Assembly (NCBI RefSeq): GCF_004331485.1
Contig: NZ_SJKD01000012.1
Span: 62,001 to 126,000 of the forward strand
From: Kribbella capetownensis
Lineage (GTDB): Bacteria > Actinomycetota > Actinomycetes > Propionibacteriales > Kribbellaceae
Length of the DNA: 64,000 nucleotides
Reading direction: 5' to 3'
The notes under the pieces are model-generated. The model saw only the letters and a list, made by a program, of their open reading frames with translations. It ran no database searches and was not told where the DNA came from. The number at the start of each line of letters is the position of its first letter. Position 1 is the stretch's first letter. This document shows, piece by piece, positions 1 through 64,000 of this stretch. Both the position numbers and the translations under genes were made by a program.

Positions 1-597
<597 letters not shown>

Positions 598-620
598 TCA
601 AACCATCCGATGCGGTTAGC

Positions 621-1652
621 ATGCTGAGCATGACGACGGCGAGTGCGGGAGAGGGCCCACGCCACGGGGTCCGGCGGCAGCCGTCGGCTGAGCAGCTGCG
701 GCTGCTCACCAAGGTCGCGAAGCTGTACCACGAGCAGGGCGTACGGCAGCCGCAGATCGCGGCGCAGCTGCACATCTCCCAGCCGCGGGTGTCCCGGCTG
801 CTGAAGCAGGCCGTGGTGGCCGGCATCGTTCGTACGGTCGTGATCCCGCCGAGCGGCGTACACACCGAGCTCGAGGACGCGATCGAGCAGCGGTACGGGG
901 TGCGTGAGGTGATCGTGGTCGACGCCAGCGGTGAGGACGACGCGCACATCATCCCGGCGCTCGGCGCGGCCGCGTCGGTGTACCTGGAGACCACGCTGAC
1001 CGGCGGTGACCGGATCGGCATCTCGTCCTGGAGTTCGACCTTGCTTGCCACGGTCGAGTCGATGACACCGCGGCCGACGCAGGTGGCCGAGGAGGTCGTT
1101 CAAGTCCTCGGTGGCGTCGGCAACCCGGCCGCTCAGGCCCGCGCGGCCCGCCTGGTCGGCCGGCTGGCGGATCTCACCGGCGCGTCGCCTGTACTGCTGC
1201 CAGTGCCCGGTCTGGTCGGCAGTGTGAGCGCGAAGCGCACGCTGATGAAGGACCCCGTGGTCACCGAGGTGATGGACGCGTGGTCGCGGCTCACGTTGCT
1301 CCTGGTCGGGATCGGCAGCCTCGAGCCGTCTCCGCTGCTGAAGGAGAGCGGTAACACGATGACCGCCGAGGACCAGAAGGTGCTGCGGGACCAGGACGCG
1401 GTCGGCGACATCTGTTTGCGGTTCTTCGACGAGGCCGGCAAACCGGTCCGCTCCGAGCTCGACCAACGAGTGCTCGGTCTGTCGGCCGCGCAGGTCCGCA
1501 GCGACGACCTCCGCAGCGTCGGCGTCGCGGGCGGCATGCGCAAGTACGCCGCCATCCGCGCGGCGCTGCTCGGTGGCTGGGTCGACGTACTCATCACCGA
1601 TCGCTCGGTCGCCGAGCGGCTGGCTAACGAGCATCGACCCACACCGTCATAG
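621..1652 (+). CDS. SorC-family sugar-binding transcriptional regulator
   Basis: The protein has an N-terminal helix-turn-helix (YHEQGVRQPQIAAQLHISQP, then RVSRLLKQA) followed by a roughly 250-residue SorC-type effector domain that normally binds a phosphorylated sugar. It is about 343 residues, normal for the family. ATG 621 is chosen; ATG 630 is equally possible because neither has a clear ribosome-binding site. It is divergent from the GH2 gene with a 23-bp gap and is therefore its likely regulator. Its last 29 bp overlap the convergent GH127 gene. Family assignment is secure; target and ligand are inferred from position only. Confidence 0.85.
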   Translation: MLSMTTASAGEGPRHGVRRQPSAEQLRLLTKVAKLYHEQGVRQPQIAAQLHISQPRVSRLLKQAVVAGIVRTVVIPPSGVHTELEDAIEQRYGVREVIVVDASGEDDAHIIPALGAAASVYLETTLTGGDRIGISSWSSTLLATVESMTPRPTQVAEEVVQVLGGVGNPAAQARAARLVGRLADLTGASPVLLPVPGLVGSVSAKRTLMKDPVVTEVMDAWSRLTLLLVGIGSLEPSPLLKESGNTMTAEDQKVLRDQDAVGDICLRFFDEAGKPVRSELDQRVLGLSAAQVRSDDLRSVGVAGGMRKYAAIRAALLGGWVDVLITDRSVAERLANEHRPTPS

Positions 1653-3375
1653 GACCGACCGTCCGATTCGCCCAGGCGTAGTAGGGGATCGCGGTCAACG
1701 TCTGCCCGTCCCGCGCCGGAACCTCGACCGTCGTCACTCCACCCAGGAGCTCAGGCCGCTCCCGCGAGACCAGTTCGCCCGCCACCACAGCCGTCTCATC
1801 CAGTACGACGTCCTGGTCGACCTGCTCGAAGCAGTACACCAACGGCCCACGCTCGATCGCCACACAGCCACGCACCGAGTCGATCCGATCGTCAGGCTCG
1901 GTACGTCGTGCCTGCACCGGCAACTCCAGCACCACCTGGTCGCCAACCGACCACTGCCGTCGTAGCGGACCGGCAACGCCGGCACCATCTGCCCAGGCAG
2001 GGATGCGCAGACCCAGCGTCCACGGCTCCGACGGCGTCTCGGTGATCGTCACCGTCACCCGGCCGTGCCACGGATAGCGCGTCGCCACCTCGAACCCGAC
2101 ACGTCCAAGGGGCAACTCAGCGGTCACCACAGCCGGTGCGTAGAGGTGCACCTGAACACCTTCGTCGTCCGACGTCGCCACGAGCTGGTCGAGTGAGGAG
2201 AGCGTGCGCATCACGTTCGGCGGGCAGCACGCCGTCCCGTACCACGGCTGCCTCCCCGCGACCGCGGAGCGCTGGTCGTCGGCGTACGCATGCTGCCGCA
2301 CCTTCAACGTGTTGACGTAGAAGAACCTGTCACCGCTCAGCGAGACCCCGGAGATCACCGCGTTGTACAGCGTCCGCTCGATCAGGTCGGCGTACTTGCT
2401 GTCGCCCGTCGCGAGCAGCAATCGCCAACTCCACTGCACGCTGGCGATGGCCGCGCAGGTCTCGCAGTACGCCGTGTCCGGTGGCAGCTCGTACGTGTCG
2501 CCGAACGCCTCGCCGTACCACCGGGAGCCGACGCCACCGGTCAAGTACGTCTGACTGTCGGCCATCGTCTGCCACGTCTCCCGCAGCGCATCGAGCAGCT
2601 CGGCGTCGCCGGTCTCGACCGCGACATCGGTCGCCCCGGACGCCAGATACAACGCCCGCACCGCGTGACCAGCAAGCGTCCGCACCTCACGCACCGGCAG
2701 ATGATCCTGGAAGTACGCCGGTCCGTGATGTCCCGGTGGCATCAGCAACCCACGCCCCCGCGCCTCGACGAAGTACGACGCCAGCTCCAGGTACGACGCC
2801 GTCCCGGTCTCGCGGTAGAGGTCGACCAACGCCATCTCGATCAGCGGATGACCGTCGACGCCTTCCATCCGCCCAGGACCGAAGGTCTTGCAGAGCAGAT
2901 CGGCGAACTTGCACGCGACATCGAGCAACGTGCGATCGCCGGTAGCGCGAGACTGGGCGACCGCAGCCTGCAGCAGGTGGCCCGCGCAGTACAGCTCATG
3001 CCCCTTCTCCAGATCTCCGAACCGCTGGCCGTCGAGTGCTAGTCGCGTGTGGGTGTTCAGGTAGCCGTCCGGTTCCTGTGCCTGCGCGACCAGTGCACTT
3101 GCTGTCGTCTGCCAGGAGGCGAGATCGTCGGCCGGCTCCCGCGCCTGTTCCCAGGCGACCGCCTCGAGCCACTTGTAGACGTCGGTGTCCGCGAAGAGCT
3201 TGCCGACGAACCCGGGCTCTTCACCGGCCACGCGACGGAAGTTGCCGAGGGTCCCCGCCTCCTCCAGGCGCGATCCCGCGGCGGGAATCGTCGACGTCCG
3301 GTTGGTCTGCTGGCGCTCCCGCCAGAAGCCGCTGGTGATCCTGGTGGCACCGAGGGGGAGTGGGCGAAGGGGCAT
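1624..3375 (-). CDS. GH127 beta-L-arabinofuranosidase
   Basis: A 583-residue member of glycoside hydrolase family 127 (former DUF1680; HypBA1-like), which releases L-arabinofuranose from plant and hydroxyproline-linked arabinan chains. The zinc-thiolate active site of the family is visible: CETC with Glu305 and Cys307, and the adjacent pair Cys383-Cys384 in TACCPPNVM, in the same order and nearly the same spacing as in HypBA1 (Glu338, Cys340, Cys417, Cys418). No signal peptide is present, so it is cytoplasmic. The start ATG at 3373-3375 gives MPLRPLPLGATRITSGFW, which matches the usual beginning; an upstream in-frame ATG at 3441 lies among operator sites and is less likely. Two LacI-type operators lie just upstream. 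Confidence 0.92.
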   Translation of the reverse strand: MPLRPLPLGATRITSGFWRERQQTNRTSTIPAAGSRLEEAGTLGNFRRVAGEEPGFVGKLFADTDVYKWLEAVAWEQAREPADDLASWQTTASALVAQAQEPDGYLNTHTRLALDGQRFGDLEKGHELYCAGHLLQAAVAQSRATGDRTLLDVACKFADLLCKTFGPGRMEGVDGHPLIEMALVDLYRETGTASYLELASYFVEARGRGLLMPPGHHGPAYFQDHLPVREVRTLAGHAVRALYLASGATDVAVETGDAELLDALRETWQTMADSQTYLTGGVGSRWYGEAFGDTYELPPDTAYCETCAAIASVQWSWRLLLATGDSKYADLIERTLYNAVISGVSLSGDRFFYVNTLKVRQHAYADDQRSAVAGRQPWYGTACCPPNVMRTLSSLDQLVATSDDEGVQVHLYAPAVVTAELPLGRVGFEVATRYPWHGRVTVTITETPSEPWTLGLRIPAWADGAGVAGPLRRQWSVGDQVVLELPVQARRTEPDDRIDSVRGCVAIERGPLVYCFEQVDQDVVLDETAVVAGELVSRERPELLGGVTTVEVPARDGQTLTAIPYYAWANRTVGPMTVWVDAR

Positions 3376-3420
3376 GGCTGACAGGAAACCATCCGGGCGA
3401 AGCCTCCGGCAAGACTTCGG

Positions 3421-3434
3421 TGCAAACGATTGCC
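3421..3434. promoter_or_regulatory. LacI-type operator, class 1 (TGCAAACGATTGCC)
   Basis: Near-palindrome with central CG, one base from the TGCAAACGATTGCA sites found at 3453, 41173 and 43800. Its centre is 32 bp from the next copy, about three helical turns, and it covers the expected start point of the leftward GH127 promoter. Confidence 0.6.
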
Positions 3435-3439
3435 ACCGC

Positions 3440-3467
3440 ACGATCCCGTGACTGCAAACGATTGCAA
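3440..3467 (-). promoter_or_regulatory. Possible promoter of the GH127 gene
   Basis: Reading leftward, TTGCAA (3462-3467) and GATCGT (3440-3445) are 16 bp apart. The -35 falls in the operator at 3453 and the start point would fall in the operator at 3421. Both hexamers are weak, so this is a suggestion. Confidence 0.3.
3453..3466. promoter_or_regulatory. LacI-type operator, class 1 (TGCAAACGATTGCA)
   Basis: Fourteen-base near-palindrome with a central CG, identical to the sites at 41173 and 43800. It lies between the divergent GH127 gene and the pectate lyase operon. Confidence 0.7.
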
Positions 3468-3485
3468 ATCATCCGCGTCATGCTC

Positions 3486-3515
3486 TTGACACTCCTTCGT
3501 AACCTCGGCAACCAT
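3486..3515 (+). promoter_or_regulatory. Possible promoter of the pectate lyase/ABC operon
   Basis: TTGACA at 3486-3491 is followed after 18 bp by AACCAT. The -35 is perfect; the -10 keeps only the A2 and T6 positions. It points to the twelve-gene operon starting at 3615. Confidence 0.4.
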
Positions 3516-3614
3516 GAGGCCGTCGATCCATTCGATACCGACTAGATATTCACATCTGGTGCTCAAGCGGCAGCCGCCCCTGCGAAAGTGAGGCCCCAAA
3601 GTGAGGCGTGGACG

Positions 3615-5999
3615 ATGACCGAAATCTCCTCCGGCTGGACCCGGCGCACGTTCGTCGGAACGACCGCCGCCGTCGGCGCCGCTGCCTGGATCGGCAACGC
3701 CCCGGCGGCCTCCGCCCAGACCGTCCCGGCGGCGCGCACCGCAGTCGCCGACGATCAGCTCCCCGCCTTCCCCGGTGCCGAGGGCGCCGGCAAGTGGGCC
3801 AAGGGTGGCCGCGGCGGATCCGTGTACGAGGTGACCACGCTCGCCGACTCCGGTCCGGGATCGCTCCGCGAGGGCGTCTCCGGCTCGGACCGGACCATCG
3901 TGTTCCGGGTGTCCGGCACGATCGAGCTGAAGTCCCAGCTGCTGATCGCCGGCAACAACCTCACCATCGCCGGCCAGACCGCACCCGGCGGCGGCATCTG
4001 CGTCTCCGGGTACGGGACCGGGATCAAGGGCAGCGCGCACGACATCGTGATCCGCTATGTCCGGTTCCGGCTGAGCGACCGCAACGAGATCGCCGACGAC
4101 GCCTTCAACACCAACGTGCCGGGCTCGGTCAGCCCGGAGATCCGCAACCTGATCATCGACCACTGCTCGTTCAGCTGGGCGGTCGACGAGTGCCTGTCGC
4201 CGTACGGGAACTTCGACGTCACGATCCAGTGGTGCATCGTCTCCGAGGGCCTGGCGCTGTCCGCACACCCGAAGAACCGGCACGGGTACGGCGGCATCTG
4301 GGGTGGCGAGCGCAACACCTACCACCACAACCTGATCGCCCACCAGGGCGGCCGGCAGCCGCGCTTCGGCTACACCGAGGGCATCAACCTGGAGGTCGAC
4401 CACTTCAACAACGTGGTCTACGACCACGGCTACACCTCGGTGTACGGCGGTGAGTGGGCCAACGGCATCAACATCGTCGGCAACTACTACAAGCCCGGCC
4501 CGACCACGCTCGGCGAAGTAGCCCCGGTCATCGTGAGCGCCAACCGTGGCGGCCAGTGGTACGTCGCGGGCAACCATGTCGACGGCCATCCCGACGTCAC
4601 CGCGCACAACCGGCGCGGCATCCGGTACCCGATCGGCGGCATCGTCGAGCTGTCCGAGCCGCAGCCGATCCCAGGCACGTTCGAGCCGCAGCCGGCGGCC
4701 AAGGCGTACGACGCCGTCCTCGCGAACGCCGGTGCGATCCTGCCGCGGCGGGACGCGGTCGACGAGCGGGTCGTCAACGACGTCCGCAACGGCACCGGCC
4801 GGTTGATCAACTCGCAGAAGGAGGTCGGCGGCTTCCCGCCGCTGGTCCAGACGGAAGCACCGCTGGACTCCGACCACGACGGCATCCCGGACTGGTGGGA
4901 GCAGGCCAACGGCCTGGACCCCAACGACCCGTCCGACGCGCAGAAGATCGCGCCGAACGGCTACACCTACCTGGAGAACTACCTCAACTCGATCGTGCCC
5001 GACCCGGTCGGCAATCCGAGCGTGCGGATCACCAGCCCGCGGCAGAACCAGACGATCCCAGGCCGGACCGCTCCGACCGTGACCGTCCAGGCAGACGCCG
5101 CCGCGGACAAGGGTGGCGAGCTCGCCACCGTCGAGTTCTTCGCCGGCGACCAGCTGATCGGTACGGCGACCAAGGCGCCGTACAAGATCCAGTGGAAGGG
5201 CGTTGCTGACGGCACCTACTGGCTGACCGCTCGGGCGACGGACCGGAACGGCACCGCCACCCAGTCGACCGCGGTGCCGGTGCACGTCAACATCCAAGCC
5301 GGTACGCCGGGCTGGACGTCGGCCTCGGTCGGCAAACCGGTGGTGCAGGGATCGGGCAGTCTCGACGGCGGGATCCTCACGATCAAGGGCTCCGGCCGGA
5401 TCCTCGGCCGGTCCAGCAACTTCCACTACGTCTACCGCAAGCTCCAGGTCGGCGGCGCGGGGTCGGTCGCCCAGATCACCACGCGGCTCGACAAGCTTGC
5501 GAAGGTTGCCAACGGCATCACCGCCGGCCTGATGATCCGCGACAGCCTGGACCCCACCGCCCCGTTCATGTACGGCGGTGTCGGGTACGGCGTGGCCGGC
5601 GGGATGGGCACGGTCGGCGACAACGCGAGTGGAGCGCCGGACGTCACCGACGACGGCGGCATGAAGGCGCAGGCGATCCGGATCCAGACCGACGGACCGA
5701 ACCCCAGCGTCGGTCCCTGGCCATGGGACGACAGCTACCTCGACCCGACCAAGCAGTACTGGCTCCGGTTGCTCCGGCGTGAGCGTCCGCAGGCGCGTGA
5801 GGTCGAGTTCGAGGCCTTCATCGCAGTTGCAGATGGCATCTCCACCGACAAGACCACGTGGGACCGCTTCGGCTACGAGAAGCTCGTGATGCCGAGCCGG
5901 ACCTTCTACATCGGGTTCGCGATCGACGGCGGCAAGGTCGACAACGACCTCGTCGACTACGGGACCGCGCAGTTCAGCAACATCTTGGTCGAGCAGTGA
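3615..5999 (+). CDS. Secreted pectate lyase-like protein with Ig-like and C-terminal accessory domains
   Basis: A 794-residue exported protein. The N-terminus has a twin-arginine signal (TRRTFVGTTAAVGAAAW, with cleavage probably near ASA-QT). Next comes a right-handed beta-helix of the pectate lyase type, beginning AFPGAEGAGKWAKGGRGG and including the YGGIWGGERNTYHHN region. A short calcium-binding-like linker (DSDHDGIPDWWEQANGLDP) follows, then a bacterial Ig-like domain (VEFFAGDQLIGTATKAPY) and a C-terminal domain of about 230 residues resembling DUF1349-type concanavalin folds. It is the first gene of the operon and would cut polygalacturonate outside the cell, supplying oligomers to the transporter encoded next. 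ATG 3615 places the Tat motif near the N-terminus; GTG 3588 is an alternative. Exact PL family is not certain. Confidence 0.88.
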   Translation: MTEISSGWTRRTFVGTTAAVGAAAWIGNAPAASAQTVPAARTAVADDQLPAFPGAEGAGKWAKGGRGGSVYEVTTLADSGPGSLREGVSGSDRTIVFRVSGTIELKSQLLIAGNNLTIAGQTAPGGGICVSGYGTGIKGSAHDIVIRYVRFRLSDRNEIADDAFNTNVPGSVSPEIRNLIIDHCSFSWAVDECLSPYGNFDVTIQWCIVSEGLALSAHPKNRHGYGGIWGGERNTYHHNLIAHQGGRQPRFGYTEGINLEVDHFNNVVYDHGYTSVYGGEWANGINIVGNYYKPGPTTLGEVAPVIVSANRGGQWYVAGNHVDGHPDVTAHNRRGIRYPIGGIVELSEPQPIPGTFEPQPAAKAYDAVLANAGAILPRRDAVDERVVNDVRNGTGRLINSQKEVGGFPPLVQTEAPLDSDHDGIPDWWEQANGLDPNDPSDAQKIAPNGYTYLENYLNSIVPDPVGNPSVRITSPRQNQTIPGRTAPTVTVQADAAADKGGELATVEFFAGDQLIGTATKAPYKIQWKGVADGTYWLTARATDRNGTATQSTAVPVHVNIQAGTPGWTSASVGKPVVQGSGSLDGGILTIKGSGRILGRSSNFHYVYRKLQVGGAGSVAQITTRLDKLAKVANGITAGLMIRDSLDPTAPFMYGGVGYGVAGGMGTVGDNASGAPDVTDDGGMKAQAIRIQTDGPNPSVGPWPWDDSYLDPTKQYWLRLLRRERPQAREVEFEAFIAVADGISTDKTTWDRFGYEKLVMPSRTFYIGFAIDGGKVDNDLVDYGTAQFSNILVEQ

Positions 6000-6013
6000 G
6001 GCAGGAAGCGAAG

Positions 6014-8002
6014 ATGTCCCGAGAGCAACGAACGATCGGCCGGCGCGGGCTGCTGCAAGGCGGCCTGGGGCTGCTGGCAGTGGCGACAGTCCCCGGCTGC
6101 GGCTTCTTCGACACCAAGCCGGCCGGCTCCGGTGCGCAGGTTGCCGCGGCCGGCGAGAAAGAGTCGCCGATGCTGAAAGCCCTGGTGGACAAGGGCTCCC
6201 TGCCACCGTTGGAGCAGCGGCTGCCGAAGAACCCACCGGTGATCAAGCCGCTGGAAGGCAAAGCGCAGTACGGCGGCACCTGGCGGTCGGCGATGCTGAC
6301 CCAGGAGGACACCCAATGGCTGTGGAACGGCCTGGCCTATGAGCCGCTGGTCCGCTGGCAGTCGGACAAGACCGGCAAGCCGGGGTACGACGAGATCGAG
6401 GCGAACACCGCCGAGTACACGGTCGATGCCGACAGCAAGGAGATCACCTTCACGCTGCGCGAGGGCCTGAAGTGGTCCGACGGCAAGCCGTGCACCGCGG
6501 ACGACCTGCTGTTCACGCTGCTCGAGGTGCAGTGCGACACCGGGCTGCACCCGGACGGCATCTACGACGCGTTCGCGTCGCCCGACACCGGCAAGCTCGC
6601 CAAGATCGAGAAGGTCGACGACCGGACCGTCAAGCTCACCTACACCGCGCCGCAGCCGTCGCTGCTCAGCCAGATCGCCGACGGCATCTTCCTGCGCGAG
6701 GGCGCCTACGGGATGCTGCTGCCGAAGCACTACTTCCAGCAGTTCCACCTGAAGTACAACAAGAATGCGAACGCGCTGGCGAAGAAGGCCGGTGTCGGCA
6801 GCTGGACCGACCTGTTCGCGCAGAAGCAGAACCCGTGGACGAACCCCGACCAGCCGACGCTCGCGCCGTGGAAGGTCACGACCGCGCTGGGCAAGGGCTC
6901 CGCGGTCACGCTGACCCGGAACCCGTACTACTGGAAGGTCGACGACCAGGGCCGGCAACTGCCGTACATCGACGCCTGCCGGGTCGAGGTCGTCCAGGAC
7001 GCCCAGGTCGAGTTGCTCAAGGTGATGAACGGCGAGTTCGGCATGCAGTACCGCAACTTCGGTACGCCGCAGAACAAGCCGGTGGTGGCGCAGAACCGGG
7101 ACAAGGGCGGCTACAAGATCTTCGAGGTGCCGACCCAGCTCACCAACACGATGATCATCGGCATCAACCAGACCCACAAGGACCCGGTGAAGCGGGCCCT
7201 GTTCGCGAACAAGGAGTTCCGGATCGGGCTCTCGTATGCGATCAACCGCAAGGAGATCATCGACGCTGTGTACGCCGGCCAGGGTGAGGCGTGGCAGGGT
7301 GCTCCGCCGAAGGATTCGCCGTACTACAACGAGCAGTTGGCCACGCAGTACCTGGAGTTCGACGTGGCCAAGGCGAACCAGCACCTGGACGCCGCCGGGC
7401 TGACGAAGAAGGCGGCCGACGGACGGCGGCTGGGCGCGGACGGTAAGCCGGTGTCGGTGACCGTGCTGGTCAGCGAGTCGTTCCCGGACCACGTCGAGGC
7501 CATCGAGTTCGTCAAGAAGCGCTGGCTCGCGGTCGGCGTCGAGCTGCGGACGCAGGCGGTCAGCGAGGACCTCTACAAGGAGCGGGTCAAGGCGAACGAC
7601 CACGACGCCGGCACCTGGACCAGTGGCACCTTCGTCCTCCCGACCGGCACCGGCGGTGACCACTATTGGGTGCCGACCAACGACGGCAGCGCACGGTACG
7701 GCGTCGGCTGGGCCCAGTGGTACCAGACGCACGGCAAGGAAGGCATCACGCCGCCGCCTGAGGTGCAGAAGCAGCTCGACCTGTTCACCAAGGCCCGTAA
7801 CGAGCCGGACGCCGCGAAGACGCTCGACCTCGGCAAGCAGGTGCTGCAGATCGCGGCCGACCAGTTCTACTACATCGGCACCAGCAGCGTCCCGAACACC
7901 TACGGCGTCGTGAAGAACGACTTCCACAACGTACCGGAGCAGATGATCGAGGCCGTTGCCCCCGGCATCGTCCACCCCGAACAGTTCTCGATCGGGGCAT
8001 AA
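6014..8002 (+). CDS. ABC transporter substrate-binding lipoprotein, family 5
   Basis: A 662-residue solute-binding protein of the DppA/OppA family (SBP_bac_5). The N-terminus GRRGLLQGGLGLLAVATVPGC combines a twin-arginine motif with a lipobox (VPGC), so it should be anchored outside the membrane. The ITFTLREGLKWSDGKPCTADD segment is the family signature. It starts 14 nt after the pectate lyase and its stop overlaps the permease start (TAATG). Family 5 proteins are classed as peptide binders, but in glycan loci many bind oligosaccharides; surrounding glycosidases make an oligosaccharide ligand the better guess. Confidence 0.92.
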   Translation: MSREQRTIGRRGLLQGGLGLLAVATVPGCGFFDTKPAGSGAQVAAAGEKESPMLKALVDKGSLPPLEQRLPKNPPVIKPLEGKAQYGGTWRSAMLTQEDTQWLWNGLAYEPLVRWQSDKTGKPGYDEIEANTAEYTVDADSKEITFTLREGLKWSDGKPCTADDLLFTLLEVQCDTGLHPDGIYDAFASPDTGKLAKIEKVDDRTVKLTYTAPQPSLLSQIADGIFLREGAYGMLLPKHYFQQFHLKYNKNANALAKKAGVGSWTDLFAQKQNPWTNPDQPTLAPWKVTTALGKGSAVTLTRNPYYWKVDDQGRQLPYIDACRVEVVQDAQVELLKVMNGEFGMQYRNFGTPQNKPVVAQNRDKGGYKIFEVPTQLTNTMIIGINQTHKDPVKRALFANKEFRIGLSYAINRKEIIDAVYAGQGEAWQGAPPKDSPYYNEQLATQYLEFDVAKANQHLDAAGLTKKAADGRRLGADGKPVSVTVLVSESFPDHVEAIEFVKKRWLAVGVELRTQAVSEDLYKERVKANDHDAGTWTSGTFVLPTGTGGDHYWVPTNDGSARYGVGWAQWYQTHGKEGITPPPEVQKQLDLFTKARNEPDAAKTLDLGKQVLQIAADQFYYIGTSSVPNTYGVVKNDFHNVPEQMIEAVAPGIVHPEQFSIGA

Positions 8003-9000
8003 TGCTGCGCTTCCTCGTCCGGCGGCTGCTGTGGATGGCGGTGACGCTGGCGGCCATCTCGTTCGTCACGTTCGTCGTCATCAAGCTGCCGCCGGGCGAC
8101 TACACCTCGACGGTGATCGCCAACGCCGAGGCCCGCGGCCAGGACATCCCGGACTCGCAGATCGCCGAGCTCAAGCGGCACTACGGGCTGGACAAGCCGT
8201 TCATGGTCCAGTACCTGACCTGGATCTCCGGCGTGGTGCTGCACGGTGACCTCGGCCAGTCGTTCGCCTGGAACCAGTCGGTGGCCAGCCTGATCGGCAA
8301 CCGGGTGCTGCTCTCGATGGTGCTGTCGATCGCGAGCCTGTTGTTCGTCTGGGCGATCGCGTTCCCGATCGGCATCTACAGCGCGCTGCGGCAGTACTCG
8401 CCCGGCGACTACGTGGCGTCGTTCCTCGGCTTCATCGGGATGGCCGTGCCGGAGTTCATGCTCGCACTGGTGATGATGTACGTCGGCTTCCGGTACTTCG
8501 GCCAGAGCGTCGGCGGACTGTTCTCACCGGAGTACGCCGATGCCGCGTGGAACCTGGGCAAGCTGCTCGACCTTGTCTCGCACCTGTGGGTCCCGATCGT
8601 CGTGGTCGGCGTGGCCGGCACCGCGGGTCTGATCCGGATCACCCGGGCCAACCTGCTCGACGAGTTGCACAAGCCGTACGTCGCGACCGCCCGGGCCAAG
8701 GGGCTGCCGGAGTGGAAGCTCCTGCTCAAGTACCCGGTCCGGATGTCGCTCAGCCCGTTCTTCAGCACGGTCGGCTGGTTGCTGCCGGGCCTGATCAGCG
8801 GCGAGACGATCGTGTCGGTCGTGATGAGCCTGCCGACCAGCGGTCCGCTGCTGCTCGGCGCGGTGAAGAGCCAGGACATGTACCTGGTCGGCAGCTTCGT
8901 GCTGATCCTCAGCACGCTGACGGTGATCGGCACGATGCTCAGCGACCTCGCACTGGCCTGGTGGGATCCGCGGATCCGCGCCCGGTTCCAGAAGGGATAG
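8002..9000 (+). CDS. ABC transporter permease, DppB/OppB type
   Basis: A 332-residue inner-membrane permease with the OppB layout: an N-terminal helix (MLRFLVRRLLWMAVTLAAIS), a periplasmic-type loop, then five further hydrophobic segments. The coupling loop includes the LLDELHKPYVATARAKGL sequence that contacts the ATPases. It overlaps the binding-protein gene by one base and is followed after 5 nt by its partner permease. Confidence 0.93.
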   Translation: MLRFLVRRLLWMAVTLAAISFVTFVVIKLPPGDYTSTVIANAEARGQDIPDSQIAELKRHYGLDKPFMVQYLTWISGVVLHGDLGQSFAWNQSVASLIGNRVLLSMVLSIASLLFVWAIAFPIGIYSALRQYSPGDYVASFLGFIGMAVPEFMLALVMMYVGFRYFGQSVGGLFSPEYADAAWNLGKLLDLVSHLWVPIVVVGVAGTAGLIRITRANLLDELHKPYVATARAKGLPEWKLLLKYPVRMSLSPFFSTVGWLLPGLISGETIVSVVMSLPTSGPLLLGAVKSQDMYLVGSFVLILSTLTVIGTMLSDLALAWWDPRIRARFQKG

Positions 9001-9005
9001 GCCGG

Positions 9006-10100
9006 ATGCTCCAGCAGAATGCTGCCCAGCAGACCACGGTCTCGCAGACGCAGTGGCGGTTGATGTGGCGGCAGTTCCGCCGGCACAAACTCGCCCTGAT
9101 CGGGCTGATCGTCCTGGTCCCGATCTACTTCGTCGCGGCCTTCGGGGGGTTCTTCGCCCCGTCCGGCAGCGACACCGCCCACACGTCCCTGCCGTACGCG
9201 CCGCCGCAGCGGCTGAATGTGTCGACCGAGCACGGCCTGTTCGTCTACGGCTTCTCGTCCACCCGCAACGACGAGACATTCGAGCAGACCTTCACCGTCG
9301 ACAAGTCCAAGATCATCGACGTCGGGTTCTTCGTGCACGGCGACGAGTACAAGGTCCTCGGCGTGATCCCGTCCGACATCCACCTGATCGGCCCGACCAC
9401 GGCGAGCCAACCGTTCTTCCTGCTCGGGGCCGACCAGTCCGGCCGGGATCTGCTGTCCCGGCTGATCCTCGGCGCGCGGGTCTCGCTGTCGATCGGCCTG
9501 GTCGGGGTGTTCGCCAGCTTCCTGCTCGGCATGCTGATCGGCGGCATCTCCGGATACCTGGGCGGCCGGGTCGACAACGCGATCCAGCGGGTCATCGAGT
9601 TCATCATGTCGATCCCGACGCTGCCGCTGTGGATGGCCTTGTCGGCCGCCCTGCCGGGCAGTTGGGGACCACTGACCCGGTACTTCGCGATCACGGTGAT
9701 CCTCTCCCTGATCGGCTGGACCGGACTGGCTCGCGATGTGCGCGGCCGGTTCCTCAGCCTGCGCGAGGAGGACTTCGTGATGGCCGCGCGGCTGGACGGT
9801 GTCGGCCGCGGCGGGATCATCTTCGGCCACATGGTGCCGTCGTTCGCCAGTCACATCATCGCGTCGGTGTCGATGGCGGTGCCCCGGATGATCCTCGGCG
9901 AGACCAGCCTGTCGTTCCTCGGCCTCGGTCTGCAGCCGCCGGCGGTGAGCTGGGGTGTTCTGCTCGAGGGCGCGCAGAACATCCGGGCCGTCGCCACCGC
10001 CCCCTGGCTGCTGACCCCGGGCCTCGCGGTCGTGGTCGTCGTACTGGCCATGAACTTCGTCGGCGACGGTCTCCGCGACGCCGCGGATCCCTACAAGTAG
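9006..10100 (+). CDS. ABC transporter permease, DppC/OppC type
   Basis: A 364-residue permease with the OppC N-terminal region (WRLMWRQFRRHKLALIGL) and the coupling motif DFVMAARLDGVGRGGIIFGHMV. A long extracytoplasmic insertion of about 100 residues follows the first helix, as in other large OppC proteins. The start is the ATG at 9006, 5 nt after the previous stop; earlier in-frame sequence overlaps the DppB-type gene and is not used. It pairs with the previous gene in one transmembrane channel. Confidence 0.93.
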   Translation: MLQQNAAQQTTVSQTQWRLMWRQFRRHKLALIGLIVLVPIYFVAAFGGFFAPSGSDTAHTSLPYAPPQRLNVSTEHGLFVYGFSSTRNDETFEQTFTVDKSKIIDVGFFVHGDEYKVLGVIPSDIHLIGPTTASQPFFLLGADQSGRDLLSRLILGARVSLSIGLVGVFASFLLGMLIGGISGYLGGRVDNAIQRVIEFIMSIPTLPLWMALSAALPGSWGPLTRYFAITVILSLIGWTGLARDVRGRFLSLREEDFVMAARLDGVGRGGIIFGHMVPSFASHIIASVSMAVPRMILGETSLSFLGLGLQPPAVSWGVLLEGAQNIRAVATAPWLLTPGLAVVVVVLAMNFVGDGLRDAADPYK

Positions 10101-10110
10101 GAGGACTCCG

Positions 10111-11112
10111 ATGGCTCTGCCTTTGCTGGAGGTCCGCGACCTCAGGACTCATTTCGAGCTCGAGGACGGTGTGGTCAAGGCCGTCGACGGTGTCGACCTG
10201 ACCGTACGGCGCGGTCGCACGCTGGCCGTGGTCGGCGAATCGGGTTGCGGCAAGAGCGTCACCGCGCGATCGATCCTGCGCCTGGTGGAACGCCCGGCCC
10301 GGATCGTCGGCGGCGAGGTGCTGCTGTACGGCGACGAGTCCGCCGGCGATCCGGAGGACCTGCTGGCCGCGAACGACAGGCGGCTGCGGCAGGTGCGGTG
10401 GGCCGACATCGCGATGGTGTTCCAGGAGCCGATGGCATCACTCAGTCTCGTGCACACCATCGGCGACCAGATCGTCGAGGCGATCCGGCTGCACGAGAAC
10501 GTCAGCAAGGCGGTCGCTCGCGAGCGCGCCATCGAGTTCCTCGGCCGGGTCGGCATCCCGGACCCGAACCGCCGGGTCGACTCGTACCCGTTCGAGCTCA
10601 GCGGCGGCATGCGGCAGCGCGCGATGATCGCGATGGCGTTGTCCTGCCGGCCGCGGCTACTGATCGCGGACGAGCCGACCACCGCGCTCGACGTGACCAC
10701 GCAGGCCCAGATCCTCGACCTGTTGCAGGATCTGCAGGAGGAGTTCGGCATGGCGATCATGCTGATCACGCACGACCTGGGTGTTGCCGCGCAGGTCGCC
10801 GACGAGGTCGCGGTCATGTATCTCGGCGAGGTCGTCGAGCACGGCCCGGCGACCTCGGTGCTGACCGAGCCCAAGCATCCCTACACCCAGGCGCTGGTGC
10901 GCTCGGTGCCGCGGCTCGGGCAACGCGGTCAGGACCGGCTGGCCGCCGTACGGGGGAGTGTGCCGCCGCCGTACGAACGGCCGTCGGGGTGCCGGTTCCA
11001 TCCGCGCTGCGATGCGTTCATGGCCGGTAAGTGCGACGAGATCGTGCCGGTCCGGGTGCGGACCGACGACACCGACGTTGCCTGCCTGCTGTACGGCGAG
11101 GGGGAGCGATGA
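10111..11112 (+). CDS. ABC transporter ATPase, DppD/OppD type
   Basis: A 333-residue nucleotide-binding subunit with Walker A ([10 protein letters not shown]), signature (LSGGMRQR), Walker B (LLIADEP) and the switch histidine (ITHDLG). The C-terminal oligopeptide-transporter extension carries the cysteines CRFHPRC, MAGKC and ACLLYG seen in this family, some of which bind an iron-sulfur cluster in related proteins. A strong AGGAGG precedes the ATG by 7 nt. The stop overlaps the next ATPase start (ATGA). Confidence 0.94.
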
Positions 11113-12116
11113 GCCTGTTGACGACTGAGGGCCTGACCATGCACTTCCCGCTGCACAGCGGGTTCTTCGGCGGGAACCGCGGTGTGGTGAAGGCGGTCGA
11201 CGGTGTCGACCTGTCGATCCGGGCCGGCCGGACGCTCGGCCTGGTGGGCGAGTCGGGCTGTGGGAAGACGACGCTCGGCCGCTGCATCGTGCGCGCCTAC
11301 GAACCGACCTCGGGCAGCATCATGTTCGACGGCGTCGATCTGGCCCCGCTCTCCGAGAAGCAACTGAAGCCGTACCGCGCGCAGGTGCGGCTGATCTTCC
11401 AGGACCCGCACTCCTCACTCAATCCACGCAAGACCCTGCGCGACATCATCGCCGAGCCGCTGCGAGTGCATGGCGGCGGCAGTCGCGACGAGATCGACGA
11501 CAAGGTCGGCGCGCTGCTGCGCCGTGTCGGGCTGCGAGCGGAGTACGCGCACCGCTACCCGCACGCGTTCAGCGGCGGTGAGCGGCAGCGTGTGGTGATC
11601 GCTCGAGCACTGGCGACGGACCCGCGGCTCGTGGTCGCGGACGAGGCGGTCAGCGCGCTCGACGTGTCGGTCCGGGCCCAGATCCTCAACCTGCTGAAGG
11701 ACCTGCAGGAGGAGTCCGGCCTCACCTACCTGTTCGTCTCCCACGACCTCGGCATCGTCGAGCACGTCGCCGACGACGTCGCGGTGATGTATGTCGGCAA
11801 GCTCGTCGAGAGCGCGTCGACCGAAGAGCTCTACACCAAGCCCCTGCATCCCTACACCGAGGCGCTGCTGAGCGCCGTCCCGGATCCCGATCCGGCCTCG
11901 CGCGGACAGCGATCGCGGATCGTCCTGCGCGGCGAGATCGCGGATCCGTCCAAGGTGCCGGCCGGCTGCCCGTTCCATCCACGGTGCGGGTACGCCGAAG
12001 CGCGGTGCCGCACCGAAGTACCTCAGCTGCGTGAGGTCGGCGGCCGGCGGGTCGCCTGTCACTTCGCCGAACAGCTGGAGCTGAAGGGCGTCCTCGCGGA
12101 CGCCACCGCCCCTTAG
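11109..12116 (+). CDS. ABC transporter ATPase, DppF/OppF type
   Basis: A 335-residue second ATPase of the importer. It shows Walker A ([12 protein letters not shown]), the signature (FSGGERQR), Walker B (LVVADEA) and the C-terminal cysteine pattern CPFHPRC. The ATG at 11109 overlaps the previous stop. Together with the four genes before it, this completes a five-component Opp/Dpp-type importer. Confidence 0.94.
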
Positions 12117-12127
12117 AAAGGCTCACC

Positions 12128-13657
12128 ATGTCCGACACTCAGAACACCCCTGAGGACAAGACCCCCGGGTTGTCCCGGCGCGGCTTCGTCCGGAACACCG
12201 CCCTGATCGGCGGTCTCGCCGCCCTCGGTGGTGCGCTCCAGGCGGCCCCGGCCGCAGCCAGCTCGACCACCGCCACCCCGCGCGCCGGCGCCCGGTCCGC
12301 GGCCGGCACCGTCGAGATCCCGAACAAGTACGGCAAGCCGTTCTCCGTCGACGACGACGAGGTGTTCGTCTTCGCGGTCAACTTCAAGCCGTTCGAACTC
12401 GGCGGTGACGACGACGGCCGGGAGGCGACCCGGTACTTCGACGCCGTCTTCGGCGACGCGATCCGGGCCAGGTTCCCGGACGTGAAGCTCAAGTACGCCA
12501 CCTGGGACTACCCGATCCGGTACGAGGACATCGCCAACGCCGGCCGGGTGCCGGACCTGGTCATCGACGACCCGCGGACCCGGATCGACCGCGACCTGGA
12601 GCCGCTCGGCTGGGTCCAGGACATGACCTCGATGGTGCAGCAGGCCGGGATCGACCTGTCCGCGCTGAACCTCGGCTCGGTCGAGCTGGTCAAATCACGC
12701 TCCGACGGCGGCCTGTACGGCGTACCGCTGTTCATCGACGAGCACGTGCTGCTCTACAACAAGCAGATCTTCGACAAGTTCGGCGTCCGGTACCCGCGGG
12801 CCGGGTCGACGTACGACGAGATCTACAAGATCGCCAAGCGGCTGACCCGGCAGGACGGGATCCACCACTACAAGGGCTTCATGCAGCACCCGGACAACTA
12901 CCTGGCGCTGAACCAGCTCGGCCTGTACCCGTTCGTCCCCGGCGACAGCGAGCAGCCGGCCCCCGAAGACATCAAGGTGAACCTGACCAGCGTGGAGTGG
13001 AAGCGGGTCGCGGACAACATGAACCGCTTCCTGCAGCTGCCGGGGAACGGCTTCACCACGGTGGACGACTTCTTCAAGGGCGACATGAGCTTCCCGGGCC
13101 ACCTGGCGATGGCGGTCAACACGCTGTCGAAGCTGAACGCCTACGCACTCAGCTCGCTGTACGTCGAGGAGGACGACGCGGCGGACTACGCCGAGTGGGC
13201 CAAGAGCGTGAGCATCGGCGTCACCTCGATGCCGGTGCTGTCGCGTGGCTCGACCGCGATCTACCAGCCGAACGCCCGGGCGGCGTACATCCCGCCGCAG
13301 TCGCAGCATCAGGCCGAGTCCCTCGACATCCTCAAGTACCTGGTGTCGGAGGAGGCGCAGACGCGGCTCTCGTCGTACGGCGTCAAGGCGGTGCTGCAGA
13401 CGGATGCGGTCGTGAACGCGTTCGGTACGGCGATCCCGGAGCTGCAGGGGATCGACACGTCGGGCGTGTACTGGGGTGACAACGCGGTGGTGAAGGACTA
13501 CCAGAACACCGAGTACTGGGACATCCCGCTCTACAAGGTGTTCCGGCAGCACGTGCTGATCGACGGGATGGACGTCGACTCGGCGCTGCAGGTCGCCGAG
13601 CAGCAGGACATCCCCAACTACATCAAGGCGCAGGTCGCCGCAGGGTTCACATGGTGA
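12128..13657 (+). CDS. Extracellular solute-binding protein, family 1-like, without own permeases
   Basis: A 509-residue protein with a twin-arginine signal (SRRGFVRNTALIGGLAALGG, probable cleavage after AAAS) and the body of a family 1 (sugar-type) solute-binding protein; GVPLFIDEHVLLYNKQIFDKFGV is the typical hinge region. It has no lipobox, so it would be released or held by another means. The spacing of 11 nt after the second ATPase places it in the Opp-type operon, yet family 1 binding proteins normally pair with MalF/MalG-type permeases, which are not beside it. It may act as a scavenger, a sensor or an alternative receptor. The stop overlaps the next gene by 7 nt. Confidence 0.85.
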   Translation: MSDTQNTPEDKTPGLSRRGFVRNTALIGGLAALGGALQAAPAAASSTTATPRAGARSAAGTVEIPNKYGKPFSVDDDEVFVFAVNFKPFELGGDDDGREATRYFDAVFGDAIRARFPDVKLKYATWDYPIRYEDIANAGRVPDLVIDDPRTRIDRDLEPLGWVQDMTSMVQQAGIDLSALNLGSVELVKSRSDGGLYGVPLFIDEHVLLYNKQIFDKFGVRYPRAGSTYDEIYKIAKRLTRQDGIHHYKGFMQHPDNYLALNQLGLYPFVPGDSEQPAPEDIKVNLTSVEWKRVADNMNRFLQLPGNGFTTVDDFFKGDMSFPGHLAMAVNTLSKLNAYALSSLYVEEDDAADYAEWAKSVSIGVTSMPVLSRGSTAIYQPNARAAYIPPQSQHQAESLDILKYLVSEEAQTRLSSYGVKAVLQTDAVVNAFGTAIPELQGIDTSGVYWGDNAVVKDYQNTEYWDIPLYKVFRQHVLIDGMDVDSALQVAEQQDIPNYIKAQVAAGFTW

Positions 13658-14718
13658 TCGATCCACGCTTCGACGGTCGCCTCCGGGACGGTGTCGCGCT
13701 GCTGCCGACACTTCATCCGGGCGACAGTCACGCGGCGACCCTGGTCGAGACGCAGGCCGGCGATCTGTTGTGCGCCTGGTTCAACGGGCCGGGGGAGGGG
13801 GAGCCGGACACGAACATCGTGCTGTCCCGGCTCCCCGCCGGGTCGGACACCTGGACGGTGCCTGTGCCGATGTCCGCGGACCCGGACCGCTCGGAGCAGA
13901 ACCCGGTGCTGTTCGTCGCGCCGTCCGGCGAGGTGTGGCTGCTGCACACCTCGAACGAGCCGCACGACCAGAGCACCTCGCGCGTGCTGCGCCGCGTCTC
14001 GCGTGACGGCGGGCTGACCTGGGGGCCGAGCGACGTTCTGTTCGACCACCTGGGCAGCTTCGTCCGGAACCCGATCGTTATGTTGAGCAACGGTGATTGG
14101 CTGCTTCCGGCGTACGACTGCGACAAGAACGGCGAGACCACTGTCGTCCAGCTGAGCAGTGATCGAGGGCGCAGCTGGACGAAGGTCGACATCCCCTCGG
14201 GACTCGGCCAGGTGCAGCTGAGTGCGATCGAGGTGGCGCCCGGCGAGCTGCTCGGGTACTTCCGCAGTCGCGCGGCGGACCGGATCCACCGGTCCGTGTC
14301 GAAGGACAGCGGCCGGACATGGTCGGCGCCCGAGCGCACCGCCTTGCCGAACAACAACTCGGCGATCCAGGTGCTGCGGTTGTCCGACGGCCGGCTCGTG
14401 CTCGTGTTCAACGACTCGTCGGCCGAGCGGGACCAGTTCCGCTGGGTGCCCGACGGGAAGGGCGGCGTACGGCGGAAGACGCTGCGGACTCCGCTGACAC
14501 TGGCGCTGTCCGAGGACGACGGCGCGTCCTGGCCGTACTGGCGGAACCTGCAGGTACAGGACGAGGAGTACCGCGACAACGAGTTCGGCTACTCCTACCC
14601 GACGCTGCTGCAGACCCGGGACGGCCGGCTGCACGTCGCGTACTCCTACCTGCGCAAGACCATCAAGCACGTGATCCTGACGCCCGAGTGGATCGAGGCG
14701 GGAGACCGACTGCCATGA
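13651..14718 (+). CDS. BNR-repeat (sialidase-fold) hydrolase, cytoplasmic
   Basis: A 355-residue six-bladed propeller protein of the BNR_2 type. Four Asp-box motifs are visible: SRDGGLTW, SSDRGRSW, SKDSGRTW and SEDDGASW. There is no signal peptide, so any substrate would be an imported oligosaccharide. Sialic acid is unlikely in plant material; family members in pectin loci act on other acidic sugars, and the ulosonic acids of rhamnogalacturonan II (Kdo, Dha) are a reasonable but unproven alternative. I could not confirm the three catalytic arginines of true sialidases. It overlaps both neighbours (7 and 4 nt). Confidence 0.8.
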   Translation: MVIDPRFDGRLRDGVALLPTLHPGDSHAATLVETQAGDLLCAWFNGPGEGEPDTNIVLSRLPAGSDTWTVPVPMSADPDRSEQNPVLFVAPSGEVWLLHTSNEPHDQSTSRVLRRVSRDGGLTWGPSDVLFDHLGSFVRNPIVMLSNGDWLLPAYDCDKNGETTVVQLSSDRGRSWTKVDIPSGLGQVQLSAIEVAPGELLGYFRSRAADRIHRSVSKDSGRTWSAPERTALPNNNSAIQVLRLSDGRLVLVFNDSSAERDQFRWVPDGKGGVRRKTLRTPLTLALSEDDGASWPYWRNLQVQDEEYRDNEFGYSYPTLLQTRDGRLHVAYSYLRKTIKHVILTPEWIEAGDRLP

Positions 14719-16115
14719 CTGTGGAGCGGTGGGGAGTGCACGAACTCACCCTGACCGGACCGGCCGACGGGAATCCGTTCGCCGACGTCGAGTTCCGGGT
14801 CGCCTATCGGTACCGGAACCGGGTGCTGACGGTGGACGGCTTCTACGACGGCGACGGGATGTACCGGGCGCGGTTCAGCCCGGACCGGGAAGGGGAGTGG
14901 TCGTACGTCACGAGCAGCTCCGCACCCGAGCTGGACGGTCATCGCGGTACCTTGCTGTGCATTCCGCCCGGCCCGGGCAACCACGGGCCGGTCAGGGTGC
15001 GCGGCGCGCATCACTTCGCGTACGCCGACGGCAGCCGGTACGACTGCATCGGTACCACCTGCTACCACTGGACGTACCAGTCCAAGGACCTGCAGGAGCT
15101 GACGCTCGCATCGTTGCGGTCGGCACCTTTCGACAAGGTGCGGATGTGTCTGCTGCCGACCGACGGCATGCGCCCGGAGCGGACGCCGTTCGCCGGATCC
15201 ACGCCGGGGTCGGTCGACGTCAGCCGGTTCGATCCGGCGTTCTTCGCTGACTTCGAGGCGCGGGTCGCCGATCTGCTGTCGCTGGGGATCCAGGCCGATC
15301 TGATCCTGTTCCACCCCTACGACCGTGGCGTCTGGGGGTTCGACCGGATGACGGCCGCGGAGGATGCGGCGTACCTGCGGTATGTGGTCGCGCGGCTGGC
15401 GGCGTACCGGAATGTCTGGTGGTCGCTGTCGAACGAGTACGACTTCAACCGGGAAAAGACGATCGCGGACTGGGATCGGTTGCTGCAACTGGTGCAGCGG
15501 TACGACCCGTACCAGCGGCTGCGGTCGATCCACAACGGGACCAAGATGTACGAGGTCTTCACGCCGTACGACTTCGGTAAGCCATGGATCACGCACCAGA
15601 GCGTGCAGCACTGGGACGGCGCGGAGGTCGCCGCGTGGCGGGCGTGCCCGAAGCCGGTGGTGATCGACGAGATCGGCTACGAGGGCAACGCCGGGCGGCG
15701 GTGGGGGAACCTCACCGCGGACGAGATGGTGCACCGCTTCTGGCAGGGCATGACGGCCGGTGGGTACGTCGGTCACGGCGAATCGTTCGTCGATCGCGAG
15801 ACGCGGGCGTGGATCTCGGTCGGTGGTCGGCTGTACGGCGAGAGTCCGGCGCGGATCGCGTTCCTGCGTTCGGTGTTCGCCGAGCTGCCGCGGGGTCGTG
15901 ATGGTGAAGTGGACGCCTCTCGGTGTGTCCTTCACTACCTCGGCGACCGCCAGCCGTCGGCGGTCGAGCTGGACCTTCCGCTCGGTGATCCCTTCCGCTT
16001 CGAGCTGATCGACACCCGGACGCTGACCGTCACGCCTGTCGCCGGTTCGTACTCCGGCTCCTGTCGCATCCCGCTCCCAACTCATCCCTACCTAGCCCTG
16101 CGAGGCACGCGATGA
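14715..16115 (+). CDS. DUF5060/DUF4038-type glycoside hydrolase (TIM barrel)
   Basis: A 466-residue cytoplasmic protein. The first 95 residues are a DUF5060-like beta-sandwich (VERWGVHELTLTGPADGNPF). A TIM barrel follows, of the kind annotated DUF4038/DUF5605, and a short C-terminal beta domain. Likely catalytic acids are Glu241 (SLSNEYD, after strand 4) and Glu319 (VVIDEIGYEG, strand 7), the usual clan GH-A layout. DUF4038 includes GH140 apiosidases, so cleavage of apiose or another side-chain sugar is possible; the precise activity is unknown. It overlaps both neighbours by 4 nt, and the next gene is its degenerate paralogue. Confidence 0.78.
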   Translation: MTVERWGVHELTLTGPADGNPFADVEFRVAYRYRNRVLTVDGFYDGDGMYRARFSPDREGEWSYVTSSSAPELDGHRGTLLCIPPGPGNHGPVRVRGAHHFAYADGSRYDCIGTTCYHWTYQSKDLQELTLASLRSAPFDKVRMCLLPTDGMRPERTPFAGSTPGSVDVSRFDPAFFADFEARVADLLSLGIQADLILFHPYDRGVWGFDRMTAAEDAAYLRYVVARLAAYRNVWWSLSNEYDFNREKTIADWDRLLQLVQRYDPYQRLRSIHNGTKMYEVFTPYDFGKPWITHQSVQHWDGAEVAAWRACPKPVVIDEIGYEGNAGRRWGNLTADEMVHRFWQGMTAGGYVGHGESFVDRETRAWISVGGRLYGESPARIAFLRSVFAELPRGRDGEVDASRCVLHYLGDRQPSAVELDLPLGDPFRFELIDTRTLTVTPVAGSYSGSCRIPLPTHPYLALRGTR

Positions 16116-17314
16116 CCGAGGTTGAACGCTGGGGCGTACTCGAGCTGCAGGTCGACGGCCCGGTCTCGACGGTGTTCCGGCACGAGTCCGGCGAGTCTGC
16201 CTACGCGGAGTCCTTCCAGGACGGCGACCGCTGGCTCATCCGCTTCATGCCGGGTTTGGAGGGGGACTGGGCCTGCGCCCTCGCCGGCACCTCCCACGCC
16301 TTCACCTGTGATCCGGCGACCACACCCGGCCCGGTCCGCCGGGTCGGTACCACCTTCCGTCGCGCGGACGGGACGGCGTACCACCCACTCACCACCACCT
16401 GGTTCGACCACCCGACCGGCGACTCGGCCGACCGTTGGGCCGCGGCCTGCCGCGCTCTCGCCGCCTCCCCGTTCAACCGGGTCCGACTGCGCGCCGGCAA
16501 CCCGCAGCACCTCGAGACTCAGGTCCGTGACCTCCTCGCAGCGGGCATCGACGCCGAGATCTTGTTGCCATCCGACGAGCCGGCGATCCGCGATCTGGTC
16601 AACCGACTGGCCGCCTATCGCAACGTCAGTTGGTGTCTGGACGCATCTTCGGACGCGCGCCATCTGGCTGAGCTGATCGCGGAGTGCGACTCCAGCAACC
16701 ACTTGATCTCCATCCACACGGCACCAGAGGCCGTCGACCCCGGACCTCCCTGGTTCACCCACCTCAGCGTGCCGCTCGAGAACCTGCGCGGTGTTTCGGC
16801 CCTCCGCCGCGACTACGCCAAGCCCGTCCTCGTCGACGCGTGCGGCTCCGAGGGAGACGGCTCCACGCCAGACACCAGCCTCAGACCGGAAGAGTTGCTC
16901 ACCCGCATCTGGGAGGGCACCGTCCGAGGCGCCCACGTCACCCACGGCGAGTGGTACGTCGACTCCGACGGCGGACCGTGGTCGGCAGGCGGAACCCGCC
17001 CGACCGGTGTGGTCGCGCAGCGCCTGCGCCTGCTCCGGGAGGTTCTCGACGAGCTGCCCGACGGAGTGGAGCCCATCGACGACTACCGCGACGCCCCGAC
17101 GCTCGCCGTACCTGGCAGCTACTACCTGCAGTATCTCGGCGAGCACCAGTTCCCCAAGCGCACCTTCACACTCCCGGCCGGCACCTACCAGGTCGACGTA
17201 CTCGACGTCTGGAACCACACCGTTCGTAGCACCAGGGAGACCGTTGCCGACACGCTCACCGTCCGCCTCCCTGGCACGCAGTACCAGGCCATCCAGATCC
17301 GTCGAGCGTCCTGA
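16112..17314 (+). CDS. Degenerate DUF5060/DUF4038-type paralogue lacking both catalytic glutamates
   Basis: A 400-residue paralogue of the previous protein, starting MTEVERWGVLELQVDGP against MTVERWGVHELTLTGP. The barrel aligns well at RLAAYRNV and KPV, but the two putative catalytic acids are gone: SNEYD is replaced by DASSD (Glu241 to Ser179) and VIDEIG by LVDACG (Glu319 to Ala243). The part preceding the barrel is also shortened by about 65 residues. The frame is intact and the gene overlaps both neighbours, so it is not an obvious decaying pseudogene. It may be a non-catalytic partner, a sugar-binding protein, or use other residues. Confidence 0.75.
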   Translation: MTEVERWGVLELQVDGPVSTVFRHESGESAYAESFQDGDRWLIRFMPGLEGDWACALAGTSHAFTCDPATTPGPVRRVGTTFRRADGTAYHPLTTTWFDHPTGDSADRWAAACRALAASPFNRVRLRAGNPQHLETQVRDLLAAGIDAEILLPSDEPAIRDLVNRLAAYRNVSWCLDASSDARHLAELIAECDSSNHLISIHTAPEAVDPGPPWFTHLSVPLENLRGVSALRRDYAKPVLVDACGSEGDGSTPDTSLRPEELLTRIWEGTVRGAHVTHGEWYVDSDGGPWSAGGTRPTGVVAQRLRLLREVLDELPDGVEPIDDYRDAPTLAVPGSYYLQYLGEHQFPKRTFTLPAGTYQVDVLDVWNHTVRSTRETVADTLTVRLPGTQYQAIQIRRAS

Positions 17315-19371
17315 TGCCAGCCCTCACGTCCGGCCCCCGCACCGCCGAACTCCGCCGCACGTCCGACGGCGTAGTCCTCCACCTGGGCGCCGGTACGCCG
17401 TACTTGGAGCGACCGGTCGCCGAACTGCTCACGTGCTCGTCCGGGCGACCATGGCAGCCCAACGTCATGCAGAGGGAGGGCTGGTGGATTTCGCGGCGGC
17501 CGGGTGAGCATCGGGCCGGCTGTCGCACCGGACCCGTCGCGGTCGAGATCCGACTGTCCTTCGACGCAAGCGATCGGCTCAAGCTGGAGCTCCGGTGGCG
17601 CAACACTGGCCAACGGCGGTTGGGCGATCTGGCCGTCGGGTTGATGCTCGACCTCGGGCGCGTCACCGATAGCCAGCTCACAGTCCCCGGTCTGATCTAC
17701 AACGACAACCCGTCGGCCGACCCGGCGCGCGCCGTACCCCGGATCGGTCCGGAGCCCGGCGGCGGTTTCGTCGCCGAGGAGGACCGGCTCCCGATCCCCG
17801 GCGTGAACCTGGAGTGGCGGGCCGGGCGCGAGCGCCGTTGGCTGAGCGTCTTCTCCCGCCCGGAGCCTCGGCGATCCGGCGACGGCCAGGTCCGCTACGG
17901 CTCGCTGGGGGTCATCCGCCAGGAAGGGCCTGTCATCGCGGCGCTGAGCGGCGTACTGATGTTCGACGGCAAGCAGGACGTCCGGTACGTCAGCAAGGCC
18001 GAGACGGAGTCGGCCGAGGACGGCTACCTGACGCTGCGGCCGGGGGAGGAGTACGTGCAACAGCTGGTCCTCGACTGGGGACCGCAGGAGCATCGCGGGC
18101 ATGCCTTCCGCGAGCTCGTCCGGACCGGGCGCTCGCTCTTCACCGAGCCTGGTGGCCACCCGCTCAGCCTGGATGAGGTCGTCGCGCGGAAGACCATTGC
18201 CTTGGACAACAGGTGGTATCGGGACGGGACGGTGGCCGGGTACACCAAGTTCAGCGACGTTGCCGGCAACGGTCCGGCCAAAGCGCGGCACTTCATGTAC
18301 GGCTGGACCGGTCAGGCGCTGAAGCTTGCCTGGTGCGACGCCCGGCTCGGCTTCGAGACCGGCGACCGGACCAGGATCGACCGCTGCCGAGCGGCCGTCG
18401 AGTTCTACCTCGCGGGCAGCTCGACGCGGACGCCTGGGCTGCGGCACAACGCCTACCAGGTCGGCAGTCGTCGCTGGACCAGCTTCCGCAGTGGCGGCCG
18501 CGCGATGGTGTCGAGCCGCGCGTACGGCGAGACGATCGCGGACCTGGCGGAGATCATCACACTGTTCCGCGCTGGGGGTGAGCCGGTGCCGCCGTCCTGG
18601 CCGGATGCGCTCGCCGGTGCACTGAAGTTCCTCCGCGGTGCGCTGCTGCCGGACGGCACGTTTCCGATCGGCTGGCGCCTCGAAGGCAAGCCCGCCGCGT
18701 CCATGCTGTCCGCGGCCGGCATCCCGTGCGTGCTGGCGGCGCTCAAGGCGTCCGTCGTACTCGGGGACGACTGGCTGTTGTCGGAGGCAACGACGTGGCT
18801 GACGCGGTATCACGGTCAGCACGCGCGGACCTTCGACCGCCCGTTCGCGCGCTCCACCCTCGACGCCGCGTGCGAGGACAAGGAGGCGGGGATGTACTAC
18901 TTCCTCGCCGCGTACGAGTTGTTCCGCCTGACCGGAGACGACCTCTATGCGCAGTGGGCCGAGGTCGCTGCCGACTGGCTCCTCACCTGGGTCTATGTCT
19001 GGTCGCCCGAGCTGGACCTCGACTCTCCGCTGCGAGCGGCCGGGTTCAACGCGATCGGCTGGCCGGCCGTCAGCGTCCAGAACCATCACCTGGACGCGTT
19101 CTTCCCGACATACGAGCTCTTGGAGTTCGGTCTCACCACTGGCCGGCCAGAGTTGGCCGCCGCAGCTCGCATCACGATGGGTGCGATGGGGCAAGGCATC
19201 TCCTCGGGCTCTGGTGGTTGGGGCTTCCAGATCCCTGGTGAGCAAGGCGAAGCGTTCTTCCAGACCCACTGGCAGCGCCGGGGCCACAGCAACACCTGGA
19301 ACCCGTCCTGGGTGATCGCCGTCCCGCTCGCCAACGCCCTCCGCATCCGTTCCCTGGAGACGCATGAGTGA
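17314..19371 (+). CDS. Unrecognised 685-residue protein, possible (alpha/alpha)6-type glycosidase
   Basis: I do not recognise the family. Roughly the first 270 residues look like a beta-sandwich (many short hydrophobic strands, e.g. VAVEIRLSFDASDRLKLELRW). From about residue 300 the protein is helical with repeated pairs such as AYGETIADLAEIITLF and MYYFLAAYELFRLTGDDLYAQWAEVAADWLL, as in six-hairpin glycosidases. Acidic clusters (DLDSPLRAAG, HLDAFFPTYE) could hold catalytic residues. There is no signal peptide. It starts at the TGATG overlap with the preceding gene and overlaps the GH28 gene by 8 nt. Context points to processing of imported pectic oligosaccharides. Confidence 0.7.
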   Translation: MPALTSGPRTAELRRTSDGVVLHLGAGTPYLERPVAELLTCSSGRPWQPNVMQREGWWISRRPGEHRAGCRTGPVAVEIRLSFDASDRLKLELRWRNTGQRRLGDLAVGLMLDLGRVTDSQLTVPGLIYNDNPSADPARAVPRIGPEPGGGFVAEEDRLPIPGVNLEWRAGRERRWLSVFSRPEPRRSGDGQVRYGSLGVIRQEGPVIAALSGVLMFDGKQDVRYVSKAETESAEDGYLTLRPGEEYVQQLVLDWGPQEHRGHAFRELVRTGRSLFTEPGGHPLSLDEVVARKTIALDNRWYRDGTVAGYTKFSDVAGNGPAKARHFMYGWTGQALKLAWCDARLGFETGDRTRIDRCRAAVEFYLAGSSTRTPGLRHNAYQVGSRRWTSFRSGGRAMVSSRAYGETIADLAEIITLFRAGGEPVPPSWPDALAGALKFLRGALLPDGTFPIGWRLEGKPAASMLSAAGIPCVLAALKASVVLGDDWLLSEATTWLTRYHGQHARTFDRPFARSTLDAACEDKEAGMYYFLAAYELFRLTGDDLYAQWAEVAADWLLTWVYVWSPELDLDSPLRAAGFNAIGWPAVSVQNHHLDAFFPTYELLEFGLTTGRPELAAAARITMGAMGQGISSGSGGWGFQIPGEQGEAFFQTHWQRRGHSNTWNPSWVIAVPLANALRIRSLETHE

Positions 19372-20482
19372 CCACGTCATCACGGAGTACGGGGCTCATG
19401 AGGGCATGGATTGTACCGGTGCTATCGAACTTGCCATCAAGGCGTGTGAGCTGACCGGTGGCCGGGTCGTCGTGCCCGCCGGCCGGTTCCTGACCGGCCC
19501 GATCCGGCTGCGGAGCAATGTGGACCTGCACGTGTCGGCGGGAGCGACGTTGCGGTTCTCTACCGACCGTTCGGCGTACCCGATGGTGCGGACCCGCTGG
19601 CAGGGGATCGAGTGCTGGAGCTACTCGCCGCTCATCTACGCGTACGACGAGGTGAACGTCGCGGTGACCGGGACCGGGACATTGGACGGTGGCGCAGGCC
19701 CTGACAACTGGTGGCGGGACACGAAGCCGGTCGACGACTGGAACCGGCTGCTGCGGATGGTGGACGACGGCGTACCGGTCGACGAACGGATCTTTCCACC
19801 CGGGCACGGGTTCCGGCCGAGTTTCATCCAGCCGCACAGTTGCCGGCGGGTGCGGATCGAGGACGTACGGATCGTGAACGCGCCGATGTGGGTGGTGCAT
19901 CCGGTGTTCTGCGCCGACGTACTCGTCCGCGGCGTCACCATCGACAGCCGCGGCCCGAACAACGACGGCTGCAACCCCGACTCCTGCCAGGACGTCGTGA
20001 TCACCGGCTGCTCCTTCGACACCGGCGACGACTGCATCGCGATCAAGTCCGGCCGCGACGCCGACGGCCGCCGCGTCGCCCGCCCGTCGGCGAACATCCT
20101 GATCGAGTCTTGCCGCTTCGGCACCGGTCACGGCGCCGTCACCATCGGCAGCGAAACCTCCGGGGGCATCCACAACATCCACGCCCGAGACCTCCACGTC
20201 ACCGGGCCTGCCGTCGACCACGCCCTCCGCATCAAAACCAACTCCCACCGCGGCGGCACGATCGAACACATCACCCTCCAGGACACCCAAGTCGACTCGG
20301 TCACCACCTCCGCCATCCACATCACCACCAACCACGCCACGCCCACCCCGCCACCTACCCCCTTCCCCCCAACCGTCCGCCACATCACCATCACCAACCT
20401 CCAAGCCCGCAACACTCCCCAAACCCTCGAACTCCACGACACCCCAACCTCCCCCGTCACCGACCTCCACCTGCTCTCATGA
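19364..20482 (+). CDS. GH28 polygalacturonase-like enzyme, cytoplasmic, short form
   Basis: A 372-residue right-handed beta-helix of family GH28. The catalytic aspartates are present in GPNNDG and TGDDCIAIKSG, the histidine motif in GTGHGAVTIGSE, and the basic motif in RIKTNSHRGG. It is the only one of the five GH28 proteins here that keeps the GHG histidine. There is no signal peptide, and the C-terminus is 60-90 residues shorter than in its relatives. From about 20080 the coding strand becomes very C-rich through the stop. It is the last gene of the twelve-gene operon and probably trims imported galacturonides. Confidence 0.9.
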   Translation: MSDHVITEYGAHEGMDCTGAIELAIKACELTGGRVVVPAGRFLTGPIRLRSNVDLHVSAGATLRFSTDRSAYPMVRTRWQGIECWSYSPLIYAYDEVNVAVTGTGTLDGGAGPDNWWRDTKPVDDWNRLLRMVDDGVPVDERIFPPGHGFRPSFIQPHSCRRVRIEDVRIVNAPMWVVHPVFCADVLVRGVTIDSRGPNNDGCNPDSCQDVVITGCSFDTGDDCIAIKSGRDADGRRVARPSANILIESCRFGTGHGAVTIGSETSGGIHNIHARDLHVTGPAVDHALRIKTNSHRGGTIEHITLQDTQVDSVTTSAIHITTNHATPTPPPTPFPPTVRHITITNLQARNTPQTLELHDTPTSPVTDLHLLS

Positions 20483-20585
20483 GCGACGGTCCCCGCAGCC
20501 CCACCACCTACCGTGCGCTCCACCGCCTACCGTGTGCTCCACCAGCTGCCGTTGCCCGCAGCAACATCCACAACCTGCGTCGACC

Positions 20586-20594
20586 TGTGGACAA
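20586..20594 (-). promoter_or_regulatory. DnaA-box-like sequence (TTGTCCACA on the minus strand)
   Basis: Exact match to the actinobacterial DnaA-box consensus. A second box lies exactly 30 bp away. Chance occurrence cannot be excluded. Confidence 0.35.
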
Positions 20595-20615
20595 GCTCGT
20601 ATCTCTGAAACCCCT

Positions 20616-20624
20616 TGTGGATAA
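20616..20624 (-). promoter_or_regulatory. DnaA-box-like sequence (TTATCCACA on the minus strand)
   Basis: Exact match to the classical DnaA box, in the same orientation as the box at 20586, and immediately upstream of the HNH gene promoter. Confidence 0.35.
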
Positions 20625-20636
20625 GGCCTTCTGGGT

Positions 20637-20666
20637 TTGAGAACTGTCGGTGGGCGTGGTTAGTGT
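20637..20666 (+). promoter_or_regulatory. Possible promoter of the HNH nuclease gene
   Basis: TTGAGA (20637-20642), 18 bp, TAGTGT (20661-20666). The ATG at 20674 is 7 nt after the -10, which would give a leaderless transcript. Confidence 0.4.
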
Positions 20667-20673
20667 TGTCGGT

Positions 20674-23259
20674 ATGGAACTTCTGGGCGAGCGGCCGATC
20701 TGGTCGATGAGCGGCAGCGAGATGCTGACCACTCTCGACCACCTCGAGGCCGACCTCGCCCGCCGCCAGACCTACCGCCTCCAACTCATCGCCGCCCTGG
20801 ACACCACCGGCCACGCAGCAGACCTCGGCGCCCACGACACCGCCCAACTCCTGGCCTTCCGCTACCGCCTCGACCGCTCCACGGCGTACCGCGACGTCCG
20901 CCTGGCCCGAGCCCTCCCCAAATACCCCACCGTCACGACAGCGCTGACAGATCCTGTCGACACCCGGGTGCCAGCCGCCGACCCTGACCCCGCTGGCAAG
21001 GCCGAAGGCGACAGCACAGTCCCGATTACCGAGTCCGGCACCGACCCCGACCGCGCCGACGCCGACCACACGGGCGCCGACCACGCGGATGCGGACCGCG
21101 CGGATGCCGACCACGCGGATGCCGACCACGCGGATGCCGACCACGCGGATGCCGACCACACGGGCGCCGGTGTTGGCGAAGGCGAGCGCGACGGTGACCG
21201 GAGAGGCGAGGGCGCTGCTGCCTGGCTTCTCCGCCCAGCCCAGGCCGAAGCCATCGTCTCCGCCCTGGAACGCGTCCCCACCACGGTCCCGGTCGAAGAC
21301 CTCGAGGTCGCCGAACAACAACTCGTCAACCTCGCCCGCCACCTCACCCCCAGCGAACTCCGCAAAGCCGGCAAGCAGATCCGCGACCTCCTCGACACCG
21401 ACGGCCCCGAACCCGACGAACACAAGGCCTACGCCCGCGAATCCCTCGCCCTCATCACCGCCGAGAACGGCGTCAAGTTCCGCGGCTACCTGGCCAACGA
21501 GAACGCCGAACTCCTCCGCGCCCTCATCCACACCGGCGCCCGCCCCCACAAAACCCTCGACGGCGAACTAGACCCGCGCCCCCGCGAAAAGCGCCAAGCC
21601 GACGCCCTAACCACAGCCCTAACCCTCGCCGCCACCGCCACAGACACCAACCGCACCACCACAGACACCAACCGCACCACCACCCCCCCCCCGACACGCC
21701 CCACCCCCACCACCACCGACACCCCCAACACCCCCCTCGCCACCACCAACCTGGCCGACAACCCCGATGCCCCCACTGCCGAACCCGGCACGGCCGCAGC
21801 CACCACCGGCAACCCCAACACCCCTCTCGCCGCCGACGACCCAGATGCCACCGCAGCCGAACCCAGCACCGCCGCTCCCACCACCGGCAACCCCAACACC
21901 ACCCTGGCCGCCGACAACCCCGACGCCACCCTCGCCGCCAACAACCCAGATGCCACCACAGCCGAAGCCGGCACCGCCGCACCCACCACCGGTCGTCCGG
22001 AGGGCACGGCCGGCGCGGAGGGAGCGACTGCTGCTGGTGCATCGGCCGCGGATGCTGGGGTTGTTGCTGGAGGCAGGTCGCCGGCTTGGGTGCCGGGTTT
22101 CGGAGCGAAGGCGAACATCACCGTCACGATCGACCTGGAGGACCTGAAGTCGGCCGCCGCGGACGCCACCGGCGGGCTCGTCTACGGCGACAACCTCTCC
22201 GCCGCTGCGATCAGACGCCTGGCCTGCGACGCGAACATCATCCCGCTCGTCCTCGGCTCCAACTCCGAACCCCTGGACGTCGGCAGATCCGAACGCCTAG
22301 TCACCCGTGCCATGCGCCGCGCTCTCAACGCCCGCGACAAAGGCTGCGTCGTCTGCGGCGCCCCACCAGTCCAGTGCGACGCCCACCACCTACGCTCCTG
22401 GATCGACGGCGGCCCAACCGCCATCTGGAACCTCGTCCTGCTCTGCCGCCGCCACCACATCGACCTCCACGCCGGCCACTGGACCATCACCATCACCAAC
22501 GGCAAAGTCCACGTATACCGCCCCACCTGGGCTGACCCACCACCCCCAACCCCCAAACACCACTCAACAGCACCCCCCAACCCCCGCACCGACTCCTCCC
22601 GCCGACGCCCACCCGCCGCCCGCCCGCCCGACGAGCGCGCACCCGACGAGCGCCTGCTTGACGAGCGTCCGCCTGACGAGCGCGCACTCGACGGGCGCCT
22701 GCTTGACGAGCGCCCACCTGAGGAGCGTGCACCTGAGGAGCGTGCACCCGACGAGCGTCCGTATGACGAGCGTCCACCTGAGGATCTCGCGCTTGACGAG
22801 CGCCCACCTGAGGAGCGTGCACCCGACGAGCGTCCGTCTGACGAGCGCCCGCCCGACGAACTGCGGGCAGGCTGGCCCCAGCCGGAAGAACTACGGTCAG
22901 ATCGGTCCGAGCTAGATGGGCCCTGGTCAGGTGACCCTTGGCCGGATCGAGTCCGATCGGACGGGCTGTGGGCAGAAGGATTGCGGCCCGACGATGCCGC
23001 GCGCATGGACAGTGGGCGATCACAAGGTCGACGTACGGCTGCCCCGACAGGAGTGACTGCCTGCGCGGTCAATCGCCCCGCCGATGCCGCGGCTCGCCGA
23101 GAAGCCGCACGCCAGGCGATCTGGGGCGACACCTCGACGAGCAGTTCGGGCGTCCCCACCGGTCCCCGCGGCACCTCGCGCCCATCCGCGGAACCCGCCC
23201 ATCATGATCCGTGGGCCGAACCCACACGCCCGACAGCCGTCCGCCCGCCCAGAAAGTAG
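20674..23259 (+). CDS. DUF222/HNH endonuclease (13E12-type) with repeat-rich insertions
   Basis: An 861-residue protein. Residues 1-100 and about 190-310 form the DUF222 region. The HNH nuclease site is CVVCGAPPVQCDAHHLRSW (from residue 558) with LCRRHH completing the zinc/HNH fold. Relatives are multicopy in actinobacteria and usually 400-500 residues. The extra length here comes from three low-complexity segments: an Ala-Asp-His repeat (about residues 130-165), a Thr/Pro/Ala-rich stretch (about 315-450), and a C-terminal DERPP/EERAP repeat (about 650-730). ATG 20674 is chosen over GTG 20650 because of the promoter position. It interrupts the glycan genes and has no obvious role in them; cellular role of the family is unclear. 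Confidence 0.88.
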   Translation: MELLGERPIWSMSGSEMLTTLDHLEADLARRQTYRLQLIAALDTTGHAADLGAHDTAQLLAFRYRLDRSTAYRDVRLARALPKYPTVTTALTDPVDTRVPAADPDPAGKAEGDSTVPITESGTDPDRADADHTGADHADADRADADHADADHADADHADADHTGAGVGEGERDGDRRGEGAAAWLLRPAQAEAIVSALERVPTTVPVEDLEVAEQQLVNLARHLTPSELRKAGKQIRDLLDTDGPEPDEHKAYARESLALITAENGVKFRGYLANENAELLRALIHTGARPHKTLDGELDPRPREKRQADALTTALTLAATATDTNRTTTDTNRTTTPPPTRPTPTTTDTPNTPLATTNLADNPDAPTAEPGTAAATTGNPNTPLAADDPDATAAEPSTAAPTTGNPNTTLAADNPDATLAANNPDATTAEAGTAAPTTGRPEGTAGAEGATAAGASAADAGVVAGGRSPAWVPGFGAKANITVTIDLEDLKSAAADATGGLVYGDNLSAAAIRRLACDANIIPLVLGSNSEPLDVGRSERLVTRAMRRALNARDKGCVVCGAPPVQCDAHHLRSWIDGGPTAIWNLVLLCRRHHIDLHAGHWTITITNGKVHVYRPTWADPPPPTPKHHSTAPPNPRTDSSRRRPPAARPPDERAPDERLLDERPPDERALDGRLLDERPPEERAPEERAPDERPYDERPPEDLALDERPPEERAPDERPSDERPPDELRAGWPQPEELRSDRSELDGPWSGDPWPDRVRSDGLWAEGLRPDDAARMDSGRSQGRRTAAPTGVTACAVNRPADAAARREAARQAIWGDTSTSSSGVPTGPRGTSRPSAEPAHHDPWAEPTRPTAVRPPRK
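21061..21170. repeat. 15-bp tandem repeats inside the HNH gene
   Basis: Repeated unit GCCGACCACGCGGAT, encoding ADHAD, with several exact and a few variant copies (ACACGGGC ends, GCGGACCGC). The unit is a multiple of three, so copy changes keep the frame. Confidence 0.85.
22621..22863. repeat. 15-bp degenerate tandem repeats in the 3' part of the HNH gene
   Basis: About sixteen copies of a unit like CGCCCGCCTGACGAG that encode alternating RPPDE, RAPDE, RLLDE and RPPEE pentapeptides, giving a highly charged tail. Frame is preserved. Confidence 0.85.
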
Positions 23260-23781
23260 ACCTCTGCTCGGAGCCCCCTCCCACTCCGCCCTCGAGCCAC
23301 CTCACACCAGCATCCGCACTCACCGCACCGCTGGGAGCGCGCAGTCGCCGTACATCGGCGGGTGCCCCACAACCATCGGTTCTGCAGTCACGGCACGGTG
23401 GCGGCATGCGGTCGCTGTGCGGGGGTAGATGTGGCGTAAAGCGTTGGTTGTGCAGGTGGTCCGCGGTGGCGGCCTTGCGGTGGCCGTGCGGGGGTAGATG
23501 TGGCGCAAAGCGTTGGTTGTACAGTCACCGCGCGGTGGCGGGCATGCGGTCGTCGTGTGGCGGCGGGTGCGGCACAAGCATCTGTTGTGCAGACGTCGTA
23601 CGGAATGTCATGGCGTCGGTGTCGTCGGCTGGATGTTGTCTCGTCCAGTTCTTCCCCGAATAGCTTGATGTCCTTGCCGGCAGTGTGCTCCGAGGAGGCG
23701 TCAGCGAACGCTGCTCCGGACTCGATCTGCGGGCACAGGGTGGGGTTGGTTCTCGAGGTCGGGTGCGGGCTGGTGGGTCGG
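23260..23781. other. Non-coding interval containing tandem repeats
   Basis: About 520 bp between the converging HNH gene and kinase gene. I see no supported gene. Its middle is a four-copy 68-bp repeat (23318-23589). The rest, 23590-23781, shows no clear terminator or motif. Confidence 0.6.
23318..23589. repeat. Four imperfect 67-69-bp tandem repeats
   Basis: Copies begin near 23318, 23385, 23453 and 23522. Each begins with a CAGTCAC/CGGTGGCGG-like segment, then GCATGCGGTCG, then a GGGTAGATGTGGCG-like segment, and ends GTTGGTTGTG. The second and third copies are closest; the first is most divergent. The period is not a multiple of three, which argues against coding. Confidence 0.8.
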
Positions 23782-25233
23782 TCAGATGTGGCGTAGAGAG
23801 TCGAAGAGGTTTGGGTCGCCGATCTGGCCGCCTTTGAGGAGGAAGTGGAGTCCGTTGAGCTGCGGATCCGCGGCGATCGCGGTGCAGAGGGCGAGCCCAT
23901 GGCTTAGGTCGGACGGGGTGGTGGGGAACGGTTCCAGGCCGGTGAGCCCGAGCTCGCGGAGTATGCGTCCGGATGTGTCGCCGCCGGCTACCACGACCCG
24001 TCGTACCTGCGTGGTGTGGACGACTTGCCGCACGACTGCGGCCAGGTCTTTGCTGAAGGCACCGAGCAGCTCGCCCGTGGCTTGGCCTGTCGCCTCGCCT
24101 GTGTGCACCACGACCCCAGGTGCGCCAGCGTTCAGTGCGCGAACTGCTTCGGTCGCGACGGCGGGTGAGCCGTCGGACACCGCGGCCGGTGGGTAGGTGA
24201 GCGGCAGTGAACGCCAGCCGGCCGCAACCGCGTGGGCGATCTGTTCGGCGGTTCGAGGGGACTGGCTGCCGGATACGACGAGGACTTGGTTTGCGGGCGG
24301 AGTGGTCGTGAGTTGCGGCGGTGCGAGAACGGATGCTGCGGCGTTCAGGTCGGGCCGGTCGCAGGGGAGGGCTGGACTCGCCTCGGTGTAGTTCGACGTC
24401 TCGCCGGTCGGTGTTGCGAGTACGACGTCGGCGTCTCGTCGTTCACGATCAACGAGGTCAGCGTGACCAAGTCGTTCCATGCCAGCGCGGTCGTGAGTGG
24501 AGGGCGGGTCGGTGAGGGCCAGAGCGAGCGCGCGGGAGAGGCCGCCGGAGCCTATGGCGAACGCGGGGGTGGTGGGTGGGGTGAGGATTGTGCGGGCGAT
24601 GGATTGGAGGTCGGCGTCGGTGAGGGCGTCCAGGACGAGGGCGTCGTACGTCGAGTGGGTGTCGTGGGTTGGGAGGTCGGGGTAGGACGGTAGGTGGAGG
24701 GCGCCGATTTGGAGGTTGGTTTGGTTCGCCAGGTGTACGCGGAGGTCGGATTCGTGCATGGGGGTGGCGGGGTGGGAGGACATAGTGGGTTGGCGGTCGA
24801 GTCGGTGGGTGGTGCCTGCTTCGGCGGCGAAGTGGTGGCTGAAGACTGTGTAGCGGCCAAGGTCTGGTTGTGCGATGAGGATGGGTACGACGGCTGGGCC
24901 GAAGATCGAGCGGCCGACTTCCAGGGCGCGGCCGATGCTGCCGACGGTGGGGGAGGAGTCGGCGGTCGAGCAGACCTTGTACTGGACGAAGCGTGGACCC
25001 AGGTTGCGCAGGGCCTGGAGGATCGGGCGGATCTCGGCTTCCTGTTCGTCGGGCGGCAATGAGCGTGCGATCCCAGCCACCCCGATCACGTCGTACTGCC
25101 GTGCCAATGCCTGGAGCTCGTCCCACGCAGGCATCGTGACCAGGAGGACCCCGCGAAAGCCAAGCCGGGTGAACTGGGCCAGCGCATCCGTCGACCCAGT
25201 GAAGTCGTCTCCGTAGAACGCAACCTCAACCAC
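23782..25233 (-). CDS. DUF1537 four-carbon/branched acid-sugar kinase
   Basis: A 483-residue member of the DUF1537 kinase family (OtnK, DenK, OiaK relatives), which phosphorylate sugar acids such as threonate, erythronate or 3-oxo-isoapionate. The N-terminal substrate-binding motif FYGDDFTGSTD and the C-terminal nucleotide-binding motif VVAGGDTSGRILRELGL with LKGGQIGDPNLF are clear. It begins with GTG at 25231-25233, overlapping the RuBisCO-like gene by 8 nt, so the two are probably translationally coupled. That pairing is the one known from D-apiose catabolism (OiaK with OiaX), and suggests the same use here, though substrate cannot be read from sequence. The stretch 24500-24900 is strongly C-rich on the coding strand. 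Confidence 0.9.
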   Translation of the reverse strand: MVEVAFYGDDFTGSTDALAQFTRLGFRGVLLVTMPAWDELQALARQYDVIGVAGIARSLPPDEQEAEIRPILQALRNLGPRFVQYKVCSTADSSPTVGSIGRALEVGRSIFGPAVVPILIAQPDLGRYTVFSHHFAAEAGTTHRLDRQPTMSSHPATPMHESDLRVHLANQTNLQIGALHLPSYPDLPTHDTHSTYDALVLDALTDADLQSIARTILTPPTTPAFAIGSGGLSRALALALTDPPSTHDRAGMERLGHADLVDRERRDADVVLATPTGETSNYTEASPALPCDRPDLNAAASVLAPPQLTTTPPANQVLVVSGSQSPRTAEQIAHAVAAGWRSLPLTYPPAAVSDGSPAVATEAVRALNAGAPGVVVHTGEATGQATGELLGAFSKDLAAVVRQVVHTTQVRRVVVAGGDTSGRILRELGLTGLEPFPTTPSDLSHGLALCTAIAADPQLNGLHFLLKGGQIGDPNLFDSLRHI

Positions 25234-26620
25234 GGCCGCCGCCCCCGTCCGCGCCTGGCGGGCCGAAGGTTTCCAGGGCTTGTTGGAGGGCGGGGTTCTG
25301 TTGGGCGGTTTCGGTCAGGGTGCGGCCGGAGGTGGTGGATTGCCAGGCAGCTCGCATGGCGGTGACGCCGGCCGCGGGGCCGTCGGGGTGGCCGTGGATG
25401 CCGCCACCGGCGAGGACGAGGAGGTCTGTGGTGGCGGTTCGGCGGTAGGTTTCGGGGGCTAGGCCAGGCGTCTGGCCTGATGAGAGGACCGGCAGGGTTT
25501 CGTAGCCGCCCAGGAGCGGTTCGCGGACTGCGGCGATTGAGCGGAGGACTTCGTCGTCTGTTTCGTAGAACTTGTTGGACAGGCCGTTGGTGTGGAGGTG
25601 ATCCGCGCCGGCCAGGCGGGCGAGTTTGGACCAGGCGACGAAGTCGATGCCGAGTTGTGGTGCTCGCGTGAAGACACCGGTCATGGCACGGTGGGCATGG
25701 ATGGGGAGGGCGCAGCGCTCGCGGAGCCAGGCGAGGCCGGCCAGGCCGATGAGGTTGATGCAGGCCATCACACAGGTCCCGCCAGCGGCGTGGACCAGGT
25801 CGTGGTTGGCGGCCATTCGGTCCAGGTCGTCGGTGATGTTGAAGGCGTACATCGGGCGTCGTCCGGTGCGCGCGGCAACCTTGTCCAGTTCCTCGGTGAC
25901 CACCCTGACTCGGTCGGCGAGTGGTGAGTGGGGTGGGTTGCCCATCAGTTCGTCGTCTTTGATGAAGTCGATGCCGGCCTCGGCGAGTTCGCGGACGAGG
26001 ATCCGCAGTTCCTCGGGTGGCAGTCCGATGCTTGGCTTCACGATGGTGCCGAGCAGTACGCCGTCCGGTCGGTCGAGCAGGCGCCGGGTCCCGGTGATGC
26101 CGTACTGCGGACCTGGGTAGCGTTCCGCGAACGCGTCAGGCAAGGACAGGTCCAGTAGTCGGATGCCGGCGAGTTGGCGGAGTTCGAAGAGGTTTCCGGC
26201 GACTGCGGCGAGCAGGTTCGGCAGGGATGGGCCGAAGTTGTCCAAGCCGAAGGCGATCCGCACCAGCCCGCTCCGCCGCCGCGCCCCCGCCGGCCGGATC
26301 GCACCTGGCAGGTCTGCGCCGGCCACAGCAGCCTCGGGCAGATCTGCGCCGGCCAGAGCAGCCTCGGGCAGATCTGCGCCGGCCAGAGCAGCGTCGGGCA
26401 GATCTGCGCCGGCCAGAGCAGCGTCGGGCAGATCGGCAGTCGAGGTAGTCGGCTCGATCGCGACTACTCGGGCTGCGAAGCGGTCGCGGAGTTCGGGTGT
26501 CTCGCGGGCGACTGCCACGAATGTGCCGGTTGACTGTTCGCCGGCGATCACCTCCGCGGCCTGCTCCAACGGGAGGTAGGAATCCACCCGGTACGTCGCG
26601 ACGACCTCGGCGCCGCTCAT
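25226..26620 (-). CDS. RuBisCO-like protein (RuBisCO large-chain family, form IV) with repeat insertion
   Basis: A 464-residue RuBisCO-family protein. Lys195 (GTIVKPSIGL), Lys221, Asp223 and Glu224 (FIKDDE) correspond to plant RuBisCO Lys175, Lys201, Asp203 and Glu204, with the same 26-residue spacing, so the carbamate/metal site is intact. The C-terminal phosphate site AGGGIHGHPDGPAAG is also present. Such proteins work as isomerases or decarboxylases on phosphorylated keto sugars; OiaX, decarboxylating 3-oxo-isoapionate 4-phosphate, pairs with a DUF1537 kinase as here. Unusual is a run of 10-residue repeats (ADLPxAALAG) at residues 62-106 between two strands of the N-terminal domain. ATG 26618-26620 overlaps the dehydrogenase stop (ATGA). 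Confidence 0.9.
   Translation of the reverse strand: MSGAEVVATYRVDSYLPLEQAAEVIAGEQSTGTFVAVARETPELRDRFAARVVAIEPTTSTADLPDAALAGADLPDAALAGADLPEAALAGADLPEAAVAGADLPGAIRPAGARRRSGLVRIAFGLDNFGPSLPNLLAAVAGNLFELRQLAGIRLLDLSLPDAFAERYPGPQYGITGTRRLLDRPDGVLLGTIVKPSIGLPPEELRILVRELAEAGIDFIKDDELMGNPPHSPLADRVRVVTEELDKVAARTGRRPMYAFNITDDLDRMAANHDLVHAAGGTCVMACINLIGLAGLAWLRERCALPIHAHRAMTGVFTRAPQLGIDFVAWSKLARLAGADHLHTNGLSNKFYETDDEVLRSIAAVREPLLGGYETLPVLSSGQTPGLAPETYRRTATTDLLVLAGGGIHGHPDGPAAGVTAMRAAWQSTTSGRTLTETAQQNPALQQALETFGPPGADGGGGRG
26303..26437. repeat. 30-bp tandem repeat inside the RuBisCO-like gene
   Basis: Four and a half in-frame copies of a 30-bp unit containing GATCTGCGCCGGCCAGAGCA followed by GCCTCGGGCA (plus strand). 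The central copies differ by only one or two bases, which points to recent expansion. Confidence 0.92.
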
Positions 26621-27618
26621 CGGGTCGGGTCGATCTGGGTCTTGATGTGGTCGGAGCCGGCATCGATGGCCTCGAGTACGTCGGGCGCCTCGCCCAACCC
26701 GACCACCGACGTGATGTAGGGCCGGACGTCCAGCACACGATGGTTCACCAGCCGGGCCGCAGCAGCGAAGTCTGCCGGGGTGTAGATCGTCGACCCCTGG
26801 ATCGTCACCTCCTTCAGTACGACGGGATTCAGGTCGACCGTCAGGGCGGCACCGAACATCGGCAGCAGCACCACCTGCCCCCGCGGCCGGCACAACGCCA
26901 ATGCCTCCGCCAGACAACTCGGATGCCCGGACGCCACCACGACCACGTCGAACCCATCCCCGCCACTGACCGCGACCCCCACAGCCTCCAACTCAGCCGG
27001 ATCCACCACCGCATCAACGCCCTGCAACGCAAGGAAGTCCCGGTTGTGCTGCTTGATGTCACTCACCAGCACCGCACGAGCCCCACGTTGACGCGAAACC
27101 GCAGCCGCCAGCGCCCCGATCGCCCCACCACCGAGCACGGCGACCGCATCACCCGCCCGCACCGCGGACGTCGAACGCCACGCCACCGCGACCGGCTCGA
27201 TCATCGCGCCCTCGTCGTACCCGATGTCGTCGCTCAGCGGCACCAGCACCCGCCCGGGCGCGGCGAAGTACTCACTCAGCATCCCCGGCCAGCCACTGCC
27301 CGGGACTCGTTTGTGTACGCACAGATGTGGGTTCCCAGCCTCGCAGCGCGTGCACTCCCAGCACGACAACGCAGGCAGTACGGCGACCCGATCGCCGACG
27401 CTGAAGCGCGAGTCGCCGGACGCCACCACCTCACCGGCACCCTCATGCCCGAGCACGACAGGCGGCTTGCGGAACGGGTGATGCCCGAGCCAGGTATGCA
27501 GGTCGGACCCACATAACCCGACCGCGCGCATCCGAAGCAGCACGTCTCCACCGGCGTCCGGATCCGGCACCTCATTCACCGAGACCTGTCGCGGTGCCTC
27601 CAGTACGGCTGCCCTCAT
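26617..27618 (-). CDS. Zinc-dependent medium-chain dehydrogenase
   Basis: A 333-residue alcohol/polyol dehydrogenase. The catalytic zinc ligands lie in GLCGSDLHTW and GHEGAGEV, the structural zinc cysteines in CWECTRCEAGNPHLC, and the NAD(P)-binding glycines in VAVLGGGAIGALAAA. It resembles sorbitol and threonine dehydrogenases. AGGAG stands 7 nt before ATG 27616-27618, which decides the start. It is the first gene of the operon with the RuBisCO-like protein and kinase and would supply the keto acid or keto sugar used by them. Which sugar is oxidised is not shown by sequence. Confidence 0.9.
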   Translation of the reverse strand: MRAAVLEAPRQVSVNEVPDPDAGGDVLLRMRAVGLCGSDLHTWLGHHPFRKPPVVLGHEGAGEVVASGDSRFSVGDRVAVLPALSCWECTRCEAGNPHLCVHKRVPGSGWPGMLSEYFAAPGRVLVPLSDDIGYDEGAMIEPVAVAWRSTSAVRAGDAVAVLGGGAIGALAAAVSRQRGARAVLVSDIKQHNRDFLALQGVDAVVDPAELEAVGVAVSGGDGFDVVVVASGHPSCLAEALALCRPRGQVVLLPMFGAALTVDLNPVVLKEVTIQGSTIYTPADFAAAARLVNHRVLDVRPYITSVVGLGEAPDVLEAIDAGSDHIKTQIDPTR

Positions 27619-27676
27619 CAGCATTCTCCTTCGATCGGGTCCCGCCAGTCTCCGCCGGAAAACCTCAAGAAAACAA

Positions 27677-27688
27677 GGCCGATCGGCC
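27677..27688. promoter_or_regulatory. 12-bp perfect palindrome GGCCGATCGGCC
   Basis: Lies in the 123-bp gap between the divergent dehydrogenase operon and GH127-like gene, so it may be an operator for one of them. It differs from both LacI-type operator classes in the window. Confidence 0.35.
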
Positions 27689-27705
27689 AATCTGTGGATA
27701 GCCCG

Positions 27706-27734
27706 TTGACATCACCCCGCCTGGGGGTAAAGGT
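27706..27734 (+). promoter_or_regulatory. Promoter of the GH127-like/GH78 operon
   Basis: TTGACA (27706-27711), 17 bp, AAAGGT (27729-27734). The -10 lies within a class 2 operator, and ATG 27742 follows so closely that the transcript is probably leaderless. Confidence 0.55.
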
Positions 27735-27739
27735 TTTCC
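27726..27739. promoter_or_regulatory. LacI-type operator, class 2 (GGTAAAGGTTTTCC)
   Basis: Near-palindrome covering the -10 region of the preceding promoter. It matches sites at 33195 and 33274 beside the lacI gene and the perfect inverted repeat at 41268. Confidence 0.6.
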
Positions 27740-27741
27740 TC

Positions 27742-29478
27742 ATGGCGACGATCCCGGCGACCCTGCTACTCGAGGAACGGGCCGCGCTGGCGATGAACGC
27801 GGTGACCGGTCTGGCCGACGAGGACCTGGACGGCATCCCGTTCTTCAGCGCGAACCTGCTGGCCCGTCCGGCCCGGCTGGACCACGGCGACTGGGACTAC
27901 GGCTCCAGCCACGGCCGGCTGACCGACGCGACCGTCCTGGCCCGCCAGATGACCGGCGGCCAAGCCGGCAACCTCGGCGGCAACCCCCACTGGGACCCAC
28001 ACTGGGACGCAGTCGCCGACCGCTACCGGAAGACCCTCTTCGCACTGCTAGGTGACGATGGACTGACCTACCGCCGCGTCCACCCCCGCGGCCACTGGCT
28101 GTCGAACGCCAATCTGATCGACCAGCGCGCCACTCTGCTCGCTCTGACGACCACAGTCGTCGCCACCGGCGATCCCGAAGCACAGAAAGCAGCAGACGCA
28201 CAGGTCGCGGCGCTGAAGCGGATCGCGATCAAGGAGCGCGACGTCTGGTTCTACCCGGCCTCGGAGTACACCACCGAAGGGTGGCCCTCCTCGAACGCCG
28301 TCGACCTGCACCTTGCGCCCGACCCCGCATCGTTCTCCGGCCGCCTGATCATGCCGCTGCTGCGGTACCACCAGGCGACCGGCAACAGCGACGCTCTCGA
28401 GCTCTGCGAGTGGTTCGCCCGCCTGATCATCGACAAGAGCGGCGTGTTCCTCCCAGATGGCAGCTTCAACCCGGCCCGCGCGTACCGCAGCGGCCACTTC
28501 CACACCCGCGTCGGCACGCTGGAAGGTCTCGCCAGACTCGCCAGGCACACCGGCGACCACGGCCTGACCGAGTTCACGAGGCGCAGCTACGACTGGGTGC
28601 TCACCCAGGCCACCAGGTTCGGCTGGACGCCGGGTGACCTGGCCGACCAGCGCTACGAGCACGAGACCTGTTCCCTCGTCGACCTCATCGGACTGGGTAC
28701 GACGCTCGCCGGCAACGGACTGACGTCGTACTGGTCGGTGGTGGAGCGGTTCGTCCGCAACCACCTGGCAGCGTCGCAGTTGCGCGACGTGAGCTGGGTG
28801 GAGTCCGCTCCGGACCGCTCAGGTGACGAGCCGGGCTGGCGGACGTACGTCGATGTGGGCGGGCGGGTCCTGGGTGCGTTCTGCGGGTACGGCGCTCCGA
28901 ACGACTACGTGTCCGACGTACCACTCGGCCGGGGCCACACCAACGACGTACAGGCGTGCTGCGTCGGCTCCGGCGTTCGCGGACTCTTCTGGGCCTGGAA
29001 CAGCATCATCACCGGCGACGCCGATGTGACCCGCGTCAACCTGCTCCTGACCCGCGCGCACCACGCCGTCGACGTCGTGAGCCACCTGCCGGTAGAAGGC
29101 AAGGTCGAGCTCCACATCAACGAGCCGGTGGAGGAACTGCGTGTCCGCATCCCGGAGTGGGCCGGGTACGCGCGGCTGACGCTCAACCGGGGCGACGAGA
29201 CGCGCACCGGTGCCGAGCGCATCTGGGCGCCGGACGGCTACCTCGCGATCCCGCAGCCGCAGCCGGGGGAGCGGATCACCGTGACGTTCCCGATGGTCGA
29301 GCAGAGCACCACCGAGTTTGCCGCTGGCAACGAATTCCGGACCACCTGGCGTGGCGACGACGTTGTCGCGATCGACCCGCCCGGCCGGTCCCGGCCCATG
29401 TACGGCGATCGGCCGGAACACGCCGGCGGTCTGCGCGACTACGAACTCCACCGACCCGAGACGGAGTGGTCCTGGTGA
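27742..29478 (+). CDS. GH127-like glycoside hydrolase, divergent
   Basis: A 578-residue cytoplasmic protein distantly related to GH127. The zinc-thiolate elements can be seen: HETC with Glu308 and Cys310, and Cys406-Cys407 in QACCVGSG. The spacing between the two elements is about 20 residues longer than in the canonical GH127 protein encoded at 1624-3375. Most of the rest is (alpha/alpha)6 barrel, ending in a beta domain (VRIPEWAGYARLTLNRG). A sugar other than beta-L-arabinofuranose is likely. The start ATG 27742 is fixed by the promoter just upstream. The stop overlaps the rhamnosidase GTG start (4 nt). Confidence 0.8.
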   Translation: MATIPATLLLEERAALAMNAVTGLADEDLDGIPFFSANLLARPARLDHGDWDYGSSHGRLTDATVLARQMTGGQAGNLGGNPHWDPHWDAVADRYRKTLFALLGDDGLTYRRVHPRGHWLSNANLIDQRATLLALTTTVVATGDPEAQKAADAQVAALKRIAIKERDVWFYPASEYTTEGWPSSNAVDLHLAPDPASFSGRLIMPLLRYHQATGNSDALELCEWFARLIIDKSGVFLPDGSFNPARAYRSGHFHTRVGTLEGLARLARHTGDHGLTEFTRRSYDWVLTQATRFGWTPGDLADQRYEHETCSLVDLIGLGTTLAGNGLTSYWSVVERFVRNHLAASQLRDVSWVESAPDRSGDEPGWRTYVDVGGRVLGAFCGYGAPNDYVSDVPLGRGHTNDVQACCVGSGVRGLFWAWNSIITGDADVTRVNLLLTRAHHAVDVVSHLPVEGKVELHINEPVEELRVRIPEWAGYARLTLNRGDETRTGAERIWAPDGYLAIPQPQPGERITVTFPMVEQSTTEFAAGNEFRTTWRGDDVVAIDPPGRSRPMYGDRPEHAGGLRDYELHRPETEWSW

Positions 29479-32144
29479 CAACTGGCTGGCTGCTGACCGA
29501 TCCACCGACAGTGGAAGCGCTGACGCCGTACGACCTGCGCTGCGAGCACCGGACAACACCGCTGGGCATCGGGACCGCGAAGCCCCGACTCAGCTGGCGG
29601 CTCGCGTCGCCCGTGCGTGGCGACCGGCAGGAGGCGTTCCGGGTCCGTCTGCTGCGTGACGGCGTGCAGGTGTGGGACTCCGGTTGGCGGACCGAGGACC
29701 AGACGTACGTCGACCACGGTGGCGCACCGCTGACGTCGCAGACCGACTACGTGTGGACGCTGGAAGTCCGGGACACCGGCGGCCACCAGACCGAGGTGTC
29801 GGCAACGTTTGCCACCGGTCTCCTCAACAAAGAGGAGTGGGAGGCGCACTGGCTAGAGCACGACTACGACACCGATCCGAAGTTCGAGCCACCGGTCGAC
29901 CGCGCAGAGCCGCGGTCGGTGCGCCAGGCCACCATCGCACCGCCGCGCTACTACCGCCGTTCCTTTGAGCTGAGGCAGCCGGTCGCGAGAGCTCGCGTCT
30001 ACGCCACAGCGCACGGCCTCTATCAACTCAGCGCCAACGGCCAGCGGGTCGGAGCGGATGAGCTGACACCGGGCTGGACGGACTACCGCGAGCGCCTCGC
30101 CTATCAGACGTACGACGTCACGCACCTCCTGCGTGAGGGCGAGAACGTCATCGGTGCGGTGCTCGGCGAGGGCTGGTGGTCCGGGTACGTCGGCTGGGAC
30201 ACCCGCAGTCACGCGCACCACTACGGCAAGAAGCCGCAATTGCTTGCACAACTGGTGGTCGACCACCCGGACGGCTCCCGCACCGTCGTTGCAACGGACG
30301 CCGCCTGGGTCGAACGCCCCGGTCCGATCCGCTTCGCCGACCTGCTGATGGGCGAGTCGTACGACGCCCGACTCGAGCTCGGCGACTGGTCGAGCCCCGG
30401 CTACGACGCTGCGGACTGGGCTCCCGCGGGCGACATGGGAGCCGACCCGTCCACCCTGATCGCCGCAACGACTGAGCCGGTCCGCGTCACCGAGGACCTG
30501 CCGGCCAGAGAGGTCACCGCGCGCGGCAACGGCCGCTTCATTGTCGACCTCGGCCAGAACATCGCCGGTCGCATCCGGCTGCGCATCCGCGGCGCACAGG
30601 CCGGCGACCGCATCCGCCTGAGACATGGCGAGATGCTCGAGTCCGACGGTGAGCTCTACACCGCCAACCTCCGCACCGCGGACGCGACCGACTACTTCGT
30701 CAGCGCCGGCGCAGCCGAGGAGTACTTCGAACCGATCTTCACCGTCCATGGCTTCCGGTACGTCGAGATCGATGGCTACCCGGGCGAGCTGACGACGGAG
30801 GACGTGACCGGTCGGGCCCTGCACTCCGACACTCCGGTCGCCGGGCGCTTCGAGTGCTCCGATCCGGGCGTCAACCAGTTGCTGAGCAACATCCGCTGGG
30901 GCCAGCGCGGCAACTTCGTCAGCGTCCCGACCGACTGCCCGCAGCGCGACGAGCGACTCGGCTGGACCGCCGACGCACAAATCTTCCTGCCGACCGCGGC
31001 GTACCAGGCCGATGTCCTCACGTTCTTCGACAACTGGCTCGCCGACCTCGCCACGGCCCAGACCGACGACGGCGCGATCCCCGATGTGATCCCGCACGTC
31101 ATCACCGGACGCCACGGCACACCGGCCTGGGCCGACGCGGCGACCATCGTGCCGTGGACGCTCTACCGCATGTACGGCGACGACCGCGTACTGCGGAAGG
31201 CCTGGCCGTCGATGCGTCGCTGGGTCGACTACGTCCACGGCGCCAACCCGGACCTGATCTGGCGCAACCGCACCAGCGGCCACTACGGCGACTGGCTCCA
31301 GGTCGGCGTCCGCACTGACCGGGATGTGCTCGCGACCGCGTACTTCGCCCGCAGCGTCGAGTTCACCGCCGCGGCCGCCCGGGTCCTCGGACTCGAGGAG
31401 GAAGCCGCGGCGTACGGCGAACTGTGGGAGCGGATCGCGGAGGCGTTCCGGAAGGAGTTCGTCGATGCCGAGGGCAAGGTCCGTGGCGACACCCAGACGG
31501 GCTATCTGCTGCCACTGGCCTTCGGACTGCTGCCCGAGGAGGATGCGGCCGTCAAGCACCTCGTCGCTGATCTGGAGCAGAGGGACCGATCATTGACGAC
31601 TGGGTTCGCCGGAGTCGCACTGCTGTGCCCGATCCTGACGAAGTACGGGCACTCCGACCTCGCGTACGACCTACTGCACGACGACCGGTATCCGTCCTGG
31701 GGTTACTCGATCAAGCACGGCGCGACGACGATCTGGGAGCGCTGGGACGGCTGGACCGAGGAGAACGGCTTCGGCCCGGTCGCGATGAACTCCTTCAACC
31801 ACTACTCGCTCGGCTCGGTCGGCGAATGGCTGTACGCCGACGTCGGCGGCATCAGTCAGGCACCGGAGTCGGTCGGCTTCCGGGACCTGGTGATCAGACC
31901 GCGCCCCGGCGGCCGCCTGACCTGGGCACAAGGCTCCTACGACACACCGACAGGCCGAGTCTCCACTCGCTGGGAGATCACCGACGGCGTACTGCGCCTT
32001 GACGTCGTCGTACCGCCAGGAGCCACCGCGACGATCCACGTCCCGACCCCAGACCCGGACTCGGTCCGCGAGTCCGGACAACCACTGGGTCAGCAGGTGT
32101 GCAGAGTCGGCTCTGGCACCTACAGCTTCACCGCGACGGCTTGA
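29475..32144 (+). CDS. GH78 alpha-L-rhamnosidase
   Basis: An 889-residue enzyme with full GH78 architecture: N-terminal beta-sandwich (PYDLRCEHRTTPLGIGTAKP), further accessory beta domains, an (alpha/alpha)6 catalytic barrel and a C-terminal beta domain. The proposed general acid is Glu493 in CPQRDERLGWTADAQ and the base Glu755 in TTIWERWDGW. No signal peptide; it would remove terminal L-rhamnose from imported rhamnogalacturonan pieces. GTG 29475 overlaps the previous stop, so the two genes form an operon. The 3' end overlaps the convergent lacI gene by 17 bp. Confidence 0.95.
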   Translation: MTTGWLLTDPPTVEALTPYDLRCEHRTTPLGIGTAKPRLSWRLASPVRGDRQEAFRVRLLRDGVQVWDSGWRTEDQTYVDHGGAPLTSQTDYVWTLEVRDTGGHQTEVSATFATGLLNKEEWEAHWLEHDYDTDPKFEPPVDRAEPRSVRQATIAPPRYYRRSFELRQPVARARVYATAHGLYQLSANGQRVGADELTPGWTDYRERLAYQTYDVTHLLREGENVIGAVLGEGWWSGYVGWDTRSHAHHYGKKPQLLAQLVVDHPDGSRTVVATDAAWVERPGPIRFADLLMGESYDARLELGDWSSPGYDAADWAPAGDMGADPSTLIAATTEPVRVTEDLPAREVTARGNGRFIVDLGQNIAGRIRLRIRGAQAGDRIRLRHGEMLESDGELYTANLRTADATDYFVSAGAAEEYFEPIFTVHGFRYVEIDGYPGELTTEDVTGRALHSDTPVAGRFECSDPGVNQLLSNIRWGQRGNFVSVPTDCPQRDERLGWTADAQIFLPTAAYQADVLTFFDNWLADLATAQTDDGAIPDVIPHVITGRHGTPAWADAATIVPWTLYRMYGDDRVLRKAWPSMRRWVDYVHGANPDLIWRNRTSGHYGDWLQVGVRTDRDVLATAYFARSVEFTAAAARVLGLEEEAAAYGELWERIAEAFRKEFVDAEGKVRGDTQTGYLLPLAFGLLPEEDAAVKHLVADLEQRDRSLTTGFAGVALLCPILTKYGHSDLAYDLLHDDRYPSWGYSIKHGATTIWERWDGWTEENGFGPVAMNSFNHYSLGSVGEWLYADVGGISQAPESVGFRDLVIRPRPGGRLTWAQGSYDTPTGRVSTRWEITDGVLRLDVVVPPGATATIHVPTPDPDSVRESGQPLGQQVCRVGSGTYSFTATA

Positions 32145-33147
32145 CCGTACGACGCCGTCGCGGCCGGGCTGTCGACCCTCGGACCACAAGCTCACCCGAG
32201 AGATGAGTTGTCGCCGTCGAGGCGGTGGGGCTGAAGTGCTGCCACGCCTGGCGGCCCAGCTCCACCGTCGAGACGGCGTACGTCGTGAGGCCCGGATCGG
32301 TGTGGGCGCTCATCGGAGCGTCGTCGACGCCGACCACGGACAGGTCGTCCGGCACCGTGATCCCCAGCTCCCGCAGCCGGCTCAGCACGCCCACCGCAAC
32401 GTGATCGTTGAAGGCGATCAGCGCGGTCGGTTCGTGGGTCAACGCCTCGTCGACGGCCGCGTACCCGTCACGCAGGGACGAGCCGCACGCCACCCGAGTC
32501 ACAGGCAGACCGGCCGCGCGGAAACCACGCTGCCGCTGCTGATCGGACCACGCGGTCGACGGCCCTTCCAAGTAGACGATCCGCTCGTGCCCGAGCGACG
32601 CCAGGTGGGCACACAGCTCCCGGACGCCGTGGTGGTAGTCGACGACCACGGCTCCCACTGACGGGTGCCGCAGCACCCGGTTGATCAGCACAAGCCGACG
32701 GCTGGCCTCGGCGACCTCCTTGAGCTGCGGCGCGCTCATCCGCGGCGCGCACAGCAACAGACCGTCGACCCAGCGGGCCAGCTCGATCGCGGATCGGTAC
32801 TCCTGCTCCGGATCCTCCTCGGTCCCGGCGACAAGCGTGTGATGCCCGTCGCCGGCGGCCTCGGCCGCGATGCCCTTGAGGATCTCGGCGAAGTACGGGT
32901 TGCCCAGATCGGGCACCACCACGCCGATGGTCTGGCTGCTGCCGCGCAACAGCGTCTGCGCCGCGGGGTTGGGCCGGTAACCGACCTCCTGCGCGGCGGC
33001 GCGCACCCGGTCCGCCACCTGGGGTGAGACCGGCTTGCCGCCGCTGAGCACCCGGGACACGGTCGCCGTCGACACCTCCGCGAGCCGGGCCACGTCGTGG
33101 ATCGTGGCCCGGCCGGCGGAGGTACGGTCGCTGGTCGGCTTTCTCAC
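32128..33147 (-). CDS. LacI-family transcriptional regulator A
   Basis: A 339-residue repressor: helix-turn-helix TIHDVARLAEVSTATVSRVL, hinge helix NPAAQTLLRG with the usual minor-groove leucine, and a periplasmic-binding-protein-like effector domain. The GTG at 33145-33147 gives the normal family length; GTG 33174 is an alternative. It is divergent from the CE2/CE8 gene, and the gap holds two class 2 operators (33195, 33274), so autoregulation and control of the esterase operon are likely. Recognition-helix residues differ from regulator B (TAT against VST), consistent with a different operator. Confidence 0.92.
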   Translation of the reverse strand: MRKPTSDRTSAGRATIHDVARLAEVSTATVSRVLSGGKPVSPQVADRVRAAAQEVGYRPNPAAQTLLRGSSQTIGVVVPDLGNPYFAEILKGIAAEAAGDGHHTLVAGTEEDPEQEYRSAIELARWVDGLLLCAPRMSAPQLKEVAEASRRLVLINRVLRHPSVGAVVVDYHHGVRELCAHLASLGHERIVYLEGPSTAWSDQQRQRGFRAAGLPVTRVACGSSLRDGYAAVDEALTHEPTALIAFNDHVAVGVLSRLRELGITVPDDLSVVGVDDAPMSAHTDPGLTTYAVSTVELGRQAWQHFSPTASTATTHLSGELVVRGSTARPRRRRTVKPSR

Positions 33148-33194
33148 CGGATCATTGGACCATGTCCGCGGCACGATCGCTGCCACCACAGCGA

Positions 33195-33208
33195 TGTAAA
33201 CCTTTTCC
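33195..33208. promoter_or_regulatory. LacI-type operator, class 2 (TGTAAACCTTTTCC)
   Basis: On the minus strand this reads GGAAAAGGTTTACA, close to the sites at 27726, 33274 and 41268. It lies 48 bp upstream of the lacI A start. Confidence 0.5.
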
Positions 33209-33238
33209 CGTTTCCAGCGGATTCTGTCCGCCAAGGTC

Positions 33239-33267
33239 TTGACGCAGGCCCGAAGCGCTGCGACGGT
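33239..33267 (+). promoter_or_regulatory. Possible promoter of the CE2/CE8 operon
   Basis: TTGACG (33239-33244), 17 bp, GACGGT (33262-33267). The expected start point falls in the class 2 operator at 33274. Confidence 0.4.
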
Positions 33268-33273
33268 AGCCGA

Positions 33274-33287
33274 GGAAAAGGATTACC
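33274..33287. promoter_or_regulatory. LacI-type operator, class 2 (GGAAAAGGATTACC)
   Basis: Eleven of fourteen positions agree with the site at 27726. Located where transcription of the CE2/CE8 gene should begin, suitable for repression. Confidence 0.5.
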
Positions 33288-33337
33288 CGCCCACCGCCCC
33301 GGGCAGCTGCCACGGCGGTCCGCGCGAGGAGACCACC

Positions 33338-35782
33338 GTGAGAAACCGCCTGTTGAGCCTGTGCCTGGCCGTCCTGCTGGGCCTCGCCACTCTGACCGTG
33401 CCGGCCGGTACGGCGACCGCCGCCGACAAGTCCGCGACATTCGGGCCGTTCGATCCGCGGATCGAGCTGGACGGTCACTGGGGCCGCGACGACGACGTGG
33501 CGATCACGGTGAACTCGGGCTCGTCGCTGCGGTTCCGCTTCACCGGTGATCGGCTCGGCGCCTGGTTCGACACCGAGGCGATCACGAACCCGGCCCAGCT
33601 GTACGTCGCGGTCGACGGCGGCGATCCGGTGCTGGTGAAGGTCGACGAGGACCACAAGGTGTTCGTCGAGGGACTCGATCCGGCGTTCGCGCACACGGCC
33701 GAGATCGTGGTGAAGGACGTCGACGAGTACGCGAACCGCTGGACGGTGCCGCTGCAGTCCGGCGTCGTACTGGAGAAGGTCGAACTCGCCCCCTTGGCAC
33801 AACTGGTCCCGCTGCCGACCACGGCCGAGCATCGCATCGAGTTCTATGGCGACTCGATCACGCAGGGCGTGATGGCGCTGTGCGCCGAGCTGGGCAGTGA
33901 CTGTGCCGACGGGAGCAAGAGCTACCCGCACCTGGTCGGCGAGGCGTTCGGCGCGGACACGAACCAGGTCGGCTTCGGCAAGCAGGGCATCCTCCAGCCT
34001 GGTCACGGCAACGTCGGTACCGCCGCAGACTCGTTCGGCTGGAACCTGGCCGGCTCCCAGGCTGAGCCGACCGACCCCGGCGCGGTCGTCGTCAACTTCG
34101 GCACGAATGACGCCGCCTACGACAGCGCCGAGTTCACCCCGGCGTACCTCGCCTATCTCCGCAAGATCCGGGCCGCCGATCCGCACACCCTGATCGTTGC
34201 TCTACGCCCCTTCAACGGCACGCACACGGCCGACATCGCCGCCGCGGTCCGCGCCGCGAAAGACCGCAGAATCGTGTACGTCGACACGACCGGCTGGCTC
34301 GGACCGGACGACTACAACGGCAGCACCCATCCCAACGTCCAGGGCCACCAGGTCGCAGCCGCCAAACTCACCACGGTCCTCGAACACCTCACCGGCTGGC
34401 AGCCGACCCTCTCCGGTGACACCGCCAAGCTCTCACCGAGAGGTACGGCGAATTCCACCTGCTCGGACACGCCACTGACGATGACCTTCCGCGGGCCGGT
34501 CCGACTCGGTGTCCGCGGCAAGCTCCAGATCCACAAGGCCGGCGGCGAGGTCGTCGACACCATCGACCTCGCGGACCTCACGTCGTACCAGCGGTCGGTC
34601 GGTGACGCGCGGACCGACTTCGGCGAGCTGCACACGTGGAAGTACCAGCCAGTGGTCGTTGACGGGCGGACCGTCTCGATCCATCCGCATCAGCGGCTCG
34701 CGCCCGGGCAGGTGTACTCCGTGACGGTCGATCCAGGGTTCGTCGTCGGCCATCCCGGGATCACCACGGGCTGGACGTTCCGGAGCCGGCAGGACCCGAG
34801 GACCGACAGCCGCTTGAGGGTCGACGGCAGCGGTCACGCGGACTTCTGCACAGTCCAAGCGGCGATCGACTTCGTGGCCGAGGGCGACAAAGCGACGATC
34901 GACGTGGCGCCGGGCCTGTACCGCGAGCTGGTCTGGGTTCCGCCGACCAGGCCCGGGATCACCATCTCGGGTGCGGGCGCCGGCCGGACGGTGATCGGCT
35001 ACCCGAACAACAACCTGCTGAACGGCGACTCCGCGATGGCGAACGTGCCGATCGAGCAGGCGTACTGTCAGCGTCGCGTCATCCCGCAGTCGGACCGTTT
35101 CAACTGCTGGCGCGCTGCGATGGCTGTGTTCGCCGACGACTTCACGATGACGGACGTGACCGTGCAGAACCTCACGCCGTACCGCGGGTCCCAGGCCGAG
35201 GCGTTCTTCGGCAACGGCAACCGGATGGTGCTGGCCCGGCTCCGGATCCTCGGGTATCAGGACAGCCTGCGGCTACAGGGTCAGGCCTTCGTGACCGACA
35301 GCTACATCGAGGGCGATGTCGACTTCGTCTGGGGGACCGGTGGCGTCTTCATGCAGGACTCGGAGCTCAAGGCGCTGCACGAGGGCTACTACAACCAGGT
35401 CCGCAACATCGACAACGGTCCGGGCAACATCTTCGTCCGGGTTCGGCTGACCAGGGCTCCCGACCTACCCGATGACAGCGTGTTCCTCGCGCGGGCCGAG
35501 CTCAGCCGGTTCCCGACCAGTCAGGTCGTGTTCATCGACTCGGCGATGGACAGCCACGTGAAGACGACCGGCTTCCAGATCACCAGCCCCAACGACTGCG
35601 CGGCCGCCGGTCAGATCCGGTTCTGGGAGTACCACAGCACCGACCTCGCCGGCCGCCCGATCGACACCAGTGCACGACTGGCGTGCTCCCGGCAGCTCGG
35701 CGACGACGAGGCGGCGCAACTGCGCGACCCGTCGTACGTCTTCGGCGGCTGGCACCCGGTCGTTCCCCGCCCCGAAAGGTGA
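33338..35782 (+). CDS. Secreted fusion: CE2-like acetylesterase plus CE8 pectin methylesterase
   Basis: An 814-residue exported protein. A Sec-type signal (RLLSLCLAVLLGLATLTVP) is followed by a beta-sandwich (residues 35-160) and an SGNH hydrolase domain with nucleophile Ser173 in YGDSITQG, GTND, and His331 in STHPNVQGH; this is the CE2 layout, and as in CE2 enzymes the usual aspartate before the histidine is missing. A linker domain follows. The C-terminal part (from about 505) is a pectinesterase beta-helix with catalytic Asp642 (GYQDSL) and Asp662 (EGDVDFVWG). One polypeptide could thus remove acetyl and methyl esters from pectin. GAGGAG precedes GTG 33338, which decides the start. Confidence 0.9.
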   Translation: MRNRLLSLCLAVLLGLATLTVPAGTATAADKSATFGPFDPRIELDGHWGRDDDVAITVNSGSSLRFRFTGDRLGAWFDTEAITNPAQLYVAVDGGDPVLVKVDEDHKVFVEGLDPAFAHTAEIVVKDVDEYANRWTVPLQSGVVLEKVELAPLAQLVPLPTTAEHRIEFYGDSITQGVMALCAELGSDCADGSKSYPHLVGEAFGADTNQVGFGKQGILQPGHGNVGTAADSFGWNLAGSQAEPTDPGAVVVNFGTNDAAYDSAEFTPAYLAYLRKIRAADPHTLIVALRPFNGTHTADIAAAVRAAKDRRIVYVDTTGWLGPDDYNGSTHPNVQGHQVAAAKLTTVLEHLTGWQPTLSGDTAKLSPRGTANSTCSDTPLTMTFRGPVRLGVRGKLQIHKAGGEVVDTIDLADLTSYQRSVGDARTDFGELHTWKYQPVVVDGRTVSIHPHQRLAPGQVYSVTVDPGFVVGHPGITTGWTFRSRQDPRTDSRLRVDGSGHADFCTVQAAIDFVAEGDKATIDVAPGLYRELVWVPPTRPGITISGAGAGRTVIGYPNNNLLNGDSAMANVPIEQAYCQRRVIPQSDRFNCWRAAMAVFADDFTMTDVTVQNLTPYRGSQAEAFFGNGNRMVLARLRILGYQDSLRLQGQAFVTDSYIEGDVDFVWGTGGVFMQDSELKALHEGYYNQVRNIDNGPGNIFVRVRLTRAPDLPDDSVFLARAELSRFPTSQVVFIDSAMDSHVKTTGFQITSPNDCAAAGQIRFWEYHSTDLAGRPIDTSARLACSRQLGDDEAAQLRDPSYVFGGWHPVVPRPER

Positions 35783-35788
35783 ACCAGA

Positions 35789-37015
35789 ATGAGCATCGTC
35801 AATCGCAGATCCGTGCTCGGAGGAGCTCTCGCCGTGACCGCCACCACCGCAACCGGCTGGCCGGCCGCGGCGTCCGCTGAGACACCCGCTGCGCCCGCGG
35901 GCGCTCCGGCACCGCGCCCCGTCGCACCGGTGAACGCCGAGATCGCCGCCGCCCACGCTGCGGTGTACAAGACTCTGCCCGAGGTGGTCGTCGGGGTCGA
36001 CGTCGAGGACCTGATGAAGATCCACACCGCCGCGGACGCCGACGCACTCCGCCCCCAGTTGGTCGCCCAGGTCTGGAAGGACACCGGCGTCATGCCGACC
36101 GGTCTCCCGACGGTACGACGCGACGTCGGTGTGCCGGCCGAGTTGCCCGCGTTCACCGGCGTACGTCGGTATGACCGGCTCGAGGTGGCGATGCCGTTCG
36201 GGTACGTCGCAACCGTGTTCGTCCTGGAGCCGACGCGGAGCAAGCACCGCCGGGTCGCGTTCTACCACAACGGGCACGGCGAGCCGCTCGACACGATGCA
36301 GCGAGTAGCGCAGGGGCTGCTCGACCACGGCTACACGGTGCTGTTGTTCGCGATGCCCTTCTACCACTGGAATCCGAAGACCATCCAGGACCCGGCGGAC
36401 CCCTCCGTGCAGCTGCAGCCGTCGCACAATGATCTGCCTCAGTGGGAGTCCCTGTCGTACTCACCGCTCGCGCTGTTCCTCGAGGCGCTCGCGGTGTCGA
36501 TGAACTACGTCCAGAAGACCTACCGGCCGTCGTCCGTGCAGATGGTCGGGCTGTCCGGAGGTGGCTGGGCGACGACCATCTACCCGGCCCTCGATCCACG
36601 CATCACCCGGTCGTACCCGACCGCCGGATCGCTGCCGTTCTTCGTTCGGCCGGGCTCACCGAAGCCCAGCCCGACGCGCGGGGACTGGGAGCAGCGGCAG
36701 GACATGCAGCCCGGGTTCTACGGCCTGGCTGACTTCCCTGACCTCTACGCGCTGGCCGCGGTCGGGCGGCACCGCCGGCAGATGCAGATCCTCAACCGGT
36801 TCGACGAGTGCTGTTTCAACGGTGTCGGCCACCGCTCCTACGAGGCCGCCGTCCGGCAGCGGATCGCGATCATCGGCACGGATGCCGTCAGCAACGAGTC
36901 GAACGGTCACTGGGAACTGCTCGAGGACGCCACCCACGGCGAGCACACGATCAGCCCGTACGCCTTGTCCGTCATCCTCTGGGACCTCGACGTCCACTGC
37001 GCCCACCTCCCGTGA
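35789..37015 (+). CDS. Secreted alpha/beta-hydrolase, possible esterase
   Basis: A 408-residue protein with a twin-arginine signal (NRRSVLGGALAVTATTATGW, cleavage near ASA) and an alpha/beta-hydrolase fold. The nucleophile elbow is GLSGGGW, the acid is probably in IIGTDAVSNES, and the histidine in ATHGEHT. It starts 6 nt after the CE2/CE8 gene, so it is likely a further pectin or hemicellulose esterase working outside the cell. The exact family is not recognised. Confidence 0.82.
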   Translation: MSIVNRRSVLGGALAVTATTATGWPAAASAETPAAPAGAPAPRPVAPVNAEIAAAHAAVYKTLPEVVVGVDVEDLMKIHTAADADALRPQLVAQVWKDTGVMPTGLPTVRRDVGVPAELPAFTGVRRYDRLEVAMPFGYVATVFVLEPTRSKHRRVAFYHNGHGEPLDTMQRVAQGLLDHGYTVLLFAMPFYHWNPKTIQDPADPSVQLQPSHNDLPQWESLSYSPLALFLEALAVSMNYVQKTYRPSSVQMVGLSGGGWATTIYPALDPRITRSYPTAGSLPFFVRPGSPKPSPTRGDWEQRQDMQPGFYGLADFPDLYALAAVGRHRRQMQILNRFDECCFNGVGHRSYEAAVRQRIAIIGTDAVSNESNGHWELLEDATHGEHTISPYALSVILWDLDVHCAHLP

Positions 37016-37019
37016 TGTC

Positions 37020-37044
37020 AGGGCGTGTCTCCCAGACCCGCCCT
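37020..37044. terminator. Possible bidirectional terminator hairpin
   Basis: AGGGCG (37020-37025) can pair with CGCCCT (37039-37044) between the converging hydrolase and GH28 genes. The stem is short and no T-run follows. Confidence 0.3.
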
Positions 37045-38329
37045 AGCGGAGCTGGTGGACGTCGGTGATCGGGTGCCCGTTGACCGTGACGTTGTCGAAG
37101 CTCAGCGCCGCGTGCTGGACGGTGCTGGGCGCGTCGACAGTGAAACTGCAGTCGATCAGCCGGAAGTCCTGGATCGGTGAACGCCGGTAGCCGCGCAGCA
37201 TCAAGGCGTTGCGAGCACGCTCGACCTTGATGCCGCGCAGCTCCACGTTGCGCACGTACGGCGTGAGCGGCCCGGTGTCGCCCTCACCGCGGAAGAAGTT
37301 GCACTGGACGACCTCCTTGGTGAGGTTGGAGATCGTCAAGTCCTTCAGATAGACGTTCTCGGCGAAACCGCCGCGGATCGCGTTGGTCTTGATGTACAGA
37401 CCGAAGTACAGGCTCGGACCGCCGATCGTGCAGTCGCGGACGAACACGTTCCGGATCCCGCCGGTCAGGTCCGACCCGAGGGTGATCGCGCCGTACTTGA
37501 CCCGCATCACGCACTGCTCGATCAGGACGTCCTCCGTCGGCACGTTCACGAGCAGCCCGTCCGCCTCCCGGCCGGACTTCAGCGCGACACAGTCGTCACC
37601 GGCGTCGAACGTGCAGCCGCGGATCACCACCGAGCGGCAGGATTCGAGGTCGACGCCGTCGTTGTTCGGGCCCTGGCTGTCGATGACGACGCGTTGGATC
37701 GTCACGTTCCGGCACAGCACCGGATGGACCTGCCAGAACGGCGACCGGACGATCGTGACGCCTTCGATCAGGACATTCGTGCACTCGTACGGCTGGATGA
37801 AGCTCGACCGCAGGTGGTGCCCGCCGCCGTACACCCGCTCTGTCACGGGGATGCCGAACGCGGCCTGCTGGCGGAGCTGCCCGAAGTCCTCGTCACAGCT
37901 GTGGAACCAGCCCCACCAGTTGTCCCAGCCGGCTTGGCCGTCGAGCGTGCCCGTGCCGGTGATCGCGATGTCGGTGCAGCCGTTGGCGTAGATCAGCGGC
38001 GAGTAGTTGTAGACCTCGAGCCCTTCGTACCGCGTCTTGACGACCGGGAGGTACAGCGCCGGATCGGTGCTGAACAACAGCGTCGCGCCCTCGGACACAT
38101 GCAGGTTCACCCCGGACCGCAGGTGGATCGCGCCGGTGCGCCATACCCCGGGAGGTACGACGACCCGGCCGCCGCCGGACTCGTGACACGCGCGGATGGC
38201 GTGGGCGAGGCCGGCGGTGGCGTTGTCGGGCGTCGCGCCGTACTCGGTGATCGGGAAGTCTCGACCGGGGAAGGTCGGTGGTCGGACGTCGGCCAGGATG
38301 CGGTCGGCGTCCGACCAGCCGTCCGTCAC
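37043..38329 (-). CDS. GH28 glycoside hydrolase A, cytoplasmic
   Basis: A 428-residue beta-helix of family GH28. Catalytic aspartates lie in GPNNDGVD and AGDDCVALKSG and the basic motif in YIKTNAIRGG. At the usual GHG histidine position it reads KYGAITLGSD, so the histidine is replaced by tyrosine. It lacks the signal peptide carried by the following paralogue and would act on imported oligomers. GTG 38327-38329 overlaps the stop of GH28 B (GTGA), showing an operon. It is about half identical to GH28 B by eye. Confidence 0.9.
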   Translation of the reverse strand: MTDGWSDADRILADVRPPTFPGRDFPITEYGATPDNATAGLAHAIRACHESGGGRVVVPPGVWRTGAIHLRSGVNLHVSEGATLLFSTDPALYLPVVKTRYEGLEVYNYSPLIYANGCTDIAITGTGTLDGQAGWDNWWGWFHSCDEDFGQLRQQAAFGIPVTERVYGGGHHLRSSFIQPYECTNVLIEGVTIVRSPFWQVHPVLCRNVTIQRVVIDSQGPNNDGVDLESCRSVVIRGCTFDAGDDCVALKSGREADGLLVNVPTEDVLIEQCVMRVKYGAITLGSDLTGGIRNVFVRDCTIGGPSLYFGLYIKTNAIRGGFAENVYLKDLTISNLTKEVVQCNFFRGEGDTGPLTPYVRNVELRGIKVERARNALMLRGYRRSPIQDFRLIDCSFTVDAPSTVQHAALSFDNVTVNGHPITDVHQLR

Positions 38330-39741
38330 AGCAGTTGCGCCGGGTCGGTGATCTTCTGGCCGTTGACCGTGAAGTTGCGGAACGACATGTCGACGTCCTG
38401 GATCTCGCTGACGTCGTCGATGCTGGTGAACGTGCAGTCGATCAACCGGAAGTCCTGGATCGGCGAGCGCGGGTAGCCGAACATCGAGAACGCGTTCCGG
38501 GCGTGGCCGACGGTGATGTTGCGCAGTTCGACGTTGCGCACCCTCGGCGTCAGCGGTCCGGTGTCGCCCTCGCTGCGGTAGAAGTTGCAGGAGACAACCT
38601 CTTTGGTGAGGTTCGAGATCTGCAGGTTGTCGAGGTAGATGTTCTCGGCGTAGCCGCCGCGGACCGAGTTGGTCTTGATGTAGAGGCCGAAGTACAGGTT
38701 CGGGCTGCCGACCGTGCAGTTGCGGACGAACACGTTGCGCACCCCGCCGGTCATCTCGCTGCCGATGGTGATCGCGCCGTACCGGATGTTCAGCGTGCAG
38801 TTCTCGATCAGGATGTTCTCCGACGGCACGTTCACCCGCAGACCGTCGGCGCCACGGCCGGACTTGATCGCGATGCAGTCGTCGCCGCAGTCCAGCACGC
38901 AGTCCTGGATCACGACGTACTGCGAGGATTCGGGGTCGATGCCGTCGTTGTTCGGACCGCGGCTGTCGATGTGGACGCCGCGCACGGTGATGTTGCGCGA
39001 CAGCACCGGGTGGATCTCCCAGAACGGCGACCGCAGAATCGTGACGTCCTCGATCAGCACGTTGCGGCAGGACTGGGTCTCGATGAACGCCGCGCGCAGG
39101 AAGTGGCCGGCGCCGAACACGCGGTCCTTCACCGGTACGCCGTCCTCGGCCATCTGCTGCAGCGTCTGTGCGTCCGGGCTCGAGGGACCGACCCAGGACC
39201 ACCAGTCGTCCCAGGTCGCGCCGCCGTCGAGCGTGCCGGTACCGGTGACGGCGATGTTCTCGCAGTCGCGGGCGTAGATGAGCGGCGAGTAGTTCATGCA
39301 CTCCGCGCCCTCGAAGCGGGTCAGCACGACCGGCAGGTACTGCGCCGGATCGGTGCTGAACACGAGTGTCGCGCCGTCGGAGACGTGCAGGTTGACGTTG
39401 GATTTGAGGTGGATCGCGCCGGTGCTGAAGGTTCCGGCCGGTACGACGACCCGTCCGCCGCCGGAACGGTGACACGCCTCGATCGCGGCGGTGATCGCCG
39501 GGGTCGCGTCGGTTGTGCCGTCTGCGATCGCGCCGAACGCGGTGATCAGGAAGTCGCGGGGACGGAAGCGGGGCGGGCGGGTGTGGCGGAGGATGTCACC
39601 AACGTGTCCCCAGCCGGGACCGGTCTCCGGCCCGGGAGCCCCAGGCCCGGCCCAGGCTGTTGAGGCGGGACCCAGGGCGGATGCGAGGGCGACGCCGGTG
39701 CCTAGGCGGAGGAAGTTCTTCCGGCTGAACTTGTCGTGCAT
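38326..39741 (-). CDS. GH28 glycoside hydrolase B, secreted
   Basis: A 471-residue GH28 enzyme with a Tat-like signal of the RK type (SRKNFLRLGTGVALASALG, cleavage near AWA). Active-site motifs are GPNNDGIDPESS, GDDCIAIKSG and YIKTNSVRGG; the histidine position reads RYGAITIGSE. It is the closest relative of GH28 A, so the two represent an exported and a cytoplasmic version of one specificity. It follows GH28 C after 10 nt. Confidence 0.92.
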   Translation of the reverse strand: MHDKFSRKNFLRLGTGVALASALGPASTAWAGPGAPGPETGPGWGHVGDILRHTRPPRFRPRDFLITAFGAIADGTTDATPAITAAIEACHRSGGGRVVVPAGTFSTGAIHLKSNVNLHVSDGATLVFSTDPAQYLPVVLTRFEGAECMNYSPLIYARDCENIAVTGTGTLDGGATWDDWWSWVGPSSPDAQTLQQMAEDGVPVKDRVFGAGHFLRAAFIETQSCRNVLIEDVTILRSPFWEIHPVLSRNITVRGVHIDSRGPNNDGIDPESSQYVVIQDCVLDCGDDCIAIKSGRGADGLRVNVPSENILIENCTLNIRYGAITIGSEMTGGVRNVFVRNCTVGSPNLYFGLYIKTNSVRGGYAENIYLDNLQISNLTKEVVSCNFYRSEGDTGPLTPRVRNVELRNITVGHARNAFSMFGYPRSPIQDFRLIDCTFTSIDDVSEIQDVDMSFRNFTVNGQKITDPAQLL

Positions 39742-39751
39742 GCGGGCTCCT

Positions 39752-41143
39752 TCAGTTGTCCGCGCGGGTGCCGTTGATCCAGACCTGGTCGAGTCGCAGC
39801 CCTTCGACGTCCTGGATCACGTTCTCCTCGCTCATCGCATCGAAGCGGCAGTCGTACAGCCGGATGTCGCGGAGCGGGTCGTCGGGCAGGCCGAGCAAGT
39901 TCAGCGCCCGCGGCGCCGCGGCGGCGGTGAGTTGACTGATGCTGATGCCGTGCACATCCGGCGGGTAGGCGCCGGTGGTGACGTTGGCATAGTTGAGCAC
40001 GATCTCGATCACCGAGTCTGCGGCCTGCCCGACTGTCACCCGGCGTACGTCGATGTTCGCGATCGTGCCGCCGCGGTCGGGATTGCTCTTGATCCGGATC
40101 GCGCGTTCCAGCCGCGGACTGCTCATCGTGCAGTCGCGGACGAAGATGTCCATGATGCCCCCGCTGGTCTCGCTGCCGGCCGTCACGCCGCCGTTCCCGT
40201 CGGCCATCTCGCAGTCGCGGACGACGGCGTACCGGGTCGGCACGTTCACCCGCCGGCCGTCGGCGTCCTTACCGGACTTGAACGCGATGCAGTCGTCGCC
40301 GGTGGAGATCGTGCAGCGTTCGATCAGGACGTCGGTGCACGACTCGGGATCGATGCCGTCGTTGTTCGGGCCGTTCGGGCTGTCGACGACCACGTCCCGG
40401 ATGGTGACGTTGCGGCAGAGCACCGGGTGAATGTTCCACATCGGTGAGTCCTTGACCGTGATGCCGTCGAGCAGCACGTTCGTGCAGCGGTTGAACTGGA
40501 GCAGGTTCGGCCGGAGGTAGTGCCCGGCGCCGAACACCCGCTCCTTGACGGGTACGCCGTCCGCTGCCATTTGAATGAGCAGCGTCTTGTCCGGCGACTC
40601 GTTCGGAGGCGGTCCACCCGTCCAGTCCCACCAGTGCGTGTCATCAGCCCGACCGTCGAGGACACCGCCGCCGGTGACCGCGATATCGCGCTGCCCGTAC
40701 GCGTAGACGAAGGGGGAGTAGTTGTAGCACTCGGTCCCTTCGTAGCGCGTCGCGACCACGGGCAGGTACGCCGCCGGGTCCTGGCTGAACGCCAGCCGAG
40801 ACCCGGCAGCCAGGTGCAGGTCGACGCGACTGAGCAGGTGGATGGCGCCGGTCCGGAAGTTGCCGGCCGGTACGACGACGTGACCGCCGCCGTGCCGGTG
40901 ACACGTCTCGATGGCGGTCCGGATCGCCGCCGTACAATCCGTCGCGTCGTCGCCGACCGCGCCGAAGTCGGTCACGTCGTACCACCGATCGCGGAACCGC
41001 GGTGGCCGGATCCGGCGCAGGATCGCGTCCACCTGGGGATCGGGTGATGGTCGGCCGGCGGCGGCCGGGGCGGTACCTCCGCCGACGATCGCAAGCGCTC
41101 CGCTGGCCAACAGGAGAGTACGGCGACGAACTGGGGCGGACAT
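39752..41143 (-). CDS. GH28 glycoside hydrolase C, secreted
   Basis: A 463-residue GH28 enzyme with a Tat-like signal (VRRRTLLLASGALAIVGGG). It keeps GPNNDGIDPESC, GDDCIAFKSG and RIKSNPDRGG; the histidine position reads GNGGVTAGSE. First gene of the leftward GH28 operon, with GAGGAGG 8 nt before its ATG. The promoter 48-76 bp upstream carries a class 1 LacI operator at its start point. Precise substrate (polygalacturonan, rhamnogalacturonan or xylogalacturonan) cannot be fixed. Confidence 0.92.
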   Translation of the reverse strand: MSAPVRRRTLLLASGALAIVGGGTAPAAAGRPSPDPQVDAILRRIRPPRFRDRWYDVTDFGAVGDDATDCTAAIRTAIETCHRHGGGHVVVPAGNFRTGAIHLLSRVDLHLAAGSRLAFSQDPAAYLPVVATRYEGTECYNYSPFVYAYGQRDIAVTGGGVLDGRADDTHWWDWTGGPPPNESPDKTLLIQMAADGVPVKERVFGAGHYLRPNLLQFNRCTNVLLDGITVKDSPMWNIHPVLCRNVTIRDVVVDSPNGPNNDGIDPESCTDVLIERCTISTGDDCIAFKSGKDADGRRVNVPTRYAVVRDCEMADGNGGVTAGSETSGGIMDIFVRDCTMSSPRLERAIRIKSNPDRGGTIANIDVRRVTVGQAADSVIEIVLNYANVTTGAYPPDVHGISISQLTAAAAPRALNLLGLPDDPLRDIRLYDCRFDAMSEENVIQDVEGLRLDQVWINGTRADN

Positions 41144-41172
41144 GCTCAGCCTCCTCGACAGGCAGTGCAGAG

Positions 41173-41186
41173 TGCAAACGATTGCA
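41173..41186. promoter_or_regulatory. LacI-type operator, class 1 (TGCAAACGATTGCA)
   Basis: Identical to the sites at 3453 and 43800; covers the expected start point of the GH28 C promoter. Confidence 0.7.
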
Positions 41187-41190
41187 ACCG

Positions 41191-41219
41191 ATCGTGCCGT
41201 CGTCGGCCGGTGCTGTCAA
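41191..41219 (-). promoter_or_regulatory. Promoter of the GH28 C-B-A operon
   Basis: Leftward TTGACA (41214-41219), 17 bp, CACGAT (41191-41196), directly followed by the class 1 operator. Confidence 0.5.
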
Positions 41220-41239
41220 CGGCTGGCGCGGACGAACTC

Positions 41240-41267
41240 TTGACCGGTCCGGAATTTCTTGGATACT
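41240..41267 (+). promoter_or_regulatory. Promoter of GH28 D
   Basis: TTGACC (41240-41245), 16 bp, GATACT (41262-41267), directly followed by the inverted repeat at 41268. Confidence 0.5.
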
Positions 41268-41289
41268 TGCGGGCAAAGGTTTGCCCGCA
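41268..41289. promoter_or_regulatory. LacI-type operator, class 2, perfect 10-bp inverted repeat
   Basis: TGCGGGCAAA and TTTGCCCGCA flank a central GG. The core GGCAAAGGTTTGCC matches the class 2 sites at 27726, 33195 and 33274. It covers the start point of GH28 D. Confidence 0.7.
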
Positions 41290-41313
41290 CAGGTCGAACG
41301 GAAGGTGCCGCCC

Positions 41314-42732
41314 ATGCATCCCACTCGCCGTCAGATCCTCGGCGCCGGCCTCGGCGGAGTAGTTGCTGCAGGCATCGGGGTTCCCGCACTGGCGTCGAGT
41401 GCCCGCCTCGCGTCGGGTGTCGCCCCTGAGCAGGCCGTCCGGGCACGGATCCGGCCGCCTCGGTTCCGCGACGCGTGGTTTCCAATCACGCCGTACGGCG
41501 CGACGCCGGAGGATGCGACCGCCGGGATCAACGCGGCGATCCGGGCCTGTCACGATTCCGGCGGCGGCCATGTCGTCGTACCTCCCGGTGTCTGGCAGAC
41601 CGGTGCGATCCAGTTGCTGAGCAGGGTCGACCTGCATCTGCAGCGCGGTTCGACGCTGCGGTTCAGCACCGACCCGGTCGACTACCTGCCCGTCGTCCGG
41701 ACCCGGTGGCAGAGCGTGGAGGTGTACAACTACTCGTCGCTGATCCGCGCGGAGGGCCAGACCGACATCGGTATCACCGGCGCGGGCGTGCTCGACGGCG
41801 CCGGCGACAACGAACACTGGTGGTACCTGATCGGCAGTGGTCAGTACGGCTGGCACACCGGCCTGCCGAACCAGCGCGAGGACTGGGGCGAGCTGGAGCG
41901 GATGAACAACGAGCAGGTCCCGGTCGAGGAGCGCGTCTTCGGCGCCGGTCACTACCTACGGCCGAGCTTCATCCAGCCGTTCCGGTGCACGAACGTGCTG
42001 ATCGAGGGCGTGACCGTGCTCAACTCGCCGATGTGGACGATCCATCCGCTGGAGTGTCACAACGTCACCGTGCAGGGCGTGACTGTGCGCAACCTCGGCC
42101 CGAACGGCGACGGCTGCGACCCGGAGTCGTGTACGGACGTCCTGATCCGCGACTGCACGTTCGAGACGCACGACGACTGCATCGCGATCAAGTCCGGCCG
42201 CGACGCGGACGGCCGCCGGCTCGGCCTGCCCTCGCGCGGGATCCTGATCGAGGACTGCACCTTCGTCAGCGGCGGTGCCGCGGTCGCGATCGGCAGCGAG
42301 ATGAGCGGCGGGATCGAGGACGTCTGGGTACGCCGCCTGCAGATGCCGGCCGACCCTGCCGCGGAGGAGGCGTACATCCAATGGGTGCTGTGCGTGAAGT
42401 CGACCTCGACCCGTGGCGGGTATGTACGCAACGTGGACTTGTCCGGCGTCGACTCCCGCGCGTGGATGTATCGTCCCCTCGAGATCACCTTCAGCTACCA
42501 GGGTGGTGGCGACCAGTCGCTGTTCCCCGACGTCCGCGACATCCGGTTCGACCGGGTCCGGGTGGCCCGGGCCGAACGGGCGTATCGCATGGTAGGAGCA
42601 CAGACGCAGCGGATTCGTTCCGTGGCGATCACGAACAGCCAGTTCGACCAGGTCGCGGCGGAAGCTGTCGTACAGTACGCCGACGATGTGACGATCCGGA
42701 ACGTCTGGATCGCGGGCACGAGGGTGGGGTGA
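41314..42732 (+). CDS. GH28 glycoside hydrolase D, secreted, divergent
   Basis: A 472-residue beta-helix with a Tat signal (TRRQILGAGLGGVVAAG). The catalytic aspartates are kept in GPNGDGCDPES and THDDCIAIKSG, but NND has become NGD and the histidine site reads SGGAAVAIGSE. The basic RIKT motif is VKSTSTRGG. It is the most divergent GH28 of the set and is probably specific for another linkage. It is divergent from GH28 C, with a 170-bp gap carrying one operator of each class. The start ATG 41314 follows GGAAGG. Confidence 0.9.
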   Translation: MHPTRRQILGAGLGGVVAAGIGVPALASSARLASGVAPEQAVRARIRPPRFRDAWFPITPYGATPEDATAGINAAIRACHDSGGGHVVVPPGVWQTGAIQLLSRVDLHLQRGSTLRFSTDPVDYLPVVRTRWQSVEVYNYSSLIRAEGQTDIGITGAGVLDGAGDNEHWWYLIGSGQYGWHTGLPNQREDWGELERMNNEQVPVEERVFGAGHYLRPSFIQPFRCTNVLIEGVTVLNSPMWTIHPLECHNVTVQGVTVRNLGPNGDGCDPESCTDVLIRDCTFETHDDCIAIKSGRDADGRRLGLPSRGILIEDCTFVSGGAAVAIGSEMSGGIEDVWVRRLQMPADPAAEEAYIQWVLCVKSTSTRGGYVRNVDLSGVDSRAWMYRPLEITFSYQGGGDQSLFPDVRDIRFDRVRVARAERAYRMVGAQTQRIRSVAITNSQFDQVAAEAVVQYADDVTIRNVWIAGTRVG

Positions 42733-42763
42733 CCAAACCCCGTCCCGCAGAGGCGAGAGGTGA

Positions 42764-43774
42764 GTGGTGGCGGAGCGGGTTCGGCTGATCGACGTGGCGC
42801 GCGAGGCGGGCACGTCGGTGTCGACGGTGTCGCGGGCGCTGAACGGTTCCGACCTGATCTCTCCCGAGGTGGTCGCGCATGTGCGCGCGGTGGCCGGGGA
42901 GCTGGGCTACCGCGCCGACAAGCGGGCGCAGGAGTTCAAGCTGGGCCGTCCGTTGACGGTCGGCGTGACCGTGCCGGACCTGACGAACCCGTTCTTCTCC
43001 GAGGTTCTCAAGGGCCTTGCCGCGTCAGCGCGGGCCGGCGGCTACCGCTTGCTGATCGGGGAGAGCGGTGAGGATCCGGCAGAGGAGCTGCGGCTCGTCG
43101 AGGAGCTCGTCGACCACTCCGGTGCGCTCGTGCTCTGCAGTTCGCGCCTGACCCGCAGCGGCCTGGAGAAGGCGCTCGCCCTGCCGGTGCCGGTGGTGTG
43201 CATCAACCGGACCGTGAAGAACGCGGGCGCGGTCGCGATCGACTACCGCGCGGCGAGCCGGTTGCTGCTCGAACACCTCACCGGTCTAGGCCACCGCAGA
43301 GTCCTGTACGTCGGCGGTCCGGCGACCTCGTGGTCCGACGGCGAACGCCGCCGGACATTGCGTCGTACGGCGCGATCACTCGATGTGACGCTGGACGAGA
43401 TGGACGGCGGCTGGGCCGGGAACCACGGGTACGACGCCGGGCCGACGGTGCTGAGCAGTCGCGCGACCGCGGTGATCACGTTCAACGACCTGGTCGGTGT
43501 CGGGCTGCTCAGCTGGATGCACGACAACGACGTCGACGTTCCGGCCGAGTTGTCGGTCGCGTCGTACGACGACATCCCGATCGCCGCGTACGCACGGCCG
43601 CCGCTGACGTCGTTGCGGAACGAGCGGGCCCGGCTGGGGGAGTTGGCCTGGGAGCAGCTCGCGACGCGCCTGGCCGGGAACGACTGGCCGCGGCCGGATC
43701 TGCTCACGCCGGAGCTGGTGGTCCGGGCCAGCACCGGTCCGGCGCGGCGGCGGGCCCGGATCCGAACCAGCTGA
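42764..43774 (+). CDS. LacI-family transcriptional regulator B
   Basis: A 336-residue repressor with helix-turn-helix LIDVAREAGTSVSTVSRAL and the usual effector domain. In the hinge helix the sequence AQEFKLG puts phenylalanine where LacI and PurR have the leucine (AQQL, ARSL) that wedges into the operator centre. It follows GH28 D by 31 nt and precedes the GH42 gene, whose promoter carries a class 1 operator 26 bp after the lacI stop, so class 1 sites are its likely targets. GTG 42764 follows the purine-rich AGGCGAGAGG. Confidence 0.92.
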   Translation: MVAERVRLIDVAREAGTSVSTVSRALNGSDLISPEVVAHVRAVAGELGYRADKRAQEFKLGRPLTVGVTVPDLTNPFFSEVLKGLAASARAGGYRLLIGESGEDPAEELRLVEELVDHSGALVLCSSRLTRSGLEKALALPVPVVCINRTVKNAGAVAIDYRAASRLLLEHLTGLGHRRVLYVGGPATSWSDGERRRTLRRTARSLDVTLDEMDGGWAGNHGYDAGPTVLSSRATAVITFNDLVGVGLLSWMHDNDVDVPAELSVASYDDIPIAAYARPPLTSLRNERARLGELAWEQLATRLAGNDWPRPDLLTPELVVRASTGPARRRARIRTS

Positions 43775-43799
43775 TAACCCCAGGATGGGATTCCCTGTG

Positions 43800-43813
43800 T
43801 GCAAACGATTGCA
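43800..43813. promoter_or_regulatory. LacI-type operator, class 1 (TGCAAACGATTGCA)
   Basis: Identical to sites at 3453 and 41173; overlaps the -35 of the GH42 promoter. Confidence 0.7.
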
Positions 43814-43838
43814 CGGGGATCGCAGCATGAGTTAGCGT
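43809..43838 (+). promoter_or_regulatory. Possible promoter of the GH42/GH2 operon
   Basis: TTGCAC (43809-43814), 18 bp, TAGCGT (43833-43838). ATG 43845 lies about 7 nt downstream, so the transcript is probably leaderless. Confidence 0.45.
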
Positions 43839-43844
43839 CTACTC

Positions 43845-45926
43845 ATGCTGCCGCCACGTGTTGTGCTCGGGACGGCCTACTACCCCGAATATCTGCCGCG
43901 GGACGTGCCCTTTGATGAACTCGCTCCGCTCGTCCATGGCGGCGACCGGATCGCCACCGACCTGGAGCTGATGGCGGCGGCCGGTATCACCGCCATCCGG
44001 GTCGGTGAGTCGGTCTGGTCGACCTGGGAACCACGGGACGGCGTGTTCGACCTCGAGTGGATCCTGCCCGTGCTCGATGCGGCCGGTCAGCGGGGGATCG
44101 ACGTCGTACTGGGGACTCCGACGTACGCCGTGCCGCCGTGGCTGCAGTGTGCTCATCCGGAGATCGCGGCCGAGCGCCGTACCGGGGAGCGGGTGCCGTG
44201 GGGGATCCGTCAGGAGGTGGACTTCGGGCAGCCGGCGTTCCGGTTCCACGCCGAGCGGGTGATCCGCCGGATCGTCGGGCGGCATCGCGACCATCCGGCC
44301 GTGATCGGCTACCAGGTCGACAACGAGCCGGGCGTCTTGCTCGCGCACAACTCTGCGGCGTTCTCCGCGTTCGTTGCTCGCCTGCGGGCTACCTATGGTG
44401 ATGTCGAGGCGCTGAACGAGGCCTGGGGATTGACGTACTGGTCGCATCGGTTGAGCGACTGGTCCGACTTGTGGCGGCCGGACGGGAACAGCACGCCGTC
44501 GTACGACCTGGCCTGGCGACGGTTCCAGGCGGACCGGACGACCGAGTTCATCGGGTGGCAGGCGGAGTTGGTTCGGGAGCTGCGGCGGCCGGAGCAGTTC
44601 GTGACGACTTGCCTGGCCTACGACCGGCCGGCGGTGGCCGACGGACCGCTGACTTCTCGGCTGGACGTTGCGGCGGGCAATATTTATGTCGACGTCCAGG
44701 ACGGGTTGGAGCGGCCGGCGCGACCGTCGCGACTCGAGGTGGGGTGGATCGGGCGGAGTGTCGCTGAGCTGTATCTTGCCGCGGATCGTGTGCGGGGGTC
44801 GCGTGGTGAGCCGTTCTTGGTCACGGAAACGAATGCGACGTCGATCGGTAGTTCGCATCAGAACAGTCCGCCGTACGACGGTCAGCTGCGGCAGCTCGCG
44901 TGGGCTTTCGTGTCGCGTGGGGCGCAGATGGTCGAGTACTGGCATTGGCACTCGATCCACCACGGTGCGGAGACGTTCTGGGGCGGAATCCTCGGCCACG
45001 ACCTGCAACCGGGCCGGGTGTACGACGAGATCGCGGTGATCGGTGACGAGCTGGCACGAGCCGGCTCGTCGGTCGTCGGGTTGCGGCCCGACGTGGATGT
45101 GGCGGTCGTGTGGTCTGTGGAGAGCGACTGGGCCCTGCAGTTCCAACCGCCGCTCGCGCATCCGGGTGGTGCGCCGGACAGGTCGTCGTACCGGACGATC
45201 GTCAGTGCCTTCTACACCGGCATCCTCGACGCCGGCCTACGCCCAGGCGTTCTCCCCATCGAGCGCCTAGGCAACGATCCTGCGGCCCTGGTCGCGCAGT
45301 ACCCGACCCTCGTGGTCGCCGCCCTCTACATCGCGTCCGACCAGCAACTGGAGTTGTTGCGCGAGTACGCCCGAGCCGGCGGCCACCTGATCCTCGGCCC
45401 ACGGACAGGCTACGCAGACCCCGAAGCCCGGCCCCGCCTCGAGCCCGCCCCACCCCGCCTCTCTGATGCGGCCGGCCTCCACTACCAGGAATACGAGAAC
45501 CTCCACGACGACCTACCCGTCACCGGCCTCCCCGGCCACGCAACCCGCTGGGCAGAAACCCTGACCGTCGACGACGCCCAGACCCTCGGCTGGTACCACC
45601 ATCCCGGCGGCACCCAACGCCCAATCATCACCACCAAGTGCTGTGGAAAGGGTCGCATCACCTACGTCGGCACAGTCCCAGATCCTGTACTAGCTGCTGC
45701 GCTCCATGGACGAACCGGTGCGTGGAGTGGACTGCCAGCGGCTGTTACTGCTTTGTCTGCGGTGGATGGGATGGGGGAGCGGTTGTGGTTTGTGCACAAC
45801 TGGTCGGGGGACGCGGTGGTTGTTGAGGTGCCGGGGGAGATGGTTGATGTGTTGGGTGGGGGATTGGTGGCGCGGATTGAGTTGGGGGCTTGGGATGTTC
45901 GGGTGTTGCGGGAGGGGCCGGCATGA
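43845..45926 (+). CDS. GH42 beta-galactosidase
   Basis: A 693-residue enzyme with the three GH42 domains: TIM barrel, trimerisation domain (from about residue 395) and small C-terminal beta domain. The acid/base is Glu161 in YQVDNEPG and the nucleophile Glu328 in FLVTETNATS. No signal peptide, so it cleaves imported galactosides, for example from pectic galactan. The stop overlaps the GH2 start (ATGA). Codon choice shifts abruptly from C-rich (45430-45720) to G-rich (45750-45915) near the 3' end without loss of frame. Confidence 0.95.
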   Translation: MLPPRVVLGTAYYPEYLPRDVPFDELAPLVHGGDRIATDLELMAAAGITAIRVGESVWSTWEPRDGVFDLEWILPVLDAAGQRGIDVVLGTPTYAVPPWLQCAHPEIAAERRTGERVPWGIRQEVDFGQPAFRFHAERVIRRIVGRHRDHPAVIGYQVDNEPGVLLAHNSAAFSAFVARLRATYGDVEALNEAWGLTYWSHRLSDWSDLWRPDGNSTPSYDLAWRRFQADRTTEFIGWQAELVRELRRPEQFVTTCLAYDRPAVADGPLTSRLDVAAGNIYVDVQDGLERPARPSRLEVGWIGRSVAELYLAADRVRGSRGEPFLVTETNATSIGSSHQNSPPYDGQLRQLAWAFVSRGAQMVEYWHWHSIHHGAETFWGGILGHDLQPGRVYDEIAVIGDELARAGSSVVGLRPDVDVAVVWSVESDWALQFQPPLAHPGGAPDRSSYRTIVSAFYTGILDAGLRPGVLPIERLGNDPAALVAQYPTLVVAALYIASDQQLELLREYARAGGHLILGPRTGYADPEARPRLEPAPPRLSDAAGLHYQEYENLHDDLPVTGLPGHATRWAETLTVDDAQTLGWYHHPGGTQRPIITTKCCGKGRITYVGTVPDPVLAAALHGRTGAWSGLPAAVTALSAVDGMGERLWFVHNWSGDAVVVEVPGEMVDVLGGGLVARIELGAWDVRVLREGPA

Positions 45927-48910
45927 GTTCGTACTACGAGGATCTGGCGCCGGGGAGTGGATGCCGGGAGCCACGGGCTTGGCTGAGGTCTTCGCGGCCG
46001 CGGATGAGTTTGAACGGTCGGTGGGAGTTCAAGCTGTGGAGTGGTCCGGCTGAGGCGCCGGCGGATGTGATGCGGCCTGACGTGGACGTGGACTGGGATG
46101 AGTTGGAGGTCCCGGGGCACTGGGTGCTGCAGGGGCACGACCGGCCTCGGTACACCAACACCGCGTTCCCGTTCCCGATCGACCCACCGCGGACGCCGGA
46201 CGCGAACCCGACCGGCGACCACCGACGATGGTTCGACCTCCCGGACGACTGGGAGCGGGACGGCGCCGTACTGCGCTTCGAAGGCGTTGACTCCTGCTTC
46301 AAGGTCTGGCTCAACGGGACCGAGGTCGGGACGGCGAAGGGCAGTCGGCTGCCGAGTGAGTTCCACGTCGGCGAGCTGCTGCGGCCGGGGCGGAATCTGC
46401 TCGTCGTACGAGTGCACCAGTGGTCGTCGGGCAGCTACCTCGAGGACCAGGACATGTGGTGGCTGCCGGGAATCTTCCGCGACGTGACGCTGCTCAGCCG
46501 GCCGCTCATCGACGACGTGTTCGTCCACGCCGACTACGACCACCTGACCGGCGCCGGCACAATGCGGGTCGACGTCGAGCCGTCGTCCGCGCAGATCACG
46601 ATCCCGGAGCTCGGGCTGGAACTGCAGGCAGGTGAGAAAGTCACGATCGCAGGCGTTGAGCCATGGACGGCCGAAGTACCGCGGCTGTACGACGCGCAGG
46701 TCGCAGTCCACGGCGAGACCGTGGAACTGCGAATCGGCTTCCGGACCGTCGCGATGACCGACGGGCTGCTCACGGTCAACGGGCAGCCGCTGTTCTTCCG
46801 CGGCGTGAACCGGCACGAGCACGACGAACGCCGCGGCCGGGCGATGACGGTCGAGGCGATGCGACAGGACCTCGTGCTGATGAAGCAGCACAACCTGAAC
46901 GCGGTCCGTACGGCGCACTATCCGCCGCATCCCGCATTCCTCGACCTGTGTGACGAGCTCGGGCTGTGGGTCGTCGACGAGTGCGACATCGAGACCCACG
47001 GCTTCATCTACACCGACTGGCGCGGCAACCCGGCCGACGATCCGGACTGGGCACCGATGATGCTGGACCGGATGCGGCGGATGGTGGAACGCGACAAGAA
47101 CCACCCGAGCGTCATCGTCTGGTCGCTCGCCAACGAGAGTCACCGCGGACGGAACTTCGGCACGCTCGCCGAGTGGACGCGGGGGCGCGACCCTGGGCGC
47201 GCGGTGTTCTACGAGCGGGACCGCAGCTACGAGTTCTCCGACTTCTACAGCCTGATGTACACGCCGCTCGAGGACCTCGAAGCGATCGGCACCCGGACCG
47301 AGGACGTACCACCGGAGACCGAGGACGACCCCGAGCTGGAGACACGCCGTCGTGGGTTGCCGTTCGTGCTCGCGGAGTACGCCCATGCCATGGGCAACGG
47401 TCCTGGTGGGCTGGCCGACTACCAGCGCATTCTCGAACGGTATCCGCGGCTGCAGGGTGGGTTCGTCTGGGAGTGGATCGATCACGGGTTGCTGTTGCCT
47501 GGAGCAATCGATCATGTGTACGGCGGCGACTTCGGGGAGCGGGTCCACGGCGCCAACTTCTGCATCGACGGACTGCTGTTCCCCGACCGCACTCCGTCTC
47601 CCGGTCTCACCGAATACAAGAAGGTGATCGAACCCGTCCGCATCACCGGCCCCGACCCCCTCACCATCCACAACCTCCGAACCTTCGCGTCGCTCGACGA
47701 CCTCGAGTTCGTGTGGTCGGAGGAGCTAGACGGCGAGCAAATAGACGCCGGCCGCCTGGAAGTCCCCGAGATCCAGGCAGGCTCCACCGCCGCGCTACCC
47801 CCACCAGTCGAAACGCAACCCCCAACCGAGATGCCGGGTGACGAGCGGTGGTTGACGGTGCGGGCGGTGCTGGCGAAGGACGAGGCCTGGGCCGCCGCAG
47901 GACATGAGGTGGCTTGGGCCCAGTTCCGCCTAGGCGGCGGAAGTGCAGAGGACCGGCACGACGCGCCAAGCCCGCCCCAGCCGGAGGCGGTTGTGTCGGG
48001 CGGGGTGCAGGAGCGGGGTGTGGGGCGCGGGGGTTTGGGGCGGGTTGTTCTTGGGGTGGGGGAGTTTGAGGGGAGTACTGGTCGGTTGGTTCGGGTGGGT
48101 GGGGTGGAGGTGGAGGGGCCGGAGTTGGATTTGTGGCGGGCGCCTACGGATAACGACTGTGGGCAGGGTGGGCGGAATGGGGTTGTGGGGGAGTGGCGGG
48201 CGGCTGGGTTGGATCGGTTGTTGCATCGGGTCGACGGGGTGGAGGTGGGGCAGGACGAGTTGGTTGTTCGGGCGCGGGTGGCGCCTGATGGGCTTGGCGT
48301 GGGGGTGCGGGCGACGTACCGGTGGGTGAGTGCGGACGATGGGCTGCGGCTGACGGTTGAGGTGGAGCCGGAGGGGGAGTGGGGTGGGACGGCGGTGTCG
48401 CCGCGGTGTGGGAGTTGGCCGCGGGTGGGGGTGCGGATGGTGGTGCCGAGCAACCTGGACACAGTCACGTGGTTCGGAGGCGGACCAGGGGAGGCGTACG
48501 CCGACAGTCGCGAGGCGGCGCGGGTCGGGCGGTACACGAGCACGGTCGACGAGTTGCAGACGCCGTACGTCGTACCGCAGGAGAACGGATCGCGGATCGA
48601 CGTGCGTTGGGCAGAACTGACCGATGCCCAGGGCAACGGCCTGCGCGTGGAGGGAGCGCCGTACTTCCAGCTCACGGCACGCCGCTGGACCACCGAGGAT
48701 CTCGAACGCGCCCGGCACCGCTCCGACCTGACACCGCGCGACCACATCTACCTCAACCTCGACCTCGCGCAGAACGGCCTCGGCTCCGCGTCCTGCGGGC
48801 CGCCCGCGACCCCGCAACACACCCTCGAGCCGGGGCACTACACCTTCTCCCTCACGTTCCATCAATTCGGTCGCAGCCCCGGACACGCTGTGGGAGCATC
48901 GGACACATGA
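45923..48910 (+). CDS. GH2 beta-galactosidase, LacZ type
   Basis: A 995-residue LacZ homologue with all five domains. The N-terminal jelly-roll contains [17 protein letters not shown]; the catalytic barrel has acid/base Glu405 (WSLANESHRG) and nucleophile Glu485 (VLAEYAHAMGNG); the C-terminal Bgal_small_N domain begins near LWRAPTDNDCG. It is cytoplasmic and coupled to the GH42 gene. The region 47990-48400 is extremely G-rich on the coding strand after a C-rich patch (47640-47830), yet conserved motifs are intact. The paralogue at 1-597 shares the N-terminal domain. Confidence 0.95.
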   Translation: MSSYYEDLAPGSGCREPRAWLRSSRPRMSLNGRWEFKLWSGPAEAPADVMRPDVDVDWDELEVPGHWVLQGHDRPRYTNTAFPFPIDPPRTPDANPTGDHRRWFDLPDDWERDGAVLRFEGVDSCFKVWLNGTEVGTAKGSRLPSEFHVGELLRPGRNLLVVRVHQWSSGSYLEDQDMWWLPGIFRDVTLLSRPLIDDVFVHADYDHLTGAGTMRVDVEPSSAQITIPELGLELQAGEKVTIAGVEPWTAEVPRLYDAQVAVHGETVELRIGFRTVAMTDGLLTVNGQPLFFRGVNRHEHDERRGRAMTVEAMRQDLVLMKQHNLNAVRTAHYPPHPAFLDLCDELGLWVVDECDIETHGFIYTDWRGNPADDPDWAPMMLDRMRRMVERDKNHPSVIVWSLANESHRGRNFGTLAEWTRGRDPGRAVFYERDRSYEFSDFYSLMYTPLEDLEAIGTRTEDVPPETEDDPELETRRRGLPFVLAEYAHAMGNGPGGLADYQRILERYPRLQGGFVWEWIDHGLLLPGAIDHVYGGDFGERVHGANFCIDGLLFPDRTPSPGLTEYKKVIEPVRITGPDPLTIHNLRTFASLDDLEFVWSEELDGEQIDAGRLEVPEIQAGSTAALPPPVETQPPTEMPGDERWLTVRAVLAKDEAWAAAGHEVAWAQFRLGGGSAEDRHDAPSPPQPEAVVSGGVQERGVGRGGLGRVVLGVGEFEGSTGRLVRVGGVEVEGPELDLWRAPTDNDCGQGGRNGVVGEWRAAGLDRLLHRVDGVEVGQDELVVRARVAPDGLGVGVRATYRWVSADDGLRLTVEVEPEGEWGGTAVSPRCGSWPRVGVRMVVPSNLDTVTWFGGGPGEAYADSREAARVGRYTSTVDELQTPYVVPQENGSRIDVRWAELTDAQGNGLRVEGAPYFQLTARRWTTEDLERARHRSDLTPRDHIYLNLDLAQNGLGSASCGPPATPQHTLEPGHYTFSLTFHQFGRSPGHAVGASDT

Positions 48911-48936
48911 TCATGAACTTCTTCCGACTGAGCTAG
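48907..48936 (+). CDS. Possible leader peptide (MIMNFFRLS) before the methyltransferase
   Basis: A nine-residue open frame beginning at the GH2 stop (ATGA overlap) and ending TAG, 115 nt before the methyltransferase. Together with the hairpins that follow it could be a regulatory leader peptide; no ribosome-binding site is evident. A chance frame cannot be excluded. Confidence 0.3.
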   Translation: MIMNFFRLS

Positions 48937-48967
48937 CTCCCCGCTGGCCAGTCCGAGGCTGTAGGGC

Positions 48968-48982
48968 TCGTGTTCGGCACGA
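48968..48982 (+). promoter_or_regulatory. Small hairpin TCGTG-TTCGG-CACGA in the methyltransferase leader
   Basis: A 5-bp stem with a UUCG-containing loop, between the nine-codon frame and the larger hairpin at 49003. Confidence 0.35.
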
Positions 48983-49002
48983 CCCGCCCGAGGCCGGCGA
49001 TG

Positions 49003-49029
49003 CGGGAGCGGACCATCTGGCCGCTCCCG
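49003..49029 (+). promoter_or_regulatory. Strong hairpin upstream of the methyltransferase
   Basis: CGGGAGCGG pairs perfectly with CCGCTCCCG over nine bases, and the loop (ACCATCTGG) can add CCA/TGG pairs. It ends 22 nt before the start codon, close to GGGAGA at 49040-49045, so it could act as an attenuator or control translation. Confidence 0.5.
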
Positions 49030-49051
49030 ACCGCTGACCGGGAGACCTTTC

Positions 49052-50098
49052 ATGCGATCTGTGCGCAGAGTCGCGGCAGACTCGATCACCCAAGCCCTCC
49101 GCACCGGTTCGCCGCCGGTGGTACTGGTGCGAACCGTCACGGGCTTGGAGCAACTAGCGGCCGAGGAACTGGCCGCGGCGAACCACCGCGTGATCGACCT
49201 GTCCAAACGACAACTCATCGTCGAACCCACCGCGGCGACGATCATCACCAGCCCACCACACCTCGCCGACGACCTGTTCGTCGTCCAGGCCGCCGCTCCC
49301 GATCCGGGGCGCACCAAGCAGGAGCTGGCAGCGGCCGTCACCGAAGCCTGCGCCCAACTGAACGGTGCAGGGGACTTCGCGGTGACCGCGTCGTCCCTCG
49401 GCCGGCGCACTTACAACCGGTTCGACATCGAAGACCTGGTCGGCGGCCTCATCCAGCAGCGTTCCGGCGCCAGGTACCACTCGCGCCGCACCGGCGAGGC
49501 TCCACCGATCGACCGCGCGGAGTGGCGGGTCATCCTCGACGGCAAGACGCTCTGGATCGGCGTCCGGCCGTACGACGTCCCGCTGCACCGCCGCGTCTGG
49601 CGACGGCAGACGGTGACCGGCAGCCTGCATCCGCCGGTGGCCGCCGCGATGGCCCGGCTGGCACGCATCGCTCCGGGTCACAGAGTCCTTGATCCGTTCT
49701 GCGGTGCAGGGACGCTGCTTCTCGAAGCACAGGCTGTCGAGCCGGCAGCGACGTACGTCGGGATCGATCAGGAGCCGATCGCCGTCGCGGCCGCGCAGCT
49801 GAACTCACCGCGCGAGTCGTCCATCGTCTGGCGCACCGGCGACGCGGCGCGACTCGACGGTCCGGTGGATCGCATCCTGACGAATCCACCCTGGGACGTC
49901 CGGCTGGGGATCGGCAGCTTCACGCCGTACCTGGCCCAATGGCGCGAGGTCCTCGCACCGGACGGGCTCGTGGTCGCGATCCTCAATCACCAACAGGCGG
50001 CCACAATGATCGGGGATGCTGCCTGGCGGGTCAGTGACGTGTACGACGTCGCAGTCGCCGGGCAGCATCCCCGGATCGTGGTGGCTAGCGCGAGGTGA
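49052..50098 (+). CDS. THUMP-domain RNA methyltransferase (RlmK/L, Trm14-like)
   Basis: A 348-residue protein. Residues about 25-150 form the ferredoxin/THUMP-like RNA-binding part. The C-terminal Rossmann domain has the SAM motif HRVLDPFCGAGTLLLEA and the catalytic TNPPWD, as in N2-guanine tRNA and rRNA methyltransferases (Trm11/Trm14, RlmL N-terminal half). It acts on cytoplasmic RNA, not on glycans, and stands alone among sugar genes. GGGAGA precedes ATG 49052. Its 3' end overlaps the convergent GH95-like gene by 14 bp. Target nucleotide unknown. Confidence 0.85.
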   Translation: MRSVRRVAADSITQALRTGSPPVVLVRTVTGLEQLAAEELAAANHRVIDLSKRQLIVEPTAATIITSPPHLADDLFVVQAAAPDPGRTKQELAAAVTEACAQLNGAGDFAVTASSLGRRTYNRFDIEDLVGGLIQQRSGARYHSRRTGEAPPIDRAEWRVILDGKTLWIGVRPYDVPLHRRVWRRQTVTGSLHPPVAAAMARLARIAPGHRVLDPFCGAGTLLLEAQAVEPAATYVGIDQEPIAVAAAQLNSPRESSIVWRTGDAARLDGPVDRILTNPPWDVRLGIGSFTPYLAQWREVLAPDGLVVAILNHQQAATMIGDAAWRVSDVYDVAVAGQHPRIVVASAR

Positions 50099-52841
50099 CG
50101 AAGGTGAGGTAGGTCGAGTTGCCCTTGTCAACGATTCCGGAGTTGGCCCCGAGCGCCAGTTGCCCGGCCGGTACGTCGCGCTTGAACAGGATGAGCCGTT
50201 GGTCGGTCGTGCCAACGGTCTCGCCAGTCCGAGTGAAGGAGCTGAGCCACTCCGGCCACCAGTCGCCCTCGCCCCGCGGGTCGAAGGCGACGTACACGGT
50301 GGCCGGCTGGCTCAGCTCCAGCGTGATGTAGTCCACGGGACCGGTCGACTTCGAGTCATCGTTGGCGCCCGGTACCAACGCCTGCCCAGCCAACTGCGCC
50401 GGCAGATCGGTGATCGTGTAGCTGCGATCGACATAGATCGGCGCGCCCGTCTGAGCCTTCACGAGGTTCGACAACTTCTCCGGCGTCCGCACGCTGACCA
50501 GATCGCTGGCCAGCGGCGGCTCACTCGCAGGTACGCCGAGCATCCGATTGCCGACCGTCTTCACCGCGTTGGCCGGCGCACCGGTCAACGGCACGAACCG
50601 GAACGACGAAAGCGGCACAGCCACCCGCTCCACGACGTACGACGCATGCGCCGCCACCGGCACCGTCAGGACGTCAGCAGTCGTCGGCGCCACGACAGCC
50701 CGACCGTGCTCATCGATCACGCGCACCTGCTGACCCGGCCAGGGATTGCGCACCCGAAGCGTGTCCTTGCTCCCGGCCTCGATCCCGACCAGGTTCGGCA
50801 CGCCGTCCTTCACCTCGGTGCTGATCCGGTGACCACCCTCGATCTGCACCGCCCCGGACACATCCCAGTCACTCGGCCACGCCGGCGCGACGTCGACGAC
50901 ACCGTCGTACGACTGGACCAGCGCCTCCTGCAGACCGGTGGTCACGACCCCGCCCCACTCGTTGTAGAAGCTGTGGTTCCGCACCGCCTCCTGACCCGGG
51001 CGGTGGACAGTGAAACCGTTCGGGTAGATCTGGAAGTCCGCGATCCCCTTCAACAGCAGGCGTTTCACCTCATCGGACTGCCCAAGACGCGCGGCCCACG
51101 TGGCGTCCATCCCCCAGTCCTTGTCCTGCGGGTAAACGCGCTGCCGGAACGTCGCCTGCATCAGGGCAGAGGTCTCGTCGAACAGACCCCACGGCCACAA
51201 CGCCTCCATCTCCGGGTTCTGCGTGTTGTGCGCCTCCTCATCGGTGCCGGACCACGCGAGCACCTCCTCGCCACCACGCTGCACGGTCCGGAACGGCGGC
51301 AGCTTGCCGACCGCCTCGCGCAGCTGACCGGCAAACGCATCATCGCCTCGCGCCGAGGCGAGGTCGGCGACGATCGGGAAGATCACCCGCATTCCGGCGA
51401 GGTCCGGTGTGGGGTCGTTGGTGTCCCACTGCACCTCGAGTGCATTGACGTGCTCGAGATGCAGGTAGCCGTCCTCGCCCGGTGTCAGCGCCGACAGGTA
51501 GAAGTCCGCGACCTCCCGCATCAACGGGTAGCTGCGGTTGAGCAGCGCCCGGTCGCCGGTGTAGCGGTACTGCTGCCAGATGTTGTTCACCAGCTCGGCC
51601 CCACTGCTCAGAATCCGGGTCGTGTAGTTCGGCTCGGAGGTGTTGTCACAGCCATCCGCCGTCCCGTCGTACCGCAGGAACTCGGGCACGCAGATCCCGC
51701 GGGCACCGGTCCAGTGCGTGCTGGTCCACTCCTTCATCGCCGCGGCCTGGTCGAGATAGAAGTCGAAGTACGGCGCGTTGAGATCGCCGATATCGGCACC
51801 GAGATTCGCGGACACGAGCATGCGCAGGTTGAAGTGCCAGTACGCATCCTGATCCCAGTCGGCCTGGTCCTGCGACGAGGAGAACATCCGGACCACCGCG
51901 CCATGCGTGCTCGGCACCGGGCCACGCATCGACGCGGCCATTGTGTAGAGCTGCAGTGTGCGGAGGTTCTCGACGTACTCGCCGGTGCCGTCGGCAGACG
52001 TGATCCGCATCGGCGCTGCCTTGGCCCAGAAGTCATGCCACCAGGCGAGATGGTTGCTGTGGGCCTCGACCACGGCATGGCGAGCGGCAGTCTTCACATC
52101 ACCACCCTTGTACGACGGTACGCCGACGACGAGCCGGAAGCTGCCGTCACGATTGGGCCGGAAGGTCAGCCGGACAGTCAGCGGATCGACGACGGAAGCG
52201 GACACGTCCCGAGCCCGCGCGGTTACTGCGGCAACCGCACCGGCGACACCTCCGGATGCGTCGTCTTTGAAGGTCTCCGCCAGCGCGGCGACCGCACCGG
52301 CTGCGCTGGTGGTCGGCGTACGACCCGGCCAGAGCTTGAGATCAGCAGTCTGGGTCTTGCCAGGATCGGCGCCGGTGACTTCGAGCACGAACTGATCCGC
52401 GTCGGCCCGCACGTACGAGCGGGCTGACATTCCGCCACCGCTCTGGACGAGTTGGCCGTCGTACAACGCCAGCCGGCCCTTGTAGTCGGCCGCGCGCATC
52501 AACGGATCGAGGCCGGGTACGACGAGCCGTCCGGCGGACTCGAGATCGGGGAAGGTGTCGACGCGGTTGAGCTGGGCGCTGAAGCCCTTCTCGGCCCAGA
52601 CCGCGGCGCCGAGGACGCCGTTGCCGAGCGGCATCGCCTGGTACGCACGCCAGGCAGGTCCTTCCTGGACGAGATCGGATCGGCCGACGAGACCGGCCGG
52701 GCCGGTGCGCAGGGCGCCGTCATGCCAGGCGGTGGTCGGGCTGGGTTCGGTCTGGGGGATCGGGCCGGCCGCGGCGACCGAACCGGCGCTGGTGGCGAGC
52801 AGGGTGATGAGTATGGGCAGGGTCCATCGACCAACAGGCAT
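50085..52841 (-). CDS. Secreted GH95-like (alpha/alpha)6 protein
   Basis: A 918-residue protein with a Sec-type signal (WTLPILITLLATSAGSVAAAG). The N-terminal beta region (MPLGNGVLGAAVWAEKG) resembles GH95 and DUF5703 proteins. The central helical barrel includes DQADWDQDAYWHFNLRM and NALEVQWDTNDPTPDLAGM. The last 200 residues form an extra beta domain. The canonical GH95 NLQGIW motif is not found at the expected place, so the activity may differ from alpha-L-fucosidase or alpha-L-galactosidase. It follows the GH95 gene after 31 nt, as last gene of the GntR operon. Confidence 0.72.
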   Translation of the reverse strand: MPVGRWTLPILITLLATSAGSVAAAGPIPQTEPSPTTAWHDGALRTGPAGLVGRSDLVQEGPAWRAYQAMPLGNGVLGAAVWAEKGFSAQLNRVDTFPDLESAGRLVVPGLDPLMRAADYKGRLALYDGQLVQSGGGMSARSYVRADADQFVLEVTGADPGKTQTADLKLWPGRTPTTSAAGAVAALAETFKDDASGGVAGAVAAVTARARDVSASVVDPLTVRLTFRPNRDGSFRLVVGVPSYKGGDVKTAARHAVVEAHSNHLAWWHDFWAKAAPMRITSADGTGEYVENLRTLQLYTMAASMRGPVPSTHGAVVRMFSSSQDQADWDQDAYWHFNLRMLVSANLGADIGDLNAPYFDFYLDQAAAMKEWTSTHWTGARGICVPEFLRYDGTADGCDNTSEPNYTTRILSSGAELVNNIWQQYRYTGDRALLNRSYPLMREVADFYLSALTPGEDGYLHLEHVNALEVQWDTNDPTPDLAGMRVIFPIVADLASARGDDAFAGQLREAVGKLPPFRTVQRGGEEVLAWSGTDEEAHNTQNPEMEALWPWGLFDETSALMQATFRQRVYPQDKDWGMDATWAARLGQSDEVKRLLLKGIADFQIYPNGFTVHRPGQEAVRNHSFYNEWGGVVTTGLQEALVQSYDGVVDVAPAWPSDWDVSGAVQIEGGHRISTEVKDGVPNLVGIEAGSKDTLRVRNPWPGQQVRVIDEHGRAVVAPTTADVLTVPVAAHASYVVERVAVPLSSFRFVPLTGAPANAVKTVGNRMLGVPASEPPLASDLVSVRTPEKLSNLVKAQTGAPIYVDRSYTITDLPAQLAGQALVPGANDDSKSTGPVDYITLELSQPATVYVAFDPRGEGDWWPEWLSSFTRTGETVGTTDQRLILFKRDVPAGQLALGANSGIVDKGNSTYLTFVTSR

Positions 52842-52872
52842 GCTGGAACCTTTCGGGGGCGGTGGCGAGAGG

Positions 52873-55302
52873 TCAGGGGCGCGGCTCGACGAAGTAGTCG
52901 ACGCCCCGCCGGGTGCGGAACTCGACCACGCCGTCCTCGGGCCGCGCGAAGGCGACCGGACCGGCGCTCGACTTCACGTCGACCAGTACGCCGGTGCGCA
53001 GCCGCAGCCGGTTGCCGAGCAGCGAATGAATGCGAGCCCGGGTGAGCTTGCCCTCGGACCAGGACAGCTCCAGGTCGAAACCGCCACGGGCGCGCAGACC
53101 CCGGATCCGTCCATTCGCAAAGGCAGTGGGCAGACAGGGAAGGAGGGCGACCTCGCCGGAGTGGCTCTGCATGAGCATCTCGGTGATACCGGAGATGCCC
53201 CCGAAGTTGCCGTCGATCTGGAACGGCGGGTGCAGGTCGAACAGGTTCGGCGCGGTGCGTCCGGGAGCGAGGAGTTGGGTGAGGTGCTTGTACGCGTTGT
53301 CCGCTTCGAGCAGCCGCGCGCGCAGGTTCAGCTTCCAGGCCAGCGACCATCCGGCGGTGACCGCAGGACCACGCAGTTCCAGCGACTTGCGGGCCGCGTC
53401 GGCGAGTTCCGGCGTACGGCGTGGAGTGACCTGGTCGCTCGGGAAGACGGCCCACAGATGTGAGACATGTCGACTCGTCTCCAGGGCGGCCTCCTCCCAG
53501 TCGATCAGCCACTCCTGGATCTGGCCGAGGTAACCGATCTGGATCGGCGCCAGCCGAGAGCGGGCTTCTGCGACCTGCGCGGCCATCGCCGAGTCCTTGC
53601 CGAGCAGCGCGGCGGCCTGGCCGAACACCTTGAACAGGTCGTGCAGGATCTCGGTGTCCATCGTCGGACCCGCACACATGCTCACGCCGACGTCGTCGTA
53701 GTCGTGGTGCTTCAACTCGGGTGAGTGCGACGGACTGGTCACCAGCCAGCCCGTCTTGGCGTCGGTCTGCAACTGGTCGAGGAAGAACTCCACCGATCCG
53801 CGCAGCACCGGGTAGTACTGCCGCAGCATCTCCAGGTCGCCGGTGTACTCGTACCGCTCCCAGAACAGCAGCGACAACCACGCGCCACCGGTCGGCCAGA
53901 CACCGTAGAACGCGAAGTCGACCGGAGCCGTGCCTCGCCAGCCATCGGTGTTGTGGTGCGCGACCCACCCGGGAGCGTCGTACATCGTCGCGGCCGTCCG
54001 GGCGCCTGACTCGGCGAGCTCGGAGATCATCTGGAACAGCGGATCCCAGCATTCTGCGAGGTTCGCCGGACCGGCCGGCCAGTAGTTCATCTCGCAGTTG
54101 ATGTTCAGCGTGAACTTCGACTGCCACTCCGGCAGCATCTTGTAGCTCCAGATGCCCTGCAGGTTGGCCGGTTGCCCGGGGCTGCGCGAGCTGGAGATCA
54201 GCAGATACCGACCGAACTGGTAGTACAGCGCGGCCAGTTGCGGGTCACCGCCGTCGCGGAACGCCTGCACCCGTTGGTCAGTGGGCAGCGAGACGGCGTC
54301 CGACGTACCGAGATCGATGTCGAGGCGACCAAACAGGCGGCGATAGTCCTCGACGTGATCGTGCCGCAGTCGCCCGTACGCCGGGCGATCCTTGGGCAAC
54401 GGTGCTACGGCGCGCGCCACCTGGTCGGCGCTGACGTCCTGGTAGTTGCGGTAGCTGGTGCCGACAGAGAAGACCAGGGTGACCGCGTCCGCGCCGACGA
54501 CCGAGAGCTTGCCATCGGCAACAGCTAGGGCACCGCCTTCGGCGAACCCGCGGAGGAGGGCGCAGAACTTGACCGAGCCGGTCAGCCCTTCGGCGTCACC
54601 GCTGATGCCGTTGAGTGCCAGCGTGCGGTCGTCGAAGCGGTCGACGGTAGCGGCCTGTTCGGTACTGAAGGTCGCGTCGAAGGTGAGCGTGGCGCGCGTG
54701 TCCGCCGTCAAGCGCATCACCAGGAGCTGGGCCGGATGAGTGACGAAGACCTCGCGCGTGTGGCGGATGCCGGCATGGACGTAGCTGACGGACGTGATCG
54801 CGGTGGTCAGATCAAGCTCTCGCCGGTACGACGAGACCCCGGCGTCGGTGATGCCGGGGAATGTCAGGGTCAGATTGCCGACCGGCTGGTACTGCATCTG
54901 CTCGGTCGGGCGGCCCATGAAGTGTTCGTCGGCCAGGTTCTGGGCGTCGAGGTACTGCTCTTCGGCGATCAGCCGGCGGATCTCCGGCAGTACCTCGCGT
55001 CCGACCGGGTCGTCGTACTGGTGCGGGCCGCCGGCCCAGATCGAGTCCTCGTTGAGCTGCAGTTGTTCGGTCGCGGTCCCGCCGTACACCATCGCGCCGA
55101 GCCGGCCGTTGCCGACAGCAAGTGCTTGCAGCCATTCGGTGGCGGGCTGGGTGTACCAGAGCTTCAGCGGATTGGTGTCGCTGCCGGGAGTCGGCGGAGC
55201 GGCAGCGGCAGTGAGCGGATCGGTGAGTGAGCCGGCGACGACAGCGGTGCCGGCCGCGGCGCCGGCGGTCCGCAGGACCTGGCGTCGGGTGTATTCGGTC
55301 AT
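52873..55302 (-). CDS. Secreted GH95 alpha-L-fucosidase/alpha-L-galactosidase
   Basis: An 809-residue enzyme with a twin-arginine signal (TRRQVLRTAGAAAGTAVVAG). Family GH95 is shown by the N-terminal domain (WLQALAVGNGRLGAMVYGG), the barrel motif NLQGIWSYKMLPEW with NINCEMNYWPAGPANL, the acid region GQIQEWLIDWEE, and FQIDGNFGGISGITEML near the end. Length is normal. Substrates of the family are 1,2-linked alpha-L-fucosyl or alpha-L-galactosyl residues, found in xyloglucan and rhamnogalacturonan. It overlaps the amidohydrolase gene (ATGA). Confidence 0.93.
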   Translation of the reverse strand: MTEYTRRQVLRTAGAAAGTAVVAGSLTDPLTAAAAPPTPGSDTNPLKLWYTQPATEWLQALAVGNGRLGAMVYGGTATEQLQLNEDSIWAGGPHQYDDPVGREVLPEIRRLIAEEQYLDAQNLADEHFMGRPTEQMQYQPVGNLTLTFPGITDAGVSSYRRELDLTTAITSVSYVHAGIRHTREVFVTHPAQLLVMRLTADTRATLTFDATFSTEQAATVDRFDDRTLALNGISGDAEGLTGSVKFCALLRGFAEGGALAVADGKLSVVGADAVTLVFSVGTSYRNYQDVSADQVARAVAPLPKDRPAYGRLRHDHVEDYRRLFGRLDIDLGTSDAVSLPTDQRVQAFRDGGDPQLAALYYQFGRYLLISSSRSPGQPANLQGIWSYKMLPEWQSKFTLNINCEMNYWPAGPANLAECWDPLFQMISELAESGARTAATMYDAPGWVAHHNTDGWRGTAPVDFAFYGVWPTGGAWLSLLFWERYEYTGDLEMLRQYYPVLRGSVEFFLDQLQTDAKTGWLVTSPSHSPELKHHDYDDVGVSMCAGPTMDTEILHDLFKVFGQAAALLGKDSAMAAQVAEARSRLAPIQIGYLGQIQEWLIDWEEAALETSRHVSHLWAVFPSDQVTPRRTPELADAARKSLELRGPAVTAGWSLAWKLNLRARLLEADNAYKHLTQLLAPGRTAPNLFDLHPPFQIDGNFGGISGITEMLMQSHSGEVALLPCLPTAFANGRIRGLRARGGFDLELSWSEGKLTRARIHSLLGNRLRLRTGVLVDVKSSAGPVAFARPEDGVVEFRTRRGVDYFVEPRP

Positions 55303-56060
55303 GGGGCGGTCTCCCTGGGGCGGTAGGTGCGCTGGGCGGTGCCGCGGAACACGTCGTTGTGCGTGGCGGAGGGGAGCAAGTCAGCGGTACGGCGGACAAC
55401 CTCGGAACGCCCGGCCGACAGCGTGCACACGGGCCAGTCCGAACCGAACATCAACCGGTCGCTGCCGAAGAGGTCGAGGGCCACGTCGACGAGCTCGGCG
55501 AGGTCGTCGGGCGGCAGGTGGGCGGTGCCGGAGAGCTTCACGGCCACGTTCGGCGCGGCGGCGAGGGCCTTCATCCCGGTGCGCCAGCTGGTGTCCGCGG
55601 CCTGCGGGTTGCCGAGGTGGTCGAGCACCAGGCGTGCGTCGGGCACGGCTTCGGCCAGGCGTGCGGCGCCGATCAGGGCGGGTGGTCGAAGCAGGAGATC
55701 GATGGCGAGGCCGGCAGCGGTGGCGGCCCGTACGCCACGCACGTGCGCAGGATCGGTCAGTAGGTCGGGATCGGTCTGGTCAGCGGGCGGACTGCGGATG
55801 CCGACAAGCCGTGGGTCTTCGGGGAAGTACTGCGGAGGATCACGCAGGTCGAACCAGCCGACGACACCGAGAACCGATGGAGTGCGTGAGGCCAGTTCGA
55901 GAAGGTCGGTGACTTCGAGGGGATCCGCATCCGCCTGGATCAGTACGACGTCGTCAGTGAGGTCCTCGAGCGTGAAGTCACGGCGGAGCGGATGACCTGC
56001 GGGCAGCCACGGCAGTTTGCGTCGTGTGATGTCCCAGACGTGGACGTGAGCATCAATCAT
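55299..56060 (-). CDS. Amidohydrolase-2 family lactonase-like protein
   Basis: A 253-residue TIM-barrel metal hydrolase. It shows the family HxH (MIDAHVHVWD), a further histidine in LVLDHLGNP, and the aspartate in MFGSDWPV. Close relatives include L-fuconolactonase and L-rhamnonolactonase, which fits its position between a GntR regulator and a GH95 alpha-L-fucosidase/galactosidase. It is cytoplasmic. It overlaps the regulator gene by 8 nt and the GH95 gene by 4 nt. The exact lactone is not established. Confidence 0.83.
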   Translation of the reverse strand: MIDAHVHVWDITRRKLPWLPAGHPLRRDFTLEDLTDDVVLIQADADPLEVTDLLELASRTPSVLGVVGWFDLRDPPQYFPEDPRLVGIRSPPADQTDPDLLTDPAHVRGVRAATAAGLAIDLLLRPPALIGAARLAEAVPDARLVLDHLGNPQAADTSWRTGMKALAAAPNVAVKLSGTAHLPPDDLAELVDVALDLFGSDRLMFGSDWPVCTLSAGRSEVVRRTADLLPSATHNDVFRGTAQRTYRPRETAP

Positions 56061-57171
56061 GGCGGCCCGCGGGTCTGGTGATGGAGCTCTCGCCGCGGGC
56101 GTGGGCGGAGAAGAGGCGGGCGGAGTCCTCGGGGTCGGTGCCGGACAGTACTTCGATCAGGTCGAGGTGCCGCCGCGCCATCAGGCCCCAGTCGCCGGCG
56201 TACATGGCGTTGGAGACCACCTGCAGGTTCCACAACGCGGGCTCGAGGGTGCGCCAGACGCGGAGCAGCATCGAGTTGCCGCTGGTCGCGAGGACCTGGC
56301 GGTGGAAGCGCAGGTCGGCCTCCCGGAACGCGCCGATGTCGTGGTGGTCGGCGGCGTCGGTCATCCGCTGCACCTCGATCCGCAACAGATCCAGTTCTGT
56401 CTGCGGGACGTTCCCGGTCGCACGCCGGGCGGCCGCGCTCTCCAGCAGCACCCGGACCTCGCGCGCCTCGCGGGCCTCGACCTGCGAGATCTCGGTGACG
56501 AAGTTCCCCAGCCGCGGCCGGTACGTCACCAGTCCCTCGTGGGCGAGGCGCCGTACCGCTTCCCGGGCGGGTGTCTGGCTGGTGCCGAGGACACGGGCGA
56601 TCTCGGACTCGACCACGCGCATGCCGGGGGCCAGTTCGCCGGACAGGATCCAACCGCGGATCGCCTCGTAGACACGGTCGGACAGCAGTTCGTTCTCACT
56701 CGAGGGCGGGGGAGCGGGTTGCGTCGCGTGCAACGCCAGCCCACCGCCGCCGGTGCGATGCCGGTGCAACTCCTCCCGGCGACGGCGCGAGACGGTCGAC
56801 TGCGAGACGCCGTACGTTGCTGCGATCTCGCGCGTCGACGGCAGGTGTCCGGAATCGGCCATCGATGTTGTCGCCGTCGCGCCGAGCTGGATCCGGTCGA
56901 CCATCCGGGGCCGGCCGCTGCGCATGCCGTCGTCGAGACCGGCCATCCCCATCCGCAGGAACCGCCGCCGCCACTTGCCGACCGTGCCGGGGGTGACCGC
57001 GAGCAGGTCCGCGACGTCCTTGTTCGACTCGCCCTCCGCGCAGGCGAGCACGATCCGGCTGCGCAGGCGCATCGCCGCACTGGTCTGGGGACCGGAGGCA
57101 AGATGGGTCAGCGCGGCCCGCTCGGCTGACGACAAGGTCAGCGGCGACTTGGGTCTTCCGGCATCGGGCAT
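56053..57171 (-). CDS. GntR/FCD regulator fused to an IS630-type DNA-binding region
   Basis: A 372-residue protein in two parts. Residues 1 to about 145 match the N-terminal DNA-binding half of IS630-family transposases: PKSPLTLSSAERAALTHLA, NKDVADLLAVTPGTVGKWRR, then the second helix-turn-helix STREIAATYGVSQSTVSRRR. The DDE nuclease half is absent. Residues about 165-372 are a complete FCD-type GntR regulator with winged helix (SDRVYEAIRGWILSGELAPG, SQTPAREAVRRLAHEGLV) and a helical effector domain. Normal GntR/FCD proteins have about 220-240 residues. It heads the operon with the amidohydrolase and GH95 genes and is divergent from the sugar importer. ATG 57171 is preferred; ATG 57213 is possible. 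Confidence 0.85.
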   Translation of the reverse strand: MPDAGRPKSPLTLSSAERAALTHLASGPQTSAAMRLRSRIVLACAEGESNKDVADLLAVTPGTVGKWRRRFLRMGMAGLDDGMRSGRPRMVDRIQLGATATTSMADSGHLPSTREIAATYGVSQSTVSRRRREELHRHRTGGGGLALHATQPAPPPSSENELLSDRVYEAIRGWILSGELAPGMRVVESEIARVLGTSQTPAREAVRRLAHEGLVTYRPRLGNFVTEISQVEAREAREVRVLLESAAARRATGNVPQTELDLLRIEVQRMTDAADHHDIGAFREADLRFHRQVLATSGNSMLLRVWRTLEPALWNLQVVSNAMYAGDWGLMARRHLDLIEVLSGTDPEDSARLFSAHARGESSITRPAGRHD

Positions 57172-57259
57172 GGCTGCATGGTGACCCCGCTCACGTGGTT
57201 CTGTCGACCCCATATGGCACGGACTTCTGACTCGGAACGTCCAGTTTGCCGTTTATACG

Positions 57260-57289
57260 TTGACACTTGAGCGCGGTCCTCTGCATCGT
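57260..57289 (+). promoter_or_regulatory. Possible promoter of the sugar ABC operon
   Basis: TTGACA (57260-57265), 18 bp, CATCGT (57284-57289). AACGT (57236-57240) and ACGTT (57257-57261) form an inverted repeat around the upstream region and might bind the divergent GntR regulator. Confidence 0.4.
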
Positions 57290-57348
57290 CACTCGATAAC
57301 GACGCCCCGGCCGCCCCCGATGCCGGGTTGATCTGAGGAGGACCCGGA

Positions 57349-58617
57349 ATGTCTCGTTCGGTTCGGCGGAAGCTCGGTGTGCTGACGTCAGTCGTGATCC
57401 TGGTGGGCGCGGCGGGCTGCGGTGGTGGCGGGTTCGACGATGAGGGTTCGGCCGGTGCCGCCACCGGCGAGGTGCGGATGCTGGTGAACATCACCCCCAA
57501 CCTGACCAAGGGGTACTGGGAGGGACTGGTCAAGCCGTTCGAGGACGCCAACCCCGGTGCCGACGTGAAGATCGAGGCTCCGACCGGCTCGGGCGTGAAG
57601 GATTCGCTGCCGCAGCTGCTCGCGGCCGGAAACGCTCCGGACGTGGTCGAGACGCTGATGGCCGACAAGGTGCTCGCGCCGCAGCTGCTCGAGCTGACCG
57701 ACCAGGCCTGGACCAAGGACACCCCGCTGGCGCAGCAGGCCGCGCTGGACGGCAAGGTCTACACCGTCGGCGTCGGCCAGCAGGCGCAGTCACTGGTCTT
57801 CTACAACAAAGACGCGTTCACCAAGGCCGGCATCTCCTCGCCGCCCAAGGATCTCGACGAGCTGACCGCCGCGATGGGCAAGTTGAAGGCGGCGGGCTAC
57901 CTGCCGCTGCAGACGGCCGGCGACTACGTCACCGGGTTGCAGCTGCTGCAGCTGAGCGACCCGTCGATCGCGACCAAGCACCCGGACTGGTACCAGCAGG
58001 TCGGCTCCAAGCAGCTCGGCGTCGGCCAGAGCATGCTTCCGCTGCTGCAGCGCTACGAGTCCTGGATCAAGAGCGGGTACGTCGACAAGAACGCGCTCGG
58101 CCTCGATGACGTGAACGCGCAGACCAACTTCCTCACCGGCAAGTCCGCGATGTACATCATGGGCAGCTGGTTCGTCCGGACCGCGGAGAGCCAGAATCCG
58201 ACCTTCGATCTGGGCGTGTTCGCCGCGCCGACCGAGGCCGGCCAGCCGTATCCGGGACCGCAGGGCGTGACGATGGCAGCGCCGTACATGGTGCTGAAGT
58301 CGACCAAGCAGCGTGACCTCTCGGTGAAGCTGGTCCAGTTCCTGGTCACCGACCAAGCCGCCGTGCAGAGTCAGCTCGCGCAGGACGGCAACTTCCGGAA
58401 GGGCTTCACCGACAAGCTGACGCCGCTCGGGAAGCAGGTGCAGGACATCCTCGACCAGGCGCCGAAGGGCGTCGCCCAGGGCGAGGGGTACGGCGCCAAC
58501 ACGCTGCCGTCCGGGTTCAACGGCGAATGGAACAAGGCGGTCCAAAGCCTGTACACCGGCAAGAGCGCCAAGGACGTGGCCACCCGCATCGACAGCTGGA
58601 TGGGGTCGAAGTCGTGA
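57349..58617 (+). CDS. Sugar ABC transporter substrate-binding lipoprotein, family 1
   Basis: A 422-residue binding protein with a lipoprotein signal (RRKLGVLTSVVILVGAAGC, lipobox GAAGC). The body is of the MalE/family 1 type, with AGNAPDVVETLMADKV and NFLTGKSAMYIMGSWF as typical landmarks. GAGGAG lies 9 nt before the ATG. The stop overlaps the first permease start (GTGA). The ligand is unknown; neighbours with GH95 and lactonase genes suggest a pectic or fucosylated saccharide. Confidence 0.94.
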   Translation: MSRSVRRKLGVLTSVVILVGAAGCGGGGFDDEGSAGAATGEVRMLVNITPNLTKGYWEGLVKPFEDANPGADVKIEAPTGSGVKDSLPQLLAAGNAPDVVETLMADKVLAPQLLELTDQAWTKDTPLAQQAALDGKVYTVGVGQQAQSLVFYNKDAFTKAGISSPPKDLDELTAAMGKLKAAGYLPLQTAGDYVTGLQLLQLSDPSIATKHPDWYQQVGSKQLGVGQSMLPLLQRYESWIKSGYVDKNALGLDDVNAQTNFLTGKSAMYIMGSWFVRTAESQNPTFDLGVFAAPTEAGQPYPGPQGVTMAAPYMVLKSTKQRDLSVKLVQFLVTDQAAVQSQLAQDGNFRKGFTDKLTPLGKQVQDILDQAPKGVAQGEGYGANTLPSGFNGEWNKAVQSLYTGKSAKDVATRIDSWMGSKS

Positions 58618-59483
58618 GAGCGCGACTGACCACGCTGAGTATGGTCGGTCCCGCCCTGGTGCTGTTCGTCGTCATGCTCGTCGTGCCGGTCTGTCTCTCG
58701 GTCTACCTGAGCCTGACCGACTGGAACGGGTACAGCGCGAACCCGGTGGTGGTCGGCCTGCGCAACTACCTCGACCTCACGAAGAGCGAGGAGGCGATCC
58801 GGGCGGGTTGGGTCACGCTGGTGATCGCCGCGGTCGGGACGGTACTGCTGAGCGTGCTGGGTCTCGGGTTCGCGCTGCTGGTGAACGGTGCGTCCCGGCT
58901 CAACGCGCTCTTCCGCGTCATCCTCTTCTATCCGCATGTGCTCAGTGCGCTGGTCGTCGGCTTCTTGTGGAGCGCGGTCCTCGGTACGTCGGGTGTCGTG
59001 AACGGCTGGCTCACCACCAGGGGCGCTGAGGTGTTGCCGTTCCTGTCCAATCCGCACTGGGCGCTCGCGAGTCTCATCGGCGTACTGGTGTGGGCAGGGT
59101 TTGGTGTGAACGTCGTGCTCTACCTCGCGGGGCTGCAGACGGTGTCGAAGGATCTGCTCGAGTCCGCGCGGATCGACGGCGCGTCGGCGCGGCAGACGTT
59201 CCGCAACGTCACGCTGCCGGCGCTGGCGCCGGTGGTCACCGTGAACCTCGTGCTGTCGCTGGTCACGCTGCTGAAGACGTACGACCTGGTCGTGTCGCTG
59301 ACCGGTGGTGGACCGGCTGGTTCGACCCAGACGGCGGCGTACCTGATCCTGTGGGACTCGTTCCACAACAACGCGCTCGGGTTCGGGTCGGCGCAGAGCG
59401 TCGTACTCATGATCGTCACCGCCGGACTCGCCCTGACGGTCGCGCGGCTGCGATCCAGGGCCGATCAAGGAGTGAAGGGATGA
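58614..59483 (+). CDS. Sugar ABC transporter permease, MalF type
   Basis: A 289-residue inner-membrane permease with six predicted helices, beginning at GTG 58614. The EAA-type coupling loop reads ESARIDGASARQTFRNVTLPALAP. It forms a channel with the next permease and overlaps both neighbours by 4 nt. Confidence 0.95.
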   Translation: MRARLTTLSMVGPALVLFVVMLVVPVCLSVYLSLTDWNGYSANPVVVGLRNYLDLTKSEEAIRAGWVTLVIAAVGTVLLSVLGLGFALLVNGASRLNALFRVILFYPHVLSALVVGFLWSAVLGTSGVVNGWLTTRGAEVLPFLSNPHWALASLIGVLVWAGFGVNVVLYLAGLQTVSKDLLESARIDGASARQTFRNVTLPALAPVVTVNLVLSLVTLLKTYDLVVSLTGGGPAGSTQTAAYLILWDSFHNNALGFGSAQSVVLMIVTAGLALTVARLRSRADQGVKG

Positions 59484-60358
59484 GCGCCATTCGCATGCCC
59501 CGAGTGGCGACAGTGCAGTTCAAACCGCTGCGCACCAAGGGCGCCGGCCGGATCGCGTTCCTGATCGTGACCAGCGTGCTGATGCTGGTGCCGATGTACC
59601 TGCTCGTGGTGAGCGCGTTCAAGTCGCAGCAGGACATCCTGGCCCACCCCTTCTCGTTGTCGCCCGACCAGCTGACGACGCAGTACCTGGAGAAGGCCTG
59701 GACGAACCCGGACTTCAACATCCTCAAGGGATACGCCGTCACCGCGCTGTTCGTGGTCTCGGTGAACGTCCTGTCCGTCGCGCTGGCCGGCCCGGTCTCG
59801 TACGTGATCGCGCGCCGCAGTGAACGCCGCTACCGCATGCTCCTGCTGCTGTTCGTGGCCGGCACGTTCATCCCGAGCCAGGTGCTGGTCATCCCGGTCG
59901 TCTACACGCTGAAGTTCCTCGGGCTGATGGGGACCATCCCGGGCTTCGTGCTGTTCGAGACGACGCTGACGCTGCCGTTCTCGATCTTCCTGTACGCCGG
60001 CTACATCATGACGATCCCGGCCAGCCTCGACGAGGCGGCCGCGGTGGACGGAGCCGGCAAGCACCGGACCTTCTGGTCGATCGTGTTCCCGCTGATGAAA
60101 CCGGCGGTGGTGACGATGGTCATCCTGAACACGTTCTCGGTGTGGAACGACTTCGTGAACCCGCAGATCATCCTCGGCCCGGGCAGCGGTCTCTACACCG
60201 TCACCACCGGTGTGTACGCCGCCGTGAGCCAGTACTCGACCGACTACACGGTCGTGTTCCCGACGCTGCTGCTCGCGGTGGCTCCGTTGCTGGTGGTCTT
60301 CGTGCTGCTGCAGCGGCACGTGATCAGCGGCCTGACTGCGGGGGCGACCAAGGGATGA
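59480..60358 (+). CDS. Sugar ABC transporter permease, MalG type
   Basis: A 292-residue permease with a long cytoplasmic N-terminus and the coupling loop EAAAVDGAGKHRTFWSIVFP. No ATPase gene follows, so the importer must use a shared ATPase such as MsiK, as is common in actinobacteria. ATG 59480 overlaps the preceding stop. Confidence 0.95.
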   Translation: MSAIRMPRVATVQFKPLRTKGAGRIAFLIVTSVLMLVPMYLLVVSAFKSQQDILAHPFSLSPDQLTTQYLEKAWTNPDFNILKGYAVTALFVVSVNVLSVALAGPVSYVIARRSERRYRMLLLLFVAGTFIPSQVLVIPVVYTLKFLGLMGTIPGFVLFETTLTLPFSIFLYAGYIMTIPASLDEAAAVDGAGKHRTFWSIVFPLMKPAVVTMVILNTFSVWNDFVNPQIILGPGSGLYTVTTGVYAAVSQYSTDYTVVFPTLLLAVAPLLVVFVLLQRHVISGLTAGATKG

Positions 60359-62271
60359 CCGAACCGATTGTTGCCGAGACACCCATCGGCACACCGCCCG
60401 CGTGGGCGATCATGCAACGCCGCCTGTTCGACGTGATGGACGAGGGCTGGTGGCTGTTCCGCGAACGCTACTGCCTGCCCGACGGCAGCCTCCGGTACGC
60501 CGGACCGGTGCAGAGCCGCGACGGCGCGGACGACTTCTACGAGGCCTTCGTGAACTGGCCCGTGCTCTACCAGCTCGGCGGCGCGGACGACCTGATCGAC
60601 GTGGCCAAGTGGCACTGGGAAGGCGTCACCCGCCAGCTCACCGACCTGGGCTTCCTGGTCGACGAGTTCGAACGCGGGTACGACTGGTTCCACATCGGCG
60701 AGTCGATGATCTTCTTCTACGCGTTGTGCGCGGCCGATCCGGGCGACGAGGTGTTCCGCGAGCGGGCGTACCGGTTCGCGGAGCTTTACCTGCCCGGCTC
60801 GCCCGCGGGCAACTACGATCCGGCGACGCGCACGATCCGCGCACCGCACAACGGCGGTGGTGGTCCGCGCTGGGGCATCAACGACGAGTGGCGCTCGTAC
60901 GGCGCCGACCTGACGAACATGCGCATCTTCGGGCTGCCGCTGTCCGGCGTACCGGGGATCACCAGTTGGGACGACCTGAAGGATCCGGCGAACGCGGACC
61001 TGATGGGCGCCGAGATGATCAGGCGTCAGGGAGCCGGCGACACCGCGGTCAACCTGGCCGCCACTACCCTGACTGCGAACGCGTGGCTCTACGACCACAA
61101 CGACCGGTTCGCCGCCTGGACGCTGGAGTACCTCGACGCCTGGCAGGAAAGGGCCGCGGCCAACGATGGACTCGTCCCCGACAACGTCGGGCCCAGCGGG
61201 ATCGTCGGCGAGTTGCACGACGGCCGCTGGTACGGCGGCAACTACGGCTGGAACTGGCCACACGGTGTCTACAGCGTCGGCTCGGCCGCGTGCATCGCAG
61301 CACTGAACGGCGCTGTGCTGACGGGTGACTCCCAACGGCTCGACATCGCCAGGAATCTGCTCGACCACCTGTACGAGCGCGGCATCACGGGCGCGGTCGA
61401 CGAGACCGAGCTGAGTATCCGCGACCGCTGGCAGGCTGAGCTCGGCGACGACTGCGCCAAGCCGACCCTGCTGATCCCGAATCGGCATGGAGACGACGGC
61501 TGGTTCGACTACCAGCCGCCGCAGCTCGGACTGCCGATCTGGTTGTGGCAGGCAGCGTTCGAGTCCTCGGATCGCGACCGGTTGCGGCAGCTCAGGGAAC
61601 GCAGCGGCTACGACTGGCGAACCGTGCGCGACTTCCGCAACAAGGAAGACGCTGGGCACGAAGCACCGTGGCTGGCCTACCTCGCGGGAGACAACCCCGG
61701 CTACCCGGAGGCGATGCTGGGCGTCGCGCTGTCGCAGGTGCAACGCCGGATGGATCTGATGGCCGTCGACACCACCGATCCGGCCGATCTGAACATCCAT
61801 CACTGGCAGCGGCACAACCCGGTCGCGACCGAAGCCCTGCTGCAGTTGACCACCGGCACACCACAGCTCCTGTACAACGGCGGACTGCTGCCGCTCCGGG
61901 TCCTGTACCTCGACCCCGATCGGGGACGGCCCGGTCTGCCGGCCGATGTCGCCGCACTGGTCGACACGGTCGAGCCGGACCGGACCTGCCTGCAGTTGGT
62001 CAACCTGTCCGCGACCCAGACCCGTCGCGTGATCGTCCAGGCCGGCAGCTTCGGCACCGACCGGATCGACGAGGCCACCGTGTCCACCGCGACGGGCGAG
62101 TACCCCGGACCGTCCCCGGCGTACACCTCACCACCGCCGACCGCCGGCACCCGCACGGTCGTTGTCGACAGCAACAGACTCGAAGTGACGATGCCGCCGG
62201 GCCGGACCATCCGGCTCGAGCTCCGGCTGACCAGAAACACCTACCGCGCCGCACACCTGGCGCTTGACTGA
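60355..62271 (+). CDS. Unrecognised 638-residue protein, probably helical-barrel enzyme
   Basis: I do not recognise the family. There is no signal peptide. The first 520 residues are rich in aromatic helices (RLFDVMDEGWWLFRERYC, ERGYDWFHIGESMIFFYAL, GGNYGWNWPHGVYSVGSAA), suggesting an (alpha/alpha) toroid, and the last 120 form a beta domain. DEWRSYGADL, YEAFVNWP and several tryptophans may line a sugar site. It overlaps the MalG-type gene by 4 nt, so it likely processes what the importer brings in. Confidence 0.68.
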   Translation: MTEPIVAETPIGTPPAWAIMQRRLFDVMDEGWWLFRERYCLPDGSLRYAGPVQSRDGADDFYEAFVNWPVLYQLGGADDLIDVAKWHWEGVTRQLTDLGFLVDEFERGYDWFHIGESMIFFYALCAADPGDEVFRERAYRFAELYLPGSPAGNYDPATRTIRAPHNGGGGPRWGINDEWRSYGADLTNMRIFGLPLSGVPGITSWDDLKDPANADLMGAEMIRRQGAGDTAVNLAATTLTANAWLYDHNDRFAAWTLEYLDAWQERAAANDGLVPDNVGPSGIVGELHDGRWYGGNYGWNWPHGVYSVGSAACIAALNGAVLTGDSQRLDIARNLLDHLYERGITGAVDETELSIRDRWQAELGDDCAKPTLLIPNRHGDDGWFDYQPPQLGLPIWLWQAAFESSDRDRLRQLRERSGYDWRTVRDFRNKEDAGHEAPWLAYLAGDNPGYPEAMLGVALSQVQRRMDLMAVDTTDPADLNIHHWQRHNPVATEALLQLTTGTPQLLYNGGLLPLRVLYLDPDRGRPGLPADVAALVDTVEPDRTCLQLVNLSATQTRRVIVQAGSFGTDRIDEATVSTATGEYPGPSPAYTSPPPTAGTRTVVVDSNRLEVTMPPGRTIRLELRLTRNTYRAAHLALD

Positions 62272-62279
62272 GGAGACAT

Positions 62280-63074
62280 ATGAGCAGCACGGAACAAGCC
62301 CCGGTCGTACCGGTCTGGGACCTGCCGGTGCGCGGCGACACCCCGCCGCCATCGGATCCCGGCCTGGTGTCCCGGCTGGCCGAGATCGGGTCGGCGACCG
62401 CCTGTGCCCGGTTGCACGGCCAGGGCATCCGCCGGACCTTCGTCGACGGACCGACCAGCATGTTCCCCGGCAAGAAGGTCGTCGGCCGGGCGCTGACCCT
62501 GCAGTTCATGCCGCAGCGGGAAGACATCGCCGACGGCCAGACCCAGGAGTACATCGAGCGCAGTACGGCGCTGTGGGCCGTGCTCGACGAGGTCCAGTCC
62601 GGCGACGTGCTGGTGGTCCAGGCGTACGGCAGCCACACCACCGGCTGCTTCGGCGACATGCTGGTCCGCTACTTCAAGCTGCGTGGCGGTGCCGGCATCG
62701 TGATCGACGGCCGGATCCGCGACGTTCCCCGGGTGTCGCAGCTCGACGTACCGATCTGGTCCACCGGAGCCACCCCGCACTACGCGTCCCAGGCCGAACT
62801 GTTCCCGTGGGCGTACAACGTCCCGGTCGCGGTCGGCGGCGTCCTCACGCTGCCCGGTGACCTGGTGCTGGCCGACGACGACGGCGCGGTCGTCGTCCCG
62901 CGGCGGCGCGCGGAGGCCGTCGTCCAGGCGGCCGCCGAGCACGACGCGTGGGAGAAGTTCAGCCGGGCCCGGATCGACGAGGGCGCCCCGCTGCGCGACT
63001 ACTACCCCCTGACCGAGAAGACCCGCCTCGAGTACGAGCGCTGGCGCAGCCAGAACGGCAACGCCGGCGACTGA
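62280..63074 (+). CDS. RraA-like / HMG-aldolase family protein
   Basis: A 264-residue protein of the RraA/demethylmenaquinone methyltransferase-like fold. The active-site sequence GDMLVRYFKLRGGAGIVIDG followed by RIRD carries the G-x20-R-x2-D arrangement of metal-dependent 4-hydroxy-4-methyl-2-oxoglutarate aldolases. Many such proteins cleave or decarboxylate 2-oxo acids, which fits breakdown of a sugar-derived keto acid. A GGAGA stands just before ATG 62280, 8 nt after the previous stop. Not a confident enzyme assignment beyond family. Confidence 0.82.
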   Translation: MSSTEQAPVVPVWDLPVRGDTPPPSDPGLVSRLAEIGSATACARLHGQGIRRTFVDGPTSMFPGKKVVGRALTLQFMPQREDIADGQTQEYIERSTALWAVLDEVQSGDVLVVQAYGSHTTGCFGDMLVRYFKLRGGAGIVIDGRIRDVPRVSQLDVPIWSTGATPHYASQAELFPWAYNVPVAVGGVLTLPGDLVLADDDGAVVVPRRRAEAVVQAAAEHDAWEKFSRARIDEGAPLRDYYPLTEKTRLEYERWRSQNGNAGD

Positions 63075-63100
63075 CCCTCCGAGAGAGGACCCCGCCCAAC

Positions 63101-64000
63101 ATGTCCAACAGAACGAGGCCGCGTCTGGCGCGTACGGCGCTCAGCGTCGGCGCCGGGGTGGTCGCGGCTGCCCTGGTGGTCGCCGCGGCCGTCCAACTCA
63201 ACGCCCAGCCCGCCGGTGCAGCCCGGTGCGACAGCTTCTATGTCGCACCCAACGGCAACGACGCCGCCAACGGCACCGAGAAGAACCCGTGGAAGACGAT
63301 CACCCGGGCTCGCGACGAGATCCGGAACAAACACCTCAACGACCGGATGAACTGTGACATCACCGTCAACCTGAAGGCCGGCGAGTACCCGGTCGCGTCG
63401 ACGATCGGCTTCGACCAGCGCGACTCCGGCAAGAACGGGCACCGGGTGATCTACCGCAGTGCCGACGGTCCGGGCAAGGCGACGCTGCGAGGGGCCGAGG
63501 AGATCACCGGCTGGGAGCCGTACAAGGACGGCATCTACAAGGCGAAGGTGGATGCGTCCAAGCCGTTCTACACGCTCTTCGAGGACGGCAAGCGCGCCAC
63601 CAACGCCCGGTACCCGAACCGCGGCAGCGACGAGCAGTGGTCGCCCTACCTGAGGTCGATCCTGTTCGAAGAGGACAAGATGGATGTCCACAACTGGCTG
63701 TGGGGTAAGCCCGGCGACTGGGACCCGAGCTGGGACATGAGCCAGGCCTCGGTGACGATCTGGTCGGGCGGCTCGTGGTCGTGGTTCACCGACACGATCC
63801 CGCTGCTCGACACGAACTTCAAGAAGACCCAGACGACGCTGAAGTACTGGACCCGCTACGCGATGGTCAACAGCAACGGCGGCTCCCGGTACTTCTTCCA
63901 GAACTCGCTCAGTTTTCTGGACCAGCCGGGGGAGTACTACCTCGACGCCAAGGCCGGTGAGGTCTACTACAAGCCGCGCGGCGGAACGATGGACGGCATC
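63101..64000 (+). CDS. Secreted right-handed beta-helix protein (cut by window edge)
   Basis: The first 300 codons of an exported protein; the frame is open to the window end. A hydrophobic signal segment (ALSVGAGVVAAALVVAAAV, cleavage near AGA) is followed by FYVAPNGNDAANGTEKNPWKT, the usual opening of secreted parallel beta-helix polysaccharide-active proteins, and RVIYRSADGPGKATLRGA. GAGAGAGG precedes ATG 63101. It is 26 nt after the RraA-like gene and could be a lyase or glycosidase; the catalytic region is not in view. Confidence 0.85.
   Translation, partial: MSNRTRPRLARTALSVGAGVVAAALVVAAAVQLNAQPAGAARCDSFYVAPNGNDAANGTEKNPWKTITRARDEIRNKHLNDRMNCDITVNLKAGEYPVASTIGFDQRDSGKNGHRVIYRSADGPGKATLRGAEEITGWEPYKDGIYKAKVDASKPFYTLFEDGKRATNARYPNRGSDEQWSPYLRSILFEEDKMDVHNWLWGKPGDWDPSWDMSQASVTIWSGGSWSWFTDTIPLLDTNFKKTQTTLKYWTRYAMVNSNGGSRYFFQNSLSFLDQPGEYYLDAKAGEVYYKPRGGTMDGI

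Follow-up and report, generated by a model that had tools for sequence, protein, structure and literature searches.

The kinase OiaK and the RuBisCO-like protein (RLP) OiaX reportedly act in D-apiose catabolism, a role said to have been described by Carter et al. in 2018 in Nat Chem Biol, which PMC6302742 cites. A further RLP name, OiaT, denotes the 3-oxo-isoapionate-4-phosphate transcarboxylase/hydrolase. An RLP from Xanthobacter autotrophicus is credited with this activity in PMC6302742. For rhamnogalacturonan II (RG-II), two sources describe depolymerisation in detail and identify BT_1003 as the hydrolase that releases aceric acid (PMC5698469, PMC10850190). No description of the fate of aceric acid after its release was found among the matches listed from the open-licence literature, as far as their excerpts go.

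The operon described here lies in a 64,000-nucleotide stretch of Kribbella capetownensis DNA, the window. From sequence comparisons, we tentatively read it as the intracellular part of a locus for RG-II degradation, whose substrate would be a branched sugar acid and, most probably, aceric acid, and give this reading a little less than an even chance. The substrate is more likely to be aceric acid than apiose.

Organization of the operon

The preliminary description had reported three overlapping genes for a zinc dehydrogenase (ADH), an RLP and a DUF1537 kinase, and these are indeed found on the minus strand of this Kribbella genome (Table 1). The RLP start and the ADH stop share 4 bp (ATGA), and the kinase start and the RLP stop share 8 bp. 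The pectin genes noted around the operon are present, and the module belongs in the RG-II and pectin breakdown setting that had been suggested. A kinase homologue accompanies the RLP in 97 of 102 loci, some of which are duplicates or end at a contig edge, so the RLP-kinase arrangement is not due to chance. Both the module and its tie to RG-II have good support, with a putative substrate and predicted activities. The operon is widespread, mostly in Actinobacteria (80 of the loci are the best 80 of at least 549 confirmed), and its proteins currently carry no more than the names "RuBisCO large subunit C-terminal-like" and "four-carbon acid sugar kinase family".

Table 1. Positions of the operon genes and adjoining features in the window.
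Feature	Positions	Strand	Basis
Zn-dependent medium-chain dehydrogenase (ADH), threonine/sorbitol-dehydrogenase-like, operon gene 1	26617-27618	minus	Pfam ADH_N + ADH_zinc_N
RuBisCO-like protein (RLP), 464 aa	ATG 26620 to TGA 25226	minus	Pfam RuBisCO_large + RuBisCO_large_N
30-bp tandem repeat, 4.3 copies, inside RLP gene	26307-26434	minus	Tandem Repeats Finder
DUF1537 (four-carbon acid sugar) kinase, OiaK-like	GTG 25233 to 23782	minus	Pfam SBD_N + NBD_C
Shared divergent promoter region	27619-27741		9-bp inverted repeat 27657-27665 / 27731-27739
GH16c (from cluster 16), remote GH127/GH146-type glycosidase-like gene, divergent from operon	27742-29478 (ORF from 27694)	plus	conserved motifs

The RLP and the kinase

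The RLP carries both RuBisCO large-chain domains (PF00016, 219.7 bits; PF02788, 51.9 bits) together with the K-D-D-E carbamylation and metal site, which places it in the RuBisCO superfamily. Residues K195, K221, D223 and E224, previously reported as intact, are correctly numbered in the 464-residue protein, and H310, H343 and K350 are present as well. Ser197 stands at the position of RuBisCO Lys177, in the RuBisCO residue numbering that we assumed for matching the site. The kinase is a DUF1537 member, with SBD_N and NBD_C, the two halves of DUF1537, scoring 164.8 and 69.1 bits, both above their Pfam cut-offs.

Among 18950 curated families (NCBIfam), the nearest to the RLP is OiaX (NF042437, 405 bits) and the nearest to the kinase is OiaK (NF042436, 267 bits), so that the proposed kinship to these two proteins holds. 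Both scores fall below the cut-off of 700. The annotated OiaX of locus L098 scores 781 bits on its model; the kinase adjoining it reaches 461 bits and is also below the OiaK cut-off, which indicates that this cut-off is strict. In the RLP tree, the window protein falls inside a separate 44-row clade with a support of 100/100, and L098 and L103, both annotated oiaX, lie outside it on a branch of 1.28. These two rows have Q-x-Q before the Lys334-type lysine and G-I-S, where the window RLP has H-L-H (H341/H343) and N-I-T, respectively. The score, the separate clade and the different active-site residues speak against naming the RLP OiaX, and its score likewise does not sustain the name OiaK for the kinase.

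Of the loci left out of the tree by hand, L003, L005, L007, L008, L010, L012 and L015 duplicate named loci or the window, and L036, L041, L045 and L078 are short or broken. Nine more are absent as their RLP ORF was lost in the automatic ORF choice (L020, L034, L035, L038, L044, L054, L058, L061, L064); seven of these have a cluster-3 gene, L020 has a cluster-16 gene and L061 has neither. For L006, L009, L011, L013, L014, L016-L020, L022 and L023, the partner labels are manual additions that serve display and lie outside the tree; the label "ADH?" is mistaken for L006, L013 and L014.

The RLP gene also contains a tandem repeat that the preliminary description had missed. It encodes ten-residue units of the ADLPxAALAG type, which lie in an N-terminal-domain loop. 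Other Kribbella RLPs have no repeat or a different expansion, and the expansion occurs in few species. A Pfam Pentapeptide match in this region was attributed to composition, and a pentapeptide-repeat fusion was rejected in favor of a species-level expansion of a linker repeat.

Association with GH127-type glycosidases

A GH127-type gene of cluster 3 or cluster 16 is found no more than three called genes away from the RLP in 40 of the 44 loci of the window's clade (35 by neighbourhood clusters, 3 by genome positions and 2 further loci). The four loci with no counted partner are L033, which is cut by a contig end, L048, L057 and L079. Outside the clade, none of the 38 rows has a cluster-3 or cluster-16 gene near the RLP; L099 has a differently clustered neighbor annotated as beta-L-arabinofuranosidase. 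In 22 rows of a 23-row, mainly Microbacteriaceae sub-clade, the GH127 gene lies immediately upstream, in the same orientation.

The GH127 of L043, directly upstream of the RLP and kinase genes, has as its best PDB chain 5mqo (E 3.9e-183; next 1.6e-103), which is BT_1003 by its PDB title. Five RLP-linked GH127s were scanned, and the only family matched was the NCBIfam "aceric acid hydrolase" (NF049879), at 636-786 bits. An aceric acid specificity of the RLP-linked GH127s may be inferred from these matches; against it, the scored proteins (626-786 bits) remain under the curated cut-off of 950.

The same association is seen among 38 Kribbella genomes. Either the cluster-16 gene GH16c (13 genomes) or an aceric-hydrolase-like GH127 (2 genomes) is present in 15/15 RLP genomes and in 0/23 RLP-less ones, a co-occurrence among related genomes, so that p values overstate independence. 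The two aceric-hydrolase-like proteins score 626 and 636 bits, and the next best in any genome scores 457. The operon could also be a general sugar-acid salvage set that sits in a pectin island by chance and is unrelated to any sugar set free by a GH127. Many carbohydrate genes do gather in the large RG-II and pectin islands, but the recurrence of a GH127-type partner in the clade and in the RLP-bearing Kribbella genomes, and its place as next gene upstream in the sub-clade, make this very improbable.

Neither of the two GH127s in the window genome is aceric-hydrolase-like (418 and 356 bits on the NF049879 model), which weighs against the aceric acid reading. The one encoded in the window (1624-3441) was considered as an aceric acid hydrolase and rejected, being nearest to the arabinofuranosidase 4qjy (418 bits vs 257 for 5mqo). 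The partner in the window is GH16c, which gave no Pfam or NCBIfam match and none to NF049879 at E <= 0.01. Its residues E308, C310, C406 and C407 (E-x-C and C-C) are invariant in an 11-row joint alignment with GH127; we take these Glu-x-Cys and Cys-Cys residues to have the catalytic and zinc roles in GH127. Profile comparison relates GH16c to GH127 with a probability of 95.6% and gave one weak PDB match, to 5opj. With a first structural model (pLDDT 50.9), the top 21 Foldseek matches were all GH127/GH146, at TM-scores of only 0.37-0.43; with a second (pLDDT 57.6), the top 50 VIA-align matches were other alpha/alpha-barrel-type chains, without GH127/GH146. GH16c is probably a remote relative of GH127/GH146, and this remoteness also counts against the aceric acid reading. 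The divergent promoter region that it shares with the operon is well conserved in 8 aligned Kribbella sequences.

Markers of apiose catabolism

The preliminary description had proposed apiose as the substrate. D-apiose could be degraded by a modified route: the Zn-dehydrogenase would replace the usual oxidation enzymes, and 3-oxo-isoapionate and its 4-phosphate would be the substrates of the kinase and RLP. OiaK and OiaX are the nearest families, apiose is also part of RG-II, and the window encodes an Apiosidase-like Pfam domain (51.7 bits against a cut-off of 26.5), which fits; against this, the only strong PDB match of that "apiosidase" is 4n0r. Neither a Kribbella ApnO-like query (E <= 1e-8) nor a Pararhizobium query (E <= 1e-5) matched an ApnO homologue in the window genome, and no ApnL lactonase was matched there, though the same search was also silent in every control genome. 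ApnO-like genes occur in 2/38 Kribbella genomes (39% identity to the Pararhizobium protein), beside the RLP and kinase genes of L104 and L105, an arrangement that suits an apionate-like acid better and counts against the aceric acid reading. However, the ApnO-like proteins of these two loci and of one Jiangella locus are only 38-42% identical to those of L098/L088, where other cluster members reach 45-73%. Weak ApnL-like proteins in three Microbacterium loci, two of which scored 202 and 241 vs 750 bits, also count against the aceric acid reading.

The lack of an ApnO match with either query, and an adjoining glycosidase that is a GH127 of the aceric acid hydrolase type or a remote GH127/GH146 relative and not the apiosidase, weaken the case for apiose, which we consider unlikely. 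The label of a canonical apiose operon was discarded on the missed OiaX and OiaK cut-offs, the separate clade, the active-site differences and the missing ApnO.

The dehydrogenase and an Asp/Glu-racemase-like protein

The best NCBIfam match of the ADH is L-threonine 3-dehydrogenase (164 bits, cut-off 380). The ADH (E <= 1e-60) is present in 9/38 Kribbella genomes, all of them RLP-bearing; the six RLP genomes without it all carry an Asp/Glu-racemase-like protein. One or the other (for the latter, >=59% identity) thus occurs in 15/15 RLP genomes and 0/23 others. Loci L006, L013 and L014 are without ADH. Where the racemase-like gene is unlinked in GH16c Kribbella genomes, its neighbourhood was viewed in six of seven (L110-L115). 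By eye, five of the six contain a sulfatase-like gene, with transporters and regulators also present, and no further pathway enzyme could be named in them.

A control neighbourhood, L116, has a racemase-like homologue of ~40% in an RLP-less genome. The rule that the racemase-like gene never occurs with ApnO was dropped: none of the 102 first loci has both clusters, but L104 and L105 do. An FAD/Fe-S oxidase (cluster 12), which would suit a 2-hydroxy-acid product, is found in 16 loci. D acids are the usual substrates of such enzymes and the lactate expected from L-xylo aceric acid is L, so we do not lean on this oxidase.

Threonine 3-dehydrogenase makes a beta-keto acid, and the resemblance of the ADH to it would also suit another branched sugar acid, such as a 2-C-hydroxymethyl aldonate (hamamelonate or 2-carboxyarabinitol). 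The ADH would then oxidise the hydroxyl adjoining the branched carbon, the kinase phosphorylate and the RLP decarboxylate. Five Bacillota loci (L065, L067, L068, L069, L081) join the same three functions with an OtnC/FucA-like aldolase and without cluster-3 or cluster-16 glycosidases, and three of them have a TRAP transporter. Their dehydrogenases, however, are only 33-35% identical to the window ADH and their RLPs form a different clade, whereas the actinobacterial loci are tied to pectin and RG-II glycosidases. We regard such a substrate as quite unlikely.

Proposed pathway for aceric acid

Aceric acid, 3-C-carboxy-5-deoxy-L-xylose, is among the strangest sugars of the plant cell wall. Its formula is C6H10O6, and that of 3-oxo-isoapionic acid is C5H8O6. 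The ketose form of aceric acid therefore equals 3-oxo-isoapionate, the OiaK substrate, plus CH2, and could be the substrate of the kinase and RLP.

The order and linkage of the genes, their family relationships and their conserved residues are what is observed here; we infer every reaction of the following scheme, and consider the scheme possible, at somewhat less than an even chance. A GH127-type glycosidase, with no signal peptide seen by eye, would free aceric acid, probably in the cytoplasm; in the loci that are mainly from Microbacteriaceae, this enzyme would be the GH127 resembling BT_1003, and in the window probably GH16c. The aldose would then be converted to the ketose HOCH2-CO-C(OH)(COOH)-CHOH-CH3. 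Here, the aldehyde may be reduced by a putative reductase, the NAD-dependent Zn-dehydrogenase being the oxidising half, and in other species the Asp/Glu-racemase-like (Asp/Glu-racemase-fold) protein may serve as isomerase, as an alternative entry. The need for this additional reductase weighs against aceric acid. The DUF1537 kinase would phosphorylate the terminal CH2OH, and the RLP would break the resulting beta-keto acid as OiaX and OiaT do. This RuBisCO-type cleavage may be a decarboxylation to 5-deoxypentulose 1-phosphate, followed by DHAP and acetaldehyde, or a transcarboxylation and hydrolysis, possibly straight to 3-phosphoglycerate and lactate. If true, RuBisCO-like chemistry would acquire a further natural substrate, larger by one CH2 than the one known so far, and an operon that is widespread, mostly in Actinobacteria, would have a testable substrate.

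Comparison with known systems

Like the OiaK/OiaX system, the window has a DUF1537 kinase gene directly after an RLP gene, and an RG-II sugar context. It differs by the Zn-dehydrogenase of its operon and by the ApnO result in its genome. As compared with BT_1003 (GH127, PDB 5mqo, NF049879), the best solved relative of the L043 enzyme, the window carries in its place a remote GH127/GH146-like protein with no family-model match. The best solved relative of the window RLP is 3nwr, a Rubisco-like protein (345 bits), which likewise has intact H-x-H...K and K-D-D-E motifs; 3nwr has N in place of S at the Lys177 position, and the window RLP has the repeat insertion in its N-terminal domain. OiaT is an RLP that acts on the same phosphate as OiaX, 3-oxo-isoapionate 4-phosphate. 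OiaT could be the mechanistic model for the window RLP, because the RuBisCO-like histidines are retained in the latter.

The operon and its RuBisCO-like protein

The three overlapping genes of the preliminary description are real: a zinc-dependent dehydrogenase (ADH), a RuBisCO-like protein (RLP) and a DUF1537 kinase form one operon, with overlaps of 4 bp and 8 bp. Against the curated models of the apiose-pathway proteins, each with a cut-off of 700 bits, the RLP scores 405 bits (OiaX) and the kinase 267 bits (OiaK). The OiaX model matches the 8.8-Mb genome at one place alone, in two stretches of one gene, and the named near relatives of the RLP locus are Kribbella species among the matches listed. 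The site described as intact is so: K195, K221, D223 and E224 are all present, as are H310, H343 and K350, which correspond to RuBisCO K175, K201, D203, E204, H294, H327 and K334, in that order. The place of RuBisCO Lys177 is occupied by Ser197. The RLP gene contains a 30-bp repeat expansion that maps to an N-terminal-domain loop; few relatives have any form of it, and K. pratensis (L023; identical in L005) and L004 carry other repeat units. This loop of a catalytic protein seems prone to slippage.

Coordinates of the features discussed (window positions unless a comparison locus, L, is named)
Feature	Position	Strand	Basis or remark
ADH, Zn-dependent medium-chain dehydrogenase	27618-26617	minus	domains, family search
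RLP	26620-25226	minus	best curated family OiaX
DUF1537 kinase	25233-23782	minus	best curated family OiaK
Repeat expansion in RLP gene	26307-26434
Predicted promoter region	27619-27741
GH16c	27742-29478		directly divergent from operon
Repeat-rich gene	20650-23259		between GH28 gene and operon
Probable fucose stretch	50085-57213, 62280-63074
Asp/Glu-racemase-like gene, cluster 4 examples	L025:3687-4355, L102:10658-11317		unlinked in Kribbella L110-L115
Annotated arabinofuranosidase gene, RLP and kinase genes	L099:10184-14540		Croceibacterium plasmid NZ_CP156083.1
471-aa protein	L104:10961-12376, L105:11474-12889		ahead of ABC importer

Pectin genes do surround the operon, as first described. The window encodes GH127, four GH28, GH78, GH42, GH2 and two GH95-type glycosidases, a pectinesterase plus GDSL esterase protein, an Apiosidase-like protein, ABC solute-binding proteins, and LacI and GntR regulators. 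The GH95-type genes lie with an amidohydrolase, an HTH/GntR regulator and an RraA-like aldolase in what is probably a stretch for utilisation of fucose (RG-II fucosyl). The repeat-rich gene carries long repeats, some rich in Asp and His and others in Pro, Asp and Glu, besides an apparent HNH motif; judged by eye, its product looks like a repeat-rich DUF222/HNH-type protein. The conserved, predicted divergent promoter region holds an inverted repeat, GGAAAACCT / AGGTTTTCC, with halves 65 bases apart; four other Kribbella sequences have GGTAAACC as the first half, and three of these GGTTTACT as the second.

Comparison of RLP loci

We clustered neighbours over 102 loci, comprising the window, the Kribbella RLP loci, the best 80 of at least 549 confirmed named loci and six annotated plasmid regions; 97 of these 102 contain a kinase homologue. 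Classical apiose loci combine RLP-kinase with the oxidoisomerase ApnO (cluster 10), the lactonase ApnL (cluster 13; 818 bits in L103, cut-off 750) and a Gfo/Idh enzyme (cluster 17). In the mainly Microbacteriaceae loci the GH127, RLP and kinase genes are consecutive; many of these loci also contain other glycosidases, an ABC importer and an Asp/Glu-racemase-like gene. In loci of Kribbella and Streptomyces, GH16c diverges from RLP-kinase, and ADH may be present or absent. The Bacillota loci (L065, L067, L068, L069, L081) pair ADH, RLP and kinase with an OtnC/FucA-like aldolase, and perhaps serve another branched sugar acid, e.g. hamamelonate (2-carboxyarabinitol). Three of these five have a GntR regulator and a TRAP transporter.

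In an RLP tree of 82 rows, drawn from loci including the best 80 of at least 549, the window RLP falls in a 12-row Kribbella clade whose sister is Streptomyces, with ADH and GH16c. These 14 rows join six loci at support 99/94 (in five of the six a partner is GH127, ApnO-like or racemase-like), then a 23-row, mainly Microbacteriaceae clade (99/96); with L079 this makes a 44-row clade (100/100). Both annotated OiaX rows fall outside this clade, on a long branch. Of the 44 clade rows, 40 have a GH127-type gene of cluster 3 (GH127) or 16 (GH16c) no further than three genes from the RLP, against 0 of the 38 others. L099, among those 38, is a separate case of similar linkage in Alphaproteobacteria: a gene annotated 'beta-L-arabinofuranosidase domain-containing', from another cluster, overlaps the RLP gene, and a DUF1537 kinase follows.

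GH127-type partners of the RLP

The GH127 of a Microbacterium locus (L043) matches PDB 5mqo, titled Glycoside hydrolase BT_1003, at E 3.9e-183 (next chain 1.6e-103). BT_1003 is named aceric acid hydrolase in PMC10850190. This was the sole NCBIfam family matched by five scanned RLP-linked GH127s (636-786 bits, cut-off 950).

GH16c has no Pfam or NCBIfam match. In hhalign its profile matches that of GH127 at a probability of 95.6% (E 1.1e-8). E308, C310, C406 and C407 are common to GH16c and GH127. Up to E 10 its sole PDB profile match is 5opj, titled beta-L-arabinofuranosidase, at the Cys-Cys motif (E 0.002); 6yqh and 8qf8, identical in sequence to 5opj, are titled GH146. Foldseek, given a low-confidence model (pLDDT 50.9), fills its first 21 places with GH127/GH146 chains (TM 0.37-0.43). 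With a second model (57.6), the top 50 VIA-align matches are exclusively other alpha/alpha-barrel-type chains. That GH16c is a remote GH127/GH146-type enzyme is moderately supported.

Co-occurrence in Kribbella

The RLP is present in 15 of 38 Kribbella genomes, and GH16c in 13, every one RLP-bearing; Fisher values for the Kribbella co-occurrence treat genomes as independent and ignore shared descent. In the remaining two RLP genomes (G002, G032) an aceric-hydrolase-like GH127 (626 and 636 bits; next best of any genome, 457) lies behind the kinase, and the 23 RLP-less genomes have neither. The 471-aa protein of the two Kribbella loci bearing this GH127 has no NCBIfam match (L104 copy). In a sample of 394 genomes of the class, 12 have the RLP (E <= 1e-60) and 2 have GH16c (E <= 1e-15); both GH16c genomes are among the 12.

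ADH (E <= 1e-60) and the racemase-like protein (at least 59% identity) are each found in nine of the 38 genomes, all with RLP. All six RLP genomes without ADH carry the racemase-like protein, and three have both; this distribution suggests that the two are alternative entries to one pathway. The racemase-like gene keeps company with the RLP even when unlinked, lying away from it in seven genomes; two further homologues (41-42%) occur in G024, without RLP, and G036, with it. Ordinary racemases of the Asp/Glu family use two cysteines. Cluster 4 shares just one across all its rows, in the T/S-C-S-S/T motif. The protein is possibly an isomerase.

Substrate and proposed chemistry

Apiose, the substrate first proposed, is possible. 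The window encodes an Apiosidase-like domain, although 4n0r is the sole strong PDB match of this protein. ApnO-like genes (38-42% to ApnO of L098 and L088) occur in two loci of Kribbella and one of Jiangella, and three Microbacterium loci have weak ApnL-like genes, two scoring 202 and 241 against 750. The window genome has no ApnO detectable with two queries. It gave no ApnL match either, in a search that had no positive control.

The module is probably tied to aceric acid instead. 3-Oxo-isoapionate, the substrate in OiaK's NCBIfam name (3-oxo-isoapionate kinase), is HOCH2-CO-C(OH)(COOH)-CH2OH, and aceric acid is O=CH-CHOH-C(OH)(COOH)-CHOH-CH3. Aldose-ketose conversion of the latter gives HOCH2-CO-C(OH)(COOH)-CHOH-CH3, 3-oxo-isoapionate plus CH2; if true, this ketose would be what the RLP chemistry acts on. 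The conversion could proceed by an isomerase, or by reduction then re-oxidation as with xylose, and the sorbitol/threonine-dehydrogenase-like zinc enzyme would suit the re-oxidation half. According to PMC6302742, RLPs decarboxylate 3-oxo-isoapionate 4-phosphate or cleave it via transcarboxylation/hydrolysis. From the ketose of aceric acid, the corresponding products would be 5-deoxypentulose 1-phosphate and CO2, or 3-phosphoglycerate and lactate. Cleavage to the latter pair is slightly favoured over decarboxylation, because the histidines are kept and the cluster-22 aldolase is absent from the regions covered for the 44-row clade. In the part of the literature covered, we found no description of free aceric acid catabolism or of an RLP tied to aceric acid.

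The apiose reading is in part right about the kind of module and probably wrong about its substrate. The module belongs to the OiaK/OiaX type as a widespread form not described before, and it is tied to RG-II.
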